Assembly: GCA_004134985.1 (NCBI GenBank)
Contig: REGQ01000002.1
Location: forward strand, 1 to 64,000
Reading direction: 5' to 3'
DNA: 64,000 nt
From: Paenibacillaceae bacterium
Lineage (GTDB): Bacteria; Bacillota; Bacilli; Paenibacillales; Paenibacillaceae
The position numbers and the translations under genes are program-made. This document shows positions 1 to 64,000 of the stretch, piece after piece. Under the pieces are notes generated by a model that was given only the letters and a program-made list of their open reading frames with translations, did not search any database and was not told the origin of the DNA. The stretch's first letter is position 1. Each line of letters starts with the position of its first letter.

Positions 1-82
1 CGCCTAATTTTTTAAAAAAATGAGCTTTATAATTGGGTAGGTATGAGGTTAATTTTTTTGAATTATGAAATTGACTCTAAAG

Positions 83-148
83 TACAACAATTTTAGGGAA
101 ATTACAGATTAAGAGCTGAAATGTTGCAGAAAATACAACAATTTTAGG
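83..148. repeat. Pair of 15-bp direct repeats upstream of the peptide transporter
   Basis: The sequence TACAACAATTTTAGG occurs at 83-97 and again at 134-148, 51 bp apart centre to centre, in an AT-rich stretch without a gene. The rest of 1-412 holds nothing else I can name. The repeats could be a regulator site or simply a dispersed intergenic repeat; they lie about 270 bp from the predicted promoter, which is far for a direct operator. Confidence 0.5.
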
Positions 149-412
149 AGCTCAACCGTGTTTGTGTATGTGTTGTCAGGACTCTTCTATTTCTATATAA
201 ATTGGACGAGTGATACTCAGGTAAGACAGTCCTCAGGTTAACAAAATATATCATTCTAATCATTACTATATAGTCCTATTATATCCATTGTATAGACAAA
301 AGAACTGCCCGAGGGAATTCCTTGTTGACCACCTTAACGCTTGTTGATTCAGATTCCCGCGGCATAATTCGACATTTTTCGCGGTTTAAGTGTCGTTTCG
401 TGTAATTTAACA

Positions 413-441
413 TTGCAATTCCTAGTATTCCGATTTATACT
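413..441 (+). promoter_or_regulatory. Sigma-A-type promoter of the peptide ABC transporter operon
   Basis: TTGCAA at 413-418 and TATACT at 436-441 are separated by 17 bp and lie 34 bp before the start codon of the solute-binding protein. This is a prediction from spacing and similarity to the sigma-A consensus only. Confidence 0.55.
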
Positions 442-474
442 GTTGATATTAAAAAAGTGAGGGGTTTTTACAAC

Positions 475-2112
475 ATGAGAAAAAGCAAGTACACCACATT
501 AACAATCTTGACACTAATAGTAATGTTGCTGCTTGCCGCATGCTCGGGCAACCAGTCATCGACACCTAATTCCGGTCAGACCGATCCTGGTAAAGCCGTT
601 CCGGAGAAACCGTCCGAAGGCACTGAAAGCACTGAGCCAAAAGCTGGCGGAAGCATCGTAATCACAGTAGCCTCCGATCCGCTGGTCATCAACCCGCTAT
701 ACACGAATGACCGTGTCAGCCTTACGATCAGCCAAGCACTGTTCGCTCCTTTGTATCAGGTGAACAACGGAGAGAAGACATTCTATCTTGCTGACAACCT
801 GACGCATTCGGAAGATTACTTGTCCTATACGCTTACTTTAAAGAGCGGCCTGACCTGGCATGACGGTCAGCCATTGACAGCGGACGACGTCGTATTCACC
901 ATTGAGAAAATTTTGGATGAAAGCCAGCATACATCCAAGCGCAGCAGCCTGCTGATTAACAATCAGCCGGTGCAAGCATCCAAGACGAATGACACGACGA
1001 TCGAATTCAAGCTGCCGCAGCCTAGCCCGGCGTTTGAATCTGCTTTACTCAGCATTCGCCCGATTCCAAAGCACATCTTCGAGAACGAGGCCGATCTTGA
1101 GAAAAGCCCGGCAAACAACGCTCCGGTCGGCTCCGGTCCGTTCAAGTTCAAAGAGTACAAAACCGGCGAATACTTTGCCGTTGAACGTTTCGACAACTAC
1201 TTTGGCGGCAAGCCTTATCTCGATACCGTCATCTATCGAATTGTGAAAGACACCAATACGGCCAATCTTGCATTGCAAAACGGCGAACTGAACGTGAAGT
1301 ATTTGGACGCGCAAGACGTGCCTACAATTGAAGCAAGCGGCAAATTTGATGTGCAGCCTTACAGCGAAGGAAGACTGGCTTACCTGGCGTTCAACCAAAA
1401 CAGCGAGGTAGAGGCGTTGAAGAAGAAAGAAGTCCGTCAGGCGCTTTCGCACGCGCTGAATCAGGAAGAATTGATTCAACTGTCCTATGTTTCGACCGAG
1501 TATGCCGATCCGGCAAAATCGGCGCTGACACAAGACGTACTGTTCCATACCAATGATGTCCAATTTAACGATTACGATCCGGAAAAAGCCAAGCAAATGC
1601 TTAGCGAAGCGGGCGTAAGCGGTTTGAAGCTCAGATTCATCGTACAAAGCGGCAACAAATCGCAAGAAGCGCAATCGTTGTACATTCAACAAAAGTTCAA
1701 AGAAATCGGTGTAGAAGTTGAATTGCAAAACATGGATTCCTCGGCTTGGGTTGCCAAGTTCGTGGAGCCGAACGCCAAGGACTTTGAACTGGTTATTACC
1801 GGCTACATCATGGGCTACGACCCAAGCGCCTACTATAACCTTTACACAACGACAGGTGGATCGAACTATACGCACTACTCCAACCCACGGGTTGACGAGT
1901 TGTTTGAGCAAGGCGCTGCCGAGATCGATCCGGCGAAGCGCGGAAACATTTACAAAGAAATTCAGGAAATTATCGCGCAGGATGCTGTAATTTATCCGTT
2001 TGCCTACACCAAAACGATCGTGGCTGTTGATAAACGTTATGGCGGACTGGATGAGGCAGTTTTGAAGCCAGTCGTTATCTTTGAAGACCTGTCCAAAATT
2101 TATTTGAAATAG
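475..2112 (+). CDS. Peptide ABC transporter substrate-binding lipoprotein (SBP_bac_5 family)
   Basis: This 545-residue secreted lipoprotein captures oligo- or dipeptides for the membrane complex encoded downstream. The N-terminus has a basic start, a hydrophobic stretch and a lipobox LLLAAC followed by a Ser/Thr/Pro-rich linker. The mature part has family features such as LTLKSGLTWHDGQPLTADDV and LAFNQN. A GTG at 457 is in frame, but it is part of the ribosome binding site (GTGAGGGG), so ATG at 475 is the better start. A hairpin follows the gene before the permeases, a common way to make more binding protein than permease. The exact ligand (peptide, nickel or other) cannot be read from the sequence. 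Confidence 0.9.
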   Translation: MRKSKYTTLTILTLIVMLLLAACSGNQSSTPNSGQTDPGKAVPEKPSEGTESTEPKAGGSIVITVASDPLVINPLYTNDRVSLTISQALFAPLYQVNNGEKTFYLADNLTHSEDYLSYTLTLKSGLTWHDGQPLTADDVVFTIEKILDESQHTSKRSSLLINNQPVQASKTNDTTIEFKLPQPSPAFESALLSIRPIPKHIFENEADLEKSPANNAPVGSGPFKFKEYKTGEYFAVERFDNYFGGKPYLDTVIYRIVKDTNTANLALQNGELNVKYLDAQDVPTIEASGKFDVQPYSEGRLAYLAFNQNSEVEALKKKEVRQALSHALNQEELIQLSYVSTEYADPAKSALTQDVLFHTNDVQFNDYDPEKAKQMLSEAGVSGLKLRFIVQSGNKSQEAQSLYIQQKFKEIGVEVELQNMDSSAWVAKFVEPNAKDFELVITGYIMGYDPSAYYNLYTTTGGSNYTHYSNPRVDELFEQGAAEIDPAKRGNIYKEIQEIIAQDAVIYPFAYTKTIVAVDKRYGGLDEAVLKPVVIFEDLSKIYLK

Positions 2113-2131
2113 GCTTAGGGCTGGCGAGAAT

Positions 2132-2153
2132 GGGGGGCGCATAAGCGCCCCCC
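2132..2153 (+). terminator. Hairpin between binding protein and permease genes
   Basis: A perfect 9-bp GC-only stem (GGGGGGCGC at 2132-2140, GCGCCCCCC at 2145-2153) closes on an ATAA loop and is followed by ATATCTT rather than a true T-run. It probably stabilises the upstream mRNA 3' end or acts as a partial terminator that lowers permease expression. Confidence 0.6.
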
Positions 2154-2213
2154 ATATCTTGACCAGCCTTCTGTCAGGGTTGGAGCAAGATTAAATCATA
2201 TGGGAGAAGCTAC

Positions 2214-3164
2214 ATGAGACAGCTAATAATAAAAAGGCTGCTGCAGGTTATACCGATGCTGTTCATTGTATCCGTCATCTGCTTTGCGATGATCAAGCTG
2301 GCGCCGGGCGATCCTGTCCTTTCCTTCGTTACACCGGACATGCATGCCGAAGATATCGAACGGATGAGACAGAGCCTGGGACTGGACAAGCCCGCTTATG
2401 TGCAGTATTTCCTGTGGTTGAAAGAAGTTCTGTCCGGCAATTTCGGCTATTCGCTTATTAACCATCAACCCGCATTGGACCAAATCCTTAATCGTCTTCC
2501 GGCGACGGTTGGGCTGATGGGCGTAGCCATTGCGCTTGCTGTATTGCTCGCCATCCCGCTTGGCATGCTGGCGGCCGCTAACCGCAATCGCTGGATTGAT
2601 AAAGCAATCAACTTATTTGCCTATATCGGCATTTCCGTTCCTCTGTTCTGGTTCGGTATTCTTTTGATTTACTTCTTTTCGGTACGGCTCGGCTGGCTGC
2701 CGAGCATGGGAATGAGAACAATCGGTGTTACATCCACATGGGACGTCATCAAGCATGGCATATTGCCTTGCGTCGTCCTGACCTTTGGCTTTTTGTCCGT
2801 ATATGTGCGCTATATTCGTTCCAGCACAATCAGCCAGCTCAAAGAGGATTACGTACAAATTCAGTATGCCTTTGGCTCGCGAAAGCTGGTTATTATGTTC
2901 CGTCACTTGCTCAAGCATGTGCTTTTGCCTATTATCTCTATGCTTGGAATGAGCATGGGAGATTTGGTTGCGGGCGCGATCATTACGGAAACGGTATTTT
3001 CATGGCCCGGAATCGGCTCGTTAGGCATGACCGCCATTACGGGGAAGGACTACCCGCTTATAATGGGCATAACGCTTTTTTCCGCACTCATGCTCATTAT
3101 CGGCAATCTGATTGCCGATCTGTTATACCGTTTTGCTGACCCCAGAATCAAATCATCGAGGTGA
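2214..3164 (+). CDS. Peptide ABC transporter permease, DppB/OppB type
   Basis: This 316-residue integral membrane protein is one of the two permease subunits. It has the typical N-terminus (IIKRLLQVIPMLFIVSVICF), about six transmembrane segments, and the BPD_transp_1 signature region near the C-terminus (GDLVAGAIITETVFSWPGIG) that contacts the ATPase. Length matches the family. The start follows GGGAGAAG. The gene is 7 bp from the second permease gene, so the two are co-transcribed and likely assemble as a heterodimer. Confidence 0.92.
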   Translation: MRQLIIKRLLQVIPMLFIVSVICFAMIKLAPGDPVLSFVTPDMHAEDIERMRQSLGLDKPAYVQYFLWLKEVLSGNFGYSLINHQPALDQILNRLPATVGLMGVAIALAVLLAIPLGMLAAANRNRWIDKAINLFAYIGISVPLFWFGILLIYFFSVRLGWLPSMGMRTIGVTSTWDVIKHGILPCVVLTFGFLSVYVRYIRSSTISQLKEDYVQIQYAFGSRKLVIMFRHLLKHVLLPIISMLGMSMGDLVAGAIITETVFSWPGIGSLGMTAITGKDYPLIMGITLFSALMLIIGNLIADLLYRFADPRIKSSR

Positions 3165-3170
3165 CGGCGC

Positions 3171-4016
3171 TTGAATCGTAGCAAATGGAGAAATGTATGG
3201 CTGGAACTGGTAGCCAGCAAGCTGGGATTGCTTGCCGTGTTTATCTTATTCATCTTTTCGTTGGGCGCGCTGCTGGCCTTTTTATCCCCGCATGATCCGA
3301 ATCAGCTTAATGTGGGAAGCAGGCTGCACGGCCCGAGCGGTTATAACTGGTTCGGCACGGACGACTATGGACGCGATTATTTTACCCGAGCTTTGTACGG
3401 CGGACGCGTTTCCTTGCTGGTCGGCTTCGCAGCGATGATTATCGCCACCTCTATCGGCGTTGCGGTCGGAGTGATCAGCGGCTATTTTGGCGGCCGTATC
3501 GATAATCTGCTTATGCGCTTCCTTGAGGTAATGACGGCGATTCCGTCTTTGCTGGTCATGCTGCTGCTCAGTGTATTTCTGAAGCCGGGCATCGGCAGCA
3601 TCATTCTCATTATCGCGTTGCTGATGTGGATGAGCATTGCCAGAATTGTACGGGCGGAGACACTTTCACTTAAAGAGCGCGAGTATGTGTTGTATGCACG
3701 CGCATCTGGGCAAAATGCTTGGGGCATTATAGCCAAACATATTATTCCTAATTTAATCCCGGTCATTATTGTCGGCGCCACTAATAATATTGCTTCGGCA
3801 ATTATGCTGGAATCGTCGTTAAGCTTCCTTGGATTTGGCGTGCAGCCTCCGAATGCTACATGGGGAAGCATGCTGAACAACGCGCAGGGTTATATAGTGC
3901 AAGCTCCCTTCTTGGCTGTGTTTCCCGGCTTGCTCATCTTCTTGACGGTGCTCAGCTTTAATATACTCGGTGACGTGTTGCGCGTGGGCTTTGAGCCAAA
4001 GCTTGGCCGGAGATGA
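3171..4016 (+). CDS. Peptide ABC transporter permease, DppC/OppC type
   Basis: This 281-residue second permease has an N-terminal hydrophobic segment, the conserved LGTD-like element ([20 protein letters not shown]) that marks DppC/OppC proteins, and an EAA loop region ([19 protein letters not shown] equivalent: [16 protein letters not shown]). The start is TTG at 3171, preceded by GAGGTGA with 7 bp spacing. Its stop overlaps the upstream in-frame part of the next reading frame, consistent with a tight operon. Confidence 0.92.
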
Positions 4017-4039
4017 GACAGAAAGGAGCGATTGCAGCC

Positions 4040-5059
4040 ATGACAGAACCGATCCTGTCGGTCCGGCAACTGGAGGTTTCCTTCTTTACCAGAGAAGGTG
4101 AAAATAAAGCGGTGCGCAATATCAATTTTAATATTTACGAAGGCGAGACTGTCGGTATCGTAGGCGAGTCAGGCAGCGGCAAAAGTGTAACGGCCAAAGC
4201 GCTCTTGTCTCTGATTACCCCTCCGGGTAAAATCGTTGGCGGAGACATCCGATTCCACGGGAGCAGTTTGCTCTCGTTGAAAGAAAGCGAGTTGCGCAAA
4301 ATTCGCGGCAATCGAATTGCCATGGTATTTCAAGATCCGATGACCTCGCTGAATCCCGTTAAAAAAATCGGCAGCCAGATGGTCGAGATTATATGCAGGC
4401 ACCGCAAATTAAGCAAATTGGACGCGATGCAAGAAGCGATCGAACTGCTGCGCAAAGCGGGTATTTATCAGCCCGAGAAGCGTGTCCAGCAATATCCGCA
4501 TGAGCTAAGCGGGGGCATGCGTCAGCGGGTGATGATTGCCATGGCATTATCCTGCCGGCCTGAATTGCTGATTGCCGACGAACCGACAACGGCATTGGAT
4601 GTGACGATCCAGGCGCAAATTCTCGATCTGATAAAAGAACTGACCGCTTCCTCGCGGATGAGCGTTGCCCTCATTACACATGATTTGGGCATTGTGGCGC
4701 AAACCTGTTCGCGGGTCATCGTTATGTATGGCGGCATGATTATGGAGCAAGGCAGTGTGGAGGACATCTTTTTCCGGCCACAGCACCCTTATACGAAAGG
4801 GCTGCTGCGTTCGATTCCGAGCCGCAATAGCGGGAGCAGACAACGGCTTGTTCCTATCGAAGGATCACCGCCCGATCTGCTTGATCCGCATCCCGGCTGT
4901 CCGTTCAAGGACCGATGCGAACATGCGTTTGCGCCATGCGAGAAGCGGCCTCCGGTAACACAGCTCGCACCCGGTCATGAATCGATGTGCTGGCTCAACC
5001 AGTCGGAGACCGGCTTGAATCAAGGCGAGAGGAGTGCTTCGCGTGCAGAAGAACAATAA
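4040..5059 (+). CDS. Peptide ABC transporter ATP-binding protein, OppD/DppD type
   Basis: This 339-residue ATPase powers peptide import. The Walker A motif GESGSGKS lies near residue 40, the Q-loop [10 protein letters not shown], the signature LSGGMRQR, and Walker [13 protein letters not shown] follow in order. The C-terminus carries the oligopeptide-transporter-specific region with cysteines ([10 protein letters not shown], ...SMCW), which in this family can hold an Fe-S cluster. A start at 4013 is possible, but AAAGGAG at 4022-4028 sits at the right distance for ATG 4040. The end overlaps the start of the next ATPase gene. Confidence 0.92.
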
Positions 5060-5954
5060 TGCACTTGTAGAAGTCAGCAACCTGAAAAAACATTTTGTGA
5101 TCGGACGAGATGCGCTGGGCAGGCCTACGGAAGTGTTAAAGGCTGTCGACGATGTCAGTTTCACCATCCGCAAGGGCGAGACGTTCGGTCTGGTCGGCGA
5201 ATCGGGCAGCGGCAAATCTACGGTAGGCCGCTGCCTGCTCAGGCTCTACGACTACACGGAGGGAGAAATCCACTACGATGGACAATCGCTCGGAAGGATG
5301 AGTGAAAAACAGCTCAAGCCGCTGCGGCGGCGCATTCAGAGCATTTTTCAAGACCCGTATTCCTCGCTTAATCCGGGGATGAATGTCCTCGAGTTGATTG
5401 GCGAACCAATGAATATTCATGGCGTCCATCAGGGCGAGCAGCGGACAGCGAAAGTAGCCGAGCTATTAAAGCGGGTAGGACTGAAACAGGAGCATATGTA
5501 CCGCTATCCGCATGAATTCAGCGGCGGACAGCGGCAGCGTATTTCCATTGCCAGAGCACTGTCTGTCAACCCGGAGTTCGTCGTTTGCGACGAGCCGATT
5601 TCGGCGCTGGATGTGTCCGTTCAGGCGCAGGTGGTCAATATGCTGGAGGATCTGCAGGCGGAATTCGGCCTTACTTATTTGTTTATTGCCCATGACCTGT
5701 CGATGGTCCGCCATATTTCCGACCGAATCGGCGTTATGGTTGCCGGAAGGCTGGTCGAGATCGCCGACAGCGACGAGCTGTATGAAAATCCGATTCATCC
5801 CTATACCAAAGCATTGCTGTCGGCCATTCCGATTCCCGACCCGTCTGTGCAGAGCGGAAGAGTCCACTATTCCGACGAGTGGAAAAAGCATTTGCAACAA
5901 GGAGCGGTATTGCGCGAAGTCAGCCCGGGACATTTCGTCGCTGACTTCGACTAA
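5043..5954 (+). CDS. Peptide ABC transporter ATP-binding protein, OppF/DppF type
   Basis: This is the second ATPase of the transporter (303 residues), forming the nucleotide-binding heterodimer with the preceding protein. Walker A (GESGSGKS), signature FSGGQRQR, Walker [13 protein letters not shown] and H-loop FIAHDLSMV are all intact. The ribosome binding site GAGAGGAG at 5026-5033 abuts a GTG at 5034, so GTG 5043, 9 bp downstream, is the more likely start. The gene overlaps the OppD gene by 17 bp, which suggests translational coupling. Confidence 0.9.
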
Positions 5955-5974
5955 ACATACGAAGGAGTGGAACA

Positions 5975-6406
5975 ATGTCAACTGAACAACCCGCACTGTT
6001 GTCCCAATGGGATGCACTGCTTCTTGAAGGGCTGCGCGCCGCAGGATTTTCCAATGAAGAGATACTGTCGGCAATCCGCACAGGTGAACTGCCGCAGGAC
6101 GAGTCTGAATTTCATCTGGATTATCAGTCGCTTGCGGTGCTCTATGCCGACCAGCCGGAGCTGGTCGAACGCGCTGTGTTGAAAGGCTACCGCATCAAAT
6201 ACAATACGGTAGGCGGATTGAATAGCTGGATTCGTCTGGCGCTCAACAAATCGACCGAATTTTCCCGCGAGGAAGGCAACGGCGGGGTTACGGTATCGCT
6301 TACTGCTAATGAGCGCGCCCATCTGGAGTCGGTTTTGTCCTATGGATGGAAAATTGTCCCGCATGGCCCGGAACTCTACCGGGTTGTGCCTGTTGCACAA
6401 GTCTAG
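5975..6406 (+). CDS. Conserved-looking hypothetical protein at the end of the peptide transporter operon
   Basis: I do not recognise this 143-residue protein. It starts with an ideal site (GAAGGAG then ATG, 20 bp after oppF stops), is soluble, acidic in its first half and rich in helix-forming residues (SQWDALLLEGLRAAGFSNEE, LAVLYADQPELVERA). No signal peptide, transmembrane segment or metal site is seen. Its position right behind oppF with no terminator between them says it is transcribed with the transporter. A role in peptide use or regulation of the transporter is only a guess. Confidence 0.75.
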   Translation: MSTEQPALLSQWDALLLEGLRAAGFSNEEILSAIRTGELPQDESEFHLDYQSLAVLYADQPELVERAVLKGYRIKYNTVGGLNSWIRLALNKSTEFSREEGNGGVTVSLTANERAHLESVLSYGWKIVPHGPELYRVVPVAQV

Positions 6407-6412
6407 CGAAAG

Positions 6413-6492
6413 AAAAGGAGGCGCAGCGTATTGCTGAGTTTTATCGCCGTTCAAGATCGCTACGCGATCGGAAATCGACAGCGCCTCTTCTT
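6413..6492 (+). terminator. Structured region, candidate terminator of the peptide transporter operon
   Basis: GAGGCGC near 6418 can pair with GCGCCTC at 6481-6487, enclosing a second strong hairpin (GATCGC at 6455-6460 with GCGATC at 6464-6469, loop TAC). The right arm is followed by TTCTTG, a weak T tract. The nested shape is unusual for a simple terminator. Confidence 0.4.
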
Positions 6493-6587
6493 GATCATGA
6501 ATGACAGATAATCGTCGTTACGTCTAAGCTCAGCTGGATTTTGCGAATTCATCCCGTGCATCCAGATTGGACATCGGAGAGGTATAC

Positions 6588-6614
6588 AAAAAAAATCCGA
6601 CCCCGCAGGGTCGA
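6588..6614 (-). terminator. Rho-independent terminator of the thioredoxin-like gene
   Basis: Read on the minus strand, a CGACCC/GGGTCG stem with a four-base loop (6598-6613) is followed by eight T (6588-6595), 38 bp after the stop of the gene at 6652-7233. Confidence 0.85.
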
Positions 6615-6651
6615 ATTTGGATAAGAAAAGACAAGCAGAAAAATTATGCAG

Positions 6652-7233
6652 CTAGACCAGATCGCAAGCTTGGGCTGGCATCCAGTGTTCGTCCTCTCCG
6701 TCCCATTTGACATTGCAGCCAATAGGATTAGTCAGTGGCACAGACACCGTTTTACCTGCCAAATGTTCTGTAAGCGCCTGGTCCAGATTGTTAACAGTCA
6801 TCTTCGAAATCTCCCTTGGCGAATCCACGCCGCGGCCGGTATAGATCAGCTTGCGATCTTGATCAAAAACATAGAAGTGCGGGGTCCGCAGACCACCGTA
6901 TGCTTTGGCAACCTCCTGGCTTTCATCACGAAGATAAGTCCATGGGAACTTCTGCTCGTTCATGCGCGCAACCATGTGGTCAAATGAGTCATCGGCTTTC
7001 GTATTAACGCTGTTGGCATTAATGCCGACAAATTGCACTCCTGATTCGGCATGTTTCAAAGCCGTCGCTCTTGTCACTTCGTCTGAACCAACTACGAATG
7101 GGCAATGATTGCAAGTAAAGAAAACGACAAGTACTTTGGCCTCGCTGAAATCTTTCAATGAGTAGCTGCTGCCATCGGTAGCCGGCAAAAGAAAGTCGGG
7201 TGCCTGATCGCCAATTGCTAGTGTAAATGCCAT
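6652..7233 (-). CDS. Thioredoxin-fold redox protein (AhpC/TSA-like, CNHC motif)
   Basis: This 193-residue cytoplasmic protein belongs to the thioredoxin-like group that carries CxxC within [10 protein letters not shown] near residue 40, preceded by the peroxiredoxin-like start ([20 protein letters not shown]). It has the cis-Pro region [12 protein letters not shown] and a conserved C-terminal tail (PIGCNVKW...[11 protein letters not shown]) with two more cysteines, typical of this subfamily. No signal peptide is present. It probably reduces thiols or peroxides; the precise substrate is unknown. It is a single gene with its own terminator, divergent from the epimerase gene. Confidence 0.85.
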
Positions 7234-7360
7234 ATAAAAAACCTCCTAAAGTTAGTAAGCGTATACATCGCACTGAAGAGTATACCAAACGATAGTTGAG
7301 ATGTCCAATTTTTCCAATATGTTAACCTATATTATTTCGATCTCTATCTACCAATTCCTA

Positions 7361-7389
7361 CTGCAAGTCCGCTCCGAAAGCGTTATAAT
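7361..7389 (+). promoter_or_regulatory. Candidate promoter of the aldose epimerase gene
   Basis: A consensus -10 TATAAT at 7384-7389 has a poor -35 (CTGCAA, 7361-7366) at 17 bp. It lies 41 bp before the ATG at 7430. Confidence 0.45.
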
Positions 7390-7429
7390 TATATTTATCC
7401 TGAACGATGAAAGGTTGGGCATAAAGACG

Positions 7430-8407
7430 ATGGCAATCATAGAAAAGATTACTTATCTTGGCCAGCAAGCTGTACGTGTACAGACATCGCAATTGGAAGG
7501 AGTAATTGTTCCATCATGGGGCAGCAACCTCATCGCCTTGAAATGGCGAGCGGGTGAAATTGATTTGCTTCGTTCGCCAACGGATGCAGAACAATATTTG
7601 CTAAAGCCGGTCCTGTACGGTACGCCAGTTCTCTTCCCGCCAAACCGAATTGAAGACGGAACGTTTACAAGCAACGGCCGCACTTATCATTTCCCTATCA
7701 ATGAAGTGGAACGCAACAACCATATTCACGGGTTCTTGCTGGATGCTGTATGGACCGTCGATCATGCCGAAACGGACGGCGATCGGGCAGTTGTTGAAAC
7801 TACGGTTCTGTCAGAAGAGGTTCCGGCTCTATACGAAGCTTTCCCTCACAAATTTACCGTTCGCATGCAGTTTGTATTCGAGGATAATACGGTAACACAG
7901 CAATTTATTATTGAAAATCGTGACAGTTCACCGATCCCATGGGGCGTCGGTTATCATACCACATTCCGTGTACCGCTCTCCGCAGAAGGCAAGTCTGAGC
8001 AATGCACGTTCCAGCTTGAGGCCGACAAGCGCTGGGTACTGAGCGAGCGGCTGCTGCCAACCGGCGAATTGGAAGATTTCTCGTTCAAGCAAGCGCTTGC
8101 GGAAGGGATGTCACTGGACGGGGTTATCCTTGACGACGTATTCCAGGTAGCGCAGCAAGGTGCTAGCGAATCGATCATCGTCGACAAAGAAGCCGGTCTG
8201 CGCATTACATATGCCGGAGATGAAAACTTCAAGCAATGGGTTGTATACACCTCCGACGGCAAATCGGGGTTTGTCTGCCCAGAGCCTTACACTTGGGTGA
8301 CGAATGCGCCCAATGTCGACCTGCCTGCTGAGCTAACTGGGTTCCGCGTCCTCGCGCCTGGTGAACGCGCCGCCGTATCGACGAAACTGTCGATAGCACA
8401 ACTGTAG
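7430..8407 (+). CDS. Aldose 1-epimerase family protein (mutarotase)
   Basis: This 325-residue enzyme interconverts alpha and beta anomers of an aldose, or acts on a related sugar. It shows the galactose-mutarotase fold markers: an early PSWGSNL, PVLFPPNRI, NHIHGFLLDAVW with the conserved histidine, and WGVGYHTTFRVPL with the second catalytic-type histidine. An in-frame extension back to 7301 exists but is AT-rich and hydrophobic and includes the predicted promoter; ATG 7430 with AAAGG upstream is the sensible start. The sugar acted on cannot be told; no sugar operon adjoins it. Confidence 0.85.
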   Translation: MAIIEKITYLGQQAVRVQTSQLEGVIVPSWGSNLIALKWRAGEIDLLRSPTDAEQYLLKPVLYGTPVLFPPNRIEDGTFTSNGRTYHFPINEVERNNHIHGFLLDAVWTVDHAETDGDRAVVETTVLSEEVPALYEAFPHKFTVRMQFVFEDNTVTQQFIIENRDSSPIPWGVGYHTTFRVPLSAEGKSEQCTFQLEADKRWVLSERLLPTGELEDFSFKQALAEGMSLDGVILDDVFQVAQQGASESIIVDKEAGLRITYAGDENFKQWVVYTSDGKSGFVCPEPYTWVTNAPNVDLPAELTGFRVLAPGERAAVSTKLSIAQL

Positions 8408-8422
8408 ACGTTTCGATCGCCG

Positions 8423-8456
8423 AACAACCCTCAGCGGTATCCCTGCGGGTTGTTTT
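8423..8456 (+). terminator. Terminator of the epimerase gene
   Basis: AACAACCC (8423-8430) pairs with GGGTTGTT (8447-8454) and is followed by a short T tract, directly after the stop at 8407. Confidence 0.6.
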
Positions 8457-8576
8457 GGCAGCGGCGCGGATACCGCGGGGCTATTGCGAAGGGTGCGGTG
8501 ATCAAATACGAACCTGTACACCGCATATTTTCCCCGATTTTCGTGATGGCAACCATGCAGGACTTTTATAGCCTCA

Positions 8577-9347
8577 TCAAATCCCGGTTGGCACAATATA
8601 CAAGCCTGTCTCCGGCTCGTCCCTCACCTTAACGTCGACCCCATAAATGGCTTTGACCGTCGCTGCTGATATGACGTCCCGCGGCGCGCCTCTGCTAATG
8701 ATCATTCCGTCCTTCATCGCGATGATCTGATCGCTATAGCGAATTGCCTGGTTGATGTCATGCAGCACCATAACGATCGTCAGCCCGAAATCCGCATTCA
8801 GCCGTCTCACCAATTCAAGCAGCTCCAATTGATAGTACATATCCAGATAGGTTGTCGGTTCGTCGAGGAACAGCATTGATGTCCGTTGCGCAAGCGCCAT
8901 CGCCAGCCATACCCGCTGACGCTCCCCGCCGGATAAACGGTCAATTCTTACCTCGCGCTTCTTGTGCAAATCTGTGCAAGTGAGCGCCCATTCAATCGCC
9001 TGCTCATCCTCTTCGCCGTTAGATTCAAACCACCCCCGGTACGGCATACGGCCGTAACCGACCAGCCGTTCAACGGTAATATCCGCAGGGGCGCTATTCT
9101 GCTGGTGCACAACCGCAAGTTTATGCGCAAGCTCCCTCGGCTTATAGTGATGAATAGCCTTGCCGTCGAGCACCGCTTGTCCTGCACTCGGCTTATACAG
9201 GCCGGACATGACCCCGAGCAGTGTTGATTTTCCACAGCCATTGGGACCGATGATCGTCGTCACTTTTTTCTCTTCAATCAGCCCGTCCGCGCCTTTCAAA
9301 TTATCTGTCCGCTTATCGTACGAAAAGACAATCTTGTTAATTTCCAT
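8577..9347 (-). CDS. Heme/iron-siderophore ABC transporter ATP-binding protein
   Basis: This 256-residue ATPase of the FecE/FhuC type is the last gene of the heme operon. It has Walker A GPNGCGKST, signature LSGGERQR, Walker B SMLFLDEPTTYLD and the H-loop VLHDINQA that typifies iron/B12 importers. Two starts are possible, GTG at 9359 and ATG at 9347; both lie inside the end of the permease gene, so translation is coupled. Given its partners it should energise heme import. Confidence 0.9.
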   Translation of the reverse strand: MEINKIVFSYDKRTDNLKGADGLIEEKKVTTIIGPNGCGKSTLLGVMSGLYKPSAGQAVLDGKAIHHYKPRELAHKLAVVHQQNSAPADITVERLVGYGRMPYRGWFESNGEEDEQAIEWALTCTDLHKKREVRIDRLSGGERQRVWLAMALAQRTSMLFLDEPTTYLDMYYQLELLELVRRLNADFGLTIVMVLHDINQAIRYSDQIIAMKDGMIISRGAPRDVISAATVKAIYGVDVKVRDEPETGLYIVPTGI

Positions 9348-10323
9348 ATACACGTCCACTCTTTCGCAATAAAAATAAGAGAAACGGTCCGCCCGTCATC
9401 ATCATAATGACCGAAGCCGGAATTTCATTCGGCGCCGCAATCGTCCTGCCGAGCGTATCGGCCACGAGCACCAGCAGCGCTCCTCCGATTGCCGAGAACG
9501 GGATGACCAGACGGTGATCCGAGCCCACGCAGATTCGTGCGATAGCCGGTACCAACAGACCGACAAAGGCGAGAAACCCGCCGACTGCCGCTGCCGCGCC
9601 GGCAAGCAGCACCGCAACCGCCGCCACGGTCAGCCGTGCGCGCGTTACATTCAACCCCAGATTTTGCGCCGTCTTATCCTGCATCGCCAACAGATTGCAC
9701 CACGGGTACAGGACAAAGGCAAGCAGCAAGCCGATCGAGCCGTAGATCAGCATCGTGCGAACATCATCCCATGTCGTAAATGAAAACGTAGAGGATGAAA
9801 TTGGACTCGCTGCGGTCATGGAAGAACCCTCAAGAGCAGACAGCACTTGACCGAGTCCGGTAAAGGAAGCGTGAATTGCGACCCCGACAAGCACCATTCG
9901 AACCGGATTTAATCCGGCCTGCCATGAGAACAAATAGACAAGCAGACATGCGATCGCACCACCCATGAATGCAAATAGCGGTGTCCAGAAAAACAGCATT
10001 GGAAACAGACTGATCATAAACAGCGAGAATACCCCAGCTCCAGCGGATATACCGATAATGCCAGCATCCGCAAGTGGATTTCGCATGACAGCCTGCAGCA
10101 GCACGCCTGATACAGCAAGTGCTGCGCCAATCATCATCGACATCAGTATTCGCGGAAAACGCAAATCACGAATAATTGCGGCCTTCTCGTCTGTTCCAGT
10201 CCATAAGCCTTGAATTAATTCAAACGGTGTGATCTTGATACTCCCGGTTACAGCGGCATAAATAAACATTGCTACCAAGGCAGCACCGAGCAGCGCAAAC
10301 AGTCCGATTGTTTTTTTCATCAT
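9337..10323 (-). CDS. FecCD-type permease of the heme importer (IsdF-like)
   Basis: This 328-residue integral membrane protein has about nine to ten hydrophobic segments and the FecCD signatures LRFPRILMSMMIGAALAVSG, RNPLADAGIIGISAGAG and GFLAFVGLLVPAIARI. It would form the homodimeric channel for heme delivered by the IsdE-like lipoprotein. Its start overlaps the end of the upstream isdE-like gene by 4 bp (ATGA arrangement), so the two are translated together. Confidence 0.92.
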   Translation of the reverse strand: MMKKTIGLFALLGAALVAMFIYAAVTGSIKITPFELIQGLWTGTDEKAAIIRDLRFPRILMSMMIGAALAVSGVLLQAVMRNPLADAGIIGISAGAGVFSLFMISLFPMLFFWTPLFAFMGGAIACLLVYLFSWQAGLNPVRMVLVGVAIHASFTGLGQVLSALEGSSMTAASPISSSTFSFTTWDDVRTMLIYGSIGLLLAFVLYPWCNLLAMQDKTAQNLGLNVTRARLTVAAVAVLLAGAAAAVGGFLAFVGLLVPAIARICVGSDHRLVIPFSAIGGALLVLVADTLGRTIAAPNEIPASVIMMMTGGPFLLFLLRKSGRVYGN

Positions 10324-11258
10324 TTATACAGCATCCCGATCAGTTCATCCAGAGCCTCATTAACCGCAAGGTTGCCTGTCGTCCCGAACAATGTTTCCTC
10401 CAAATCATACACGTTGCCTTGCTTAACAGCCTCAAAATGTTTCCAAATATCATTGCGCTGAAATTCTTTATCGAACATTTTGACGACTTCATCAGGCAAT
10501 CCATGGGCCGCACGCAATATGATGTCCGGATTCGCTTGCTGCAAATGCTCGGTGTTCGAAGCGACGTATTCCACTGTTTCTCCCTGAACGACATTGACAC
10601 CCCCGGCCCGCTTAACCAAATCTCCAATATAAGAGTTTTCAGTAGCGACGAGGTAGCTGCCGGGAATGCCCATTAGAATCAGTACGCTTGGCGACGACTT
10701 GCCAGCGATGGCAGTTTCGATCTGCTCCTGCTTGAGCCGATGCTTTTCAATTATTTCGGCAGCTTGCTGCTCCCGGCCATACTTCTGCCCCAGCGCCTCA
10801 ATCGTTTCGTTCATTTTCTCCAGGCTTGTAAAATCCAGAAACTCGGCTTTAATGCCCGCCCGCTCGAACTTCGGCGTCAAATCGTAAGCCAATGTGGTGA
10901 CGGACAACACTTCTGTCGGCTTAAGCATTCTCACCAACTCCATGTCCGGATTCATCGGATTGCCGATTTCCGTCAAGCCTTCATAGCGCTCAGGCAAGTT
11001 TTTGACACTTGTCGGTATGCCGACAAGTTCCACCTCCAGCGCATCCATCAGTTCCGTAATAGCCACCGTGGTCGATACAATTCGTTCCGATGACTCTTCC
11101 GGTTTCGTCTCCTGCTGTCCCTCGCTTTGCTGCGCCGCGGCTCCCTCGGACGAAGTTTCGGCAGTTGACGAATCAGACTCTGGCGATGTGCCCGAAGCGC
11201 ATGCTGCAAGTGTGAGCAGCAATAGGGCAGCCAATAGTATTGTGGTAATCTTGTTCAT
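10320..11258 (-). CDS. isdE: Heme-binding lipoprotein of the ABC importer, IsdE-like
   Basis: This 312-residue lipoprotein accepts heme from surface NEAT proteins and hands it to the permease. It has a lipobox (LLTLAACAS), an acidic Ser/Glu-rich linker, then a periplasmic-binding domain starting RIVSTTVAITELMDALEVEL. In IsdE of Staphylococcus aureus heme is held by a Met and a His; here candidate ligands are in NPMNPDMELVRML and RAAHGLPDEV. A GTG 24 bp upstream is in frame, but GGAAAGGAG fits ATG 11258. Gene order and the NEAT neighbours support the heme role. Confidence 0.88.
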   Translation of the reverse strand: MNKITTILLAALLLLTLAACASGTSPESDSSTAETSSEGAAAQQSEGQQETKPEESSERIVSTTVAITELMDALEVELVGIPTSVKNLPERYEGLTEIGNPMNPDMELVRMLKPTEVLSVTTLAYDLTPKFERAGIKAEFLDFTSLEKMNETIEALGQKYGREQQAAEIIEKHRLKQEQIETAIAGKSSPSVLILMGIPGSYLVATENSYIGDLVKRAGGVNVVQGETVEYVASNTEHLQQANPDIILRAAHGLPDEVVKMFDKEFQRNDIWKHFEAVKQGNVYDLEETLFGTTGNLAVNEALDELIGMLYK

Positions 11259-11340
11259 GCTGGCTCCTTTCCCATCAAACACAACCCTTATGCGAGTGGT
11301 CCAGTTTCTAATATGCGTATGGTGATCGTTTACAGTTTAA

Positions 11341-11368
11341 ACGAGGATGCCGGTACCGGCATCCTCGT
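11341..11368. terminator. 28-bp perfect palindrome between the SLH-NEAT gene and isdE
   Basis: Bases 11341-11368 are fully self-complementary, centred on GGTACC. In RNA they form a stem of about 12 bp with a small loop. On the minus strand the hairpin follows the SLH-NEAT stop by 36 bp and is followed by TTTAAAC, a weak T tract, so it may terminate part of the transcription before isdE or protect the upstream mRNA. Confidence 0.6.
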
Positions 11369-11404
11369 CTACGTGACTATCAATCAGTTCTTCACTCTAT
11401 CACC

Positions 11405-12886
11405 TTACTTGGCTGCTTGCAATAGTTTCAGAACGAGTACAGCAGCCTCGGCACGTGTCGCTTGTGCAAGCGGGGCAAACTTGTTGCCGTCACGTCCGCC
11501 GATATAGCCGGCTTCAACTGTCGCCGCTACACCTGACTGTGCCCATGCAGGAACATCGCTCGCATCAGCAAACGTCAGCTTGCTGTCTTCGAACAATTCA
11601 AGTTTAGCCGCACGAGCGATAATAACGGCAAGTTCTGCACGGTTGATTTTGCCTGCTGCACGGAAAGAACCATCTTGGTAGCCTGTCAGCAATCCAGCCG
11701 CGTTCACTTGCTCAACAGCAGATGTCGCCCAAGCAGGGATAGCAACCGCATCGGTAAATGCCGCTTCTTCTTTAATTTCAGCATCAAGCTTCAATGCTTT
11801 GGCAAGAATGGCTGCAAATTCCGCTCTACTGATCTCGCCGTTTGGATTAAATGTTCCATTATTGTAGCCATTCACCAATCCACGGGCAACCGCTTCTTCA
11901 ATGGATGCTTTAGCCCAGTGTCCTTCAATATCGGTAAGTGTTACTTCAATTGTCGGCTCCTCTGTCTCTTCTTCTTTGGTTGGCGCGCCTGGCATGCCGG
12001 TTGTGTCAATTTGAATCTGAACGGTATGTTTCATGATGCCGCGCGGACCAGCATTCACTTCCATCGCCACATTAATTTTGGATGCAACGTCTGCTACCGG
12101 AATTTCAATTGTGCGTGTGTCTGCCTCTTTATCTTCACTCAAGACAACAACATCGGTAAACTTGCCATCTTTCTCATATTGCAGCGAAGGAATCATGCTG
12201 CTGCTCGACACAGTGAAAGACAAATAATAGGCGCCTTCACGAGCGTTTAACTTAGCAGTTTTGCTAGTAAAATCGCTCATGCTGGAAGACTCATCCGTAC
12301 CATCTTTCAATACTTTATAGGCAACTTCATATTCTTTGCCATGCTCCGCTTCCTCAGCTTCCCCGCTGTTTTCTTTGGAAGGCGCACCTGGCATGCCGGT
12401 TGTATCGAATTGCAGTTGTACGGTGTAAGTATGTTTGTAATTCATCGATGCCACTTCAACTGCCATGTGGGCGGTTAATTTCTCGCGCAAATCTTTTATA
12501 GCAAATTTAACGGTTTTGGTATCTTCTTTTGCATCGCTGCTTACCGTCTCAGGTTTGATGCGCTTGCCATCCTGCTCGATCTCAAAAGAGGTGAACCAAC
12601 TGCTTTTCAATAACGTAAGCTCGACATAACCAATGCCGTCTTCAACTGTTACTTTGGCAGGCTTTGCTATATATTTATCTGCTTCGGACACTTCTTCCGT
12701 ACCGTCCTTCAGCACCTTATAGTTTACTTCATAAGCACGCTCCGCCTTCGTCGAAGTCGCTGCTTGCGTTGTCGCTTGAGCAGTCCCCTGTGCAGTTTCT
12801 TGCGCAAATGCCGGAGCAGCAGACAACAACAACATCGAAGCCGTTACAACAGATACAACTTTAGATAATTTCATTTTCTTTTTCAA
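11405..12886 (-). CDS. S-layer-anchored heme-binding protein with two NEAT and three SLH domains
   Basis: This 493-residue secreted protein has a signal peptide ending near AFAQ (28), NEAT domain 1 at about 52-163, NEAT domain 2 at about 186-297, and three SLH repeats from about 316 to the end (DIEGHWAKASIEEAVARGLV, GTFNPNGEISRAEFAAILAK). SLH domains bind the pyruvylated cell-wall polymer, so it displays heme-binding modules at the surface, as BslK does in Bacillus anthracis. NEAT1 has the axial YxxxY motif (MNYKHTY, Tyr150 and Tyr154). NEAT2 lacks both tyrosines (RGIMKHT), so it may not bind heme in the usual way. The start is TTG 12886, ten bases after GAGGAG. Confidence 0.9.
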   Translation of the reverse strand: MKKKMKLSKVVSVVTASMLLLSAAPAFAQETAQGTAQATTQAATSTKAERAYEVNYKVLKDGTEEVSEADKYIAKPAKVTVEDGIGYVELTLLKSSWFTSFEIEQDGKRIKPETVSSDAKEDTKTVKFAIKDLREKLTAHMAVEVASMNYKHTYTVQLQFDTTGMPGAPSKENSGEAEEAEHGKEYEVAYKVLKDGTDESSSMSDFTSKTAKLNAREGAYYLSFTVSSSSMIPSLQYEKDGKFTDVVVLSEDKEADTRTIEIPVADVASKINVAMEVNAGPRGIMKHTVQIQIDTTGMPGAPTKEEETEEPTIEVTLTDIEGHWAKASIEEAVARGLVNGYNNGTFNPNGEISRAEFAAILAKALKLDAEIKEEAAFTDAVAIPAWATSAVEQVNAAGLLTGYQDGSFRAAGKINRAELAVIIARAAKLELFEDSKLTFADASDVPAWAQSGVAATVEAGYIGGRDGNKFAPLAQATRAEAAVLVLKLLQAAK

Positions 12887-12916
12887 AACAGTCAGTCTCC
12901 TCGTCTACCATATAAT

Positions 12917-14161
12917 TTATTGTTTGCTAAATAATTTTCTACGCATCAAATATCCGCCGGCAACGCCAGCGAGCACAATAATAATGGCCGAATAAATCCA
13001 GCCTGACTTGCTGCTTTCCTGGGGGCTATCCATTTGTTCAGCTGCCACTGCAGCTTCAGCGGCCGCTAACTCGGAATTTCCCTCTGCTTCCTGCGCATTC
13101 AGCGCATCGGTGTCTGTGCCTTCGAGTGATTCCCGTGTATCCGGAGTGGCCAAATCTGCCGAATTTGTCGGCTCGTCCGGCTCAGTTGCATTGTCCTGCC
13201 CGCCAAGCTCCTCCGCAATATCACCTGTCCCTGGAGTAGCGGCGCTTGCCTGAGCGCCATCATGTTCGACTGCTTCTGCATCCGCCGGTTCAGCTTCGTT
13301 CTGAATAGCACCAGAACCGCTTGAACTTGCAGCATCACGGTTGCCGCCTTCATTGGATTCAGACTGGTCCACTGCCTTAGCATCCGCTGCTGCTTGACCC
13401 GCTTTGTCCTTGTCCGCTTTGCCTGTATCGGCTGCACCCTTGCCCGCGTCTGCAGGCTTGGAACTGGAAGTTGACTCGGCTGACGCGCTGCCTGATGGTT
13501 TGGCGCCTGACGGTTTCTCTTCACTGCTGCCGGACGGTTTGCTCGTGCCTGCTTTTGCAGGATCCGATTTGGCAGTATCCCCTGGCTGGGATGAGTCCGT
13601 TGACTTGGAGCCACCTGGTTCTTTCACATCAGTGCTGGGCTTGGAATCGGATTTGCCATTGCCGGATTCACTGTCAGCCGTTTTCGTGTCGCTCGCAATA
13701 GCAGTTGCTTTGTCTGTGTCAAAAACAAATCTGACCGTATATTCGTGATCATAGCCAATATCGTCGATGATGACATGCATTTGCGCTGCGGTAGGGACCG
13801 CCAGATCTGCTGTGTCAAAGCGAACGGTTTTCACATCGTCAGCTTTATTGTCTTCCACCACTTGCGCTTCCACAGCTTTGCCGCCTGATAGTACTTTCAA
13901 AGAAGTAATCCATGAACTATGATTAATTCGGATATGTACAGATGCCCGACCATTCGAAACTACGACTCGCGCAGGCTTTTCAAAGTAATCATTGGCAATG
14001 GAAACCGAGTCGTCATCCGGCTTTTTCACCGTAAAACTGACGTCGTAACTGCCATCATCCAGCTTTGCGGCTGCCAGCACCTCTGGTGCACTGAACAAAA
14101 TAACCATCACCGCAATCAAGACCATCCCAAGCAATGATGCCGGGGCCGGCATTTTCTTCAT
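12917..14161 (-). CDS. Membrane-anchored NEAT-domain heme-binding protein
   Basis: This 414-residue protein is the first gene of the heme operon. It has a signal sequence (to about 32), one NEAT domain at about 36-148 with the heme-ligand motif YDHEY (Tyr137, Tyr141), a very long Ser/Ala/Asp/Lys/Gly-rich low-complexity linker (about 150-385) that would span the wall, and a C-terminal transmembrane helix followed by RRKLFSKQ. There is no LPXTG or NPQTN sortase signal, so it is held by the membrane helix instead of by wall linkage as in IsdC. AAGGAGGT stands 11 bp before ATG 14161; an upstream in-frame start at 14197 has no such site. Confidence 0.88.
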   Translation of the reverse strand: MKKMPAPASLLGMVLIAVMVILFSAPEVLAAAKLDDGSYDVSFTVKKPDDDSVSIANDYFEKPARVVVSNGRASVHIRINHSSWITSLKVLSGGKAVEAQVVEDNKADDVKTVRFDTADLAVPTAAQMHVIIDDIGYDHEYTVRFVFDTDKATAIASDTKTADSESGNGKSDSKPSTDVKEPGGSKSTDSSQPGDTAKSDPAKAGTSKPSGSSEEKPSGAKPSGSASAESTSSSKPADAGKGAADTGKADKDKAGQAAADAKAVDQSESNEGGNRDAASSSGSGAIQNEAEPADAEAVEHDGAQASAATPGTGDIAEELGGQDNATEPDEPTNSADLATPDTRESLEGTDTDALNAQEAEGNSELAAAEAAVAAEQMDSPQESSKSGWIYSAIIIVLAGVAGGYLMRRKLFSKQ

Positions 14162-14327
14162 TTTCTGACCGTACCTCCTTGCATCGATAACCAACAACGT
14201 ATTTGCAGTTTCACCTAATATGACATCCGGGTACGGTGCACACCTCCCTTAATCCATCCCATGCCAAAACTGCTTATGACATTCGTCATTGCACCAAATG
14301 GTTGGCTTTTCCTTATTAGGCAAGCTG

Positions 14328-14356
14328 ATTATAACACTCCCTGCCGACCCGTTCAA
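14328..14356 (-). promoter_or_regulatory. Promoter of the heme uptake operon
   Basis: On the minus strand TTGAAC (14356-14351) and TATAAT (14333-14328) are 17 bp apart, close to the sigma-A consensus. The Fur box overlaps and extends upstream from the -35 element. The promoter is about 165 bp from the first start codon, leaving a long 5' leader in which I see no known riboswitch. Confidence 0.75.
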
Positions 14357-14373
14357 TAATAATAATCATTATC
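14355..14373. promoter_or_regulatory. Fur box
   Basis: The 19 bases here match the classical Fur consensus (GATAATGATAATCATTATC) at 17 positions. The box overlaps the -35 element of the heme operon promoter, so iron-loaded Fur should repress the operon. Confidence 0.88.
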
Positions 14374-14490
14374 ATGTGATGAAAATCTGAATTATCACAA
14401 TTTTGTAAATGGATTTTAAGAATCTTTTAACATTTTTCATGTATAGTAGTTAAAAAGCACCCGAGTTTTATAGAATTGGAGTGATTTAAG

Positions 14491-14721
14491 ATGAAAACCA
14501 TGATATTATTTCAAGATAAAACAATTCCCGTATACTTGACTGAAACTTCTAACAAAAAATCGCTGGACAAGCTGGCAGACACTTTAAATCGCAAATGGAT
14601 GACCGGAAAGAACGCGCTGAAAAACTGTTTGAAATCACTTATCAGCGTCGAGATTGTCGGCAGTGAGGCAACGCTGCATGCTATCAATGAAAAAGACACC
14701 TTAACGATTTCCTTATATTAA
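14491..14721 (+). CDS. Small hypothetical protein, 76 residues
   Basis: I do not recognise this small basic protein. It begins MKTMILFQDKTIPVYLTE and contains a lysine-rich helical centre (KKSLDKLADTLNRKW) and a beta-rich end. TTGGAGTGA precedes the ATG by 8 bases and a strong terminator follows, so it looks like a real monocistronic gene. No signal peptide or membrane segment is seen. Confidence 0.65.
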   Translation: MKTMILFQDKTIPVYLTETSNKKSLDKLADTLNRKWMTGKNALKNCLKSLISVEIVGSEATLHAINEKDTLTISLY

Positions 14722-14735
14722 TTTGCTCGCAGCGG

Positions 14736-14768
14736 AAAAGCCTGAAGAATGCTTTCTTCAGGCTTTTT
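14736..14768. terminator. Bidirectional rho-independent terminator
   Basis: A 14-bp stem (AAAAGCCTGAAGAA / TTCTTCAGGCTTTT) with a TGCT loop ends in TTTTT on the plus strand and TTTT on the minus strand. It serves both the small gene at 14491-14721 and the uxaA operon arriving from the right. Confidence 0.9.
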
Positions 14769-14846
14769 GCCAACTGTTCGCAAGCGATGCGACATGGAAG
14801 AGTCGTCAGATCTATGCAATCCTCATGTCCTGATGCCGCTCTACAA

Positions 14847-16364
14847 CTACAATATTACGCCATCTTTGAAAATCGCGATTTCCTTAAAGCCGTTCCGCTC
14901 ATTGTTTGTTTGCTGCTCGCCGGATGCAATTTGCACAATTTGCTCCCACAGTGCATCTGTCAGCTCATCCATTGACAAGTCCTCCAGCAAACGACCGGCA
15001 TTGAAATCAATCCAGTTTTTCTTCCGGCTTGCCAACTCGCTGTTGGTCGCAATCTTAACCGTCGGCACTGGTCCGCCGAACGGCGTTCCACGTCCAGTCG
15101 TAAACAGAACAATATGTGCGCCGGCTGCGGTAAGCGCCGTTACCGAGACAAGATCGTTCCCTGGCGCCTCAAGCAGCGTCAGCCCAGTGCCGGTAACTCG
15201 CTCGCCATAGGGCACGACATCGCTAACAACCGCATGACCGCCCTTCTGCGTACAGCCGAGCGACTTTTCTTCTAATGTGCTAATCCCGCCGTCCTTATTG
15301 CCAGGAGACGGATTTTCATAGATGTCCTGATCATGCCGAATGAAATATTGCTTGAAGTCATTGATCAGATGGACAATCTTATGAAACACCTGCTCATCTG
15401 CAGCGCGATTCATCAGAATCGTCTCGGCGCCGAACATCTCCGGCACCTCCGTCAAAATCGCAGACCCGCCTTCGCTAACCAGCCGGTCGGATACCGCGCC
15501 CACCAGCGGATTGGCCGTAATGCCGGACAAGCCGTCGGAGCCGCCGCATTTCAAGCCAAGCTTCAGGCGAGAGACAGGAACAGGCTCCCGCTTGAACTGT
15601 TTGGCATACGCGACCAGCTCATCAAGCAATTCAAGCCCGGTCTCCAGTTCATCTTCCTCATCCTGCGAACGCATAAACTTCACACGCTGCGGATCGAACT
15701 CGCCAATTGCCTGTTGGAACGCGTCGATCTGGTTATTTTCACAGCCGAGACCAATAACCAGCACACCTGCCGCATTCGGATGATTCACCAGCGAAGCGAG
15801 CAGCTTCTGAGTATGCTCCAAGTCATCGCCGAGCTGCGAGCAGCCGAACGGATGGGCAAAATGATGAATGCCGTCCACTTCACCGCGATGTGTGCTGGTT
15901 GCCCGATTAGCCAAAATTTCACAGGTTTTATTAATGCAGCCTACCGTATTAATAATCCAGATCTCATTGCGGATACCGACTTCGCCATTGCTGCGGACAT
16001 AGCCTTGAAAGGTCAGCCCTGTCGGGGCAGGCTTGCTCGCTTGAAGCTCTTCGCCAGGCTCATAAGCATATTCCAGCAGTCCTTTAAGCCCTGTTGCCAT
16101 ATTGTGCGTATGCACCCAGCTTCCTGCTGCCAGATCCTCTTTCGCTCTGCCGATGGAGTAACCGAATTTTAATATATCTTCTCCCTGACGGACAGACTTT
16201 ATGAGAATTTTATGCCCTTTGGGGACGTCGGCTTGCAGAATCAGCTTCTGATCGGCTGCTCCCTCTTCTCCACCATGGAGATAAACTTCTTCTCCCTTAG
16301 CAAAAGGCCGCAAAGCGACGATAACATGATCATTTCTGTGCAGTTGAACCCATTCGTTTTTCAT
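14847..16364 (-). CDS. uxaA: Altronate dehydratase
   Basis: This 505-residue protein dehydrates D-altronate to 2-keto-3-deoxy-D-gluconate in galacturonate catabolism. The N-terminal SAF-type domain (VALRPFAKGEEVYL ... VHTHNMATGL) is followed by the large catalytic domain with GLKCGGSDGLSGITANP, EVPEMFGAE and a conserved cysteine motif CINKTCEI. The length fits full-length UxaA. ATG 16364 follows GGAGG and overlaps the stop of uxaB by 4 bp (ATGA), so an upstream in-frame extension is not used. Confidence 0.92.
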   Translation of the reverse strand: MKNEWVQLHRNDHVIVALRPFAKGEEVYLHGGEEGAADQKLILQADVPKGHKILIKSVRQGEDILKFGYSIGRAKEDLAAGSWVHTHNMATGLKGLLEYAYEPGEELQASKPAPTGLTFQGYVRSNGEVGIRNEIWIINTVGCINKTCEILANRATSTHRGEVDGIHHFAHPFGCSQLGDDLEHTQKLLASLVNHPNAAGVLVIGLGCENNQIDAFQQAIGEFDPQRVKFMRSQDEEDELETGLELLDELVAYAKQFKREPVPVSRLKLGLKCGGSDGLSGITANPLVGAVSDRLVSEGGSAILTEVPEMFGAETILMNRAADEQVFHKIVHLINDFKQYFIRHDQDIYENPSPGNKDGGISTLEEKSLGCTQKGGHAVVSDVVPYGERVTGTGLTLLEAPGNDLVSVTALTAAGAHIVLFTTGRGTPFGGPVPTVKIATNSELASRKKNWIDFNAGRLLEDLSMDELTDALWEQIVQIASGEQQTNNERNGFKEIAIFKDGVIL

Positions 16365-17854
16365 CGTGTTTCCGCCTCCAATTCCGTCAGGCTCGCTGCC
16401 ACGGCAGCGCTCAACTCGTCGATTTCTGCAAGATTGCGTCCCCATACGGTGGCCTGCTCAAGCACGCGCGCCACGGATTGCTCGTCACTCAGCCGCACCG
16501 GGGCATCCGCTATCTCCTGCCATACCTTCGCGAGCGTTTCGAGCTGTTGCTTGTCGTCGCGCACCGTATAGACAGTACCGTCCAGTGTCGTGCCAAGAAA
16601 GGCATCCCCTTCACGTTTCACCTTGTAATAGCGGATCAATGCAGCGGTTGCCAGCACGAGCCGTTTGGGAAGCGGCAGCTGACGCTCGGTATAATAAAGC
16701 AATGTAGGCAGCAGCCTTGCCTTGAACTTGCTTAGACTGTTCATTGCGATGTCATACAGACGATGATCAATGTAAGGATTAAGGTAGCGTTCATATACAC
16801 TTTCCGCATAGCTATGCAGCTCCGCTTCCGGCAGTGGCAGCGTTGGAATAATTTCTTCACTGACTGCATCGCGAACGAATGCGCCGTATGCCGGATGTTC
16901 CATTACCTCTCGCACCAGTTCACACCCTCGCAACAACGCGAGCGGCGTCATTAGTGTGTGGGCACCGTTAAGAATACGGACTTTGCGCAGCTGATACGGC
17001 GTCAAATCCGCTACCCAGTGCACGTTGAGTCCGGCCTGGCGCAGCGGGAGCAATTGATCGAGCTCCGGCTCGGCCTCAATAGCCCAGAAATGATACGGTT
17101 CAGCCGTATTGAGCATTTTGTCTTCATAGCCCCACTGCTCAAACCACGCTTCCGCCTGTCCGGCTGGGTAGCCCGTTACGATCCGATCCACGAGCGAATT
17201 GAGAAACCGGTTGTGATCTTCCAGCCATTGAGTGAACGCGGCTGGCAGCTCCCAGTCTGCGCAATGGCGCAGCACACACTGCTTCAGCTCGTCGCCGTTC
17301 CGCTCCAGCAGCTCGCACGGCAGCATAATCAATCCGCGCTCCGGATCGCCGCCAAAAGCTCGAAACCGCCGATACAGCAGCAGCGTTAGTTTCGCCGGGA
17401 AAGATTCTGTCGGCTCATTCTCATCGTAAGGGATCTCACGGTAAACCAGCCCCGCCTCGGTTGTATTGGAGACAACAAATTTCAGTTCCGGATGGTCTGC
17501 CAGCTTCATAAACGCATCCCACTGTGCATACGGATCGATCATCTGCCCGAATACCGGGATCAATTGCTTTCGTTCCACAGCCTCGCCGTTCTCCAGTCCT
17601 CGTGTAATCAGCGTGTAAAGCCCGTCCTGGCTGCGCAGCGTTTCGAGCTTCGCACGTCCAGCCGGACGCGGCTGCGTCACGACGACACTTCCTTTAAAAA
17701 GCTGGCGCTCCCTGCACTCATGAATCATCCAGTCGATAAACCCGCGCATAAAATTGCCTTCACCGATTTGCAGGATAACTGCCGGTTCGTTCTGCAGCTC
17801 CTCCCATTGGGCGAGTTCTGCCGGAGATAGTAAAGTTGCGCTAAGCGGCTTCAT
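16361..17854 (-). CDS. uxaB: Tagaturonate reductase (altronate oxidoreductase)
   Basis: This 497-residue enzyme of the long-chain mannitol dehydrogenase family reduces D-tagaturonate to D-altronate, the step before UxaA. It has the nucleotide-binding start VILQIGEGNFMRGFIDWM, the VSNTTEAGL segment and RKVRILNGAHTLMTPLALL, which contains the catalytic Lys/Asn/His region of the family. AAGGAG precedes ATG 17854. The isomerase UxaC, needed to feed this pathway, is not in the window. Confidence 0.92.
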   Translation of the reverse strand: MKPLSATLLSPAELAQWEELQNEPAVILQIGEGNFMRGFIDWMIHECRERQLFKGSVVVTQPRPAGRAKLETLRSQDGLYTLITRGLENGEAVERKQLIPVFGQMIDPYAQWDAFMKLADHPELKFVVSNTTEAGLVYREIPYDENEPTESFPAKLTLLLYRRFRAFGGDPERGLIMLPCELLERNGDELKQCVLRHCADWELPAAFTQWLEDHNRFLNSLVDRIVTGYPAGQAEAWFEQWGYEDKMLNTAEPYHFWAIEAEPELDQLLPLRQAGLNVHWVADLTPYQLRKVRILNGAHTLMTPLALLRGCELVREVMEHPAYGAFVRDAVSEEIIPTLPLPEAELHSYAESVYERYLNPYIDHRLYDIAMNSLSKFKARLLPTLLYYTERQLPLPKRLVLATAALIRYYKVKREGDAFLGTTLDGTVYTVRDDKQQLETLAKVWQEIADAPVRLSDEQSVARVLEQATVWGRNLAEIDELSAAVAASLTELEAETR

Positions 17855-17875
17855 GTCTAGATCTGCTCCTTCCTG

Positions 17876-18310
17876 CTACTGCCCGGTAATGACACCTTTC
17901 TTCAAAATAAGGTTGGCGTACTGGGCGCTTTCTCCAGTTGCGACCACCGCATAAGCCTGCTTGGCCCGCTCATAGAAAGCAAACCGCTCAACCGTTTCGA
18001 AAGGTGTGTCCAGACCGGTGCGGTTCTGGATGATTTCCCCGTATCGTCCCCAAATTGGCGTCTCCACCTTGTCGCCCGGTACAACCGCCATTAAGGTAAC
18101 CCGATGAGCAACGTACTGGTCCAGTGGAAACAATTGCAATACGCCATCGAGCAGTTCCGGCATCGGATGCCCATCACAGCGTACAAGCCGCCGGGCCATG
18201 CTCGCGGCAGGGAAATTGGCGTCGGCAAATACGATTTCGTCGCCGTGCCCCATCTCCATCAACAATTTAAGCAACTCCGGGGAAATTAATTTTGAAATGC
18301 CGATCAGCAT
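17876..18310 (-). CDS. fucU: FucU/RbsD-family sugar mutarotase
   Basis: This 144-residue protein interconverts anomers of a free monosaccharide. The start (MLIGISKLISPELLKLLMEM), GHGDEIVFADANFPA with the catalytic-type histidine, and the C-terminal FYERAKQAYAVVATGE with the family tyrosines fit FucU (L-fucose mutarotase) better than RbsD. It is the first gene of an operon with uxaB and uxaA, which is odd for a fucose enzyme. It might serve the sugar-acid operon to the right, or act on another sugar. Confidence 0.88.
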   Translation of the reverse strand: MLIGISKLISPELLKLLMEMGHGDEIVFADANFPAASMARRLVRCDGHPMPELLDGVLQLFPLDQYVAHRVTLMAVVPGDKVETPIWGRYGEIIQNRTGLDTPFETVERFAFYERAKQAYAVVATGESAQYANLILKKGVITGQ

Positions 18311-18415
18311 TTACGTTCATCCTCTCCGCATCGTCTGCGTATAATGGTAGTTTAACAGCAATTAAAGATATTAAAATGACTTATCATTGCATATTTATAC
18401 TCTTTTTTGATATCA

Positions 18416-18437
18416 TTGAAACAACAAGCGGTTTCAA
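18416..18437. promoter_or_regulatory. Inverted repeat, candidate operator between fucU and the AraC gene
   Basis: TTGAAAC (18416-18422) and GTTTCAA (18431-18437) form an inverted repeat with an 8-bp spacer in the divergent region. It lies 44 bp before the AraC start and about 105 bp before fucU. It could bind the AraC protein or another regulator of sugar-acid genes. Confidence 0.45.
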
Positions 18438-18480
18438 ATGAAAATGAACAACTTTCTTGAGAAATGAGGTGTACGCCATT

Positions 18481-19362
18481 ATGGCCACACTAATGCATAA
18501 AAAGATGGAGCCGATGGATATTTTTCCGTTCACCATCGTTTACCGAGATACGAAAAACCCGCAAACTGAACTGCCAAATCACATTCATGAATGGTATGAG
18601 CTGGTCTATGTTCATTCGGGCAAGGGCAGTTTTTTTATCGATCAGGTGCTGCATGAGAAACGGGCAGGAGACTTGTTTGTTATTCCCGGCAATACGATCC
18701 ACCAGGCATTCACCGATCCCGCAGATCCGATTGTTTCCACCGCGCTGTTTTTCAGCCCGGAATTGGTGCAGCCCGCTTCGTTTGGTGAAGAGTATTCTTT
18801 TTTGCTGCCCTTTGACTATTGCAAGGTGCGCAACAATTTCGTTTATTTGTTGTCCTCCGCTTCCCAGGAACAAATCGAACAGCGTTTGAATGCGATTCAA
18901 GAGGAACTGCTAGGCAAAAATGCCGGATACCGGCATGCGATTGTGCTGCATGTGCAGCAACTGCTGCTGGAGCTATCCCGGCTCGAAGCGTCTGCAGGGG
19001 ATCGCGACCGCGCGTCCTCTCCGGCTTCAGGAGGCCCGCTCTGGCTTCGGGAATCGCTGAAATATATTGATCTCCATCTGGATCAGCCGCTGGGGCTTGA
19101 TGAATTATCACGGCAAGCGTCTGTAACGGGAGCGCATTACAGCCGGGTGTTTAAACAGTTGACCGGCATGGGCGTTGCCAAGTATGTGATGACCAAACGG
19201 ATTATTCGGGCCAAGGAGCTGCTGCTGGCAGGCGATAATACGATCAGTACGATTGCCGAGCAATGCGGCTTTGAAAGCTTGCCCCATTTCTACCGTCAGT
19301 TCAAGCGGATTGCCGGCTTGACGCCCGCCGCCTATCGCAAGCGGCTTCTGTCCAGCCGTTAG
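18481..19362 (+). CDS. AraC-family regulator, probably of the fucU-uxaB-uxaA operon
   Basis: This 293-residue protein has an N-terminal cupin sugar-sensing domain (NHIHEWYELVYVHSGKGSFF) and a C-terminal double helix-turn-helix (DELSRQASVTGAHYSRVFKQ and STIAEQCGFESLPHFYRQFK). GAGGTG precedes ATG 18481; the earlier in-frame TTG at 18457 lacks a site. Divergent orientation next to fucU makes it the likely activator of that operon, sensing a uronate or sugar-acid intermediate. Confidence 0.88.
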   Translation: MATLMHKKMEPMDIFPFTIVYRDTKNPQTELPNHIHEWYELVYVHSGKGSFFIDQVLHEKRAGDLFVIPGNTIHQAFTDPADPIVSTALFFSPELVQPASFGEEYSFLLPFDYCKVRNNFVYLLSSASQEQIEQRLNAIQEELLGKNAGYRHAIVLHVQQLLLELSRLEASAGDRDRASSPASGGPLWLRESLKYIDLHLDQPLGLDELSRQASVTGAHYSRVFKQLTGMGVAKYVMTKRIIRAKELLLAGDNTISTIAEQCGFESLPHFYRQFKRIAGLTPAAYRKRLLSSR

Positions 19363-19440
19363 GTCGATTTTCTAAAGGGGATTCGCGGAATAGTTGTATC
19401 GATTCAACGTCCTCCCCCGCGAGGAACAGCATAATTTTCG

Positions 19441-19483
19441 AATAAAATCCCCCGCAGCCACTTGGGAAACGGGGGATTTTATT
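19441..19483. terminator. Bidirectional terminator between the AraC and FAH-family genes
   Basis: AATAAAATCCCCCG at 19441-19454 is fully complementary to CGGGGGATTTTATT at 19470-19483, a 14-bp stem with T-rich ends on both strands. Confidence 0.88.
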
Positions 19484-19521
19484 AGTTGATGCCACATGTT
19501 GCGAAACGCTGCTTCGCTCTC

Positions 19522-20412
19522 TTACGCTTCTGCAACAAACTTGTTTGTGAGCGAGCCAAGCTTTTCAATTTCAATTGTTACTTCGTCACCTGGCTGCAAG
19601 TAGACTTGCTTCTCAGGCGGGTAGCCGAGTACGACGCCTTCCGGCGTTCCTGTCAAAATAATATCCCCAGGCACTAACGTCATATGTTTGGAAAGATAGC
19701 TTATAATTTCAGCGCAAGAGAAGATCATGTCCGACGTGTTGGAGTTTTGTCTTACTTCTCCGTTGACAATCGCGCGGATTTCCAGTTCATTCGGATTGCC
19801 TACTTCGTCTTTCGTTACCAAATAAGGACCGAGCGGGCTGAAATCGTCGCAAGTTTTGCCTAGCAGCCATTGCTGGGTGCGCAATTGCAAATCGCGTGCT
19901 GACAAGTCATTGACATTGCAATAACCGAACACATAATCGAGCGCATCTTCTTCACTGACATCTTTCGCTTTTTTGCCGATGACGATCGTCAATTCAGCTT
20001 CATAATCCAGTTTTTCTGTGACTTTCGGCACCGCGATATCCGCTTGATGAGAAGTAATCGTATTGTTGAACTTGTTGAAAATAATCGGGTATTCCGGAAT
20101 CGGCGCGTTCGTTTCTTCCGCATGCTTGCGGTAATTCAGCCCGATGCAAATGATTTTATTCGGGGATGTCACACATGATCCCCATTGCAGTCCAGCTTCG
20201 TCCAGCAGAAACGCCCCTGTTTCAGGCAAAGCATCCACAAGCGCCTGCAAACTTGAAAGCGCTGTCTCTCCGCCTTCAATAGCGTCCGTTATTGTGGCCG
20301 GAACGTCTGTCCGAGCCAATTGGCTTGCCGCCGCTCCCACGTCAATTACACCTTGCTCCGTGCGAATGCCAAGCCTGGATTGTCCATCTTGAATGAAATT
20401 AAGCAGCTTCAT
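19522..20412 (-). CDS. FAH-family hydrolase (2-keto-3-deoxy or 2,4-diketo-3-deoxy sugar-acid hydrolase type)
   Basis: This 296-residue enzyme has the fumarylacetoacetate hydrolase core: CIGLNYRKHAEE, PIIFNKFNNTI, the metal-ligand DYEAELTIVIGKKA, NVNDLSARDLQ, GKTCDDFSPLGPY and VPGDIILTGTPEGVVLGY. Close relatives cleave 2,4-diketo-3-deoxy-L-fuconate or -rhamnonate to pyruvate and L-lactate or glycolate. As the last gene of an operon with two dehydrogenases and a dehydratase it would carry out the final carbon-carbon cleavage. The substrate is inferred from context, not shown. Confidence 0.88.
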   Translation of the reverse strand: MKLLNFIQDGQSRLGIRTEQGVIDVGAAASQLARTDVPATITDAIEGGETALSSLQALVDALPETGAFLLDEAGLQWGSCVTSPNKIICIGLNYRKHAEETNAPIPEYPIIFNKFNNTITSHQADIAVPKVTEKLDYEAELTIVIGKKAKDVSEEDALDYVFGYCNVNDLSARDLQLRTQQWLLGKTCDDFSPLGPYLVTKDEVGNPNELEIRAIVNGEVRQNSNTSDMIFSCAEIISYLSKHMTLVPGDIILTGTPEGVVLGYPPEKQVYLQPGDEVTIEIEKLGSLTNKFVAEA

Positions 20413-20492
20413 AAACGTTTAATGCCTCCCCAAATTGTTGTGCAATGTTTCATTATCGTCGTGCAAAACGATCTAACTGATCGCTGAACTTC

Positions 20493-21266
20493 TTAAGCGT
20501 TTTTGCCAAATACGACACCGCCATCAATATAGAGCGGCGATCCCATCATAAACTTGGATTCATCGGAAGCAAGGAACAATGCGGCCTGCGCAACATCTTC
20601 CGGCTTGCCCAAATCGCCGCTAAGCTGGCGAGTTTTCAACGAAGCAATCGCTTCTTCAGGATTATCATAAGACTTTTTCAAATATTGCTCCACAAACGGT
20701 GTGAGGATGGTTCCTGGCAGCAGTGCATTCACTCGAATGTTGTAAGGCGCATAATCAACCTGCATCGATTTCGTCAGCGCCAGCACCGCTCCTTTAGTTG
20801 CAGCGTAAGAAGCGCGTCTTGCCAAACCAATTTCCGCAATGCAGGAAGACATATTGATGATGGAGCCTGAATTTTGCTTCATCATGTGAGGCAGCACATA
20901 TTTGGAAGGGACAAAAACACCCTTTACATTAATGCTGACAACTCTGTCCCAATCGTCTTCATCGATCTCATGGAGCACACCGACACCGCTTACACCCGCG
21001 TTATTAAACAGCACGTCGATTCGGCCGTACTCCGCAATAATTTGCTCGACCATACTCGCAACCTGTTCCTTGTTCGTCACATCTGCGCGAATGAACGCTG
21101 CTTTCCCGCCGGCTTGCTCAATTTCGGCCACCGTTTCCAGACCGTTCGCTTCGTTCAAGTCATTGATAATGACCAAGGCGCCCTCTGAAGCAAATCGCAG
21201 CGCCGAACTTTTGCCGATCCCTGAGCCGGACCCTGTAATCAGGGCGATTTTATTGCTCAATCTCAT
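20493..21266 (-). CDS. SDR-family dehydrogenase 1 of the sugar-acid operon
   Basis: This 257-residue classical short-chain dehydrogenase has the cofactor motif TGSGSGIG, the NNAG motif, catalytic Ser in INMSSCIAE, and YAATK. Asp at the end of beta-2 (VIINDLNEAN) favours NAD. Proteins of this kind oxidise 2-keto-3-deoxy-L-fuconate or the free sugar in non-phosphorylative pathways. Its 26-bp distance from the second SDR gene indicates one transcript. Confidence 0.88.
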   Translation of the reverse strand: MRLSNKIALITGSGSGIGKSSALRFASEGALVIINDLNEANGLETVAEIEQAGGKAAFIRADVTNKEQVASMVEQIIAEYGRIDVLFNNAGVSGVGVLHEIDEDDWDRVVSINVKGVFVPSKYVLPHMMKQNSGSIINMSSCIAEIGLARRASYAATKGAVLALTKSMQVDYAPYNIRVNALLPGTILTPFVEQYLKKSYDNPEEAIASLKTRQLSGDLGKPEDVAQAALFLASDESKFMMGSPLYIDGGVVFGKNA

Positions 21267-21296
21267 TGTCTGTGCGCACCCCTGTTCCCCGAAGTA

Positions 21297-22091
21297 TTAA
21301 TGCTCCATATGGTCATCCGGCTGAGCCGCTTTGACCGTAAGTCCGCCGTCCACCATCAGCAGATGACCGTTAATTTGCACCGCTTCATCTGAAGCTAAGA
21401 ATACTACTGCATCCCCAATTTGTCTAGCCGTTCCGAGCCTTTTCATCGGGTTCGCCTCGATTTCCTTACGGCGAATTTCCGGATCAGCCAAATAATCCGT
21501 GCACATATCGGTATCCACTGTACTTGGGCCAACAGCGTTGACATTGATGTTGTATTTGCCAAGCTCGATCGCCATGCCCTTCGTCAGCATATTCGCTGCC
21601 GCCTTGGAAGATTGGTAATGGGGAATAACCGGACTTGTCACGACCAGACTTGCTGTTGACAGAATATTGATGATTTTTCCGTGCCTGCGCTCAATCATTC
21701 CCTCCGCCGCGCGCTGCGAGCAGAGAAAAATAGACTTCACATTCGTCTTGTACGTGCGATCCCATGTTTCCTCTGTCACTTTCATGAACGCTTCGAAAGG
21801 CGCCACTCCCGCATTGTTGACCAGAATATCGACCGGCCCAAGCTCCTGCTCAACCTGCTCGAACATCGCGAGCACCTGCGCTTTGTCGCCAACGTCAGCC
21901 TGTACGATGGTTGCTTTGCTGCCCAGTTCCTCTATGCGTGCCTTCACTTGCAATGCAAGCTCTCTGCTGCTGTCAGACGTGTAATTAACCGCTACATATG
22001 CTCCTTCTTCCGCCAACCGGATTGCAACAGCTTCACCAATGCCGCGGCTGCCGCCCGTTACCAATGCCACTTGCTGATTAAGTTTCCCCAT
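21297..22091 (-). CDS. SDR-family dehydrogenase 2 of the sugar-acid operon
   Basis: This 264-residue short-chain dehydrogenase has TGGSRGIG, NNAGVAPFEAF, catalytic Ser-Tyr-Lys (ILSTASL, YQSSK) and the C-terminal HLLMVDGGLT. It is FabG-like and could be the L-fucose-type dehydrogenase that starts the pathway, with the other SDR acting on the keto-deoxy acid; which does which cannot be read. GTG at 22100 is an alternative start; ATG 22091 fits the AAGGG site. Confidence 0.88.
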   Translation of the reverse strand: MGKLNQQVALVTGGSRGIGEAVAIRLAEEGAYVAVNYTSDSSRELALQVKARIEELGSKATIVQADVGDKAQVLAMFEQVEQELGPVDILVNNAGVAPFEAFMKVTEETWDRTYKTNVKSIFLCSQRAAEGMIERRHGKIINILSTASLVVTSPVIPHYQSSKAAANMLTKGMAIELGKYNINVNAVGPSTVDTDMCTDYLADPEIRRKEIEANPMKRLGTARQIGDAVVFLASDEAVQINGHLLMVDGGLTVKAAQPDDHMEH

Positions 22092-22185
22092 ACCCTTCAC
22101 CCTTACCTTTTCAAAATAGTATGAATCCGAGCGTAATTTACCCTAATTATTCAACTAGCCGTTGCGTGCAAAACCTGGTCTTGAA

Positions 22186-23346
22186 TTACAGTGTCGGTCC
22201 GATCCGATTGATGCTGAATTCTTGATGACCGAGCACTTCCGCTTTCGTTTCCTTGCCATTGGCAACTTCAACTATTTCACGCCATATATCCTGGCCTGCG
22301 CCCTCGACACCGATCTTCCCTTCCAGCATGTCGCTGACATCAACGTCCATATTGTCGGTCATTTTCTCATACATGCGGCGGTTTCCTGTAATTTTGATAA
22401 CAGGCACAACCGCTGCTCCTGTCGGCGTTCCCCGTCCTGTTGTAAAACATACCAAATGCACGCCGCTCGCGGCCATGCCTGATACGCATTCGATGTCATT
22501 ACCCGGCGAGTCCATAAAGTACAGCCCTTTGCCGGGAATCGGCTCCGCATATTCAAAAGCGCCTACCAAGGGAGATGTGCCGCATTTGCTGATGCAGCCA
22601 AGCGATTTCTCTTCAATTGTGGTCAGTCCGCCCGCAATATTGCCGGGGCTCGGGTTGCCGCCGCGCATATCGGCGCCCATCCGGTTAATTTCCACTTCGA
22701 ACCGTTCGATAAAATGGTACAGCTGCTCTGCCACTTCAGGCGTGCTGCAGCGCGCAGCCATCACATGCTCCGCCCCGATAATTTCCGTCGTTTCACTAAT
22801 AATGACAGTACCGCCCTGCTCAATCAGCACATCGGATGCTACGCCCAAAGCCGGATTGGAGGCCATGCCCGATGTCGCATCCGATCCGCCGCATTTCACC
22901 CCGATCCGAAGCTCGCTGGCTGGAATCGGCTCTGACGGAATCTGATCCAGCTCAGCCCGAAGCTTTCTTGCCAATTCTGTGCCGTGGGTAATTGCTTTTA
23001 CCGATCCGCCTACCTCCTGGATATCGATCACTTCGACAGGTTTACCGGTAACTCTAATATCGTCTGCAAGCGCATAAGGATCGATTACTTCACAACCAAG
23101 ACTGACGATGATTACCGCCCCGACATTCGGGTTTTTCCCTGTACCCGCCAAGGTAGCAAACGTCCGCTCCTTATCGGCCCCAATCTGACTGCAGCCATGC
23201 TGATGAGGAATGGCAACGGTTGCGGGAACCATCTGGGAAATGCGGTTGCATACCTGATTGGCGCAAATAACCGTCGGTATGACGAGCAGATGATTGCGAA
23301 TGCCATATTCGCCATTATCCCGCTTATAGCCTTTTATATAATCCAT
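22186..23346 (-). CDS. UxaA-family sugar-acid dehydratase, large subunit
   Basis: This 386-residue protein matches only the catalytic part of altronate dehydratase: NGEYGIRNHLLVIPTV, HQHGCSQIG, GVKCGGSDATSGMASNPALG, ISETTEIIGAEHV, NPSPGNIAGGLTTIEEKSLGC and FTTGRGTPTG. The missing SAF domain is encoded by the preceding gene, so the pair forms a split two-subunit dehydratase. AGGAGG is 8 bp from ATG 23346. It likely dehydrates a 6-deoxy or other aldonate to a 2-keto-3-deoxy acid. Compare with the fused UxaA at 14847-16364. Confidence 0.88.
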   Translation of the reverse strand: MDYIKGYKRDNGEYGIRNHLLVIPTVICANQVCNRISQMVPATVAIPHQHGCSQIGADKERTFATLAGTGKNPNVGAVIIVSLGCEVIDPYALADDIRVTGKPVEVIDIQEVGGSVKAITHGTELARKLRAELDQIPSEPIPASELRIGVKCGGSDATSGMASNPALGVASDVLIEQGGTVIISETTEIIGAEHVMAARCSTPEVAEQLYHFIERFEVEINRMGADMRGGNPSPGNIAGGLTTIEEKSLGCISKCGTSPLVGAFEYAEPIPGKGLYFMDSPGNDIECVSGMAASGVHLVCFTTGRGTPTGAAVVPVIKITGNRRMYEKMTDNMDVDVSDMLEGKIGVEGAGQDIWREIVEVANGKETKAEVLGHQEFSINRIGPTL

Positions 23347-23435
23347 AATTCATACCTCCTGGAATCTATTCTCCTGCTATAACTTGATAGCTAGTCTTGC
23401 TGTCTAATCTGGCTATTTAATAAACGAAACGATGA

Positions 23436-23753
23436 TTATTCGCCCTGGCTTTGGTCGCCGCGGCCCCGAATGCCTTCAACATTGTGGACATGCACATGTC
23501 TGCCTGCTTCAATCGTTTGCGTTGCTCTGCCGATAATTTCTCCGTATTTATACACATCCTGGCCTGCAGCAATATCAATCAAGGCTACTTTATGTCCGAA
23601 TGGAATCGGATCAAGACTTAGAATGGTTTTGATTTCCTCATTGCTCCGATAATGAATCTGCACTCCTGCCGCCAAATCCTTCAGCGCTGTCGCAACATGA
23701 TCTTTGCTGTCTACTACCAGCGCGTCTGCGCCAGCTACAATTTCTCCTGCCAT
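23436..23753 (-). CDS. UxaA-family dehydratase, small (SAF-domain) subunit
   Basis: This 105-residue protein corresponds to the N-terminal SAF domain of altronate dehydratase (VATALKDLAAGVQI, IPFGHKVALIDIAAGQDVYKYGE, HVHVHNVEGIRGRG). It is the first gene of the operon. Two ATG codons lie at 23765 and 23753; GAGAGG stands directly against the first and 12 bases from the second, so 23753 is preferred. Confidence 0.85.
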   Translation of the reverse strand: MAGEIVAGADALVVDSKDHVATALKDLAAGVQIHYRSNEEIKTILSLDPIPFGHKVALIDIAAGQDVYKYGEIIGRATQTIEAGRHVHVHNVEGIRGRGDQSQGE

Positions 23754-23774
23754 TGCTGTACACATCCTCTCGTC

Positions 23775-23790
23775 GAGTTATCGATAACTC
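23775..23790. promoter_or_regulatory. Palindromic operator for the divergent LacI-family regulator
   Basis: GAGTTATCGATAACTC is a perfect 16-bp palindrome with the central CG typical of LacI-family operators. It begins one base after the -10 element of the sugar-acid operon promoter, so repressor bound there would block initiation. Confidence 0.8.
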
Positions 23791-23791
23791 A

Positions 23792-23820
23792 AAAATAACA
23801 GTTGCCCTTCTTGCTGTCAA
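23792..23820 (-). promoter_or_regulatory. Promoter of the sugar-acid operon
   Basis: Minus-strand TTGACA (23820-23815, exact consensus) and TATTTT (23797-23792) are 17 bp apart, followed at once by the operator. Confidence 0.78.
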
Positions 23821-23839
23821 TCTTTTTATCCACTACAAT
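23811..23839 (+). promoter_or_regulatory. Promoter of the LacI-family regulator gene
   Basis: TTGCTG (23811-23816) and TACAAT (23834-23839) are 17 bp apart. The -35 elements of the two divergent promoters overlap at 23815-23816, so the promoters probably compete and one operator could influence both. Confidence 0.6.
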
Positions 23840-23873
23840 AGCAATAAACAAGCAACGTGAAGGATGATTGGAT

Positions 23874-24902
23874 TTGATAACCATTTATGATATCGCCGCA
23901 AAAGCTAAAGTGTCCGCGATGACCGTCTCCCGTGTCATTAATGACACAGGCCGCATCAGCGAAGCTACTCGCAAACGGGTCAAAAAAGTGATGCGGGAAA
24001 TGAATTATGTGCCGAATTCCATGGCGCGCAGTCTCGTGCTCCAAAAGTCGAAAATTCTCTCCTTGCTCATCACCGATATTACGAACCCGTTCTATACAAC
24101 CGTCGCCCGCGGCGCGGAAGATACGGCCAAACGCTACGGCTACCGTCTTCTGCTTGGCAATAGCGATGAAGATTACCAGAAAGAAAAAGACTATGTCGAT
24201 ATGATCTTGTCGACCCGGGTAGACGGTGTATTGTTCGCCCCGGCTGGCGACATGTCCGCTGATCATTTGCAGCAGCTGCAGCAGCACCGGTTGCCATTTG
24301 TTATGCTTGACCGGGAAGTGCCCGGCATTCAGTCCGACACCGTACTGGGCGACAGCAAGGAGGGCACTCGCCAACTGGTGCAGCATTTGATCGCACTCGG
24401 GCACCGGCGCATTGCTCTTGTTGGCGGATCGCAGGATATTTCGACGGCCAGACTTCGTCAGACCGGTTACCGGGAAGCGCTGCTGCTGGGCAATCTGCCG
24501 ATCGATGAGGAGTTGATTCTGTCGGTCAACTATCGTGAATTTCGGGATGAAGCCTTGTTGGACAGAATGCTCGAACTTGAATCGCCGCCTACCGCCATAT
24601 TTGCCGCCAACAATTTCCTTGCCGTCGGCATCATCGCATCCCTTCGCAGCCGGGGCTTATCGGTGCCTGACGATATTTCGGTTGTATGCTTTGACGACTT
24701 GGGCATCGCGTCGGTGCTCGACCCTTTTCTGACTGTGGCAGCCCAGCCAGCGTACCAGTTTGGTGAAATAGGCATGCAGTTGCTGATCGAACGGATCGAG
24801 AGCGGACGTGAGGAAACGCGCAATGTTATTTTGCCGCCGGAAATCATCGTGCGCCGCTCGTCTGCGCCGCCGCGGACGGTTGAAAGGTATGAAAGGTCGT
24901 AG
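23874..24902 (+). CDS. LacI-family transcriptional regulator of the sugar-acid operon
   Basis: This 342-residue regulator starts with a standard LacI helix-turn-helix (TIYDIAAKAKVSAMTVSRVI, then the minor-groove helix region) and continues with a periplasmic-binding-like effector domain (LLITDITNPFYTTVARGAED, VDGVLFAPAG, PTAIFAANNFLAVGII, VCFDDLGIASVLDP). Both TTG 23868 and TTG 23874 are possible; the second has the better spacing from AAGG and gives the usual family N-terminus. It faces the operon and its likely operator is the palindrome at 23775-23790. Confidence 0.9.
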   Translation: MITIYDIAAKAKVSAMTVSRVINDTGRISEATRKRVKKVMREMNYVPNSMARSLVLQKSKILSLLITDITNPFYTTVARGAEDTAKRYGYRLLLGNSDEDYQKEKDYVDMILSTRVDGVLFAPAGDMSADHLQQLQQHRLPFVMLDREVPGIQSDTVLGDSKEGTRQLVQHLIALGHRRIALVGGSQDISTARLRQTGYREALLLGNLPIDEELILSVNYREFRDEALLDRMLELESPPTAIFAANNFLAVGIIASLRSRGLSVPDDISVVCFDDLGIASVLDPFLTVAAQPAYQFGEIGMQLLIERIESGREETRNVILPPEIIVRRSSAPPRTVERYERS

Positions 24903-24904
24903 TG

Positions 24905-25071
24905 GCAGATGTAATGAAAGAGTTCAAATCCATAGGTCGCAATGAAATGTTGTGCAAACGAGTGGGGTAAAATCGGAATTACGAAAGGTCATTGGCAGCA
25001 TTGTAAATATGCGTAAAACGAGTGAGGTAAAGTCGAATAACGAAAGGTCTTTGCGCATTGTAAATGTTGCG
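24905..25071. repeat. Two to three imperfect copies of a ~60-bp tandem repeat
   Basis: Copies at about 24953-25012 and 25013-25071 share AACGAGTG, GGTAAA, ACGAAAGGTC and GCATTGTAAAT; a decayed third copy precedes them (24905-24952, with GGTCGCAATGAAATGTTG). No gene is seen between the LacI stop (24902) and the first CRISPR repeat. The units do not look coding. Confidence 0.6.
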
Positions 25072-25244
25072 GGCTGCAGGGTTCCTCCAATCGCCATTGA
25101 AGCCAGATTTCTTATTTTATCTCCCAAAGGTCGAAATCCGGCTTCAAAAAGCGACCACTCCGTTTTTCCGGAATCCCTGCACCCTCCACTCTACTTGCTT
25201 ACCCTCTCACACGACTTTAAACCCGTTCTTTCTTACACAAAGCG

Positions 25245-25276
25245 AACAGACGCATCCCTAAGGGGTGCGTCTGTTT
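25245..25276 (+). terminator. Strong hairpin, probable terminator
   Basis: AACAGACGCATCCC pairs with GGGGTGCGTCTGTT (14 bp with one G-T pair, three-base loop TAA) followed by TTC. It may end transcription from the LacI side or from the CRISPR array arriving on the minus strand. Part of the stem happens to resemble the CRISPR repeat stem. Confidence 0.6.
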
Positions 25277-25288
25277 CAACATGCATTG

Positions 25289-25318
25289 GCTTTAATATAT
25301 GCATTCGCAGGATGCGAC
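25289..25318 (-). repeat. Degenerate leader-distal CRISPR repeat of array 1
   Basis: GCATTCGCAGGATGCGAC at 25301-25318 resembles the repeat 3' part (two bases deleted, one changed), preceded by TTTAATAT like the repeat start. It stands exactly 33 bp, one spacer length, before the first clear repeat, so it is a decayed terminal repeat. Confidence 0.6.
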
Positions 25319-25351
25319 TCCGATTAACATAGGGATAAGCCGTTGCTCCAT

Positions 25352-27176
25352 ATTTCAATCCACGCATCCGTATGGGATGCGACAGACCGTTTGTGCAGCA
25401 AGTCACCTATGATGAGCCATTTCAATCCACGCATCCGCATGGGATGCGACGCTTGCGAGACTCAATATAGGTTTTGCTGTCATCATTTCAATCCACGCAT
25501 CCGCATGGGATGCGACCGTTGGAAGTGTGATGTCATGCGCCGCCCACACATATTTCAATCCACGCATCCGCATGGGATGCGACCGCCCACTCGACCAAGT
25601 CACGCGGATGCACACCATTTCAATCCACGCATCCGCATGGGATGCGACGCGACATTCCTAACGTTGCCAACCAATTTTGACACAGGATTTCAATCCACGC
25701 ATCCGCATGGGATGCGACGAGTTTCTTTCGTTCCATCACGCATCCCTCCCGTATTTCAATCCACGCATCCGCATGGGATGCGACCTTGTTGTACAGCAAG
25801 AGCGCCTAAACAGCGCATACATTTCAATCCACGCATCCGCATGGGATGCGACCCCGCCGCAAGGCGGTTTACTATAGTCAAAATCAATTTCAATCCACGC
25901 ATCCGCATGGGATGCGACAAATCAGATAAAGCGTAGAGGTGATACTAAAAAGATTTCAATCCACGCATCCGCATGGGATGCGACTAATTAGGATTTGCGG
26001 AAATTACGACATCCAGACATTTCAATCCACGCATCCGCATGGGATGCGACCGTCTGCTTCGTACGGATTGGACCCGTTCAAAAATATTTCAATCCACGCA
26101 TCCGCATGGGATGCGACTTTCTAAATTCGTCCGTCGCTTGGTCACTTGTTATATTTCAATCCACGCATCCGCATGGGATGCGACTCCTCCACTATACCAT
26201 ATTCGATGAGCCGTTAGGTATTTCAATCCACGCATCCGCATGGGATGCGACCTGCGCTGGTTGAACTTGATGTACATATCAGGGCTATTTCAATCCACGC
26301 ATCCGCATGGGATGCGACCTGCATATCGTCCACGCCGTCCATCCGCTTAATCATTTCAATCCACGCATCCGCATGGGATGCGACCAATGTGGGATGCCGT
26401 AGCCGACCGATTAGTTCCTTATTTCAATCCACGCATCCGCATGGGATGCGACATAATCGCGTATGATCGCGTCTAATATGGTGTGAATTTCAATCCACGC
26501 ATCCGCATGGGATGCGACTTTTAACTCCCCTCTCCCTCACATCGCGTGGGGATTTCAATCCACGCATCCGCATGGGATGCGACTGCCCCTATAGGGACAC
26601 CCGCGTCCTATCTCGTCATTTCAATCCACGCATCCGCATGGGATGCGACCTGCCGGCGTTAAGCTCACAGGCGGTACAACAGATTTCAATCCACGCATCC
26701 GCATGGGATGCGACGTGACGTTGTACTAGGGAGGCTCTGCATTACATGAATTTCAATCCACGCATCCGCATGGGATGCGACCATGCTTCGTCAGCTCATC
26801 CACTCCGACGAAATCATTTCAATCCACGCATCCGCATGGGATGCGACTAACATTACCAGTGATTCCGCGTGAGGTTGCCGAATTTCAATCCACGCATCCG
26901 CATGGGATGCGACAAGTTCAGGCGGTTCACAATCTGCACCAACTTACATTTCAATCCACGCATCCGCATGGGATGCGACCTGTTAAGCGCCGCTCGCACC
27001 TGCTGCTCTGTACATTTCAATCCACGCATCCGCATGGGATGCGACTTAAATCCTGATGGATCTTATGGCACTGTTCCCATTTCAATCCACGCATCCGCAT
27101 GGGATGCGACCCGCTTATTGGTTGTACGCCAGGCAGCGTGACCGATTTCAATCCACGCATCCGCATGGGATGCGAC
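25352..27176 (-). CRISPR. CRISPR array 1: 28 repeats of 32 bp, 27 spacers (type I-C-like)
   Basis: Repeats on the plus strand begin ATTTCAATCCACGCATCC and end GGGATGCGAC; read on the minus strand they start GTCGC and end GTGGATTGAAAT, the hallmark of type I-C repeats. All are identical except the leftmost, which has one change (CCGTATGGG). Spacers are 33-38 bp. A 7-bp stem, CGCATCC/GGATGCG around CATGC, is present in the minus-strand repeat. The leader lies to the right, so transcription and spacer age run right to left. Several spacers look like gene starts, for example the one at 26715-26749 with GGGAGG before an ATG. No cas gene is near. Confidence 0.95.
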
Positions 27177-27400
27177 AGCGATTTTTAGCCAAAAAAAGGG
27201 GGGAATCCGCTTTTCACCACCAAAAATTACTTATTATTCCATTTAATTTAATAATAAACTTATTATTTCACAATTAAATTGAAATAAATGTTAATTTATT
27301 GGTGCGAATGTCCCGGGGTTTTCATGTGCACTACACATTCGCACCAGTCATTCGCACTCTTAATATAAATTCAATATCTTTCCAAGTCAATAAGATTGTG
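27177..27400 (-). promoter_or_regulatory. Leader of CRISPR array 1
   Basis: This AT-rich stretch adjoins the right end of array 1 and shares a 60-bp block at 27301-27360 with the array 2 leader (58 of 60 bases identical by eye), plus the array-proximal AGCGATTTT. The block holds GGTGCGAATGT and its inverted copy ACATTCGCACC, and a further ATTCGCACT. It should contain the pre-crRNA promoter and the signals used for spacer insertion. Confidence 0.8.
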
Positions 27401-27419
27401 TGCACATCACATACTGTTC

Positions 27420-28134
27420 TCAGAAATGGATAGGAGAAGTTACTGTTTTACTTACACAATTTTTTTCTAACATTTTCAATATAACAGCCACGACCTCAGT
27501 TCTTGTAATCTTAGCGTTAAATTCGAAGTTGTTTGCTCCCTTGCATGCTAAATAGCCAAGCTTTTCAATAGCTCAACTGCTCCTTATGCCCATGATGGTA
27601 AGTCGTTCTCATCCGCAAATCCTGTTGAGGCATTTGTCACCCGATGTGTTCGTAATAATTAGAGTCATCTCGGCTGTGCTCCGATGGAATGTTCCATCCG
27701 CATAGCCTTTTTTATAGCCTGATTCCACTTCTTGCGCTACTACGCTCTGCTTCCATCCTTCTTTTTCGATGCATCGGTGAAGGTCAGTACAGTCTCTGTC
27801 TCCGCTTCTGATTTTGCATCCTCTGCTTGCCGGTGTACGGCGTTCATCAGTATAACTGTAATTCCGCGCGCGTCACGGTATGATTTGGTCTGAAAGTTCC
27901 GTCCGAGTAGTATTGGTGATTCCACTGCTTACTGCTTGCTTGATCGCAGCTTCGGCCAAGTGCCCGCAATATCGCTCAAGCTGGTTTCGGCTCAGTCAAA
28001 GGCACCTTCGCCATCTCTTATTTAAGCTGATCGGCTGCGAATTTGCTTGCCTCATAACCCCCTACAGGGATGGAGCCAAACACCATTGCAATAATCAATA
28101 TTGCTATCATTGCGCCATTTCTAATTTTGCGCAT
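27420..28134 (-). pseudogene. Decayed SLH-domain surface protein gene
   Basis: On the minus strand a start with AGAGGGAAAG then ATG (28134) begins a signal peptide (MRKIRNGAMIAILIIAMVFG) and runs into stops and frameshifts. Fragments of three SLH repeats survive: LAEAAIKQAVSSGI with SDGTFRPNHTVTRAEL near 27860-27980, LTFTDAS near 27760, and FADENDLPSWA followed by FNAKITRTEVVAVILKML near 27480-27620. Several stop codons interrupt these. It lies between the CRISPR arrays and is not functional as read. Confidence 0.8.
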
Positions 28135-28388
28135 TTTTCTTTCCCTCTCGGTTTAACATCTTCCGCAACTTGCCTCTGATCCTTCTACTCGCGTGCTTGC
28201 CTGGAGATTAGATTTCGAAAAGCCATCTGTTGAACAAAAGTTAGCTTATCTAAAGCTATTCTACTGCTGGGGAAAAACAGAGAAATGATTAGCCGCACAA
28301 AAGAAAAAAAACGCGCAGCATCAAGCTTTCGTGGTTTAAAGATACATACTTTTTGTCAGCGCAATCGGCCTTATTGACAGTTCGGGAC

Positions 28389-29792
28389 ATTTTGATTCAT
28401 GCATCGACATGGGATGCGACTCCGAGGGGAACAGCAGAGATATTTCAATCGCCACATAGAATGCGACTCCTCACAAACAGTTCATTCAATAAGTATCTTT
28501 ACATATTTCAATCCACGTGCCCACATGGGATGCAACCACGACGAATTTGAAGCCAGTATCGACAAGGACGAATTTCAATCCACGCAACCCACACGGGATG
28601 CGACGTCCAAAAAAATGACACGAGATTCATTACCAGAATTTCAATCCACGCATCCACACGGGATGCGACCCTCACGAGGTTCAGCCAGATCGGCCGGATC
28701 AGATTTCAATCCACGCACCCACAAGGGATGCGACCAATCACGAACTCATTGTCCAGCTTTCGTTGCGATTTAAATCCACGCACCCACACGGGATGCGACC
28801 CAGCCAATGATCCTATCGTTTCTCCCGATGGTATTTCAATCCACGCACCCACACGGGATGCGACCCAGAAAAAAAGGTACCGCGGCAACGCGGGCTAAAT
28901 TTCAATTCACGAACCCACACGGGATGCGACTTTACTTCCATAGTCACCATAGGTATTGAAAATAATTTCAATCCACGCATCCACACGGGATGCGACCTGT
29001 CAAAACATACTTGAAAAGTATCGCTCTTGATTTCAATCCACGCATCCACACGGGATGCGACTCTCCTGCGGTGGGGGCGGCAACTGGTCGTATTTTTATT
29101 TCAATCCACGCATCCACACGGGATGCGACGCAAAAGTAATTCGCCCAGTCGGGGAGTGATATATTTCAATCCACGCACCCACATGGGATGCGACTTCAAT
29201 GGTTTGTGGAAAGTGAAAACTGAAAATCATTTCAATCCACGCACCCACATGGGATGCGACATGCAAAATGACGCTGCGTATGTCAGGCGGCTTATTTCAA
29301 TCCACGCACCCACATGGGATGCGACTCGATGTCGAAGTAATTGGCAATACACGTCCGCTCATTTCAATCCACGCACCCACATGGGATGCGACGAGGGTTG
29401 CAGGTGTACATCAATCACAGCCCAGATGATTTCAATCCACGCACCCACATGGGATGCGACCTGAACACCAAATTCTAGGAGGTCGAAATGAGAATTTCAA
29501 TCCACGCATCCACACGGGATGCGACCTGATTGCCCAATGACTACCCAGCTTCATTGAGCCATTTCAATCCACGCATCCACACGGGATGCGACATGCGTCC
29601 AGAGTGTTCATGTCGCTTGCTCCCGGACATTTCAATCCACGCATCCACACGGGATGCGACTGATTAATGGCGATTATAAGGAGTAAAGGGTTTTATTTCA
29701 ATCCACGCACCCACACGGGATGCGACCTTTGGCCCTGATTCGTAACGAAAGACAACACGGATTTCAATCCACGCACCCACACGGGATGCGAC
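28389..29792 (-). CRISPR. CRISPR array 2: 22 repeats, 21 spacers (type I-C-like), degenerate at the left end
   Basis: The repeats match array 1 except in the stem-loop centre, which appears as CATCCACACGGG, CACCCACATGGG or CACCCACACGGG. These variants come in runs: repeats 13-17 all have CACCCACATGGG, 18-20 CATCCACACGGG, 21-22 CACCCACACGGG. The leftmost repeats (28389 and 28442) are mutated, the second also has a 6-bp deletion, and the spacer between them is only 21 bp, as expected at the old, leader-distal end. Other spacers are 33-37 bp. All variants keep the repeat stem, some through G-U pairs. Confidence 0.95.
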
Positions 29793-30020
29793 AGCGATTT
29801 TGGGCTCAGAATGGCCCTAAAATCGATTATCATCCTATAAAAATCATTATCTTGTTTTATTACAGTCCAACAAATTACTTATTTTGTAATTTACTTGAAT
29901 TAAAAGTTAATTATTTGGTGCGAATGTCCCGGGGTTTTCATGTGCACTATACGTTCGCACCAGTCATTCGCACTCTAAATATAAAATCAAATTCTTTCCA
30001 AGTCAACAGTGTATTCTCAT
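29793..30020 (-). promoter_or_regulatory. Leader of CRISPR array 2
   Basis: AT-rich sequence starting AGCGATTTT next to the last repeat, with the 60-bp block shared with leader 1 at 29917-29976 and the common tail TCTTTCCAAGTCAA. The inverted repeat reads GGTGCGAATGT and ACGTTCGCACC here: one arm base differs from leader 1 but still allows a G-U pair. From 30020 to 30340 I see no further feature. Confidence 0.8.
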
Positions 30021-30349
30021 TATATGATTTACCAATTCACCGTAATGATCCCCCAAGGAACACAGGTTACGCATTGTGGTTGTGCACCTTATCTCAGCTG
30101 TGCCGCAAAAGAGGTAATTTGTTCGAAAATGCAGACACCGCGTGCAATAGCACTCACTAACCTCCCCTATGCTGTAACCTGAGTTAGGGTATACAAGCGA
30201 AACGGAACACTCGAGCCTGATCCAGCCCCACTATCCCATTCATTCTGTTGATCTGCATCTACTTGCTCCTCCCTTAGCAGCAGCATATCCGACGTTTCTC
30301 CACACGAAGAATACCCAGAATGTAGCTACACGCTCGAATTGTTGCTTAT

Positions 30350-30386
30350 TCCCAAAAGAAAACAAGCCCTTGGAGAATCCAAGAGC
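30350..30386 (-). terminator. Terminator of the asd gene
   Basis: Minus-strand GCTCTTGGA and TCCAAGGGC form a 9-bp stem (one G-T pair, loop TTC) followed by TTGTTTTCTTTT, 24 bp after the asd stop. Confidence 0.8.
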
Positions 30387-30409
30387 CTGCACATTGATCG
30401 CTTATTTTC

Positions 30410-31495
30410 TTATTTAGGCTGAATGTAGCCTTCTGCTTTAAGCAGTTCGGCAATCAACACTGCGCCGCCTGCTGCGCCGCGCAAGGTGTTGTGTGACAAG
30501 CCGACGAATTTGTAATCGTACAGCGAATCTTCGCGCAATCTGCCCGCGGAAATCGCCATTCCCTGCTCAATGTCGCGGTCAAGTTTTGTCTGCGGTCTGT
30601 TGTCTTCTTCGAAGTAATTAATGAACTGCTTCGGTGCGCTTGGCAGATCAAGCTCCTGCGGGCGACCTTTAAACTGCTTCCAGCTAGCAAGAATTTCTTC
30701 TTTGGAAGGCTTGTTTTCAAAAGAAACGAATACGGTAGCCAAATGGCCGTCCGTAACAGGAACACGAATGCACTGCGTTGTAATTACCGGCGTGGAGGCT
30801 TTAACAATCTCATCGTTCACGATGCTGCCCCAAATACGCAGCGGCTCCTGCTCGCTTTTCTCTTCTTCACCGCCAATGTAAGGAATCACATTGTCCAGCA
30901 TCTCCGGCCAGTCGGTAAAGTTTTTGCCTGCACCCGAAATCGCCTGATAAGTTGAAGCAACGACTGTGGTCGGCTTGAATTGCTGCAATGCATGAAGCAT
31001 TGGCACATAGCTCTGAATCGAGCAGTTCGGTTTAACGGCAATGAAGCCAGTCGAAGTGCCAAGACGTTTTCTCTGTGCAGCGATCACTTCTATATGCTCC
31101 GGATTGATTTCAGGGATGACCATCGGCACATCCGGCGTCCAACGGTGCGCCGAGTTATTGGAGATAACAGGCGTGCCTGTTTTGGCATACGCCTCTTCCA
31201 ATGCTTTAATTTCATCCTTTTTCATATCAACGGCACAGAAAATAAAATCAACCTGCGCGGCAACTTCCTCTACCTTCGAAGCATCCTGAACGATAATTTG
31301 CTTTACATCGTCAGGAATTGCGCTGGACAGCTTCCATCTGCCTTGTACCGATTGTTCATATGTTTTGCCTGCCGAACCAGCGCTGGCTGCAATAGCCGTC
31401 ACCTGGAACCAGGGATGTTGATCAAGCAGCGCCACAAAGCGCTGGCCAACCATGCCCGTGCCTCCGACTATACCCGCTTTAAGTTTTTCTGTCAT
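30410..31495 (-). CDS. asd: Aspartate-semialdehyde dehydrogenase (archaeal/fungal-type)
   Basis: This 361-residue enzyme reduces aspartyl phosphate to aspartate semialdehyde, the branch point for lysine, methionine, threonine and diaminopimelate. It starts KAGIVGGTGMVGQRFVALL (nucleotide binding), has FCAVDMKKDE, SNNSAHRW, the catalytic cysteine in VKPNCSIQSY, and HNTLRGAAGGAVLIAEL. The sequence pattern resembles the archaeal and yeast Hom2 type, not the usual bacterial Asd with GAVGATG and NPNCSTIQ. ATG 31495 lies 10 bases after AAAGGA. No other gene of the pathway is adjacent. Confidence 0.9.
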   Translation of the reverse strand: MTEKLKAGIVGGTGMVGQRFVALLDQHPWFQVTAIAASAGSAGKTYEQSVQGRWKLSSAIPDDVKQIIVQDASKVEEVAAQVDFIFCAVDMKKDEIKALEEAYAKTGTPVISNNSAHRWTPDVPMVIPEINPEHIEVIAAQRKRLGTSTGFIAVKPNCSIQSYVPMLHALQQFKPTTVVASTYQAISGAGKNFTDWPEMLDNVIPYIGGEEEKSEQEPLRIWGSIVNDEIVKASTPVITTQCIRVPVTDGHLATVFVSFENKPSKEEILASWKQFKGRPQELDLPSAPKQFINYFEEDNRPQTKLDRDIEQGMAISAGRLREDSLYDYKFVGLSHNTLRGAAGGAVLIAELLKAEGYIQPK

Positions 31496-31704
31496 GATCT
31501 TCAATTCCTTTCAAAATACCATGAATGATAGCATTCTAATATTGTACTGAATTATAAAGGAAATACCGTGTCACATCAATATGAGAAAGCTATATTATTT
31601 GATCATTTAGCGAAATGTCCCGGGTTTGCCGATCTTCTTAAAGGTATAATCCCACACCATTTGTTGCACCCTTATATTACACAACTGAGAGAGAGGTGGC
31701 AACC

Positions 31705-33153
31705 ATGGACCAGACGCATGACCAAATCAGCGCTAAAACCCAAGAATCACCCTATCCTACACTCCGCCATATTTTGGACCAGTTCACCGATTGCGCAGAT
31801 TTAGAGCATCAGATATTCCCTCATTTGCAGCTTGACATGCTCTATTTCAGCCATCTGGCCGATCAGCAAGCAATGAAAAATGATCTGTTCGATCCTTTCG
31901 CCACAGTTCCCCGTCCGGATGTGAAGGAACTGCTCTCACAGTCCCGATATATTGAATGTTCCGATTCCAAAAAGATCGTGCATAGCCTGCTGAGCGGCAA
32001 TGCCGCACTTTTCTATCAAGGCCGTGCCTATATTGTTAGTGTGGGCGGCCCCATAACACGCTCCCTGCAGCAATCTGAAACCGAATCCGTCATAACTGGA
32101 CCGCATGACTCGTTTACAGAGTCGCTTACGATGAACCTCTCCTTAATCCGCCGCAGAGTGAAAAGCTCTCACTTGAAAGTAATTACCATGTCTGTGGGCG
32201 AAATTTCCAAAATGGATGTGCGCATACTCTATATTGAATCCATTGCCAATATGGATTTTGTCCACCAACTTGTCGAGCGAATTAATGGAATTGAGATGGA
32301 CAGTGTGTTGGAAGCGAATATGCTGGTTCAGCTCATTGATGAAAATCCGAACTCCATCTTTCCGCAGTTTTTAACCAGCGAACGTCCCGACGTCATATCT
32401 TCCAAACTGATGGCCGGACGGGTTGTCGGCTTGGTTGATAACAGTCCATCCGCTTTCTCAGCGCCAACCAGTTTTTTCGAGTTCTTTGCTTCGCCGGATG
32501 ACTATTACCAACGCTTTGCTGTCGGCACTTCCTTGCGGGTTTTGCGCTTTATTGCTTTTATTATTGCGGTTTCGTTTACGGCCTTCTATGTTTCCGTTAC
32601 GACATTCCATTACGAGATGATTCCCCAGTCCATGCTGCTTAATCTGGCTACTTCACGAACCCGTGTCCCTTTTCCGCCGCTGTACGAAGCGTTTCTGATG
32701 GAAATAACGATTGAGTTGCTGCGGGAAGCAGGTGCCCGGCTGCCCACTAAAATCGGACAGACCATCGGTATCGTCGGCGGTATTGTGATCGGGACCGCAG
32801 CTGTGCAGGCCGGACTGACAAGCAATATTCTCATCATCGCCGTTGCGCTGTCTGCAATCGCTTCTTTCGTGATCCCAAGCTACATTATGAGCGCATCGAT
32901 CCGGCTAATCCGGTTCGGGTTGATTTTGCTTGCTGGCATCTGGGGAAATTTCGGGCTGATGTTCGGTATCTCGATAATCGTGATCCACTTGTCCGGCATT
33001 ACCAATCTGGGCACCTCCTACTTGACGCCTGTTGCACCGTTGAACTTGGGGGATTGGAAAGACATTTTCATCCGCGCCCCGTTCTGGTGGATCAAGACCA
33101 GGCCAATGCAAACAAAAACGCCAAACAAAGTGCGTAATAAAATGAAAAAATAA
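31705..33153 (+). CDS. Spore germinant receptor subunit A (GerA/GerAA family)
   Basis: This 482-residue protein is the A subunit of a nutrient germinant receptor in the spore inner membrane. The soluble N-terminal domain (LLSGNAALFYQGRAYIVSVGG) is followed by the family signature GPHDSFTESLTMNLSLIRRRVKS, LEANMLVQLIDENPNSIFPQ, ERPDVISSKLMAGRVVGLVD, and four to five transmembrane segments in the second half. ATG 31705 has GAGAGAGG in front; the in-frame GTG at 31696 overlaps that site. First gene of a standard A-B-C operon. Confidence 0.92.
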   Translation: MDQTHDQISAKTQESPYPTLRHILDQFTDCADLEHQIFPHLQLDMLYFSHLADQQAMKNDLFDPFATVPRPDVKELLSQSRYIECSDSKKIVHSLLSGNAALFYQGRAYIVSVGGPITRSLQQSETESVITGPHDSFTESLTMNLSLIRRRVKSSHLKVITMSVGEISKMDVRILYIESIANMDFVHQLVERINGIEMDSVLEANMLVQLIDENPNSIFPQFLTSERPDVISSKLMAGRVVGLVDNSPSAFSAPTSFFEFFASPDDYYQRFAVGTSLRVLRFIAFIIAVSFTAFYVSVTTFHYEMIPQSMLLNLATSRTRVPFPPLYEAFLMEITIELLREAGARLPTKIGQTIGIVGGIVIGTAAVQAGLTSNILIIAVALSAIASFVIPSYIMSASIRLIRFGLILLAGIWGNFGLMFGISIIVIHLSGITNLGTSYLTPVAPLNLGDWKDIFIRAPFWWIKTRPMQTKTPNKVRNKMKK

Positions 33154-33167
33154 ATCGGAGGTTTCAT

Positions 33168-34265
33168 GTGAGCGAAAAATTGCATCCCATCCATATCGCG
33201 ATTTTAATCTATATGACTCAGTTTGGCATCATGCTGTTCTCCATCCCGAGGATCGTCGCTGACAACTTTGGCACCAATGGCTGGGTTGCACTGCTGTTGA
33301 GCGGCATCGTTGCGGCAATAAATATCGGGCTGATCGGGCTGGTGTACCGTTTAAGTGACGGAAACAGCATATTTGAATTGCTGGAGTCGGTCTTTCCCAA
33401 ATTTGTGCTATTCCCATGCTATATTCTGTTGGCGTCCATATGGTCCTTCTTAGGATGTTTAATCGGCAAACAGTACATCCTGCTATTTCAGATGGTGGCC
33501 TTCCCAACTACATCCCCAATGATCTTCAAATTTCTATTTGATATCCTGGCTTTTCTGCTGTTGATCAAAGGCATCTATAATATTAGCAAAGCATCCAATC
33601 TTTTTTTCTTTATGACCATTTGGGTGATCTTCATTATCTTTTTTTATACAGATGAATTTCAATGGATTCGTTTAACTCCTTTCCTGTTTCGCGGCGGCAA
33701 TATTACCTGGGACAACAGTCTGGAAGTTTACACTGCGTTTTTGGGGTACGAACTAAGCATGCTGTTCTTCCCCTACGTAGCGCGCGGCTCCAAATTCATA
33801 CGGGCTGTACATATCGGAAACCTTAGCGTTATGGTGGTATATATTCTATTCAGCATCATCAGCTTTGGCTTTTTCAGTTTTGGGCAGCTGCGGCAGCTTA
33901 TGTATCCTTTTCTCGATTTGCTCGCCTATATTCAGCTTCCTTTTATCGAACGGATTGAAAATTTGCTGTTTACTTTTTTCCTGTTTAACATCTTGATCAC
34001 GACGGTCATGTATTTCTGGGGAGCCGCCCAAACGCTGAAAAGAGCGTTCCCTCGGTCACGAACCGGTTGGGTTGAATTTTTGACCGTACTCACCTGTTAC
34101 ATCGCTTCTTTCTTTCTGACGGTCATCTCGGAAGTGGAGCAATGGCTCAGATACCTCGGTTATTCCGCTATCGCGATAGCTTTTGGACTGCCGCTGATTC
34201 TGCTCGTCATTTTACTTGTTCGAAGGGGGAAGAGAAAACATGCAAAAGCATCTGAACAAGCGTAA
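33168..34265 (+). CDS. Spore germinant receptor subunit B (GerAB family permease)
   Basis: This 365-residue protein with about ten transmembrane segments belongs to the APC-like endospore germination permeases and likely holds the germinant. It begins HPIHIAILIYMTQFGIMLFS, with ARG at the end of the A subunit only 14 bp away. GGAGG stands 6 bp before GTG 33168; the overlapping ATG reads into a stop, so GTG is the start. Confidence 0.9.
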   Translation: MSEKLHPIHIAILIYMTQFGIMLFSIPRIVADNFGTNGWVALLLSGIVAAINIGLIGLVYRLSDGNSIFELLESVFPKFVLFPCYILLASIWSFLGCLIGKQYILLFQMVAFPTTSPMIFKFLFDILAFLLLIKGIYNISKASNLFFFMTIWVIFIIFFYTDEFQWIRLTPFLFRGGNITWDNSLEVYTAFLGYELSMLFFPYVARGSKFIRAVHIGNLSVMVVYILFSIISFGFFSFGQLRQLMYPFLDLLAYIQLPFIERIENLLFTFFLFNILITTVMYFWGAAQTLKRAFPRSRTGWVEFLTVLTCYIASFFLTVISEVEQWLRYLGYSAIAIAFGLPLILLVILLVRRGKRKHAKASEQA

Positions 34266-35412
34266 TTCGGCGAAGTATACATCCGTGTATCGCGCTGCAG
34301 CTGCAGCATTCATTGCGTTTATGTTGACATCCTGCCAAAACTCGGACTCGCGAATATTAGAGCAATTGGGTTTTACGACAGCGACCAGTTATGATCTTGT
34401 GCAAAAAGGGGAAGGCGATCAAAAGGTAGACTATTTGCGGGTAGGAATCAGCATTCCAAAAGCCGATCCTGATGCGATCAGCAGAAGGGAAGTGCTTGTT
34501 ACGGAAGGCAAAACGAGCAAAGAGGCGCGCATCCGACTCTCCGAACAGACCAACCGTACCCTCGTCAGCGGACAACTGCGCAATGCCATGTTCGATATCG
34601 GGCTCGCACGCACCGGCTTGTGGAAACATATCGACACCATTATCAGGGACCCCTCGATCGGTCCGCATGTCAAAGTAATTGTGACCAATGGCAGCGCTTA
34701 TGATATTTTGGCGAAGGAATATCCCCAGCACCCAACAATCGGCGTTTATCTGAGTGAAATGCTTGCTAAAGAAGCTAAATCCAATGCGGTCCCTGAAGTA
34801 AATATCTATCAATTCAGCCGCGATTATCATGATGATGGTATTGATCCGGTCGCTCCGATCGTTAAACTAGGCGAAAACCATATCCAGATCGATGGCATTG
34901 CGCTGTTTCGCAGCGATCAATATATTACAAAAATCGAACCGGCGGATGGGATTGTGTTTTCATTCCTCCGTGATAACATCCGTCAAGGCGAACTGAGCGT
35001 TGATATGGAGGAGACTGAGCCGAACAATGAATTCGCGATGCTAAGCTACATTACAAGCAGCCGCAAAATCCAGGTCACACCACCTGCCGGGCAAGATCCT
35101 CTTCCCGAAATCAACATTGCGCTGAAGTTAAAATGCTCTGTCCTTGAATATGTTGGCGATCAGGACAGCAGTACGGTTGCGGGCCAGAAAGGACTTGAGG
35201 ACAAAATCGAGGCGAAAATTCAAAAAAAAGCACTCGAGCTCATTCAAATGATGCAGCAGCACAACGTGGACAGCCTTGGTCTTGGACAGCATGTTCGCAA
35301 CCGTATCGGATATGACCAGTGGCAGAAGCTGGACTGGCCAGCTGTATATCCCAAAGTAAAAGTAAATATTAAAGTCAAGATTCGTATAAAGGACTTTGGA
35401 AAAATAAAATGA
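34240..35412 (+). CDS. Spore germinant receptor subunit C (GerAC family lipoprotein)
   Basis: This 390-residue lipoprotein is the C subunit. It has a signal peptide with lipobox FMLTSC, the GerAC start (VDYLRVGISIP), SNAVPEVNIYQF-like beta segments, GIALFRSDQYITKI, and the C-terminal helix-rich region ending WPAVYPKVKVNIKVKIRI. AAGGGGGGAAG precedes ATG 34240, and the gene overlaps the B subunit gene by 26 bp. The germinant recognised cannot be predicted. Confidence 0.92.
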   Translation: MQKHLNKRNSAKYTSVYRAAAAAFIAFMLTSCQNSDSRILEQLGFTTATSYDLVQKGEGDQKVDYLRVGISIPKADPDAISRREVLVTEGKTSKEARIRLSEQTNRTLVSGQLRNAMFDIGLARTGLWKHIDTIIRDPSIGPHVKVIVTNGSAYDILAKEYPQHPTIGVYLSEMLAKEAKSNAVPEVNIYQFSRDYHDDGIDPVAPIVKLGENHIQIDGIALFRSDQYITKIEPADGIVFSFLRDNIRQGELSVDMEETEPNNEFAMLSYITSSRKIQVTPPAGQDPLPEINIALKLKCSVLEYVGDQDSSTVAGQKGLEDKIEAKIQKKALELIQMMQQHNVDSLGLGQHVRNRIGYDQWQKLDWPAVYPKVKVNIKVKIRIKDFGKIK

Positions 35413-35431
35413 CCGCAACTCGGTTATAAAA

Positions 35432-35489
35432 AAACAGGAGCCGTTTCAGAACCGGTTAAGAAAAAACCGGCCGGAAGCGGCTCCTGTTT
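35432..35489. terminator. Large bidirectional terminator
   Basis: AAACAGGAGCCG (35432-35443) pairs with CGGCTCCTGTTT (35478-35489); an inner ACCGG / CCGG hairpin adds to it. A-rich and T-rich flanks serve the germination operon on the plus strand and the dioxygenase gene on the minus strand. Confidence 0.85.
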
Positions 35490-35539
35490 ACAGCATTCGC
35501 CTTGCGGATTTCGCATTGGCGAATTGCCCTTATTTCACC

Positions 35540-36310
35540 TTACAAAATCTGATATTTCGGCTTCACGTTGTTAAAGTCCTGATTCTCCCCGCATACCATC
35601 AAGCCCGATCCCCAATTAATATGGACATTGTCAGACGGCAGGTCGGACGCATCCCGGTATTGGAACAACACATTCCGCCTTGTACGGCTGCTGCGGTTCG
35701 GCTGTGAGCCATGGATCGTCAGGTAGTTAAAGAAGAGCACATCTCCCGCTTCCGCCGGACACGGCGTCCCTTCCGAAATCGGGTATTCCTTATGATTCAA
35801 ATAATGTGCGCCAACATGCGGCAGCGGTCCTTGCTTATGCGAGCCAGGGATGACATGCAGGCAGCCATTCTCTTCATCTGCATTGTCCAGGTGAACGCTC
35901 GCTGCGAGCATCGTGTGACGATCATGTGGAAAATAGGGCTGATCCTGATGCATCGGGAAGGCAGCGCCAACTTCCGGTGGCTTCACCAGCATTTTGGTAT
36001 GGTGAAGCTGTACATTGGGGCCAATGATCTGCTCCAGCACCCGGGTAATATTCGGATGAATGACAGCGCGCATAAAGGAGGCATCATGATAGTGGACATC
36101 ATGGAAGCCTTTCAGCACCAGCTTCTTAAGCTGTTCGGGCGGCAAGTAGTCCCCCTGCCAGGCCGAGTTGGTATCCGCTTTCGCTTTCGCGGCGCGCTGA
36201 ATAATACGCTCCACGGCTCCGCGCATTGCTTCCACCTCCGTCTGGTTGAATACCCCCTTCACCAGCAAATAGCCATTTTCTTTGTAAAAATCTACATTGA
36301 TCTGTTCCAT
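35540..36310 (-). CDS. Phytanoyl-CoA dioxygenase (PhyH) family Fe(II)/2-oxoglutarate oxygenase
   Basis: This 256-residue soluble protein has the iron-binding HxD in FPMHQDQPYFPH, the distal histidine in FNYLTIHGSQPNRS and the nearby arginines for 2-oxoglutarate (SSRTRRNVLFQYRD). The family hydroxylates small molecules. Its divergent AraC neighbour suggests induction by the substrate, possibly a plant-derived or siderophore-like compound, but the sequence gives no substrate. Confidence 0.88.
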   Translation of the reverse strand: MEQINVDFYKENGYLLVKGVFNQTEVEAMRGAVERIIQRAAKAKADTNSAWQGDYLPPEQLKKLVLKGFHDVHYHDASFMRAVIHPNITRVLEQIIGPNVQLHHTKMLVKPPEVGAAFPMHQDQPYFPHDRHTMLAASVHLDNADEENGCLHVIPGSHKQGPLPHVGAHYLNHKEYPISEGTPCPAEAGDVLFFNYLTIHGSQPNRSSRTRRNVLFQYRDASDLPSDNVHINWGSGLMVCGENQDFNNVKPKYQIL

Positions 36311-36450
36311 CGTTCAAATCCCTCCAGCCAAGTCAATTGGTTTTGTTAAAGCGTTCTTACCGTTATAATAAGGGAAATGCATACCGCTGTCTTTGCTTGT
36401 GGAGGACAGTCTTTTGCACGATGAGGACAACATGGAAATGAGGCTCGTAA

Positions 36451-37317
36451 ATGGATCTCTACAAGGAAACCATGGAATTGCTCAATGAGGCAGCCGTTGT
36501 GCTGACCGGACCTGCAGCTGGCTTCAAGGTACACTATTGGGGCATGAACAAAGCGCTGCCCAGCAATCCGGTTCATAAGCATTCTTTCTTCGAAATCTGC
36601 TATGTAATGGGTGGGCAAGGGATGTATACGGAGGAAGGTGTCCATTATCCGCTGTCAGCCGGCGTCCATATTTGCTCGCGGCCAGGCATCATTCACCAAA
36701 TCATTACGGATAATGATCTTGATTTGCTATATGTTGCATTCGAGCTGGATGAAATGGCCACCAGTGAATTACAGCTTGCTTCGTTTCGCTATGTGGCCGA
36801 GCATGGCGAGCCCTGGGTTGCAGGCAACCAGCGTATGCCGACAGCCCTGCTCTGGCAGGCATTGCTGCAACGGCAGCAGCCTGATCAATCGCTGCCGTCA
36901 GCAGCTGTCGCTCCGCTCGCCTATGCGCTGCTGCTGTCCTTTCCTTCGCTGTTCGGCAAGCGCGAGCGTGTGGCAGTCAAAAAGAACAATTCAGGCGATA
37001 AACTGCTGCAGCGCGCCAAACTGTATATTCGCGATAATTTATCAGAACCGCTTAATTTGCATGATGTAGCCAGCTACTTGAACTTATCGGAGCGACATCT
37101 GTCCCGGTTGTTTTCCGCTGGCATTGACGAGAGCTTTACCGATTTTATCCGCAACGAGCGGATTCGGCAGGCCACCCACCTGCTTCGCACAAGCGAACTC
37201 ACCATCAAAGCGATTGCCGAAACAACCGGATTCTCTTCCGTCCATTATTTCACACGAACCTTTCGCAAAATCAAGCATACGACACCGGCCCAATTTCGCA
37301 ATCATAGCCGTTATTAG
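36451..37317 (+). CDS. AraC-family regulator, probably of the PhyH gene
   Basis: This 288-residue regulator has an N-terminal cupin (NPVHKHSFFEICYVMGGQGM) and a C-terminal HTH_18 domain (LHDVASYLNLSERHLSRLFS and IKAIAETTGFSSVHYFTRTF). It is divergent from the PhyH gene with 140 bp between, which fits local control. GAGG precedes ATG 36451 by 9 bases. Confidence 0.88.
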   Translation: MDLYKETMELLNEAAVVLTGPAAGFKVHYWGMNKALPSNPVHKHSFFEICYVMGGQGMYTEEGVHYPLSAGVHICSRPGIIHQIITDNDLDLLYVAFELDEMATSELQLASFRYVAEHGEPWVAGNQRMPTALLWQALLQRQQPDQSLPSAAVAPLAYALLLSFPSLFGKRERVAVKKNNSGDKLLQRAKLYIRDNLSEPLNLHDVASYLNLSERHLSRLFSAGIDESFTDFIRNERIRQATHLLRTSELTIKAIAETTGFSSVHYFTRTFRKIKHTTPAQFRNHSRY

Positions 37318-37397
37318 ACACGCCCGCCTTTATAAATCGAAAATTCAATTTAGCGCCTGCTTATGGAACAAAGGCATGCAAACTTATTTGCAAACAG

Positions 37398-37446
37398 CAA
37401 AAATGCGTTTATGCGAGGAAATACTTTTCTTCGCAAACGCATTTTG
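37398..37446. terminator. Hairpin between the AraC gene and the cohesin-dockerin gene
   Basis: AAATGCGTTTATGCGA pairs imperfectly with TCGCAAACGCATTT around a loop; TTTTG follows on the plus strand and TTTTTG on the minus strand, so it can end both genes. Confidence 0.7.
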
Positions 37447-37459
37447 CAGTTCGGCCTTA

Positions 37460-39109
37460 TTATGGTTCAACTCCCCCGGGCGGGCTTGTAATCAGGGCAG
37501 CCAATATAGCAAGATCCTTGATATCGATAACATTATCGCTGTTAAAATCATATTGCTTTAACGATTCCCAGTCCGCATCCGCAGACGTTTTTCCATAATA
37601 TTTCATGAGAAGAGCCAGATCACCAATGCTGATTTTGCCATCGCCATTAAGATCGCCGGCAAGTTTTGCTTCAATCTGTATGTCATGTGACGCTCCATCG
37701 ATTTCCAGCTCATTGCCTTCGCCGTCAGCCGCAATCAGTACCGTTACAGCTATGGTTGCGCTGCCAGCAGGGGCGTCCGCTTTTACCTTGAAGCGCAGCT
37801 TCATCAAGTCGCCTGAAGGATGCTGCAGCTCCTGGTGATGGATGCCGAGAAATCGGATTTCCCCTGGTTTCTCTTCGCTCGCAATGATCGAGAATACTTC
37901 ATCATCCACGCTCTCAAAAGCAATGAATTCCAGCTTTTCCGCATCATAGACAAGCGTCATGTCCTGTGCAATTATATTGGCGGGCAGCTCGCTGATCCCA
38001 TAAATTAAATCAAACACGTCGCTTGCTCGCACCTTATTCGTTCCTGTCAATAGCGCTTCCGGCAAGTGTTCCGCCTCTCCCAAAATTAGACGGGCAACCA
38101 GATTCAGATCCGCTTCGTCAACTTTCCCGTCACGGTTAACATCAGCCCGCGCATAGTTCGCCCAATCCGGATCAGCCGATGTTTTGCCCAGCGCGGCGGA
38201 TACGATGCCCAAATCGCCGATGGTAACCTTTCCATCACCATTTACATCGCCCCGCAATTTCTTCAAAGCGCCGTTCTTTGCCATTCGTGAAGCAGCGCCG
38301 CTGACAATCAATTCGTCGCCCTCACTGTCGGAAATGACGGATTCCAGCAGCACTGCCGCTGAAGATGCTGTCCCTGATGAAACTTTGCCCCGCCAATGCA
38401 AGGCAAGCAAGCTGCCGTCGTCGACAATGGCATGCTCTGCTCCCTCACTGGCCACTACGATCCGCACGATTCCTTGTCTTTCGTTATCAGCGGCGGAGCG
38501 AGTCGACACGGATTGGCTGACGATACGCAGCCCATCCTTCAATGGCTCTACGCCCGTAAACTCTAGTTGATCCGTATCGTATCCGATGGTGAGCACTTGT
38601 GCGAACACTCGCTGTGAATTCCCTGCAACCCCGCTTAAACCATAGGTTGTGCTAACTGAATTCCCGATACTAATTGTATCATTGCTATACAGGAATGCGC
38701 GTACATCTTGCTGCGTCGGCTGTGTGTCATCCACTGTTCCCGGCTGTCCGCTTCCTGGTGTTCCCGGCTGTCTGTCTCCCGGAGTTCCTGGCTCACCATC
38801 TCCTGGTGTTCCTGGCTCACCATCTCCTGGTGTTCCTGGCTCACCGTCTCCTGGTGTTCTCGGCTCACCGTCTCCTGGTGCCGGCTGCCCGACTTCTGGC
38901 GCTTCCAGCTCCACATTTTCTGTTCCGGTCTGGCTTTGCTCATTTGCAACCACGACTGACGAACCGCCCGCTTGCAGCTTTACCGCACCTGCACCGCTCG
39001 CCACAACTTCCGCTTGCGCCCGAGCGACCGGCTGCTGCATGAACGGTCCCGCTATAACGGCAAGCAATATTGCAACTACAGCTATTTTCTTGCCCGTGTT
39101 CATTCGCAT
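37460..39109 (-). CDS. Secreted protein with two cohesin-like and two dockerin modules
   Basis: This 549-residue protein has a signal peptide (to about 32), a PGDGEPGT repeat linker (76-125), cohesin-like domain 1 (about 138-283), dockerin 1 (286-343, GDVNGDGKVTIGDLGIV then ADVNRDGKVDEADLNLV), cohesin-like domain 2 (353-482, IAQDMTLVYDAEKLEFIAF) and dockerin 2 (484-541, GDLNGDGKISIGDLALL then DFNSDNVIDIKDLAIL). Each dockerin has two calcium-binding F-hand loops. No catalytic domain is seen, so it acts as a scaffold or adaptor joining dockerin-bearing enzymes to cohesin-bearing anchors. ATG 39109 follows GGGAGG by 7 bases; the gene is 22 bp after the SLH-cohesin gene. Confidence 0.88.
   Translation of the reverse strand: MRMNTGKKIAVVAILLAVIAGPFMQQPVARAQAEVVASGAGAVKLQAGGSSVVVANEQSQTGTENVELEAPEVGQPAPGDGEPRTPGDGEPGTPGDGEPGTPGDGEPGTPGDRQPGTPGSGQPGTVDDTQPTQQDVRAFLYSNDTISIGNSVSTTYGLSGVAGNSQRVFAQVLTIGYDTDQLEFTGVEPLKDGLRIVSQSVSTRSAADNERQGIVRIVVASEGAEHAIVDDGSLLALHWRGKVSSGTASSAAVLLESVISDSEGDELIVSGAASRMAKNGALKKLRGDVNGDGKVTIGDLGIVSAALGKTSADPDWANYARADVNRDGKVDEADLNLVARLILGEAEHLPEALLTGTNKVRASDVFDLIYGISELPANIIAQDMTLVYDAEKLEFIAFESVDDEVFSIIASEEKPGEIRFLGIHHQELQHPSGDLMKLRFKVKADAPAGSATIAVTVLIAADGEGNELEIDGASHDIQIEAKLAGDLNGDGKISIGDLALLMKYYGKTSADADWESLKQYDFNSDNVIDIKDLAILAALITSPPGGVEP
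38757..38890. repeat. 24-bp tandem repeats encoding the GEPGTPGD linker
   Basis: About five units of 24 bp (core CCTGGTGTTCCTGGCTCACC on the plus strand) encode a Gly-Pro-Glu-Asp linker in the double cohesin-dockerin protein. The number of units may vary between strains. Confidence 0.85.
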
Positions 39110-39131
39110 CGCTTATCCTCCCTTCTCCAAG

Positions 39132-40193
39132 CTACTTATCCGCCTGCTTGTAATCGAGCAAACCGAGGATCAAAGTTACTGCTTCCGCACGGGTTGTATT
39201 GTCATGAGGGACAAACCGGTTGTTTCCTCTTCCCTTGATCAACCCTGCGTTGGCTGCTGCTGCAACCGACGCGCGCGCCCACTCCGGTATATGATCCGCA
39301 TCTGCAAAGGTGAGCTTCGGCGTATCGGCAGCGCTGTTGTCTGCCTCATGATTGCCCAGTGCCCGCATAACCATCACCGTCATCTCAGAGCGCTTGATCG
39401 GCTGATCATAGCGAAACGTATTATTTTCATATCCCTTGATTACTCCGGCTCCTGCAGCTTCCAAAATAAACGGCTTCGCCCACTCAGGCGTTTGATCCCA
39501 ATCGGCAAAGGTCGTCTGCATGCCTCCGACTGAAGGCAAAGCGATCGCACGGGACAACATGGCTGTAAACTCTGCACGGGTTACTTTGCCCTGCGGTCGG
39601 AAGCTTCCGTCCGGATAACCTTCTACCCAACCGAGTGCAGCTGCGCGTTCGATGGCCTGTTTGCCCCAATGGTTGGCGATGTCGTTGAAATGAATGGTTC
39701 GTTTGCCCTGCACGATTTCCAGCGATTTTTCAGCACTCGTCTTTATGGTAGCATCCGCGATTTTGCTGTCGACGATTTTCACTTGCGTCAACTTGAATGC
39801 CGCTTTGCCTTCGGCGATGCTCTCAAATGAAAATACCGCCAGGTCGGCCGATCCGCTCACGCCTTGTTTTTTGCCAACTTTCGTATGCGCGAATGTAATC
39901 TCTCCATCCTTCACGATCGCAGGAACGGAGAACCCCTCCCAAAGTGCAGATGAGCTTTTAAACCGCAGTTTTGTCGCATCATAAGCTAAACGGATTTCAT
40001 ATCCGAATACGTCGTCAAGATGCTCTCCCTTAACCGTAACCCGCACCGTCTGGCCAATTTCAGATTGATCATTGCTAATGATCATAGCGAAGGAAGCATT
40101 GTCTGCAGCGCTTGCAAAATGCGGCAGCAGAGCTAGTCCCAGCAGCAGAGACAAACAAAGGAAAATGCTTTTACGTTTCATCGAGAAGTTCAT
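39132..40193 (-). CDS. Surface anchor protein: one cohesin domain and three SLH domains
   Basis: This 353-residue protein has a signal peptide ending near FASAAD, a cohesin domain at about 33-160 (GQTVRVTVKGEHLDDVFGYE, RLAYDATKLRF, TFAHTKVGKK, DLAVFSFESIAEGKAAF) and three SLH repeats (about 167-353, e.g. DIANHWGKQAIERAAALGWV, GSFRPQGKVTRAEFTAMLS). This is the layout of the small anchoring scaffoldins of clostridial cellulosomes: SLH binds the wall, cohesin binds a dockerin partner. Starts at 40193 and 40181 are both possible next to AAGGGAAAGG. It lies between the GH2 gene and the double cohesin-dockerin gene. Confidence 0.9.
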   Translation of the reverse strand: MNFSMKRKSIFLCLSLLLGLALLPHFASAADNASFAMIISNDQSEIGQTVRVTVKGEHLDDVFGYEIRLAYDATKLRFKSSSALWEGFSVPAIVKDGEITFAHTKVGKKQGVSGSADLAVFSFESIAEGKAAFKLTQVKIVDSKIADATIKTSAEKSLEIVQGKRTIHFNDIANHWGKQAIERAAALGWVEGYPDGSFRPQGKVTRAEFTAMLSRAIALPSVGGMQTTFADWDQTPEWAKPFILEAAGAGVIKGYENNTFRYDQPIKRSEMTVMVMRALGNHEADNSAADTPKLTFADADHIPEWARASVAAAANAGLIKGRGNNRFVPHDNTTRAEAVTLILGLLDYKQADK

Positions 40194-40256
40194 CCTTTCC
40201 CTTATATTCCATGGCTTTCATGCATGATATGATTCATGTTCTTCTGTTATGTAATT

Positions 40257-40280
40257 CCCCCCCGCAGCAAGCTGCGGGGG
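40257..40280. terminator. GC-rich hairpin after the GH2 gene
   Basis: CCCCCGCAGC and GCTGCGGGGG form a 10-bp stem with a two-base centre, 17 bp past the GH2 stop. No T-run follows on the minus strand, so it more likely slows or protects the mRNA than stops it, which would let the two downstream genes be transcribed. Confidence 0.6.
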
Positions 40281-40296
40281 AGATCCGTTCAGATGA

Positions 40297-43200
40297 TTAT
40301 TTGGTTTGAAGAATGATCGTTGCGATGGCTACCAAATCGACAATGTCGATTTTGCCGTCACGGTTGAAATCATACTTCTTGATGTCATCCCACTGAGGAT
40401 CGTCAGAGGTTTTGCCATAGTAACCTGCTACGATGGCCAAATCGCCAATCGTTACCTTGTCGTCCCCGTTGAAGTCGCCAGGCAACGCGCCATTTACTGA
40501 GGCCAGGAAAGCTTCCAGCGCTTCATTGAGGTCGGCCGTTGCTTGTTCTACAGCCTGCTGAGTCGAAGCCGGATTGTTAAGCACTTCCTGTGCAGCATGG
40601 ATGGCTTCCTGCAAGAGTGCTTTCGCACCTGCCGGATACTGCCCTGCTTTGGTTCCTTCTACAGCTGCATCATGCTTGCTTTGAGCATTGCTTATCAACG
40701 CTTCCAGCGCAGCCTTGTCGATCACGCCGATTGTTACGCTGTGGGCTGCTCCGCCAAGGCCTGTTTCCAGACCGTCACGGTTGGCAATGACAACATCCGT
40801 CAATGCGAAGGTAGCAACACCCGATACCGGTGATTTCGCCTTCCAGCTCAATTTCAGCAAACTGCCGTCGGCGCTTTCTGTTCCCAGGTTAGCCGCAATG
40901 ATGCGGACTTTGCCCGGCTCGACAGATTTGTCGATCACCTGGAATCCATCTTTGAGCGATTGGACGTCAACGAACTCGACCTTTGTATCATCATAGGAGA
41001 TCGTCAGGTCTTGCGCCAATCCGTTCTGACCGATATCGCTTAGTCCGTAGACCAGATCAAATGGTCCTCCGGATACAGCGCTTTTGGCTCCAGTCAGCGT
41101 AGCTGCCGGACCGTAAACTTCAAAGGACAAAATATTAAAGCTGGTCGACGCAGGCGTTGCGCCCAAGCCGATGACGCCATTGCCTGTTCCGCCCGGTCCG
41201 ATCTGCGGACCTAGTGGCCGCTTGCCAGACATCGTCAGTCGGATGTAGCGATTGTTGGCAGTATCAAACTGCAAATCGCTTACTGCCGAACCGTTGCTGT
41301 TCGTGCCGGTGTACAGCGTTTCCCAACTCGCATTGTCATCAGAGCCTTCAATGATCAAATTCTTGGCATAGTTGGCATACTCCCACTTAACAATCGCCCT
41401 GCTGAAATTCGTAGACTTGCCCAAATCCACTTTATACCATTGTGGATCAGCTCCTGTGCTGGCATTCGTTGAACTCTGCCATTTGGTAAACATCGAGCTT
41501 TCCAGCGCTCTGCCTGCCGTATTCGAACCTTGTGTCGATGAGGCTGTCGCTGTTTTGCCCGTAGCCAAATTGACGGAAACCGGCGAAGCACTTTGCTTGG
41601 TTACAATATTGTTATAGGCGTTCACTTCAAGTGCGACAGATGCATTGCCCAGATCAGCAAGCTTATAAGTCGCAGTCAACGTGCGCTCCTCACCAGGCAG
41701 CAGCATGAAGTAATTGTCTTCCATCGTTACCGGTGCAACAAGTTCTCCGCTATCGCCTTTTTTGATTTTGGCGAATACAGCATAGGCAATCGTGTCGCCA
41801 TTGTTTCTTACTGTATAAGTGACGGATTGATCTTGCCCTTTCGTTACGACATCAGGCGTACCGACGATTTTCAGCTCTGTCGCTTTCAACGTGTTCAACG
41901 CTGTGAAGTCGGCGAACTGATCCTGTGGCGTAAAGTTCCAACCGTGATTCTGATAGCGCATCACATCTTTTTTCAATGTCTGTGCATACGAGTTGACACT
42001 GACAAGTTTACCGCTCGCATCCCGCAGCTCCAGTCTGAGGAAGTAGGTCGGCGACAGCGGAAGCGATGCTTCATCCAGCTTGTCGATTTTGGTAATACCG
42101 TAAGCGTCTTTAATCTTACCACCGAAATTAATCGTCTGATAGCCGACTTTCTTAGGCTGTCCGCCCTCGGCAGCACTTGCGCCATCCGGCTTCACGGCAA
42201 TATTTCGCACCACTTTGTCGTATACCTTTGTGCTGTCAATATTGTAGATTTGTACGCTTGCTTTCAAGCCCTTATAATCTTCCAGCGTGGAGTTAATCAC
42301 TTTGACTTCCTTGCTGGCGTAGTCGAACATGATATGGAGCGGTTCGTTCCCTTTTTTCGCTCCGAAATACGAGCCGTTAGGATTCAGATAGTTGTCAAAC
42401 AAGTTCCAGAACATGCTCGGCCAGGCATTGTTCAACATCCACTGCACCCAACCGGACGCTTTGGTGTATTTGTTCGCATTGAGCGCCTCGAACACCGCAC
42501 GCTGCGAGTCATATTGCTGTACCTGAGCCTTGATGTTGTATTCTTCAAGATTATGCGATTCGCCATAGTGGTTATCCATCGCCGTATTGAATTTGGAGAG
42601 GTCACGGAAGCTGCCTCTGGCATTGTGGAAATTCCACTGCTGATAGTTGTCTCCGCCGACATTGTATGGCCACAATGCACTTTCCGGCAAAATTTTCTTC
42701 ATCGTCTCAACGACAGGTATGCTTGGTCCCGGTCCGGCTTCTGACGTAAAGCCAAAGGCTCCGCCCAAATCCATGTCCTCAAACCACATCGCCGGCGGTG
42801 CATAATCATAGGAAGCATCCATATGCATCCCGCTGGTCGTGCCGGTCAATGTCGCTACTTTCGCTGAGCCGCTTGAAATAATCGCTCCGTACTCATCCCA
42901 GTGGTTTCTGTTCTCAATATCGAGGAACGCCTGCTCGACTTCACGTCCGCGCTGCTTGCTGGAATACGAAGCAGGATTGTCACTGCCGTTCATCCAGGCG
43001 ATCATGCTTGGATGGACCCTTAATGCACGAAGCTGCGAATCAAGTGAATCACTGACAATCTCCAGGTCACGATCCGTATAGTCAGCCGGCTCCTGCCACT
43101 TGCTACAGCAGGTCCATCCGCCCATATAGAGCAAGCCCTTCTCATCCATCAGGTCGATCAAACGGTCATCGAAGAAAATCCCTTCATCACGAATCCCGTT

Positions 43201-44466
43201 AAGACCCATATCCACCAAATAGTCAACGACGGCAATGTTGGCGTCCATATCTCTGCGCAAGTAGAGGTCTGTTGGCGAATAACCTCCGGCTTTAATAAGC
43301 ACAGGCTTATGATTGACGTAGAATTGCACCATATCTTTGAGCGGAGGACTCGTCTTCGTGGACGGGGAGACGTTCATCTCGGTCGTCAACTCGCGAATAC
43401 CAAACCGCTGTGAAATACGGTCGGATACGCTGCTGTTCTCAGCAGTGAACTTGAACTCAACCGTGTGCATTGGTTGATCGCCCATGTTGATCGGCCACCA
43501 CAATTGCGGATTTTCGATCGTGAGCGCGCTGAATTGATCCGCCTTGAAAGCAACTTCCTGGTCTTTCACCCCGGCATTAATTGTTACCGGCTTCGAGACA
43601 TTCGCCAGCACCGTGCCGGACGGGTCTGTAATCGTTGCTTCCAACGTACCGGAAACCGCACTGGTCGAATAGTTGCTTACATCTACGTACGCGCTGAGCG
43701 TTGCAGATGAGAGATCCGGCGTTACCTTCGAGGTAACGAACGGGCTGCGTGTTGTAACGTCTCCACTGGTTGTAATGAATACATCACGCCACAAGCCCAT
43801 ATTGTTGTCCGTCGGTCTTGGCACCCAGTCCACCCAGTAGACGGAGAAATCTTCACCGAATTTGGATTTGGTTACTTCAACCGCCAACGTGTTTTTGGTT
43901 GTGCCGTCTGCGGTAACATAATTCGTAATATCCAGTTCGTAAGCACGGAATGAACCGATAATATCGTTTTTGTTAGCGATTTTCGTACCATTCACCCAGA
44001 TGTCGGCTTGGTAGCCGATACCGAGGAAATTGACCAAAATACGCTTGCCCTGCTCGGATGCCGGCAGTGTGAACTCTGTCCGGTACCACCAAGGCGAATT
44101 GTACCGGCTTTCATCGGTACGCGAGATGCGGTCATGAATGAACGGGTCTTCAATATCCCCTGCTTCAATCAGCGCACCCATGACGGTATTCGGCACACTC
44201 GTATTAAACCAGCCGTTCGTGTTGTAGCCGTTCGTTGATACTGCATCACCAGTTTGTGTGGCGATGGCCGAAGACTGGATTTTCCAATTGCTGCTCAATT
44301 GGTACACCTGGTTGTATGTAATTGCTTTTTTGAGTGTGTTGGCATCTTTGGAACTGTTGGAACTGTTGGAATCGGCGAGAACGGTAACCGATGCGAAACT
44401 GGTTATCGTCATCATCAGGGCGAGCATCATGCTAAAACCGGTTTTGAATGACTTCCTTACCTGCAT
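40297..44466 (-). CDS. Secreted GH2 glycoside hydrolase (exo-beta-glucosaminidase/mannosidase-like) with F5/8C, cohesin, FIVAR and dockerin modules
   Basis: This 1389-residue protein has a signal peptide (1-31), GH2 sugar-binding and Ig-like domains (about 55-360), a TIM barrel (about 375-680) with a likely acid/base Asp496 in WMNGSDNPAS and nucleophile Glu576 in FGFTSEAGPG, as in exo-beta-D-glucosaminidase CsxA-type GH2 enzymes, an F5/8-type C (CBM32-like) module (965-1120), a cohesin-like domain (1121-1247), a FIVAR helical module (1248-1324) and a dockerin (about 1330-1387, two DxNxDGK loops). Substrate could be chitosan, mannosylated glycan or similar. GAGGAGGAAAGG precedes ATG 44466. An enzyme with both cohesin and dockerin can link to partners on both sides. 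Confidence 0.88.
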   Translation of the reverse strand: MQVRKSFKTGFSMMLALMMTITSFASVTVLADSNSSNSSKDANTLKKAITYNQVYQLSSNWKIQSSAIATQTGDAVSTNGYNTNGWFNTSVPNTVMGALIEAGDIEDPFIHDRISRTDESRYNSPWWYRTEFTLPASEQGKRILVNFLGIGYQADIWVNGTKIANKNDIIGSFRAYELDITNYVTADGTTKNTLAVEVTKSKFGEDFSVYWVDWVPRPTDNNMGLWRDVFITTSGDVTTRSPFVTSKVTPDLSSATLSAYVDVSNYSTSAVSGTLEATITDPSGTVLANVSKPVTINAGVKDQEVAFKADQFSALTIENPQLWWPINMGDQPMHTVEFKFTAENSSVSDRISQRFGIRELTTEMNVSPSTKTSPPLKDMVQFYVNHKPVLIKAGGYSPTDLYLRRDMDANIAVVDYLVDMGLNGIRDEGIFFDDRLIDLMDEKGLLYMGGWTCCSKWQEPADYTDRDLEIVSDSLDSQLRALRVHPSMIAWMNGSDNPASYSSKQRGREVEQAFLDIENRNHWDEYGAIISSGSAKVATLTGTTSGMHMDASYDYAPPAMWFEDMDLGGAFGFTSEAGPGPSIPVVETMKKILPESALWPYNVGGDNYQQWNFHNARGSFRDLSKFNTAMDNHYGESHNLEEYNIKAQVQQYDSQRAVFEALNANKYTKASGWVQWMLNNAWPSMFWNLFDNYLNPNGSYFGAKKGNEPLHIMFDYASKEVKVINSTLEDYKGLKASVQIYNIDSTKVYDKVVRNIAVKPDGASAAEGGQPKKVGYQTINFGGKIKDAYGITKIDKLDEASLPLSPTYFLRLELRDASGKLVSVNSYAQTLKKDVMRYQNHGWNFTPQDQFADFTALNTLKATELKIVGTPDVVTKGQDQSVTYTVRNNGDTIAYAVFAKIKKGDSGELVAPVTMEDNYFMLLPGEERTLTATYKLADLGNASVALEVNAYNNIVTKQSASPVSVNLATGKTATASSTQGSNTAGRALESSMFTKWQSSTNASTGADPQWYKVDLGKSTNFSRAIVKWEYANYAKNLIIEGSDDNASWETLYTGTNSNGSAVSDLQFDTANNRYIRLTMSGKRPLGPQIGPGGTGNGVIGLGATPASTSFNILSFEVYGPAATLTGAKSAVSGGPFDLVYGLSDIGQNGLAQDLTISYDDTKVEFVDVQSLKDGFQVIDKSVEPGKVRIIAANLGTESADGSLLKLSWKAKSPVSGVATFALTDVVIANRDGLETGLGGAAHSVTIGVIDKAALEALISNAQSKHDAAVEGTKAGQYPAGAKALLQEAIHAAQEVLNNPASTQQAVEQATADLNEALEAFLASVNGALPGDFNGDDKVTIGDLAIVAGYYGKTSDDPQWDDIKKYDFNRDGKIDIVDLVAIATIILQTK

Positions 44467-44621
44467 TGACCTTTCCTCCTCGACATTTCAATGTGGTCAT
44501 CCATTTCCTTGCTGCTCCTTGCCTATGCCCGATAGAACCACCTCCTTTATGCGTCAGCAGCCCGGTGCTTCAAGCATATTAGCAGTCCAATCACTTTAAA
44601 ATTGCCTTTGTTCATCCTCGC

Positions 44622-45809
44622 TTAGTCGGTTGCTTTCTTCTTCCGGCTGTAGTAGTCGAACCAGACCGCCAGAATAAGAATGCTGCCTTTCACAATGAAC
44701 TGCCAATAGGAATCCAGGTTCATGATGCTCATCCCATTGTCGAGACTTGCCATCACGAGCGCTCCGATCAAGGCGCCGACAATCGTGCCCGCTCCGCCCA
44801 TCAAGCTCGTGCCCCCGATGACACAGGCAGCAATCGCGTCCAGTTCATACATCGTGCCGGCATTCATCGTCGCCGCATTCAGCCTGGCCGTCAAAATGAG
44901 CCCAGCAATGGCTGCAAGCGTATTACAGAGTACAAACACGAGCAGCATCCGCCGTTTGATCGGAATGCCCGACAGCTTGGCCGCTTCCTTGTTGCCGCCA
45001 ATCGCGTACACATGTCTCCCGAACACCGTATTTCTCGTAATGAAGGTGAATACCACCGCCAGAAAAATAACGAATACGAAAGGAACCGGAATGCCTTGAT
45101 ACTGATTCATCAGAATGACAAAACTTAGAATAAGCAGTCCATAGAACAGCACTTTCACCGTATGAACGGGAGCTGCTTCCACTTCAAACCCATATTTCTT
45201 ACGCGAGCTGCGCCTTCTCATCATCATAAAGACTGTAATGGCAAACGCAACCAGTGCGAGAATAAGGCCGATGCTAGGCATTACATAAGCGGTACCAATC
45301 GCCTTGAAGCTGGGCGACAGGGAGGAGACCGTCTGGCTTCCGCTGATGCCAAGCAGCAATCCGCGGAAGATCAGCATCCCCCCCAAGGTGACAATGAAGG
45401 CAGGAACCGCTCGATACGCTACCCACCATCCCTGAATCAGACCAATTAGTGCCCCCAGAGCGACGACAACAACGAGGACGGGAATCGTATTCCAGTCGTA
45501 CCAGACATTCAATATCGCTGCTACCCCGCCTGTCAGTCCAACAATCGAGCCGACTGACAGATCGATGCCGCCCGAAACGATGACAAGCACCATGCCGATC
45601 GCAAGCACAGATGTAACCGACATTTGCAGAAATAAATTGGACAGGTTGCGCGCTGTAATGAAGTTATCATTCAACAGCGAGAACAAAATCCAAATAACCA
45701 CGAGCGCGCCGATCATTGCGTAGGCTCGGACATCCATCTTAAACCACTGCAAGCGACGCTCGGTCGCATTGGTTTCATTATCGCGAGGCGTTTCCACTTT
45801 TAAGCTCAT
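44622..45809 (-). CDS. xylH: Sugar ABC transporter permease, XylH type
   Basis: This 395-residue membrane protein of the BPD_transp_2 family has about ten to twelve hydrophobic segments and family motifs (GMVLVIVSGGIDLSVGSIVG, AFIVTLGGMLIFRG, GRHVYAIGGNKEAAKLSGI, GAGTIVGALIGALVMASLDN). The extra length and the middle insert fit XylH rather than RbsC. AGGAGG in the end of xylG precedes its ATG. The GH2 gene follows after 155 bp without a strong terminator, so the hydrolase may share this transcript. Confidence 0.88.
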   Translation of the reverse strand: MSLKVETPRDNETNATERRLQWFKMDVRAYAMIGALVVIWILFSLLNDNFITARNLSNLFLQMSVTSVLAIGMVLVIVSGGIDLSVGSIVGLTGGVAAILNVWYDWNTIPVLVVVVALGALIGLIQGWWVAYRAVPAFIVTLGGMLIFRGLLLGISGSQTVSSLSPSFKAIGTAYVMPSIGLILALVAFAITVFMMMRRRSSRKKYGFEVEAAPVHTVKVLFYGLLILSFVILMNQYQGIPVPFVFVIFLAVVFTFITRNTVFGRHVYAIGGNKEAAKLSGIPIKRRMLLVFVLCNTLAAIAGLILTARLNAATMNAGTMYELDAIAACVIGGTSLMGGAGTIVGALIGALVMASLDNGMSIMNLDSYWQFIVKGSILILAVWFDYYSRKKKATD

Positions 45810-45812
45810 CGC

Positions 45813-47330
45813 TCACTTACCTCCTGTTGCGGATTCCATAATTTTCTCCTGCGTCGCTTCCGCATGCGTAAATTCTCCTGTTATTTTCCCTTCACTCAGT
45901 ACCAGAATGCGGTGGCTCATGCCCAATACCTCAGGCAACTCCGAGGAAATCATCAGGATGGCAACGCCTCTGCTCGCCAGTTCGTTCATAATATTATAGA
46001 TTTCGTACTTGGCCCCGACGTCAATACCGCGTGTCGGCTCATCCAGTATAAGCAGTTTGGGATTGGTCATCAGCCATTTGCCAAGCACCACCTTCTGCTG
46101 GTTGCCTCCGCTCAGTGTAGCCACTACCGCCTCAATTGAATGCGCTTTAATCTTGAGGGAATCCCGGTAATGGTACGCGCTGTGAATCACTTTGTTGTCA
46201 TGGATCACCCCGGCGCGGGAAACCCCCTTCAAACTGGCCAGACTAATATTGCTTTTAATGTCCATATCGAGAACGAGTCCGTATTTCCGGCGATCCTCGG
46301 AGACGAGCGCAATTCCGGCTTCAATCGCCTCCCCGGTGTTGCGAATCGCCACCGTCTTCCCTTCCATCTCCACATTGCCTTCTATTTTGGAGCCGTAAGC
46401 ACCGAACAAACTCATCACAAGCTCAGTACGTCCGGCACCCATCAGCCCGGCGATGCCCACAATCTCACCTCGCCGTACCGCAAAGGAAACATTATCGATT
46501 ACTTTTTTGCGAGACTGTTCGTCATCCCATACCGAATAATTTTGCACATCGATGACCGTTGCTCCCGGCTTCGCTTCCACATAGGCATAGCGCTCCTTCA
46601 GCTCCCGGCCGACCATAAGCGAGATCACCTTGTTCTCGTCCAGCTCGCTGGCCGGATGAGTCGCTACCGTTTGCCCGTCTCGCAGCACGGTAATCGTATC
46701 AGCGATGCTGAAAACTTCGGTCAGTTTATGGGAAATATAGATGCATGTAACGCCTTCCTGCTTGAATTTGCGCAAAATATTCAATAAAATATCCACTTCA
46801 TATTCCGTCAGCGCAGCTGTCGGCTCATCCAGAATAAGAATATGCGCCTTCTTCGCCAATGCCTTGGCGATTTCCACAAGCTGCTGCTGACCGACCCCAA
46901 GCGTGCCGGTGAGCGCATCGGGCTTAATCCCCTTCAGACCTACCTGGGCGAGCCAGCGCTCACTTTCCTGATAGATGCGGTCCCAATGCACGATGCCGAA
47001 CCGCTTGGGCTCATTTCCAAGAAAGATATTTTCCGCAACGGTCATATTTTTTGCCAAGGCCAATTCCTGATAAATAATCGCTATCCCGGCATTCTCCGCA
47101 TCTTTAATCGTATGAAACTGCTGTTTTTCACCATTGATGTGAATGCTGCCATCATAGCTCCCAGCGGGATACAACCCGCTCAGCACCTTCATCAGCGTGG
47201 ACTTGCCAGCACCGTTCTCGCCGATAAGGGCATGAATCTCGCCCTTGCCGACTTGAAAGGTCACATTATTCAATGCTTTGACACCGGGAAACTCTTTGGT
47301 TATTTGCTGCATTTCCAAAGCAATCGCCAT
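45813..47330 (-). CDS. xylG: Sugar ABC transporter ATP-binding protein, XylG type
   Basis: This 505-residue protein has two fused ATPase domains as in RbsA/XylG/MglA. The first has GENGAGKSTLMKVLSG, Walker B ILILDEPTAALT; the second has a degenerate P-loop (AGLMGAGRTELVMSLFG), LSGGNQQKVVLGKWL and LLILDEPTRGIDVGAKYEIY. It energises import of a pentose or other monosaccharide. AGGAGG lies 8 bases before ATG 47330. Confidence 0.9.
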   Translation of the reverse strand: MAIALEMQQITKEFPGVKALNNVTFQVGKGEIHALIGENGAGKSTLMKVLSGLYPAGSYDGSIHINGEKQQFHTIKDAENAGIAIIYQELALAKNMTVAENIFLGNEPKRFGIVHWDRIYQESERWLAQVGLKGIKPDALTGTLGVGQQQLVEIAKALAKKAHILILDEPTAALTEYEVDILLNILRKFKQEGVTCIYISHKLTEVFSIADTITVLRDGQTVATHPASELDENKVISLMVGRELKERYAYVEAKPGATVIDVQNYSVWDDEQSRKKVIDNVSFAVRRGEIVGIAGLMGAGRTELVMSLFGAYGSKIEGNVEMEGKTVAIRNTGEAIEAGIALVSEDRRKYGLVLDMDIKSNISLASLKGVSRAGVIHDNKVIHSAYHYRDSLKIKAHSIEAVVATLSGGNQQKVVLGKWLMTNPKLLILDEPTRGIDVGAKYEIYNIMNELASRGVAILMISSELPEVLGMSHRILVLSEGKITGEFTHAEATQEKIMESATGGK

Positions 47331-47353
47331 ACTGCCTACCTCCTGGTGCCCGT

Positions 47354-48463
47354 TTATTTAACGTTGCGATAAACGTCTTCTTTCTTATGGAAGCCTTCGG
47401 CGATTACCGTATCATCCATCGTGTCTTTAGTTGCTGCAACCGGTGCGAGCAAGATAGTTGGAACATCAACCTTGCCGTTGTTTTCTGTCGAATTGGTCTC
47501 GACCTGCTCGTCATTGACCAGCTTGATTGCAGCTACAGCCGCCGCCTCCGCCATGTCTTTGATCGATGTGTAGACGGTCATCAGTTGCGTACCTTCCACT
47601 ACCCGCTGACAAGCGGCAAGCTCGGCGTCCAATCCGCTTACAGGAACTTTGCCTGCCATATTTTGCGCTTCAAGCGCTTGAATAGCCGCTCCAGCCGTGC
47701 CGTCATTCGTGGCGATTACGGCATCGATCTGGTTGTTGTTGGCAGTCAATGCATTTTCCATATTCGCAAGCGCAACAGCCGGGTTCCAATCTTTTGTCCA
47801 TTGGTCATATACGATTTTAATGTCGCCTTTATCAACCAGTGGCTGCAGCACGTTCATTTGTCCTTGCTTATACAAGTGAGCTGAGTAGTCGGTATCTGCT
47901 CCGCCAATCAGTACATAATTTCCTTTCGGCACTTGCTCGACAACCGTCTTGGCCTGCAGCTCGCCAATCAGAATACTGTCGAATGAAATATACAGGTCAA
48001 CATCCGAATTTGTAATCAGACGGTCATAAGCGATGACCTTGATGCCGGCGGCATGGGCTTTTTCTACAATTGCTGCTGCGGCATCAGCATTATGAGGAAC
48101 GACGATCAAAATGTCTACACCTTGGCTGATCAAATTTTCTGATTGTGCAATTTGTTTCGCATCATCGCCATTGGCCGATTGAACGAGCACCTCCGCGCCA
48201 AGTTCCTCTCCTTTGGCAACCAGATAGTCGCGGTCACGCTGCCACCGTTCTTCCTGCAACGTATCCATTGAAAAACCGATTTTTATTTTTTTGTCCTTTT
48301 TGCCGCTGTTTTCTTCATTTTTCTCTTTCTCATTCGCTACGGTCGTTGAAGCGGGTTTTTCTGTGTTCGTTTTCGTTCCTGTTGTACAAGCGGACAAAAC
48401 TAACATACTGACCAAAATCAACATCGCTACTGCATTCGTTCTCCGGTTCCCTTTTTGGCTCAT
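47354..48463 (-). CDS. xylF: Sugar ABC transporter substrate-binding lipoprotein, XylF-like
   Basis: This 369-residue lipoprotein has a signal peptide with lipobox VLSACT, a charged linker, and a peripla-binding fold typical of XylF/ChvE (KIGFSMDTLQEERWQRDRD, VIAYDRLITNSDVDLYISFD, IATNDGTAGAAIQALEAQ, VPVSGLDAELAACQRVVEGTQ). D-xylose is the usual ligand of this subgroup, but glucose, galactose and arabinose binders look similar. ATG 48463 sits 9 bases from AGAGAG; GTG 48469 is an alternative. Confidence 0.88.
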   Translation of the reverse strand: MSQKGNRRTNAVAMLILVSMLVLSACTTGTKTNTEKPASTTVANEKEKNEENSGKKDKKIKIGFSMDTLQEERWQRDRDYLVAKGEELGAEVLVQSANGDDAKQIAQSENLISQGVDILIVVPHNADAAAAIVEKAHAAGIKVIAYDRLITNSDVDLYISFDSILIGELQAKTVVEQVPKGNYVLIGGADTDYSAHLYKQGQMNVLQPLVDKGDIKIVYDQWTKDWNPAVALANMENALTANNNQIDAVIATNDGTAGAAIQALEAQNMAGKVPVSGLDAELAACQRVVEGTQLMTVYTSIKDMAEAAAVAAIKLVNDEQVETNSTENNGKVDVPTILLAPVAATKDTMDDTVIAEGFHKKEDVYRNVK

Positions 48464-48513
48464 ATTCACAACTCTCTTTCCGTTATAGTTAATTACAACT
48501 TGATTGTATCAGC

Positions 48514-48528
48514 TTAAAAGCGCTTTCT
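48514..48528. promoter_or_regulatory. cre-like catabolite control site upstream of xylF
   Basis: TTAAAAGCGCTTTCT matches the Bacillus cre consensus (WTGNAANCGNWNNCW) at 14 of 15 positions. It lies about 50 bp before the xylF start and just upstream of a TACAAT -10 element on the minus strand, so CcpA could repress xylFGH and the hydrolase genes behind it when glucose is present. Confidence 0.6.
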
Positions 48529-48570
48529 TCGCGGCTATCACCTTCATTTTTTTGCGAACAGTAGCATAAT

Positions 48571-50142
48571 TTAGCGATTGGACAGCAATGCTCTCCGGTA
48601 GTCGGTTGGCGATTGGTCACAGCTTCGTTTAAAAACTCTGCTGAAGTAATTCGGATCCTGGAACCCGACATCAAGCGCAATCTCCTTCAAGCTTTTTTCC
48701 GGATCAGCCATCAGCTTCTTCGCATTTCTCACACGGCATTCGGTTAAAAAGTCAATATAGTTGGTGCCGCTTTGCTCTTTGAAAAGTTTGCTGACATAGT
48801 AAGGACTAAGCTTAACGTATGCGGCTGTAGTCTCCAGCGTAATGTTTTTATGGGAATTGGTGATTATGTACTGTTTCAGACTTTGGAATAAGTCTGGTGT
48901 CATTGTCGTTTTCATCTTCGCTACAGGCTTCATCAACTGCCCGATGCACAGCCGGGCCTCCATTTTTAATTGCGAATAATGACCGGCTTGCAGCGAAAAA
49001 TAAGGCGTCTCCAGTTGAACGCCCATCTCCGCAAGAACCCTTGCAAGCAGCAGCGTAATGCCCAGCACCTTCTGCTGGGTCTCGGCAATGCTTGCCCCCG
49101 CCGCCTCATAATGATCGATCAGCGCGCCCATGAGATGCATCACTTCATCCCCATTCCCTCTCCGCAGCTGCTCCAGTATTTGCTCTTCCATCTGCAGTGC
49201 CGCTGCGCTGTCCTGCTGTCGCCGATCAGCCCAATCCTCGTGCAGGCAATGCCGGGAAGGCAGCGTCAGGTCAATGGAGGCCAGCATCGCCTCCCGGTAG
49301 GACTTCGCCACTTCTTCAAGCGTCTCATATTCACCGCCAACCCCGATAAAACAATCAAACGCGGAATCTGAGCGAGAGCATAAATTAATAATTTTTCGCA
49401 CCAGCGAGGAAACCTGCGACCGATAGGAAGCACCAGGATCCGAGCATACGATAATTGGAATCTGCTTGCCTGACATCGCGCCTACCCAGCCGGTTTCCTG
49501 CTGACTGAACAACTGCCTTACTTTACGGTATGTCGCTTCTGTCTGGCAGCGGCTTTCTTCTTCTTCAGCCTTTTTCGGTATCAAAAAGACGACCAGCACA
49601 AAAGCTCGCTGAAAGCTTTCGATGCCGAAACAGTGCATCATTTCCGCAAGATGAATGTCATGCACATGATCAAACAACAATTGTGTCACAAGATCCGCTT
49701 CCACAATCGGCGCCAGCTTTTGCAACTGCAGCTTCTCTCTGCTGCGCATCTCCTGCTCAAACTTCTGCTGCTCGATGCGCTTTACGACATGCTGCACGGT
49801 TTCCACAATGGTGTCTGTTTTGCTCGGCTTCAGCAGGTAGTCGCTTACGTCCATGCGCAGCGCCTGCCGTGCGTATTCAAACGTGTCGTAAGCCGAGACG
49901 ATAATAAACTGCATTTGGGGCTGCAACGCCCGAATTTCTCGAATGGCTGCGAGTCCGTCCGTCCCCGGCATTTGAATATCCATCATCACCAGATCCGGCT
50001 GGAGTTCCTGGGCAAGATGGATAGCCTTTCGGCCATTCTCCGCTTCCCCGACAATACAGATCCCCGTCATATTCCGTTCCAAAATTTGCTTCAGCGCCTT
50101 CCGTTCAATGTGCTCATCATCGACAATCAGAATATTAACCAC
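48571..50142 (-). CDS. Response regulator, YesN-type (receiver plus AraC DNA-binding domain)
   Basis: This 523-residue regulator has a receiver domain (ILIVDDEHIERKALKQIL, phospho-acceptor Asp in LVMMDIQMPGTDG, LLKPSK), a long middle region and a C-terminal double helix-turn-helix (LETTAAYVKLSPYYVSKLFK, LKEIALDVGFQDPNYFSRVF). It overlaps the kinase gene by 8 bp. It should activate the xylFGH promoter just downstream in the same direction. Confidence 0.92.
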   Translation of the reverse strand: MVNILIVDDEHIERKALKQILERNMTGICIVGEAENGRKAIHLAQELQPDLVMMDIQMPGTDGLAAIREIRALQPQMQFIIVSAYDTFEYARQALRMDVSDYLLKPSKTDTIVETVQHVVKRIEQQKFEQEMRSREKLQLQKLAPIVEADLVTQLLFDHVHDIHLAEMMHCFGIESFQRAFVLVVFLIPKKAEEEESRCQTEATYRKVRQLFSQQETGWVGAMSGKQIPIIVCSDPGASYRSQVSSLVRKIINLCSRSDSAFDCFIGVGGEYETLEEVAKSYREAMLASIDLTLPSRHCLHEDWADRRQQDSAAALQMEEQILEQLRRGNGDEVMHLMGALIDHYEAAGASIAETQQKVLGITLLLARVLAEMGVQLETPYFSLQAGHYSQLKMEARLCIGQLMKPVAKMKTTMTPDLFQSLKQYIITNSHKNITLETTAAYVKLSPYYVSKLFKEQSGTNYIDFLTECRVRNAKKLMADPEKSLKEIALDVGFQDPNYFSRVFKRSCDQSPTDYRRALLSNR

Positions 50143-51604
50143 TTTGAACTCCCCCTTGATTATCTATATTCGGCAACCGCAATATAATCCGCGTTCCCCG
50201 ATTGTGAACACTTTCCATGCCGCTTTCCACTTCGATAATGTCATGCGTGCCATAAAACAGCCGCAGACGGCGGATAACGTTGTTAATCCCGATCCCTGTG
50301 GAATGTCCTTTATATGCTGCGGGCCGCTGCCCAGCGAGAATGAGCTGGACGGTGTCATGCGGAATACCTGGCCCATTGTCCTCGATTTCAATAACAACGC
50401 CCTCCGGTTCGCTGCGAACTCGGATGGCGATTTCCCCGCCTTCCTCGAAAGGCTCAATCGCGTGAATAAACGCATTCTCCACAAAAGGCTGCAAGGTAAG
50501 ACTAGGCACCTTAAACGGCAAACTTTGCTGATCAATTTCAATTGAATAGTGCGCTCGCTCTTCGAAGCGCGCTTTCTGAATGGCCAGATAATCTTCCAAG
50601 CCCTGCATCTCATTGCGGAGCGTAGTCGGAACTTCCAGGCTTTTCAAATTATAGCGCAGCAAATCGGACACCGAGATAATAAGCTCACTCGTTTCCATTG
50701 CACCTTCCAGGTAGGCCTTTTTCGATAGTGTGTTTAAGGTGTTGAATAGAAAGTGGGGGTTGATTTGACTTTGCAGACTTTTAAGTTCGCTTTCCTTGAG
50801 CAGCAGCTTGTGCTCCTGCAGATCGCGTTCCATCTGCGCTTTAATCTGCATTTCAGCAATCAGATTTTTGAGGTTTCGTCGCATGGTGTTAAGTGTACTC
50901 GCCAGAAAATTAAACTCGTCATTGGTTCGAATATCAATGCTTCGTTCAAAATTTCCCCGCGCAATTTCTCTAGCTGCAACGGTTAATGTCAGGATGGGGC
51001 GGGTTATATCTTTGGAGAATTTATAAAAGAGCAGTGAAATAATAATGGAGGTCACGACCAGCGTCCATAAGCTCAACACTCGCAAATTATTACTCTGCTG
51101 GATGATCTCTCGGTAAAAATCGCCATAAGTCGTCAGTTCCCCCCTGATGAGCGAAAGGGTTGTTTCAGCTATGTAATTTGAGGTGCTCGCTGCCTCATCA
51201 AAGTGGTAGGATGCCTTCACACTGTTTTTGTTCTGAGAAAAAGAAGCGGCTAATTGCATGGATTCGAGCTGATTATTGATCATGTTGTCGTAATTCATCA
51301 GCGCGATATAATTATTCTGATTTCGCAGGCCAAGCAGTTTTTTTTGCGTATTTTTCAGCTGTCGACTCAAGATGAGGTATTGGTTACGCGATCCTCCTGC
51401 GGAGTTGATTAAATATTGATTTAAGGCATGAATGGAGGATTGGCTTGATTCGGAAATTTGTTCAATAAGCATATATCTTTGCAATATTTCATTATAGGCT
51501 TCAATCGTTTTTTGATTGGAGTAAATCATCAGCAGCCACACAAGCAAAATAATGATCCAGATGACGACGGAGAGCGAAATGATCTTTTGATGGATGGTTC
51601 TCAT
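50135..51604 (-). CDS. Sensor histidine kinase, LytS/YesM-type
   Basis: This 489-residue kinase has an N-terminal transmembrane helix (VVIWIIILLVWLLMIYS), an extracytoplasmic region, a second helix (TLVVTSIIISLLFYKF), a HAMP domain, the His_kinase motif LKSLQSQINPHFLFNTLNTL with the phospho-histidine, and an ATPase domain (FVENAFIHAIEP, IEDNGPGI). Its ATG overlaps the stop of the upstream binding protein gene (ATGA), so the two are made together. Confidence 0.92.
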   Translation of the reverse strand: MRTIHQKIISLSVVIWIIILLVWLLMIYSNQKTIEAYNEILQRYMLIEQISESSQSSIHALNQYLINSAGGSRNQYLILSRQLKNTQKKLLGLRNQNNYIALMNYDNMINNQLESMQLAASFSQNKNSVKASYHFDEAASTSNYIAETTLSLIRGELTTYGDFYREIIQQSNNLRVLSLWTLVVTSIIISLLFYKFSKDITRPILTLTVAAREIARGNFERSIDIRTNDEFNFLASTLNTMRRNLKNLIAEMQIKAQMERDLQEHKLLLKESELKSLQSQINPHFLFNTLNTLSKKAYLEGAMETSELIISVSDLLRYNLKSLEVPTTLRNEMQGLEDYLAIQKARFEERAHYSIEIDQQSLPFKVPSLTLQPFVENAFIHAIEPFEEGGEIAIRVRSEPEGVVIEIEDNGPGIPHDTVQLILAGQRPAAYKGHSTGIGINNVIRRLRLFYGTHDIIEVESGMESVHNRGTRIILRLPNIDNQGGVQSG

Positions 51605-52578
51605 GGCGCAGAACTCTTCTTGCTGATCAGCTCTACCGGGGTGAAGTAATTTCGGTCAAGCGGGTTATCTTTCCCTTCCAGCCACCGAAGAATATGTTTC
51701 ATGCTTTTCGCTCCGATTTCTTCAGGATATTGATAAAATGCTGCGGAAATGATTCCTTGATCGAAAAATTCAAAGCTTTCCTGATCCTGGTCAAAAGCAA
51801 AAATATGATAATCCTGAATTCTGTTCCGGGCTTTGATCACTTGCACGATGCCATCTACAGCCTCAACAGTCAAACCAACAATTGCTCTGCATTCGGGATA
51901 TAGGTTAAGCAGTTCATTGCTTTCCTTCAGACCGTCCTGCTCGGATACAACCGACAAAGGCGCTTCCACAAGCTCAATCTGCGGGTAGCTGCCCCCTAGC
52001 GCGTCCTGCAGTCCCTTCTTCCTCAAAGACAAGTAGCCAATCGGCTCCGCCCCGTATACAAGACAGACTTTCTTCTCCTCATCCAGTTGGGCTGCAATAT
52101 GCTCGCCAATGACAACCCCTTCCTGATAATGATTAGGACCGACATAGGATTTGCGCAAGCTGTCCGGCGCATCGGTGAACACAGTAATGACGGCAATCCC
52201 CTTCTGTGACGCTTTATTGACGATACGGATGAAATCAGGGTTCTCCTTGCCTTGAACGATGATGCCGTCCACCCTTGCAGCAATAGCCATATCAATTGAT
52301 TTTAAATACTCTCCGAAGTCAGCGTGAAACGTCTCCTTAAACTCAATGGCCGCCTGATTATGGGATGCAACTTCATATACACCCTCTTTCACCCTGTTCC
52401 AAAAAGGACTGCCTGAATCACCCGATATGAACACAATCCGGTAGATGTCCGATTCAATGGGCTGGGGGTCATACGAAGCAGCAGGATGACTCTGTACAAC
52501 TTTAAACGTGAAGTAGGCAAACACGAACAACATAATCCCCCCGCTTGTATAAAGCGAGACGGCGATGATCTTCTTCAC
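51601..52578 (-). CDS. Membrane-tethered sugar-binding sensor protein (XylFII-like)
   Basis: This 325-residue protein has an uncleaved-looking N-terminal membrane helix (IIAVSLYTSGGIMLFVFAYF) and a periplasmic-binding type 1 domain (YRIVFISGDSGSPFWNRVKE, VDGIIVQGKENPDFIRIV, GVVIGEHIAAQL, IFAFDQDQESFEFFDQGII). In Clostridium beijerinckii an arrangement XylFII-LytS-YesN senses xylose and turns on xylFGH; the gene order here is the same. GGGAGG precedes GTG 52578; the frame opens at 52599 but without a site. Confidence 0.85.
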   Translation of the reverse strand: MKKIIAVSLYTSGGIMLFVFAYFTFKVVQSHPAASYDPQPIESDIYRIVFISGDSGSPFWNRVKEGVYEVASHNQAAIEFKETFHADFGEYLKSIDMAIAARVDGIIVQGKENPDFIRIVNKASQKGIAVITVFTDAPDSLRKSYVGPNHYQEGVVIGEHIAAQLDEEKKVCLVYGAEPIGYLSLRKKGLQDALGGSYPQIELVEAPLSVVSEQDGLKESNELLNLYPECRAIVGLTVEAVDGIVQVIKARNRIQDYHIFAFDQDQESFEFFDQGIISAAFYQYPEEIGAKSMKHILRWLEGKDNPLDRNYFTPVELISKKSSAP

Positions 52579-52881
52579 AGCGTTTTCCTCCCGCACCATT
52601 TTTTTAATAACTTCGACACATTATTTACAATCCCTCCAATTAATGATTGCGAGAACCGCCACTTTCAAAATTATTTTATAAAATTGTTAATATTATATTT
52701 ATAATCTAATTTTTTACTTTATTAATGCAATAATCGACATTTTATATCTTGGATTTATTTACTAAATTTAATATATTTCATACATTTTCCATTATTAAGC
52801 TTTCCTCAAAATTAGTATTTAAGCTAATTTCCCATGGTATACTTCCATCATATTTACCAAAACTATCATCTGGAGGATATC
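52579..52881. other. Intergenic region, AT-rich
   Basis: The divergent gap of about 300 bp is very AT-rich. The only signal I can support is an extended -10 (TGGTATACT, 52835-52843) in front of the NlpC/P60 gene, with no good -35. No RNA gene is seen. Confidence 0.4.
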
Positions 52882-53562
52882 ATGAACAACAAGAAAAAAG
52901 TTTTGAAAACTATCCTTGGCGCCGTTTGCTTGTCTATCGTTATTTCGTCTGCCCCGGTGGATTATATCGGAAATGCGCATGGAGCTGTTGCCGAGGATGC
53001 TGTGGATGATTATGAAGTGTTCAACGAGTTGGACGATTATGAAGTGTTCAACGATTTGACAGAAGAGGATTTCTTGGATGACGAGTTTCCGGTGTACGCT
53101 GATGCTTCCCTGTCCGCAATCTCCGCCTTCTCAGCAGTGTCGTCCGCCGATGCGTCCATCAGTGCAACGATCAGCGCAAAGTCAGACAGAGTAATCGCTT
53201 CAGCCCGCTCGCTGCAAGGCAAAGTACGCTATAAATTTGGGTTGAACAACCCAAAAACCTACACTTTTGACTGTTCTTCCTTTACTAAATATGTATTTGG
53301 GCTTCATGGCGTATCCTTGAAATGGGGATCAAAAGCCCAGAGCAAGCAAGGTTCTTTTGTAGCTAGGAAAAATCTGCGGAAGGGCGATCTCATCTTCATG
53401 AGCGTATCGACTCCGGGGAAAATCAATCACGTCGGCATCTATATGGGGAATGGCCAATTTATACATAACACAAATGGTGGCTCGCGCAATGGTGTCACCA
53501 TCAGCAACCTGAATTCATCCAATTACTCCAAACGCTACATTACCGCCCGCAGAGTTCTATAA
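52882..53562 (+). CDS. Secreted NlpC/P60 family peptidoglycan hydrolase
   Basis: This 226-residue protein has a signal peptide, an acidic segment with a duplicated DDYEVFNEL/DDYEVFNDL, and a C-terminal NlpC/P60 domain with catalytic Cys in FDCSSFTKYVFG, His in INHVGIYMG and a downstream polar residue in FIHNTNGG. Such enzymes cleave D-gamma-glutamyl-diaminopimelate bonds in the cell wall. Unlike many family members it has no SH3 or LysM wall-binding domain. GGAGG precedes ATG 52882. Confidence 0.88.
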   Translation: MNNKKKVLKTILGAVCLSIVISSAPVDYIGNAHGAVAEDAVDDYEVFNELDDYEVFNDLTEEDFLDDEFPVYADASLSAISAFSAVSSADASISATISAKSDRVIASARSLQGKVRYKFGLNNPKTYTFDCSSFTKYVFGLHGVSLKWGSKAQSKQGSFVARKNLRKGDLIFMSVSTPGKINHVGIYMGNGQFIHNTNGGSRNGVTISNLNSSNYSKRYITARRVL

Positions 53563-53625
53563 TCATTTGACGGGAAGTTAAGTTGTACGAAGCGCACATG
53601 TCGCGGACAAATACAAGTATGTCAT

Positions 53626-53677
53626 AGCGCTCAAGCTAACACATTCTTGTATTTCCAAGCAGCAGAGCGCTTTTTTT
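53626..53677 (+). terminator. Terminator of the NlpC/P60 gene
   Basis: AGCGCTC (53626-53632) pairs with GAGCGCT (53665-53671), followed by seven T; the 32-base interior can form extra pairs. Confidence 0.7.
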
Positions 53678-53711
53678 GCGGCATCAAACCGACACACCGT
53701 TTTCCAAATTA

Positions 53712-53720
53712 TGCTATACT
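53712..53720 (+). promoter_or_regulatory. Extended -10 promoter of the GntR regulator gene
   Basis: TGCTATACT contains TGN plus TATACT, an extended -10; no convincing -35 is present. The regulator operator starts 7 bases downstream. Confidence 0.55.
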
Positions 53721-53727
53721 ACGATCA

Positions 53728-53738
53728 TGGTACTACCT
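53728..53738. promoter_or_regulatory. Operator 1 for the FCD-type GntR regulator
   Basis: TGGTACTACCT fits the TGGTNNNACCA form seen with FadR-type GntR proteins. It starts 7 bp after the -10 element and so covers the transcription start, consistent with autoregulation. The same site at the same spacing occurs at 55940-55950. Confidence 0.65.
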
Positions 53739-53784
53739 TCATACCAAGATATCATAATGGGGGCAAGGAGGAAGGAGCACAACA

Positions 53785-54489
53785 TTGGCTATATTCGAGA
53801 CCGTCAAAAAAATTACCGTTACCGAACAAATTATGGACCAGATTGCCAATCTGATCACTTCCGGAGCACTGCAGCCTGGTGAGCAGCTTCCTAATGAGCG
53901 GGCATTGGCTATGCAGCTTGGGGTTACCCGGGGGCGTGTGCGCGAGGCGCTGCGGGCGCTGTCGCTGATCGGCCTGATTACGATCAGGGCAGGTGAAGGC
54001 AGCTTCGTGAACCGAATGGAGATGCCTCTGCCTGGCGAGACGATCCGCTGGATGTTTCATAACGAGATTCATAACCTGGATGAAGTATTCGCGGCGCGAA
54101 AGTTGATCGAAAGCGAGGTATACCGCAGCGCAGCCCGTCATCTCTCCGATGAGCAGCTTGGGGTGTTGGAGCGGATGATCGAATCCTGTTCAGCTTCCCC
54201 GGAGCAGGAGCCTGCACAGCAGCTGCTCGAGCGGCTGGACGAAGTCGATCTCTATGTGGGCGAGCATTGCGGCAGCGGCATCTATGCCAAGCTGATGCAG
54301 ACGAGCGTTCTGCTGCGTCGCGAGACAAGTCTCAAGCTGCTTGCCGTCCCAGGTGCATACAAAAGCGGCATGCGCGGCAGAACGGCTGTCCTGGAAGCGA
54401 TGAAGGCGCGCGATCTAAGCCTGTTCGAAAAAAGCATGGCCGACTTCTTCGCTTCATCGCTCCAGTTTTGCAACTCAATCCTTCGTTGA
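53785..54489 (+). CDS. GntR-family regulator, FadR/FCD subgroup
   Basis: This 234-residue protein has an N-terminal winged helix ([42 protein letters not shown]) and an all-helical FCD ligand domain ([20 protein letters not shown]). FCD domains often bind small organic acids with a metal. The start is TTG 53785 after GAAGGAG. The 3' end overlaps the convergent MaoC-like gene by 15 bp. Its paired operators point to control of itself and of the amidohydrolase operon. Confidence 0.88.
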
Positions 54490-54930
54490 TGATGCCTGTT
54501 TCTTAACCATCAAGACATGCTCGCAAGCAAGCACAGCCGCCTCGTGCTGGTTGTAGGCGACACACTTCTCAATGACGTAGCCGTATGCCGGACGCTTCGG
54601 GTGATCGCGCTTTTCCTGAATCGTCACCTCTACCCGAATCGTATCGCCTATAAAAACCGGCTGAATAAAGCGCAGCCGGTCATATCCATAGGAGAAGGCC
54701 TCCGGATTAATCTCCCCTGCGGTCATCCCGACGGCGACACTGAATATTAAAGTGCCATGGGCAATTCGTCTGCCGAACTCCTGCGTCTTGCACCATTCCT
54801 CATCCATATGATGCGGGTAAAAATCGCCCGTTTGGCCTGCATGCATAACGATGTCTGTTTCTGTAATCGTCCTGCCCCATGTGACACGCTGCGCGCCAAT
54901 TTCATACGCTTCGTAAAAAACAGATTTCAT
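54475..54930 (-). CDS. MaoC-like (hot-dog fold) dehydratase-family protein
   Basis: This 151-residue protein has the MaoC/hydratase pattern: [23 protein letters not shown] with the catalytic Asp and His, [14 protein letters not shown], and [17 protein letters not shown]. Relatives hydrate enoyl-CoA or act on mesaconyl- and itaconyl-type acids. It follows the amidohydrolase gene in the same direction, 146 bp behind. Start ATG 54930 is 10 bases after AGGGAG. The exact substrate is unknown. Confidence 0.85.
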
Positions 54931-55020
54931 CCGACGTTCACTCCCTGCTCTGGTTGGATGGGCTGGGCAAGCCAACTTACACTGCTGTTGGATGCGCTCT
55001 CATTTGATCAGTCTATATGG

Positions 55021-55086
55021 CTCATTACGATTCATTGCAGCTCATTACCGCTCATTGCGGCTCATTGCAGCTCTCATTACGATTCA
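55021..55086. repeat. Short tandem repeats (unit CTCATTRCNG) at the end of the amidohydrolase gene
   Basis: About five 10-bp units are bounded by two copies of CTCATTACGATTCA (55021-55034 and 55073-55086). The second copy contains the stop codon of the amidohydrolase gene, so the array probably grew by slippage after that stop. Confidence 0.75.
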
Positions 55087-55913
55087 ATACGATAAAATGC
55101 AGCAGCTGTCTTCCCTTGAATCGCTTCACGTTCCGCATCGCTGCATGCAGCCAGCGCCTTGCCTGTCTCCTGCCACACTGCGGCGTAATCGCCATTGAGC
55201 AGAGCGACCGGCCAATCGCTTCCGAACATAAGACGGGAAGCGCCGAACGATTGCAAGGCAATATCAATGCAGGGCTGCAGTTCCACAGCAGACCATTGCT
55301 CCGAAGCCGCTGTATTCAAGCCCGACAGCTTCGCGTAAACGTTCGGATAGGAAGCGGCATGTGCGAGTTCGCTCGCCCAAGGTTCCAACTGCTGGGTCTT
55401 GATTGGCGGTTTAGCCAGATGATCAATAACCATCCGCAAATTCGGAAGCTGCTCGGCAAGGGTCGGCACATGCTTCAGATGATTGGGAAACACAGCTACA
55501 ACATCAAATGACAATCCCCGCTCTTCCAATAAACGAAGTCCCTCAATAACACTTGGCTGCACAACCCAATCCGGATCGCTCTCCTCGTGAATGAGATGCC
55601 TTATGCCTTTAAACAACGGATTCTGTATATAATGATCAAGCATGCGCTCCGCTTCTTGCGGCCGATTGAGCGGTACCCAGCCCACTACGCCGCCAACCCA
55701 GTCATACGCCGCTGCTGTTTCCAGCATGTAATCCGTATCCTCGTAAGAATCCATCGCCTGAACGATAATCGTCTTGTCGATTCCCGCTTCCTGGAGCAGC
55801 GGGGCAAGCTCTGGTGCTTCGAATGTGCGATATATCGGTCCAAAAGACGGGACGAGCCAAGGATAGCTATTTTTCTCCAAATTCCAGAAATGCTGATGTG
55901 CATCCACTTTCAT
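55077..55913 (-). CDS. Amidohydrolase family protein, L-fuconolactonase-like (COG3618 type)
   Basis: This 278-residue TIM-barrel hydrolase has the HxH metal motif in VDAHQHFWNLEK, VGGVVGWVPL, GIRHLIHEE, VIDHLAKP with the third histidine, and FGSDWPVALL with the metal-activating Asp. Family members open sugar lactones such as L-fucono-lactone or related lactones. GGAGGG is 6 bases before ATG 55913; the frame opens further upstream but crosses the promoter and operator. It could supply the lactonase step missing from the sugar-acid operon at 19522-23753, although it lies 31 kb away under a different regulator. Confidence 0.85.
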   Translation of the reverse strand: MKVDAHQHFWNLEKNSYPWLVPSFGPIYRTFEAPELAPLLQEAGIDKTIIVQAMDSYEDTDYMLETAAAYDWVGGVVGWVPLNRPQEAERMLDHYIQNPLFKGIRHLIHEESDPDWVVQPSVIEGLRLLEERGLSFDVVAVFPNHLKHVPTLAEQLPNLRMVIDHLAKPPIKTQQLEPWASELAHAASYPNVYAKLSGLNTAASEQWSAVELQPCIDIALQSFGASRLMFGSDWPVALLNGDYAAVWQETGKALAACSDAEREAIQGKTAAAFYRIES

Positions 55914-55939
55914 TATTTTCCCTCCATCTTTTGGAAATG

Positions 55940-55950
55940 TGGTAGTACCA
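55940..55950. promoter_or_regulatory. Operator 2 for the FCD-type GntR regulator
   Basis: TGGTAGTACCA (TGGTACTACCA on the minus strand) lies 7 bp downstream of the -10 element of the amidohydrolase promoter, the same geometry as operator 1. Confidence 0.7.
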
Positions 55951-55957
55951 TAGAACC

Positions 55958-55986
55958 AGCATAGCATGGCTGCCAAGCTGTGACAA
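55958..55986 (-). promoter_or_regulatory. Promoter of the amidohydrolase-MaoC operon
   Basis: Minus-strand TTGTCA (55986-55981), 17 bp, then TATGCT (55963-55958) preceded by TG in extended -10 position. Confidence 0.7.
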
Positions 55987-56206
55987 TAGATTTGTCGGGT
56001 AAGCTGCATGCGGCTTGCAAGTGCTACCGCGTTATACGATTTGTTATCGCTGTTGTTAACAGGCCAGACTTGCCGATATTTTTCCATATTCGTGTGTCTT
56101 CCCGTCTATGCGGCCAGGAGATCCGCTATTCTGCCAAAAAGCCTAAATATAGGGGCTTTCGGAGTATTTAACGGGTTACGAATGCGAGCGAGCTGGGGAT
56201 CTTGCG

Positions 56207-56278
56207 CTAACGCTTGCCACAGCGCTTAAATGGCCTTAAATGACCCTTTTTCAAATCTAACGCTTCCCACAGCGCTTA
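56207..56278. repeat. Two 22-bp direct repeats in a 725-bp gene-free stretch
   Basis: CTAACGCTTGCCACAGCGCT at 56207 and CTAACGCTTCCCACAGCGCT at 56257 (each followed by TA) are 50 bp apart. Each contains inverted AACGCT/AGCGCT-type halves, and a related CAGCGTTAG stands near 56384. The rest of 55987-56605 shows no gene; it may be a relic of dispersed repeats. Confidence 0.6.
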
Positions 56279-56605
56279 TTCCCCCCCTGGACAGCTAAAA
56301 TCGGGTCATTTTCTATAAATAAGGTGGCTCAGTTTCCTTACAATATTTATGGGGCTGAATTTCCCCAAATAGCGCCGCTCATCAGCGTTAGAATTTCACA
56401 CGTGTGGTTGCAGGTTGATCCCACCTTGCTTTGATTGCGGCTAGCAGGTACCAGCCTTGTACTGCACTATGCTTAACTTTCCAATTACCAGCGTGCAGCA
56501 CTTTATTCCAAGACGTAAATACCAATATAGCTGCACCTCAACAGCTACCTACGAGCGGCGTAACAGGCCATCACCTGCCGCCCATTCCCCTGAATAACAA
56601 TACAA

Positions 56606-56632
56606 GAAAAAAAGCACCTGTCACAGGTGCTT
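56606..56632 (-). terminator. Terminator of the glutamate dehydrogenase gene
   Basis: AAGCACCTG/CAGGTGCTT form a 9-bp stem with a TCA loop; on the minus strand seven T follow. It stands 7 bp after the stop codon. Confidence 0.92.
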
Positions 56633-56638
56633 CTCTCG

Positions 56639-57922
56639 TTATACCCAGCCTCTAATCCGGCTGGCTTCCGCATATTTCTGAACGCCAACCATATAAGCTG
56701 CTAACCGCGGCGTTACTTTCCGGCTCGCTGCCATCTGCAACACTTTGCGTACCGCCTCGACCATTTTAATCTCCAACTTGCTGTTGACTTCCTCTTCCGT
56801 CCAGTAATACCCCTGATTATTCTGAACCCATTCAAAGTAAGAGACCGTTACGCCCCCCGCATTGGCGAGCACATCAGGCACGACGAGCACGCCGCGCTGA
56901 TACAGCTTTTCGGATGCTTCCATTGAAGTTGGACCATTGGCCGCCTCAACGATCATTTTCGCAGCGATCCGGTCCACATTATCGATGGTAATCTGATTTT
57001 CCAGCGCCGCCGGCACAAGCACATCGCAAGGCAGCTCCAGAAACTCATCATTGGTCAAACGCTTGTTGAACAGGTTGGTCACACTGCCGAAGGAATCGCG
57101 GCGGTCAATAAGATAGGAAATATCCAGTCCCCGCTCGTCATAGATGCCGCCATGCACATCGCTGATCCCCGTTACCAGCGCTCCCCATTCCATGAGAATT
57201 TCAGCAAGATGGCTGCCCACATTGCCAAAGCCCTGGATACAAACTTTTAATCCCTCAAGCTTCAACCCCTGCACAACCGCCGCTTCCCGAATCGCAATCG
57301 CTACCCCCAGGGAGGTTGCTTTCTCCCTGCCCTGCGATCCGCCAAGCATTAACGGTTTGCCTGTAATAAAACCCGGCGATTCATGCTCGCGAATATGGCT
57401 GTACTCATCGAGCATCCAAGCCATGATCTGAGCATTTGTATACACATCCGGCGCCGGAATATCTTTGGTCGGTCCGACAATCTGACTGATGGCCCGCACG
57501 TAACCGCGCGCCAGACGCTCTACTTCCTGCAGCGACATGTTGCGCGGGTCACATATAATGCCACCCTTGCCGCCACCGTAAGGAAGATCGAAAATTCCGC
57601 ATTTGAGCGTCATCCATAACGATAATGCCGACACTTCATCGGCCGTTACGTTAGGGTGAAAACGAATGCCGCCTTTGGTTGGACCAACAGCATCGTTATG
57701 CTGTGCGCGATAGCCTGTAAATACCTCGACATGCCCGTCATCCATCCGCACCGGAATTCGAACAGTCAGCAGCCGCAGCGGCTCCTTCAACAATTCATAA
57801 AAGCTCTCTTCATAACCAAGGCGCTCAAGCGCCTGATGAACCACCTTCTGCGTCGAAGCAAGGACGTCATTGCTAAGAGCCGGTTGATTGGCTCCGATCA
57901 AAATCCGTTTGTTTTTGCTCAT
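56639..57922 (-). CDS. Glutamate dehydrogenase
   Basis: This 427-residue enzyme interconverts glutamate and 2-oxoglutarate. It has the substrate-binding segment GPTKGGIRFHPNVTADEV, the catalytic-lysine region LPYGGGKGGIICDP, KDIPAPDVYTN, and the nucleotide fold motif IQGFGNVGSHLAEIL. Length and order match the NAD-type RocG/GudB enzymes of Bacillaceae. AGGTGA precedes ATG 57922. It is a single gene with its own terminator. Confidence 0.93.
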   Translation of the reverse strand: MSKNKRILIGANQPALSNDVLASTQKVVHQALERLGYEESFYELLKEPLRLLTVRIPVRMDDGHVEVFTGYRAQHNDAVGPTKGGIRFHPNVTADEVSALSLWMTLKCGIFDLPYGGGKGGIICDPRNMSLQEVERLARGYVRAISQIVGPTKDIPAPDVYTNAQIMAWMLDEYSHIREHESPGFITGKPLMLGGSQGREKATSLGVAIAIREAAVVQGLKLEGLKVCIQGFGNVGSHLAEILMEWGALVTGISDVHGGIYDERGLDISYLIDRRDSFGSVTNLFNKRLTNDEFLELPCDVLVPAALENQITIDNVDRIAAKMIVEAANGPTSMEASEKLYQRGVLVVPDVLANAGGVTVSYFEWVQNNQGYYWTEEEVNSKLEIKMVEAVRKVLQMAASRKVTPRLAAYMVGVQKYAEASRIRGWV

Positions 57923-58290
57923 GCATTCACCTGGTTTCTGTAAGTAATGAGAGTGTGCCGCGTATAGCGTATACCGTTTTCTCCATTTTCGATTGTGGAG
58001 AAGAAACTTCTATTCACGCAGCATCATGCCATTCCGCTTATCATTCCCAATTTCGCCGATTGCTACATTATAATAATGCCATAGCACTGCTATCTTATAA
58101 CCCACCATTTGCCATGTCAAGTTTGCCCATTACGATCCGTTTTCTTCTGCCGACTGCCACCGTTCCGCATTCCCTCATAGCGCGCATTCATTTGTTTGAT
58201 TTCGACAAAACTTTGCAAATTACACCCGTTGTCACATTGCTTTTTCTCATTCATACTTAATATATATTTCAAGAGGGAGGCTAACAGACT
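57923..58290. other. Divergent intergenic region with one clear promoter
   Basis: On the plus strand TTGTCA (58229-58234) and CATACT (58252-58257) are 17 bp apart and read into the small gene pair. For glutamate dehydrogenase on the minus strand I see no convincing promoter or T-box-like structure. Confidence 0.5.
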
Positions 58291-58479
58291 ATGGGTGAAC
58301 TGACTGATGCTTTCATCAAGAGACATTGGGCCTATTTAAAAAATCATCCAGAGGAAATACAGCAATACGATTCCATTTATGAACACATGTTATATTATTT
58401 TACGAACAAACTGGGTGCTCCGACTAATGAAGCGCATGAACATATAGCAGAATTTCGTTCCAGCATTGAAATTGAATGA
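58291..58479 (+). CDS. Small hypothetical protein, 62 residues
   Basis: I do not recognise this soluble, acidic, aromatic-rich protein (FIKRHWAYLKNHPEEIQQYD, YEHMLYYFTNKLGAP). GAGGGAGG stands 11 bases before its ATG and a promoter lies upstream. It overlaps the next small gene by 4 bp (ATGA), typical of translational coupling, so the two probably act together. Confidence 0.65.
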   Translation: MGELTDAFIKRHWAYLKNHPEEIQQYDSIYEHMLYYFTNKLGAPTNEAHEHIAEFRSSIEIE

Positions 58480-58685
58480 CTACTTATCCCGAGTGGCAAA
58501 CCATTGCCAATGATTACGCTGTTCGAATTCGTGACGCAGATTTAGTAAATCGACTGGATCTTATTCAATCCTTTCAAATCCTTACAGAAGACAACCATGA
58601 TGCGATGACTTATTTGATCAACAAATTGGCATCATTGCAGGTTGGTATAACGATCTTTTCTCCAATAACCAAAAGAGCTCCGTGA
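58476..58685 (+). CDS. Small hypothetical protein, 69 residues
   Basis: No family is recognised. It is a coupled partner of the preceding protein and has a helical middle (DADLVNRLDLIQSFQILTED) and a hydrophobic end. Its stop codon lies within the loop of a hairpin (58676-58695), so ribosomes ending translation would open that structure. Confidence 0.6.
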   Translation: MTTYPEWQTIANDYAVRIRDADLVNRLDLIQSFQILTEDNHDAMTYLINKLASLQVGITIFSPITKRAP

Positions 58686-58695
58686 AAACGGAGCT
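58676..58695 (+). terminator. Hairpin with GAAA loop covering a stop codon
   Basis: AGCTCCGT and ACGGAGCT form an 8-bp stem closed by GAAA, a stable GNRA tetraloop. The TGA stop of the 69-residue protein spans the last stem base and the loop. Only TTAAA follows, so termination would be weak. Confidence 0.6.
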
Positions 58696-58882
58696 TAAAC
58701 CCATATCCTAATTTACTTCCCTGAGAACTACTGACGCCAAATACAGCGGGAAGATTCCGTCCTATTTCACTTCCACCATTCATTGTAATGAAACATGTAA
58801 CCGGCTTTCCCTTTGTATTTTGTCGCAGCTTTTGGCACAAACTAAACCGTCTTGCCAAACAAGTACAAAAGGAGTGGTTGAG

Positions 58883-59041
58883 ATGCGCGAAGGCTTGATC
58901 CCAGCAGTTCTTGGAACTGTCGTTTCTGCTTCTGGTGCAACACTGCTGAAAAGCAAGTATAAACTTGTTGGTACTGGTGTGCTTGGTTTTGGTCTTGCCC
59001 ATGTTATTCTTGGTGCAATTGATTTAATCGAACATCGCTAA
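58883..59041 (+). CDS. Small hydrophobic protein, 52 residues
   Basis: The protein begins MREGLIPAVLGTVVSASGAT and has two hydrophobic stretches joined by KSKYKLVG, so it may be a hairpin membrane protein. AAAGGAG lies 9 bases before this ATG; an in-frame TTG 63 bases earlier has no site. The function is unknown to me. A GGGGAGGC/GCCTCCCC hairpin follows at 59058-59080. Confidence 0.7.
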   Translation: MREGLIPAVLGTVVSASGATLLKSKYKLVGTGVLGFGLAHVILGAIDLIEHR

Positions 59042-59057
59042 GTTTGGCATGATGACA

Positions 59058-59080
59058 GGGGAGGCCATAAGAGCCTCCCC
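59058..59080 (+). terminator. Hairpin after the small hydrophobic protein gene
   Basis: An 8-bp stem GGGGAGGC/GCCTCCCC with a seven-base loop, without a T-run, 17 bp after the stop. Confidence 0.45.
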
Positions 59081-59183
59081 CATTGACGACAGTCCTTGCC
59101 CATCCGTAGATACATAATATTCCCCAGTCCTGATACGGGCGATCCATGCGCAAACGCGTAGCAGGCCGCGTAGCAGGTAGGGC

Positions 59184-59369
59184 CTAATATACTGGGCATG
59201 TGTATGGTACCGTTTGCTTAGGTTTCGACTCAGGATAGATAACCACGATTCCCCTCACGCGCATCAGCTGCTGGACGCGCTTAGGATTGACAGGCCATCC
59301 CCGCTCCTGTAACTTGCTTGTTATCCGCCGATAACCGAATTTCTCCTGACAGTGCCCCTGATTAAGCAT
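59184..59369 (-). pseudogene. IS3-family transposase (OrfB) remnant
   Basis: The minus-strand fragment FGYRRITSKLQERGWPVNPK and RVQQLMRVRGI matches the helix-turn-helix region of IS3-type OrfB (YGYRRI...G..VN.KRV.RLM). Only about 60 residues remain, without the DDE catalytic core and without terminal repeats that I can see, so it is a dead fragment of an inserted element. Confidence 0.8.
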
Positions 59370-59430
59370 ACCGGGACTTCTCCTCCAGCGGTGGCTCTTT
59401 GGGGCGATTTATCGTTTTGTTCAAATATGA

Positions 59431-61104
59431 TTACCACAACCTTGCGTCCCACTTCCGGTTAACCTCTTCCGTCAACTCGTCGCCGCCGCCGCTCTTCCAT
59501 TGCTTTACAAACTCGTCGAAGGCCTCGATCGGAAGCTGCCCATAAATCATTTTCATGAAAGCCTCGCGCTCCATCTGGAACAGCAGCTCGCTGCGGTTTT
59601 TGGAAATTCCTGTAGGACTGCCTTCATAGCGATTGGGAAAGAGCATGTCCTGACCTTCATAACCCATTACAACCGCAGCCGCCTCGAGTTCCTCCCTGCG
59701 CCGCTGGGCCTTCACCTGCTTTTCGAACGGCGTTTCCGGCTCCTGGGAGGCAAGCTTCACCAGCGTATTAATCATCAGGTCCGGAATACGCGCTCCTTCG
59801 TAGCTCAAAGAGTAGTCCATAGGACTAACAAACAACGGACTATCCTTAATCAATTCACCGTCCACGAAAGCAAAATCATAGCCTTCGGCAAAACCGAATT
59901 CGAACGGCGATCCTTCCGCAGGGTTCGCATAATGCGCCAGCATATAATTATAGTAATGGAAGAATGCCTCAGGATGCTTGCTCTCCTTGTTAATGAGCAC
60001 GACCCCGTTCACCGGGGAAGCGCTGCCGGAGCGGACGCCTCGCCGGCCATCCGGTCCCACGGGGACGGGATAGGCTTTAAATCGGGCCTCCGGCGCAACG
60101 TGCCAAAGCTTGTAGAACGGCCAATCGGGCATCCAATGCGGCCCGGCGATCACGCCGGCTCGGCCCGTAGTGAAGAGCTCCGACGCCTTCACTTCGTCCC
60201 AAGTGTTCGCCTCGCGCGGAATGTAGCCTTTGCTCATCCATTCGTTCAGCTTGAGAAGCGCCTGCTTGGTTCCAGGGTGAATCGAGCCGTATTCGATGCG
60301 CTTCTCCCCGTCCTCCACTTTGTTCCACTGGCTGTTGACAGCGCCGTAAGCGCCAAACAGCCAGCTTAAATCGGTCATCCAGGTGTTCAGCTTGGCGCGT
60401 ATCGTTACGGCAAGCCCATAGGTTCCTTCCGCGTGTCCGGACGGATTGTTCTGGGTGAACACCTCCATAATGCGCTCAAGGTCCTCAATGGTCTCCGGCC
60501 CTTGCAAATCGTACATTTCCATCCAATCCTCACGAATCCACAGCACCGGCTCTGTGTTCATCGTATAATCGAGCAACGGCAGGCCATAGCGCCGACCGTT
60601 CACGGTTACACTGTTCCACATCGAGGGGTACTTGGTCGCGGCTTCCTTCCAAATCTCGTTGGCATGCTCGTCGAACAGCTCGTCAATTGCAATAAAACGG
60701 CCGGAATCAAGCAATTGCACCAATGTTTCATAGGAGCCGCGGTAAGAGACGATATCGGGCAAAGGCTCTTCTCTGGAAACGGCCAGCTTTAGTTTCCTGG
60801 TAAACGCACTGTTCTCTTCAGGCATCACCCACAGCGTTTTGACCTGAATGCCCAACTGATTATTCATCCATTTGGTAAAAACATTATGATCCCAGTCCTC
60901 TCCTTCTTTAAATACCGTAGAATAGGTATTATGCTTCACCACCCTCGTCAGCGTAATCGGCGGATCGTATTTATCGCCGTTCCACGTATTTACCTCTATG
61001 GCCTGGTTGCCTTCCCTGTCATCAGCATTCGTGTCGCTTCGTTGGCAGCTTGGCAAAACCGTCAGCAGCATGGCAACTGCAAGGATTACAACGAGCTTGT
61101 TCAA
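59431..61104 (-). CDS. Extracellular solute-binding lipoprotein (family 1, LplA-like)
   Basis: This 557-residue protein has a signal peptide with lipobox VLPSC and a large sugar-binding fold (PDIVSYRGSYETLVQLLDSG, LPLLDYTMNTEPVLWIREDW, GSASPVNGVVLINKESKHPEA). LplA-type proteins bind oligosaccharides and usually work with LplB/YtcP permeases, which are not in the window; they could lie beyond, or be encoded elsewhere. The start is TTG 61104 with AGAGGTGA 8 bases ahead. It follows the response regulator gene by 7 bp, which links it to that two-component system. Confidence 0.88.
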   Translation of the reverse strand: MNKLVVILAVAMLLTVLPSCQRSDTNADDREGNQAIEVNTWNGDKYDPPITLTRVVKHNTYSTVFKEGEDWDHNVFTKWMNNQLGIQVKTLWVMPEENSAFTRKLKLAVSREEPLPDIVSYRGSYETLVQLLDSGRFIAIDELFDEHANEIWKEAATKYPSMWNSVTVNGRRYGLPLLDYTMNTEPVLWIREDWMEMYDLQGPETIEDLERIMEVFTQNNPSGHAEGTYGLAVTIRAKLNTWMTDLSWLFGAYGAVNSQWNKVEDGEKRIEYGSIHPGTKQALLKLNEWMSKGYIPREANTWDEVKASELFTTGRAGVIAGPHWMPDWPFYKLWHVAPEARFKAYPVPVGPDGRRGVRSGSASPVNGVVLINKESKHPEAFFHYYNYMLAHYANPAEGSPFEFGFAEGYDFAFVDGELIKDSPLFVSPMDYSLSYEGARIPDLMINTLVKLASQEPETPFEKQVKAQRRREELEAAAVVMGYEGQDMLFPNRYEGSPTGISKNRSELLFQMEREAFMKMIYGQLPIEAFDEFVKQWKSGGGDELTEEVNRKWDARLW

Positions 61105-61111
61105 TGCCGAC

Positions 61112-62758
61112 TCACCTCTTTAGCAAATCCCGGAACTCCTGCGGCGTCATTCCGGTATCTTTACGAAATTGTTTAATAAAGTAAGTTGTGTTTGCCAGGC
61201 CAACCAACTGGCCGATTTCGTAAATTTTCAAGTCAGTGTCTTTTAACAATTGTATCGCCTTGTCCTTCCGCAACCGTTGAATGTAGTGATTGATGCCTTC
61301 CCCGGTCTCCGCCTTGTAAATTTTGGACAGATAGGTCGGATGAATGTAGACTTGCCCGGCCAACGTATGCAAAGACACATCTCCTGACAGATTGTGCTCA
61401 ATATAGCGTTGCACCTTCTGGATCATCTGTCTGCGGCTGTCCTGCTGCTCAAACAGCGATTCATCGCGAAGCTGATAGAGCATTTCAAGCGTGCGGCTTA
61501 ACAATTGCTCTGCGTGATGATAGGTATTGCCATTAATGACGTGCTCGAATCCCCGCCCGAGAAATTCCGATATTTTCCGGCCGTTGCGATGCAATATATA
61601 CGTAAAGGCATTATAGATGTGGAAATATACCTCGATCAAGTTGTCCCGGGTACTGTATTTGGGAGCCAGCATTTGCTCGAAAATACGCTTGAGCTTGTCT
61701 TCGGCTTCTTGCCAGCGCCCGGTTTCCAACAGCTGAGCCAGCACAGGCGGCTCATACAACGACGTAATCGTGTGGACGTCCTTGCACTTGGAATAGCCCG
61801 ACAGCTTCATGCAAAAGCTGCTCTCCTTGCCGATCTGCTGGCGAAAGACGGTCAGCATTTCGTAGTATCCGGATGACAATTCATACGGAAACCTGCCCCA
61901 CTTGCCTGCCAAAATCGACAGCTCGCCTTTCAAGAAAACCTTTACATTATATTGAATACGTGAGATTAGCGTATCGACATACTCCTCCTCCTTCATATGA
62001 AGAGCGGATAAGTTGCTTCGCCGTTCCTCCTCGTCCCACTTCCAACGGATCAGAAAAATATGATACCCGTATTCGTCCTTCCCGTACCAGACATCAAACG
62101 CCTTGCCCATAATTTCTTCCACAATATTGAATACGGCATACTCCAGCAGCGGTCTGTTGTCCTGATTGAACGAACGGAATCCTTTCTCAAGCCGGAGCAT
62201 GAACATGCTGTAGTCGTCTCCCAAGGCAAACGGCAATTGCAAAAGCTCCAGCTTGGTCCCCCGCGCCTCCAGCTCGCTTCCGCCGGTGCGAAGAAATTCC
62301 AGCAACAGCGTCCCCCGAAGGAGCGGCAGATTTTCCCGAATCGCCTTGACCGCTTGCTCCATGGAGCTGATTTCCGACCATTCGGACTGCAACTGTTCGA
62401 TCAGCAGTTTCATCTTTGCAATGATCTCTTCATTCAGCACAGGTTTGAGCAAATATTCCACGGTTTTCAATTGCATCGCTTTCTGAGCGAATTCAAACTC
62501 GGCATATCCGGACAAGATCAGACACTTCGTTCTTGGCCATACTTTGCGGATTTCTTCGATCAACTCAAGCCCGTTCATCTTGGGCATATGAATATCCGTT
62601 ATAATAATGTCGACAGGTCCTTGCTTCAACTTGCCCAGCGCCTCGAGCGCTGAGTAGGCCTTATGCACATTCGCAATGCCGATTGACGACCAGTCAATCG
62701 TATCGGCCAAACTGTCAACAGAGTGCGGCTCGTCATCGACAATCATCAACTCAGTCAT
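61112..62758 (-). CDS. Response regulator, YesN-type
   Basis: This 548-residue protein has a receiver (LMIVDDEPHSVDSLADTI, Asp in VDIIITDIHMPKMNG, LLKPVLNEE) and a C-terminal AraC-type DNA-binding domain (HTLAGQVYIHPTYLSKIYKA, IYEIGQLVGLANTTYFIKQF). It overlaps the kinase gene by 8 bp. It probably controls transport of an oligosaccharide bound by the adjacent lipoprotein. Confidence 0.92.
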   Translation of the reverse strand: MTELMIVDDEPHSVDSLADTIDWSSIGIANVHKAYSALEALGKLKQGPVDIIITDIHMPKMNGLELIEEIRKVWPRTKCLILSGYAEFEFAQKAMQLKTVEYLLKPVLNEEIIAKMKLLIEQLQSEWSEISSMEQAVKAIRENLPLLRGTLLLEFLRTGGSELEARGTKLELLQLPFALGDDYSMFMLRLEKGFRSFNQDNRPLLEYAVFNIVEEIMGKAFDVWYGKDEYGYHIFLIRWKWDEEERRSNLSALHMKEEEYVDTLISRIQYNVKVFLKGELSILAGKWGRFPYELSSGYYEMLTVFRQQIGKESSFCMKLSGYSKCKDVHTITSLYEPPVLAQLLETGRWQEAEDKLKRIFEQMLAPKYSTRDNLIEVYFHIYNAFTYILHRNGRKISEFLGRGFEHVINGNTYHHAEQLLSRTLEMLYQLRDESLFEQQDSRRQMIQKVQRYIEHNLSGDVSLHTLAGQVYIHPTYLSKIYKAETGEGINHYIQRLRKDKAIQLLKDTDLKIYEIGQLVGLANTTYFIKQFRKDTGMTPQEFRDLLKR

Positions 62759-64000
62759 TATACCCGCCTCGCTTTTCGGAATCTTTCCAACGAAGGACGA
62801 CTTTTAAACCGCCCAGGTCGGTTGATTCGAATAATCCGATTCCCGCTCCTTCACCGAAATGCATGACAAGACGCTGGTTGACATTCCACAAACCGGTACC
62901 GATATCGCTACCCAGCGGCTGCTGCATCCGATCCATTATTTCGAGAATTTTCTCCTTGGTGATGCCGACGCCGTTGTCCTCCACAACGATGTGGATTTCA
63001 TCGTGTTTCTCATAGGCCTCAATATGCAGCTTGACGGGCTCCCCGGTTCGCTCGATACCGTGCTTGATGGCATTTTCAATAATCGGCTGGATAAGCAGCT
63101 TTGGAATCATAATGTCCTTGGCATAATCCGGGATGTTGTACTGCATCTCGATCTGTACGAAACGCATTTGAATGATTTTCAAATAATGCTTTGTAAATTC
63201 CATTTCCACTGACATCGGAACGATCTCCATCTCCATCCGTGTGACGTAACGGTAATATTGGCTGAGATGGTAGGTCATCATGACGACATCGTCATGCTTC
63301 TTCAGTTTGGTCATATTCATTATAAAACTTAAACAATTATACAAAAAATGCGGGTTGATTTGCGACTGCAACTGCTTCAACGTCGCATCCCGGGAACGAA
63401 GGCGCTCTTCATACACCTTTTCAATCAGTTGCCTGATTTCCAGCGTCATCTCATTGAAGTGGTCAAACAAATATTGAAATTCATCATTGCCCCCCTTCTG
63501 CAGTGTAGTGATAACATAATTGCCCTGTTTCACCCGCTCGATGTTGCGAATCAGCTTGAGAATCGGTTGTTGTACTTTGCGGTACAAGAGCAGCACCAAG
63601 GCGACGGCGACGGCCAACAGCAGGAGCATCGTGCCAAAGAAGTTCAGCTGATTCGTTCGAATCGGCTTTAAAATCGTCTCTACCGGGACATATTCAAACA
63701 CATGCCACCCGAGGCTTGGTACTTGGTCATAATACATCTCGTAGGAAGCGCCTTTTACCTTAAGACGAAAGCTGCCATCCGTTCCGAGCTCTCGCTCTTG
63801 CAGATGCGCTTTCAATTGCTGCAGATCTTCATGCCGTCCCCTCTTGCCTTTAATCATCTCGCCACTCTCGGCGGAATAGAGAAATATCTGACCGTTGCTT
63901 GCAGACTCAAATTGATCGAGCATATTGACAATGTTGTGATACGGAAACTTCACCTCGATAATCATATGAAGATCTTCAAGCCGCTCGTACACAGCGGGCA
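62751..64000 (-). CDS. Sensor histidine kinase, YesM-type (5' end outside the window)
   Basis: The reading frame remains open to the right edge, so the N-terminus and first membrane helix are missing. The visible part has an extracytoplasmic sensor end, a transmembrane helix (FFGTMLLLLAVAVALVLLLY), HAMP, the phospho-histidine motif LKQLQSQINPHFLYNCLSFI and an ATPase domain (IIENAIKHGIE, VEDNGVGI). It pairs with the response regulator just downstream. Confidence 0.9.
   Translation of the reverse strand, partial: PAVYERLEDLHMIIEVKFPYHNIVNMLDQFESASNGQIFLYSAESGEMIKGKRGRHEDLQQLKAHLQERELGTDGSFRLKVKGASYEMYYDQVPSLGWHVFEYVPVETILKPIRTNQLNFFGTMLLLLAVAVALVLLLYRKVQQPILKLIRNIERVKQGNYVITTLQKGGNDEFQYLFDHFNEMTLEIRQLIEKVYEERLRSRDATLKQLQSQINPHFLYNCLSFIMNMTKLKKHDDVVMMTYHLSQYYRYVTRMEMEIVPMSVEMEFTKHYLKIIQMRFVQIEMQYNIPDYAKDIMIPKLLIQPIIENAIKHGIERTGEPVKLHIEAYEKHDEIHIVVEDNGVGITKEKILEIMDRMQQPLGSDIGTGLWNVNQRLVMHFGEGAGIGLFESTDLGGLKVVLRWKDSEKRGGYND

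Follow-up and report, generated by a model that had tools for sequence, protein, structure and literature searches.

We analysed a window of 64,000 nucleotides from a soil bacterium of the family Paenibacillaceae (assembly GCA_004134985.1, contig REGQ01000002.1, positions 1 to 64,000), in which three neighbouring genes, all on the minus strand and in the order C-B-A, encode a GH2 enzyme, an SLH anchor and an adaptor carrying cohesin and dockerin modules. The adjacency and coordinates given by an earlier, sequence-only reading were exact. The features are as follows.

40297..44466, minus strand: gene C, a secreted enzyme of 1389 aa with the order GH2 (exo-beta-D-glucosaminidase type), CBM32-like F5/8C, cohesin, FIVAR, dockerin
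41608..44466, minus strand: GH2 catalytic region of C, residues 1-953
41227..41571, minus strand: F5/8 type C (CBM32-like) module of C (Pfam)
40771..41100, minus strand: enzyme-type cohesin of C (Pfam)
40510..40719, minus strand: FIVAR spacer of C, between cohesin and dockerin (Pfam)
40321..40482, minus strand: dockerin of C, both calcium loops intact (Pfam and sequence)
40253..40285, minus strand: strong hairpin without a T-tract, between C and B
39132..40193, minus strand: gene B, an anchor of 353 aa with a signal-peptide-like start, an anchor-type cohesin and three SLH domains
39747..40082, minus strand: anchor-type cohesin of B, with the motif FAHTK
39171..39692, minus strand: three SLH domains of B (cell-wall polymer binding, by family)
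37460..39109, minus strand: gene A, an adaptor of 549 aa with a signal-peptide-like start, a Pro/Gly/Thr repeat linker and the order cohesin-dockerin-cohesin-dockerin
38705..38914, minus strand: Pro/Gly/Thr-rich repeat linker of A, PGTPGDGE units (sequence)
38294..38680, minus strand: cohesin 1 of A (profile match)
38081..38251, minus strand: dockerin 1 of A (profile match)
37676..38044, minus strand: cohesin 2 of A (profile match)
37496..37660, minus strand: dockerin 2 of A (profile match)

The domain assignments of the earlier reading also stood up to profile searches, with cohesin (PF00963, cut-off 24.1 bits), dockerin (PF00404) and SLH (PF00395) all scoring above the Pfam cut-offs, as did each of the four cohesins and three dockerins of the window when scored singly. 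Dockerins were defined by a type I-like profile match together with two intact calcium loops (D1, N3, D5, D12). Read from the sequences, both loops of the three window dockerins retain the D-x-N-x-D pattern and an aspartate at position 12, and so do those of a fourth dockerin elsewhere in the genome.

Gene C had been recognized as a GH2 enzyme with a cohesin and a dockerin, which we confirm; its FIVAR domain had been overlooked. Alongside the GH2 and F5/8 type C domains, the whole protein scores 35.1 for Cohesin, 36.9 for FIVAR and 34.3 for Dockerin_1. The alignment of its GH2 part with the exo-beta-D-glucosaminidase CsxA spans 937 residues (E 1.4e-139), with homology across the catalytic region, and D496 and E576 occupy the positions of D469/E541, which we take to be the catalytic Asp/Glu residues of CsxA. 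Among solved structures, the CBM32-like module is closest to 4zy9 and related glucanase/chitosanase modules (62.6 bits), presumably from Paenibacillus IK-5, and some of the residues that we assume contact chitosan in these modules seem changed in C. C is probably a beta-glucosaminidase of exo type, with chitosan-like oligosaccharides as its tentative substrate. Genes for a sugar ABC transporter lie directly upstream of C-B-A.

Gene B scores 30.7 bits for Cohesin and 129 bits for its three SLH domains. Its AlphaFold2 model (pLDDT 90.4) has an SLH part resembling 3pyw and a cohesin part resembling 2vo8/2jh2. The genome also contains one gene of PF04230, the family linked to the pyruvylated wall polymer ligand; the family also gives hits in 8 of 14 control genomes and so is not specific. 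Gene A reaches 92 bits for its two cohesins and 78.9 bits for its two Dockerin_1 domains; residues 137-549 were modelled by AlphaFold2 with a pLDDT of 81.9, the first cohesin being weaker (about 62-87 per block of ten).

The hairpin between C and B is a possible mRNA processing or attenuation site. Across the family, enzyme-anchor gaps folded beyond 2 sd of mononucleotide shuffles more commonly than control gaps (49/68 versus 49/144), but stems of at least 8 pairs were not commoner (42/68 versus 86/144), nor clearly those of at least 10 pairs (37/68 versus 64/144; Fisher p 0.19). These results are mixed, and we do not claim an intercistronic hairpin as a feature common to the pairs. A scan of the region gave 12 promoter-like sites, compared with 7.9 in shuffles (sd 2.8), and 2 sites resembling terminators, compared with 7.7 (sd 2.9).

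The genome (7.71 Mb) encodes six cohesins and four dockerins at two loci, and the four dockerins sit on three proteins, each of which also bears a cohesin. Profile searches of the genome found neither a dockerin on a cohesin-less protein nor a primary scaffoldin with more than two cohesins, and thus no dockerin enzyme set on a scaffoldin; we reject a classical cellulosome on these grounds. We also rejected hidden non-canonical dockerins, whose presence would reopen the inventory: a profile derived from five members of the class lacking loop 1 matched only the places already known in this genome, although a dockerin too divergent for every model would escape. With the inventory closed in this way, only other cohesin-bearing proteins are encoded as partners for the enzyme-type cohesins. 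The second locus, on contig C17, is likewise an enzyme and anchor pair, by which we mean an anchor-class cohesin with SLH domains adjoining a same-strand cohesin-dockerin enzyme. The C17 anchor cohesin scores 20.7 bits, below the Pfam cut-off, and 151 bits with an anchor model whose building rows included it. The first loops of all four dockerins have [ST]IGDL in common, so cross-docking between the loci would be as likely as private pairing.

This arrangement is widespread in the family. An adjacent same-strand dockerin gene lies within 600 bases of the anchor in 57 of 61 cases in a first set and in 47 of 48 in a hold-out set, directly upstream in 52 and 39 of these, respectively, with a median upstream gap of 71 bases in the first set. 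Its occurrence at 104 of the 109 anchors examined, some of them near-copies in related genomes, indicates that the locus is not a chance assembly; the anchors without such a neighbour (4/61 and 1/48) count against our explanation. Anchor-type matches occur in 15 of 19 genera, other genomes carry several pairs each, and the 85 partner enzymes fall into 36 sequence groups. A dockerin-only partner was seen in 3 of 90 pairs. Moreover, three natural fusions in three genera join cohesin, dockerin, a second cohesin and three SLH domains in one chain (L025, L205 and L212). We read C and B as a single instance of a widespread module of two genes, in which a cohesin-and-dockerin enzyme stands beside its own SLH-cohesin anchor. 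The third gene, A, is an add-on, and its cohesin-dockerin-cohesin-dockerin design was absent from the other proteins listed in the family survey.

The anchor cohesins form a class of their own, apart from the enzyme cohesins. Among 67 cohesins they make up a starred clade of 21 rows (99/95), and on a quick tree of 154 cohesins the anchor and enzyme labels change 5 times, where shuffled labels change about 51 times on average. The letters AHT are present in 70 of the 90 anchor cohesins examined and absent from all 87 enzyme cohesins; given this difference at the motif, a dockerin might suit one class but not the other. Distances between anchor and dockerin correlate at 0.34 given the anchor's SLH part (reached by 0 of 999 permutations) and at -0.07 given the enzyme cohesin, so that anchor-dockerin co-evolution is not singled out. 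The test does not discriminate because the enzyme's cohesin and dockerin, which co-vary at r 0.82, are inherited as one cassette.

From the domains, intact calcium loops, adjacency, cohesin class split and closed inventory, all observed, we infer a surface enzyme display system without a scaffoldin, together with its binding events, chains, branching, substrate and uptake. B would be secreted and held on a cell-wall polymer by its SLH domains, as expected from the family, and its anchor-type cohesin would capture the dockerin of C, so that C works at the cell surface. The cohesin of C would be left free to receive a further dockerin, from a second C molecule, from A or from the enzyme of the C17 locus, allowing enzymes to be joined head-to-tail into chains. 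A, with its two cohesins and two dockerins after a flexible linker, may lengthen or branch such a chain, and the products of C might feed the transporter encoded upstream. We assign a rough probability of 60% to the combined claim that the anchor displays the enzyme and that at least some docking, of whatever kind, occurs between enzymes. Capture of the enzyme by its own anchor is likely, whereas growth of chains through the enzyme cohesin has slightly less than even odds.

Our reading retains the earlier proposal of a surface-anchored cohesin-dockerin enzyme system lacking a large scaffoldin; the idea of an isolated three-gene set gives way to the C17 locus and the conserved two-gene pair. 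Dedication to one substrate does not follow either, given the stretch common to the four dockerins, the several pairs in other genomes and the 36 partner groups. Taken as a classical minimal cellulosome with A as scaffoldin and a single substrate, that earlier reading would accord with the two cohesins of A and the SLH anchor B, but we consider it improbable in view of the genome inventory, the second enzyme and anchor locus and the design of A, unmatched among the other proteins listed in the family survey. Anchoring without chains, in which the anchor cohesin binds the enzyme dockerin while the enzyme cohesin is closed in cis, forms only dimers or holds another ligand such as a sugar or wall part, is rather unlikely. 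The enzyme cohesins, being of another class than the anchor cohesins, may indeed not bind the same dockerins, and their co-variation with the dockerins fits binding in cis, but it would equally fit any inherited cassette. In 40 of the 90 pairs, moreover, fewer than 40 residues (model bounds) separate the enzyme cohesin from the dockerin, and so short a link would probably not let the tail fold back on itself.

A 2024 survey of P. guangzhouensis raises the possibility that such cohesins scavenge dockerin proteins of foreign origin (PMC11557425). Cohesins that mainly capture dockerin enzymes from other microbes would accord with the absence of dockerins on cohesin-less proteins in this genome and their scarcity in the genus; the near-constant gene pairing and the natural fusions point instead to a self-made partner and leave scavenging quite improbable. 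We hold it more doubtful still that the cohesin-dockerin tail is a passive, non-binding appendage stabilised by calcium. Docking is predicted here from sequence, and of the 87 partners that are not dockerin-only, 33 have a dockerin that fails a strict pattern for the first calcium loop, including all 23 with a long spacer, suggesting that not all members could dock alike. However, the calcium loops are intact in all four dockerins of this genome, the anchor motif is conserved, and the breadth of anchor-type matches and the gene pairing argue for a binding role.

Tentatively, we extend the display model to aerobic Paenibacillaceae at large: a widespread extracellular assembly unlike the cellulosome, in which each enzyme may be its own scaffold (cohesin plus dockerin), encoded with an adjoining SLH-cohesin anchor whose cohesin belongs to a class apart, and polymerise head-to-tail into surface chains capped or branched by small dockerin-only or multi-module adaptor genes. 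If this is true, cohesin-dockerin assembly is no speciality of anaerobic cellulose degraders, and soil bacilli would have a general route for the surface display of glycosidases and lyases of widely differing kinds, each with a gene pair to itself. An enzyme acting as its own scaffold would serve as a simple and testable model of how enzymes polymerise outside the cell, and the pairs could supply new docking partners for protein engineering.

Cohesin-dockerin enzymes have already been noted in one species. The 2024 survey of P. guangzhouensis described 28 proteins with a single dockerin-cohesin pair, often with an N-terminal GH (GH2, 20, 29, 31, 43), and five SLH-anchoring proteins, a set termed architecturally distinct from conventional cellulosomes (PMC11557425). 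Its cohesin-dockerin section does not mention gene pairing, an anchor-specific cohesin class, fusions, an adaptor gene or a family-wide count (PMC11557425). Further multi-enzyme or surface enzyme systems of this genus are those of Paenibacillus curdlanolyticus S1 and of the chitinase ChiW, whose accounts mention SLH terms (PMC6823336, PMC5132251). We found no account of the enzyme and anchor pairing rule in the open-licence literature, judged mainly from listings rather than full texts. The clostridial cellulosome is similar in its SLH-cohesin anchor and dockerin enzymes, and A resembles an adaptor scaffoldin; the difference is that the present genome yielded neither a primary scaffoldin nor a dockerin-only enzyme, and the enzyme is its own adaptor. 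Among solved structures, those closest to the cohesin and FIVAR-dockerin parts include the non-cellulosomal modules of Clostridium perfringens no less than cellulosomal ones, and this too speaks against the earlier interpretation. In the non-cellulosomal C. perfringens system (2ozn, 2jnk, 2jh2, 2vo8), which shares the FIVAR-dockerin tail of C and provides the nearest cohesin folds, enzymes dock with enzymes. In contrast, the system described here places cohesin and dockerin on a single enzyme and encodes an SLH-cohesin anchor alongside it.

Three adjacent genes of the window encode an enzyme (C), a surface anchor (B) and an adaptor (A), and every cohesin, dockerin and SLH domain that the sequence-only reading had noted in them was matched by Pfam profiles above curated cut-offs:

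40297-44466, minus strand, gene C: GH2, F5/8C, cohesin, FIVAR and dockerin domains
40253-40285, strong hairpin without a T-tract, between enzyme gene C and anchor gene B
39132-40193, minus strand, gene B: cohesin and three SLH domains
37460-39109, minus strand, gene A: cohesin, dockerin, cohesin and dockerin domains

The order along the strand is C, B, A, with gaps of 103 bases (C-B) and 22 bases (B-A), and each product begins with what looks, by eye, like a signal peptide. The AlphaFold2 model of B has a pLDDT of 90.4; its top Foldseek match was the SLH domain 3pyw and its best cohesin match was 2vo8 of C. perfringens. Residues 137-549 of A were modelled with a pLDDT of 81.9 and a pTM of 0.53, the second half better than the first. 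In related loci, enzyme-anchor gaps folded better than shuffled sequence more often than control gaps did, and long stems were not commoner in them than in control gaps. The minus-strand array leading into C (44622-52599) encodes an XylFGH-like ABC transporter of the xylose type, a further sugar-binding protein and a two-component system; it may be the part of the C locus that serves sensing and uptake. A second three-SLH protein of the window (11405-12886, 493 aa) gave no cohesin or dockerin match.

Residues 17-953 of C align with the exo-beta-D-glucosaminidase CsxA (2vzs, E 1.4e-139). D496 and E576 of C align with D469 and E541 of 2vzs, its acid/base and nucleophile. For the CBM32-like module the nearest match was 4zy9, a glucanase/chitosanase module (62.6 bits), and for the FIVAR-dockerin tail it was 2jnk/2ozn. 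Our best guess for the substrate of C is a glucosaminide.

The pairing of an enzyme gene with an anchor gene, the latter encoding a small cohesin-SLH protein, extends well beyond this locus. Profile models place six cohesins and four dockerins in the window genome (7.71 Mb), at two loci only; a model built on anchor cohesins finds the two anchors, and another, for divergent cohesin-dockerin proteins that lack calcium loop 1, added no new places there. The second locus, on contig C17 (L011), repeats the enzyme and anchor design of the window: a gene for an 872-aa F5/8C-cohesin-dockerin protein is followed by one for a 366-aa cohesin-3SLH protein, whose cohesin falls below the Pfam cut-off (20.7 bits) but reaches 151 bits against the anchor model, in whose building that row was used. 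At L011:10021-14643 the enzyme, whose catalytic domain has a weak DUF4185 match, adjoins a paralogue without cohesin and dockerin; the F5/8C module of the paralogue scores 126 bits against 4zy9.

Within the window's genus, cohesins occur in six of seven genomes, as do dockerins, and the order of cohesin-dockerin enzyme, then small cohesin-SLH protein, recurs among the 41 annotated stretches (L011-L050 and the window), not in every one. Family-wide, cohesin matches turned up in 127 of 197 genomes, and 79 genomes, from 15 of 19 genera, match the anchor model (E up to 1e-8; at most 21 candidates scored per genome), the weakest of these matches, at about 63 bits and below, possibly not being anchors. 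A first set of 60 regions from outside the genus, chiefly the best-ranked places listed, was fetched before any neighbours were viewed: a same-strand dockerin gene lay within 600 bases of 57 of its 61 anchors, directly upstream of 52, at a median upstream gap of 71 bases. All other places on the list that scored about 80 bits or more made up a hold-out of 51 regions, two of them again from the genus of the window. Here 47 of 48 called anchors had a partner, upstream in 39 cases and downstream in 9, with one anchor flanked on both sides; the three regions without a called anchor are L205 and L212, which carry fusions, and L230, whose anchor frame looks broken. Some of these loci are near-copies from related genomes and should not be counted as separate events. 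Named genomes, when scanned, yielded 41 loci, found in Paenibacillus, Cohnella, Thermobacillus and strains labelled Bacillus sp. In three genus mates (L024, L028, L044), a cohesin-less dockerin protein adjoins an SLH protein whose two cohesins belong to a different class; this system is distinct from the enzyme and anchor pair.

Anchor cohesins are one class by sequence despite their varied partner enzymes. Among 90 non-identical pairs of anchor and dockerin gene, 80 with the partner upstream, 85 partner enzymes with 200 or more residues ahead of the docking tail fell into 36 sequence groups (BLAST at E 1e-20, covering 60% of the shorter sequence). The first 840 residues at most of 37 representatives matched 66 Pfam families, the best 25 of which include GH2, GH3, GH10, GH43, GH85, GH101, bacterial alpha-rhamnosidase and rhamnogalacturonan lyase, among others. 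In a quick tree of 154 cohesins, kept from 189 after near-copies were dropped, anchor and enzyme labels changed five times, against about 51 for shuffled labels, and the letters AHT occur in 70 of 90 anchor cohesins versus 0 of 87 enzyme cohesins. The genus tree places 21 of 67 cohesins in an anchor clade supported at 99/95, with these exceptions: the SLH proteins with two cohesins (L024, L028, L044); cohesin 1 of the L025 fusion, on a long branch among enzyme cohesins; and an anchor-type cohesin without SLH domains (L026) inside the clade.

Fusions bear on whether the paired products act together. Cohesin, dockerin, second cohesin and three SLH domains form a single polypeptide in L025, from the window's genus, and in L205 and L212, from two other genera. 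The anchor model matches at the second-cohesin position in all three, and the second cohesin of L025 clusters with anchors in the genus tree. When genes that are usually neighbours are found naturally fused, this is classically taken as evidence of joint function of their products; it is no proof of which module binds which.

The most economical reading of these sequences is a predicted arrangement in which B would display C at the surface through the dockerin of C, and the cohesin of C would dock further enzymes. All dockerins found in the window genome sit on cohesin-bearing proteins; any binding of self-made dockerins by the non-anchor cohesins would have to link enzymes or adaptors with one another or each with itself. 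The AHT motif sets anchor cohesins apart from enzyme cohesins, so a single dockerin might instead fit only one cohesin class. A distance test did not separate anchor-dockerin co-evolution from common inheritance.

The docking tails of the 90 partner genes vary: cohesin and dockerin are nearly adjacent in 40, separated by 80-130 residues in 24 (22 with a crude FIVAR-like signature) and further apart in 23, and three have a dockerin only. A strict first-calcium-loop pattern was failed by 33 of 87 partner dockerins (23/23 long, 7/24 middle, 3/40 adjacent). In L015, L036, L038, L046, L147 and others, the canonical first calcium loop is missing from the dockerin but helix 1 is kept, the spacer is long and the paired anchor is ordinary. 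In the window, C has a FIVAR-class tail and A has two adjacent-type pairs, a design not found in other listed proteins of the genus stretches and first-set regions. Elsewhere in the genus, the gene directly 3' of the anchor encodes a 308-aa cohesin-dockerin-dockerin protein (L048) or a small protein with a signal-like start, an acidic or Gly/Pro linker and a single dockerin, the only module found by three models (L019, 172 aa, 9190-9708; L030, 228 aa, 7859-8545). If enzymes chain as predicted, A, L048-type and small dockerin proteins would branch or cap the chains, the small ones being possible caps.

Open-licence literature, searched as titles and abstract openings, gave no account of the pairing of the two genes, of a separate anchor-cohesin class or of the natural fusions. 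Cohesin-dockerin enzymes and SLH anchors as such are already known from P. guangzhouensis: a 2024 genome survey describes 28 cohesin-dockerin proteins, many with GH domains, and five SLH anchors, in an arrangement that it calls distinct from conventional cellulosomes (PMC11557425).
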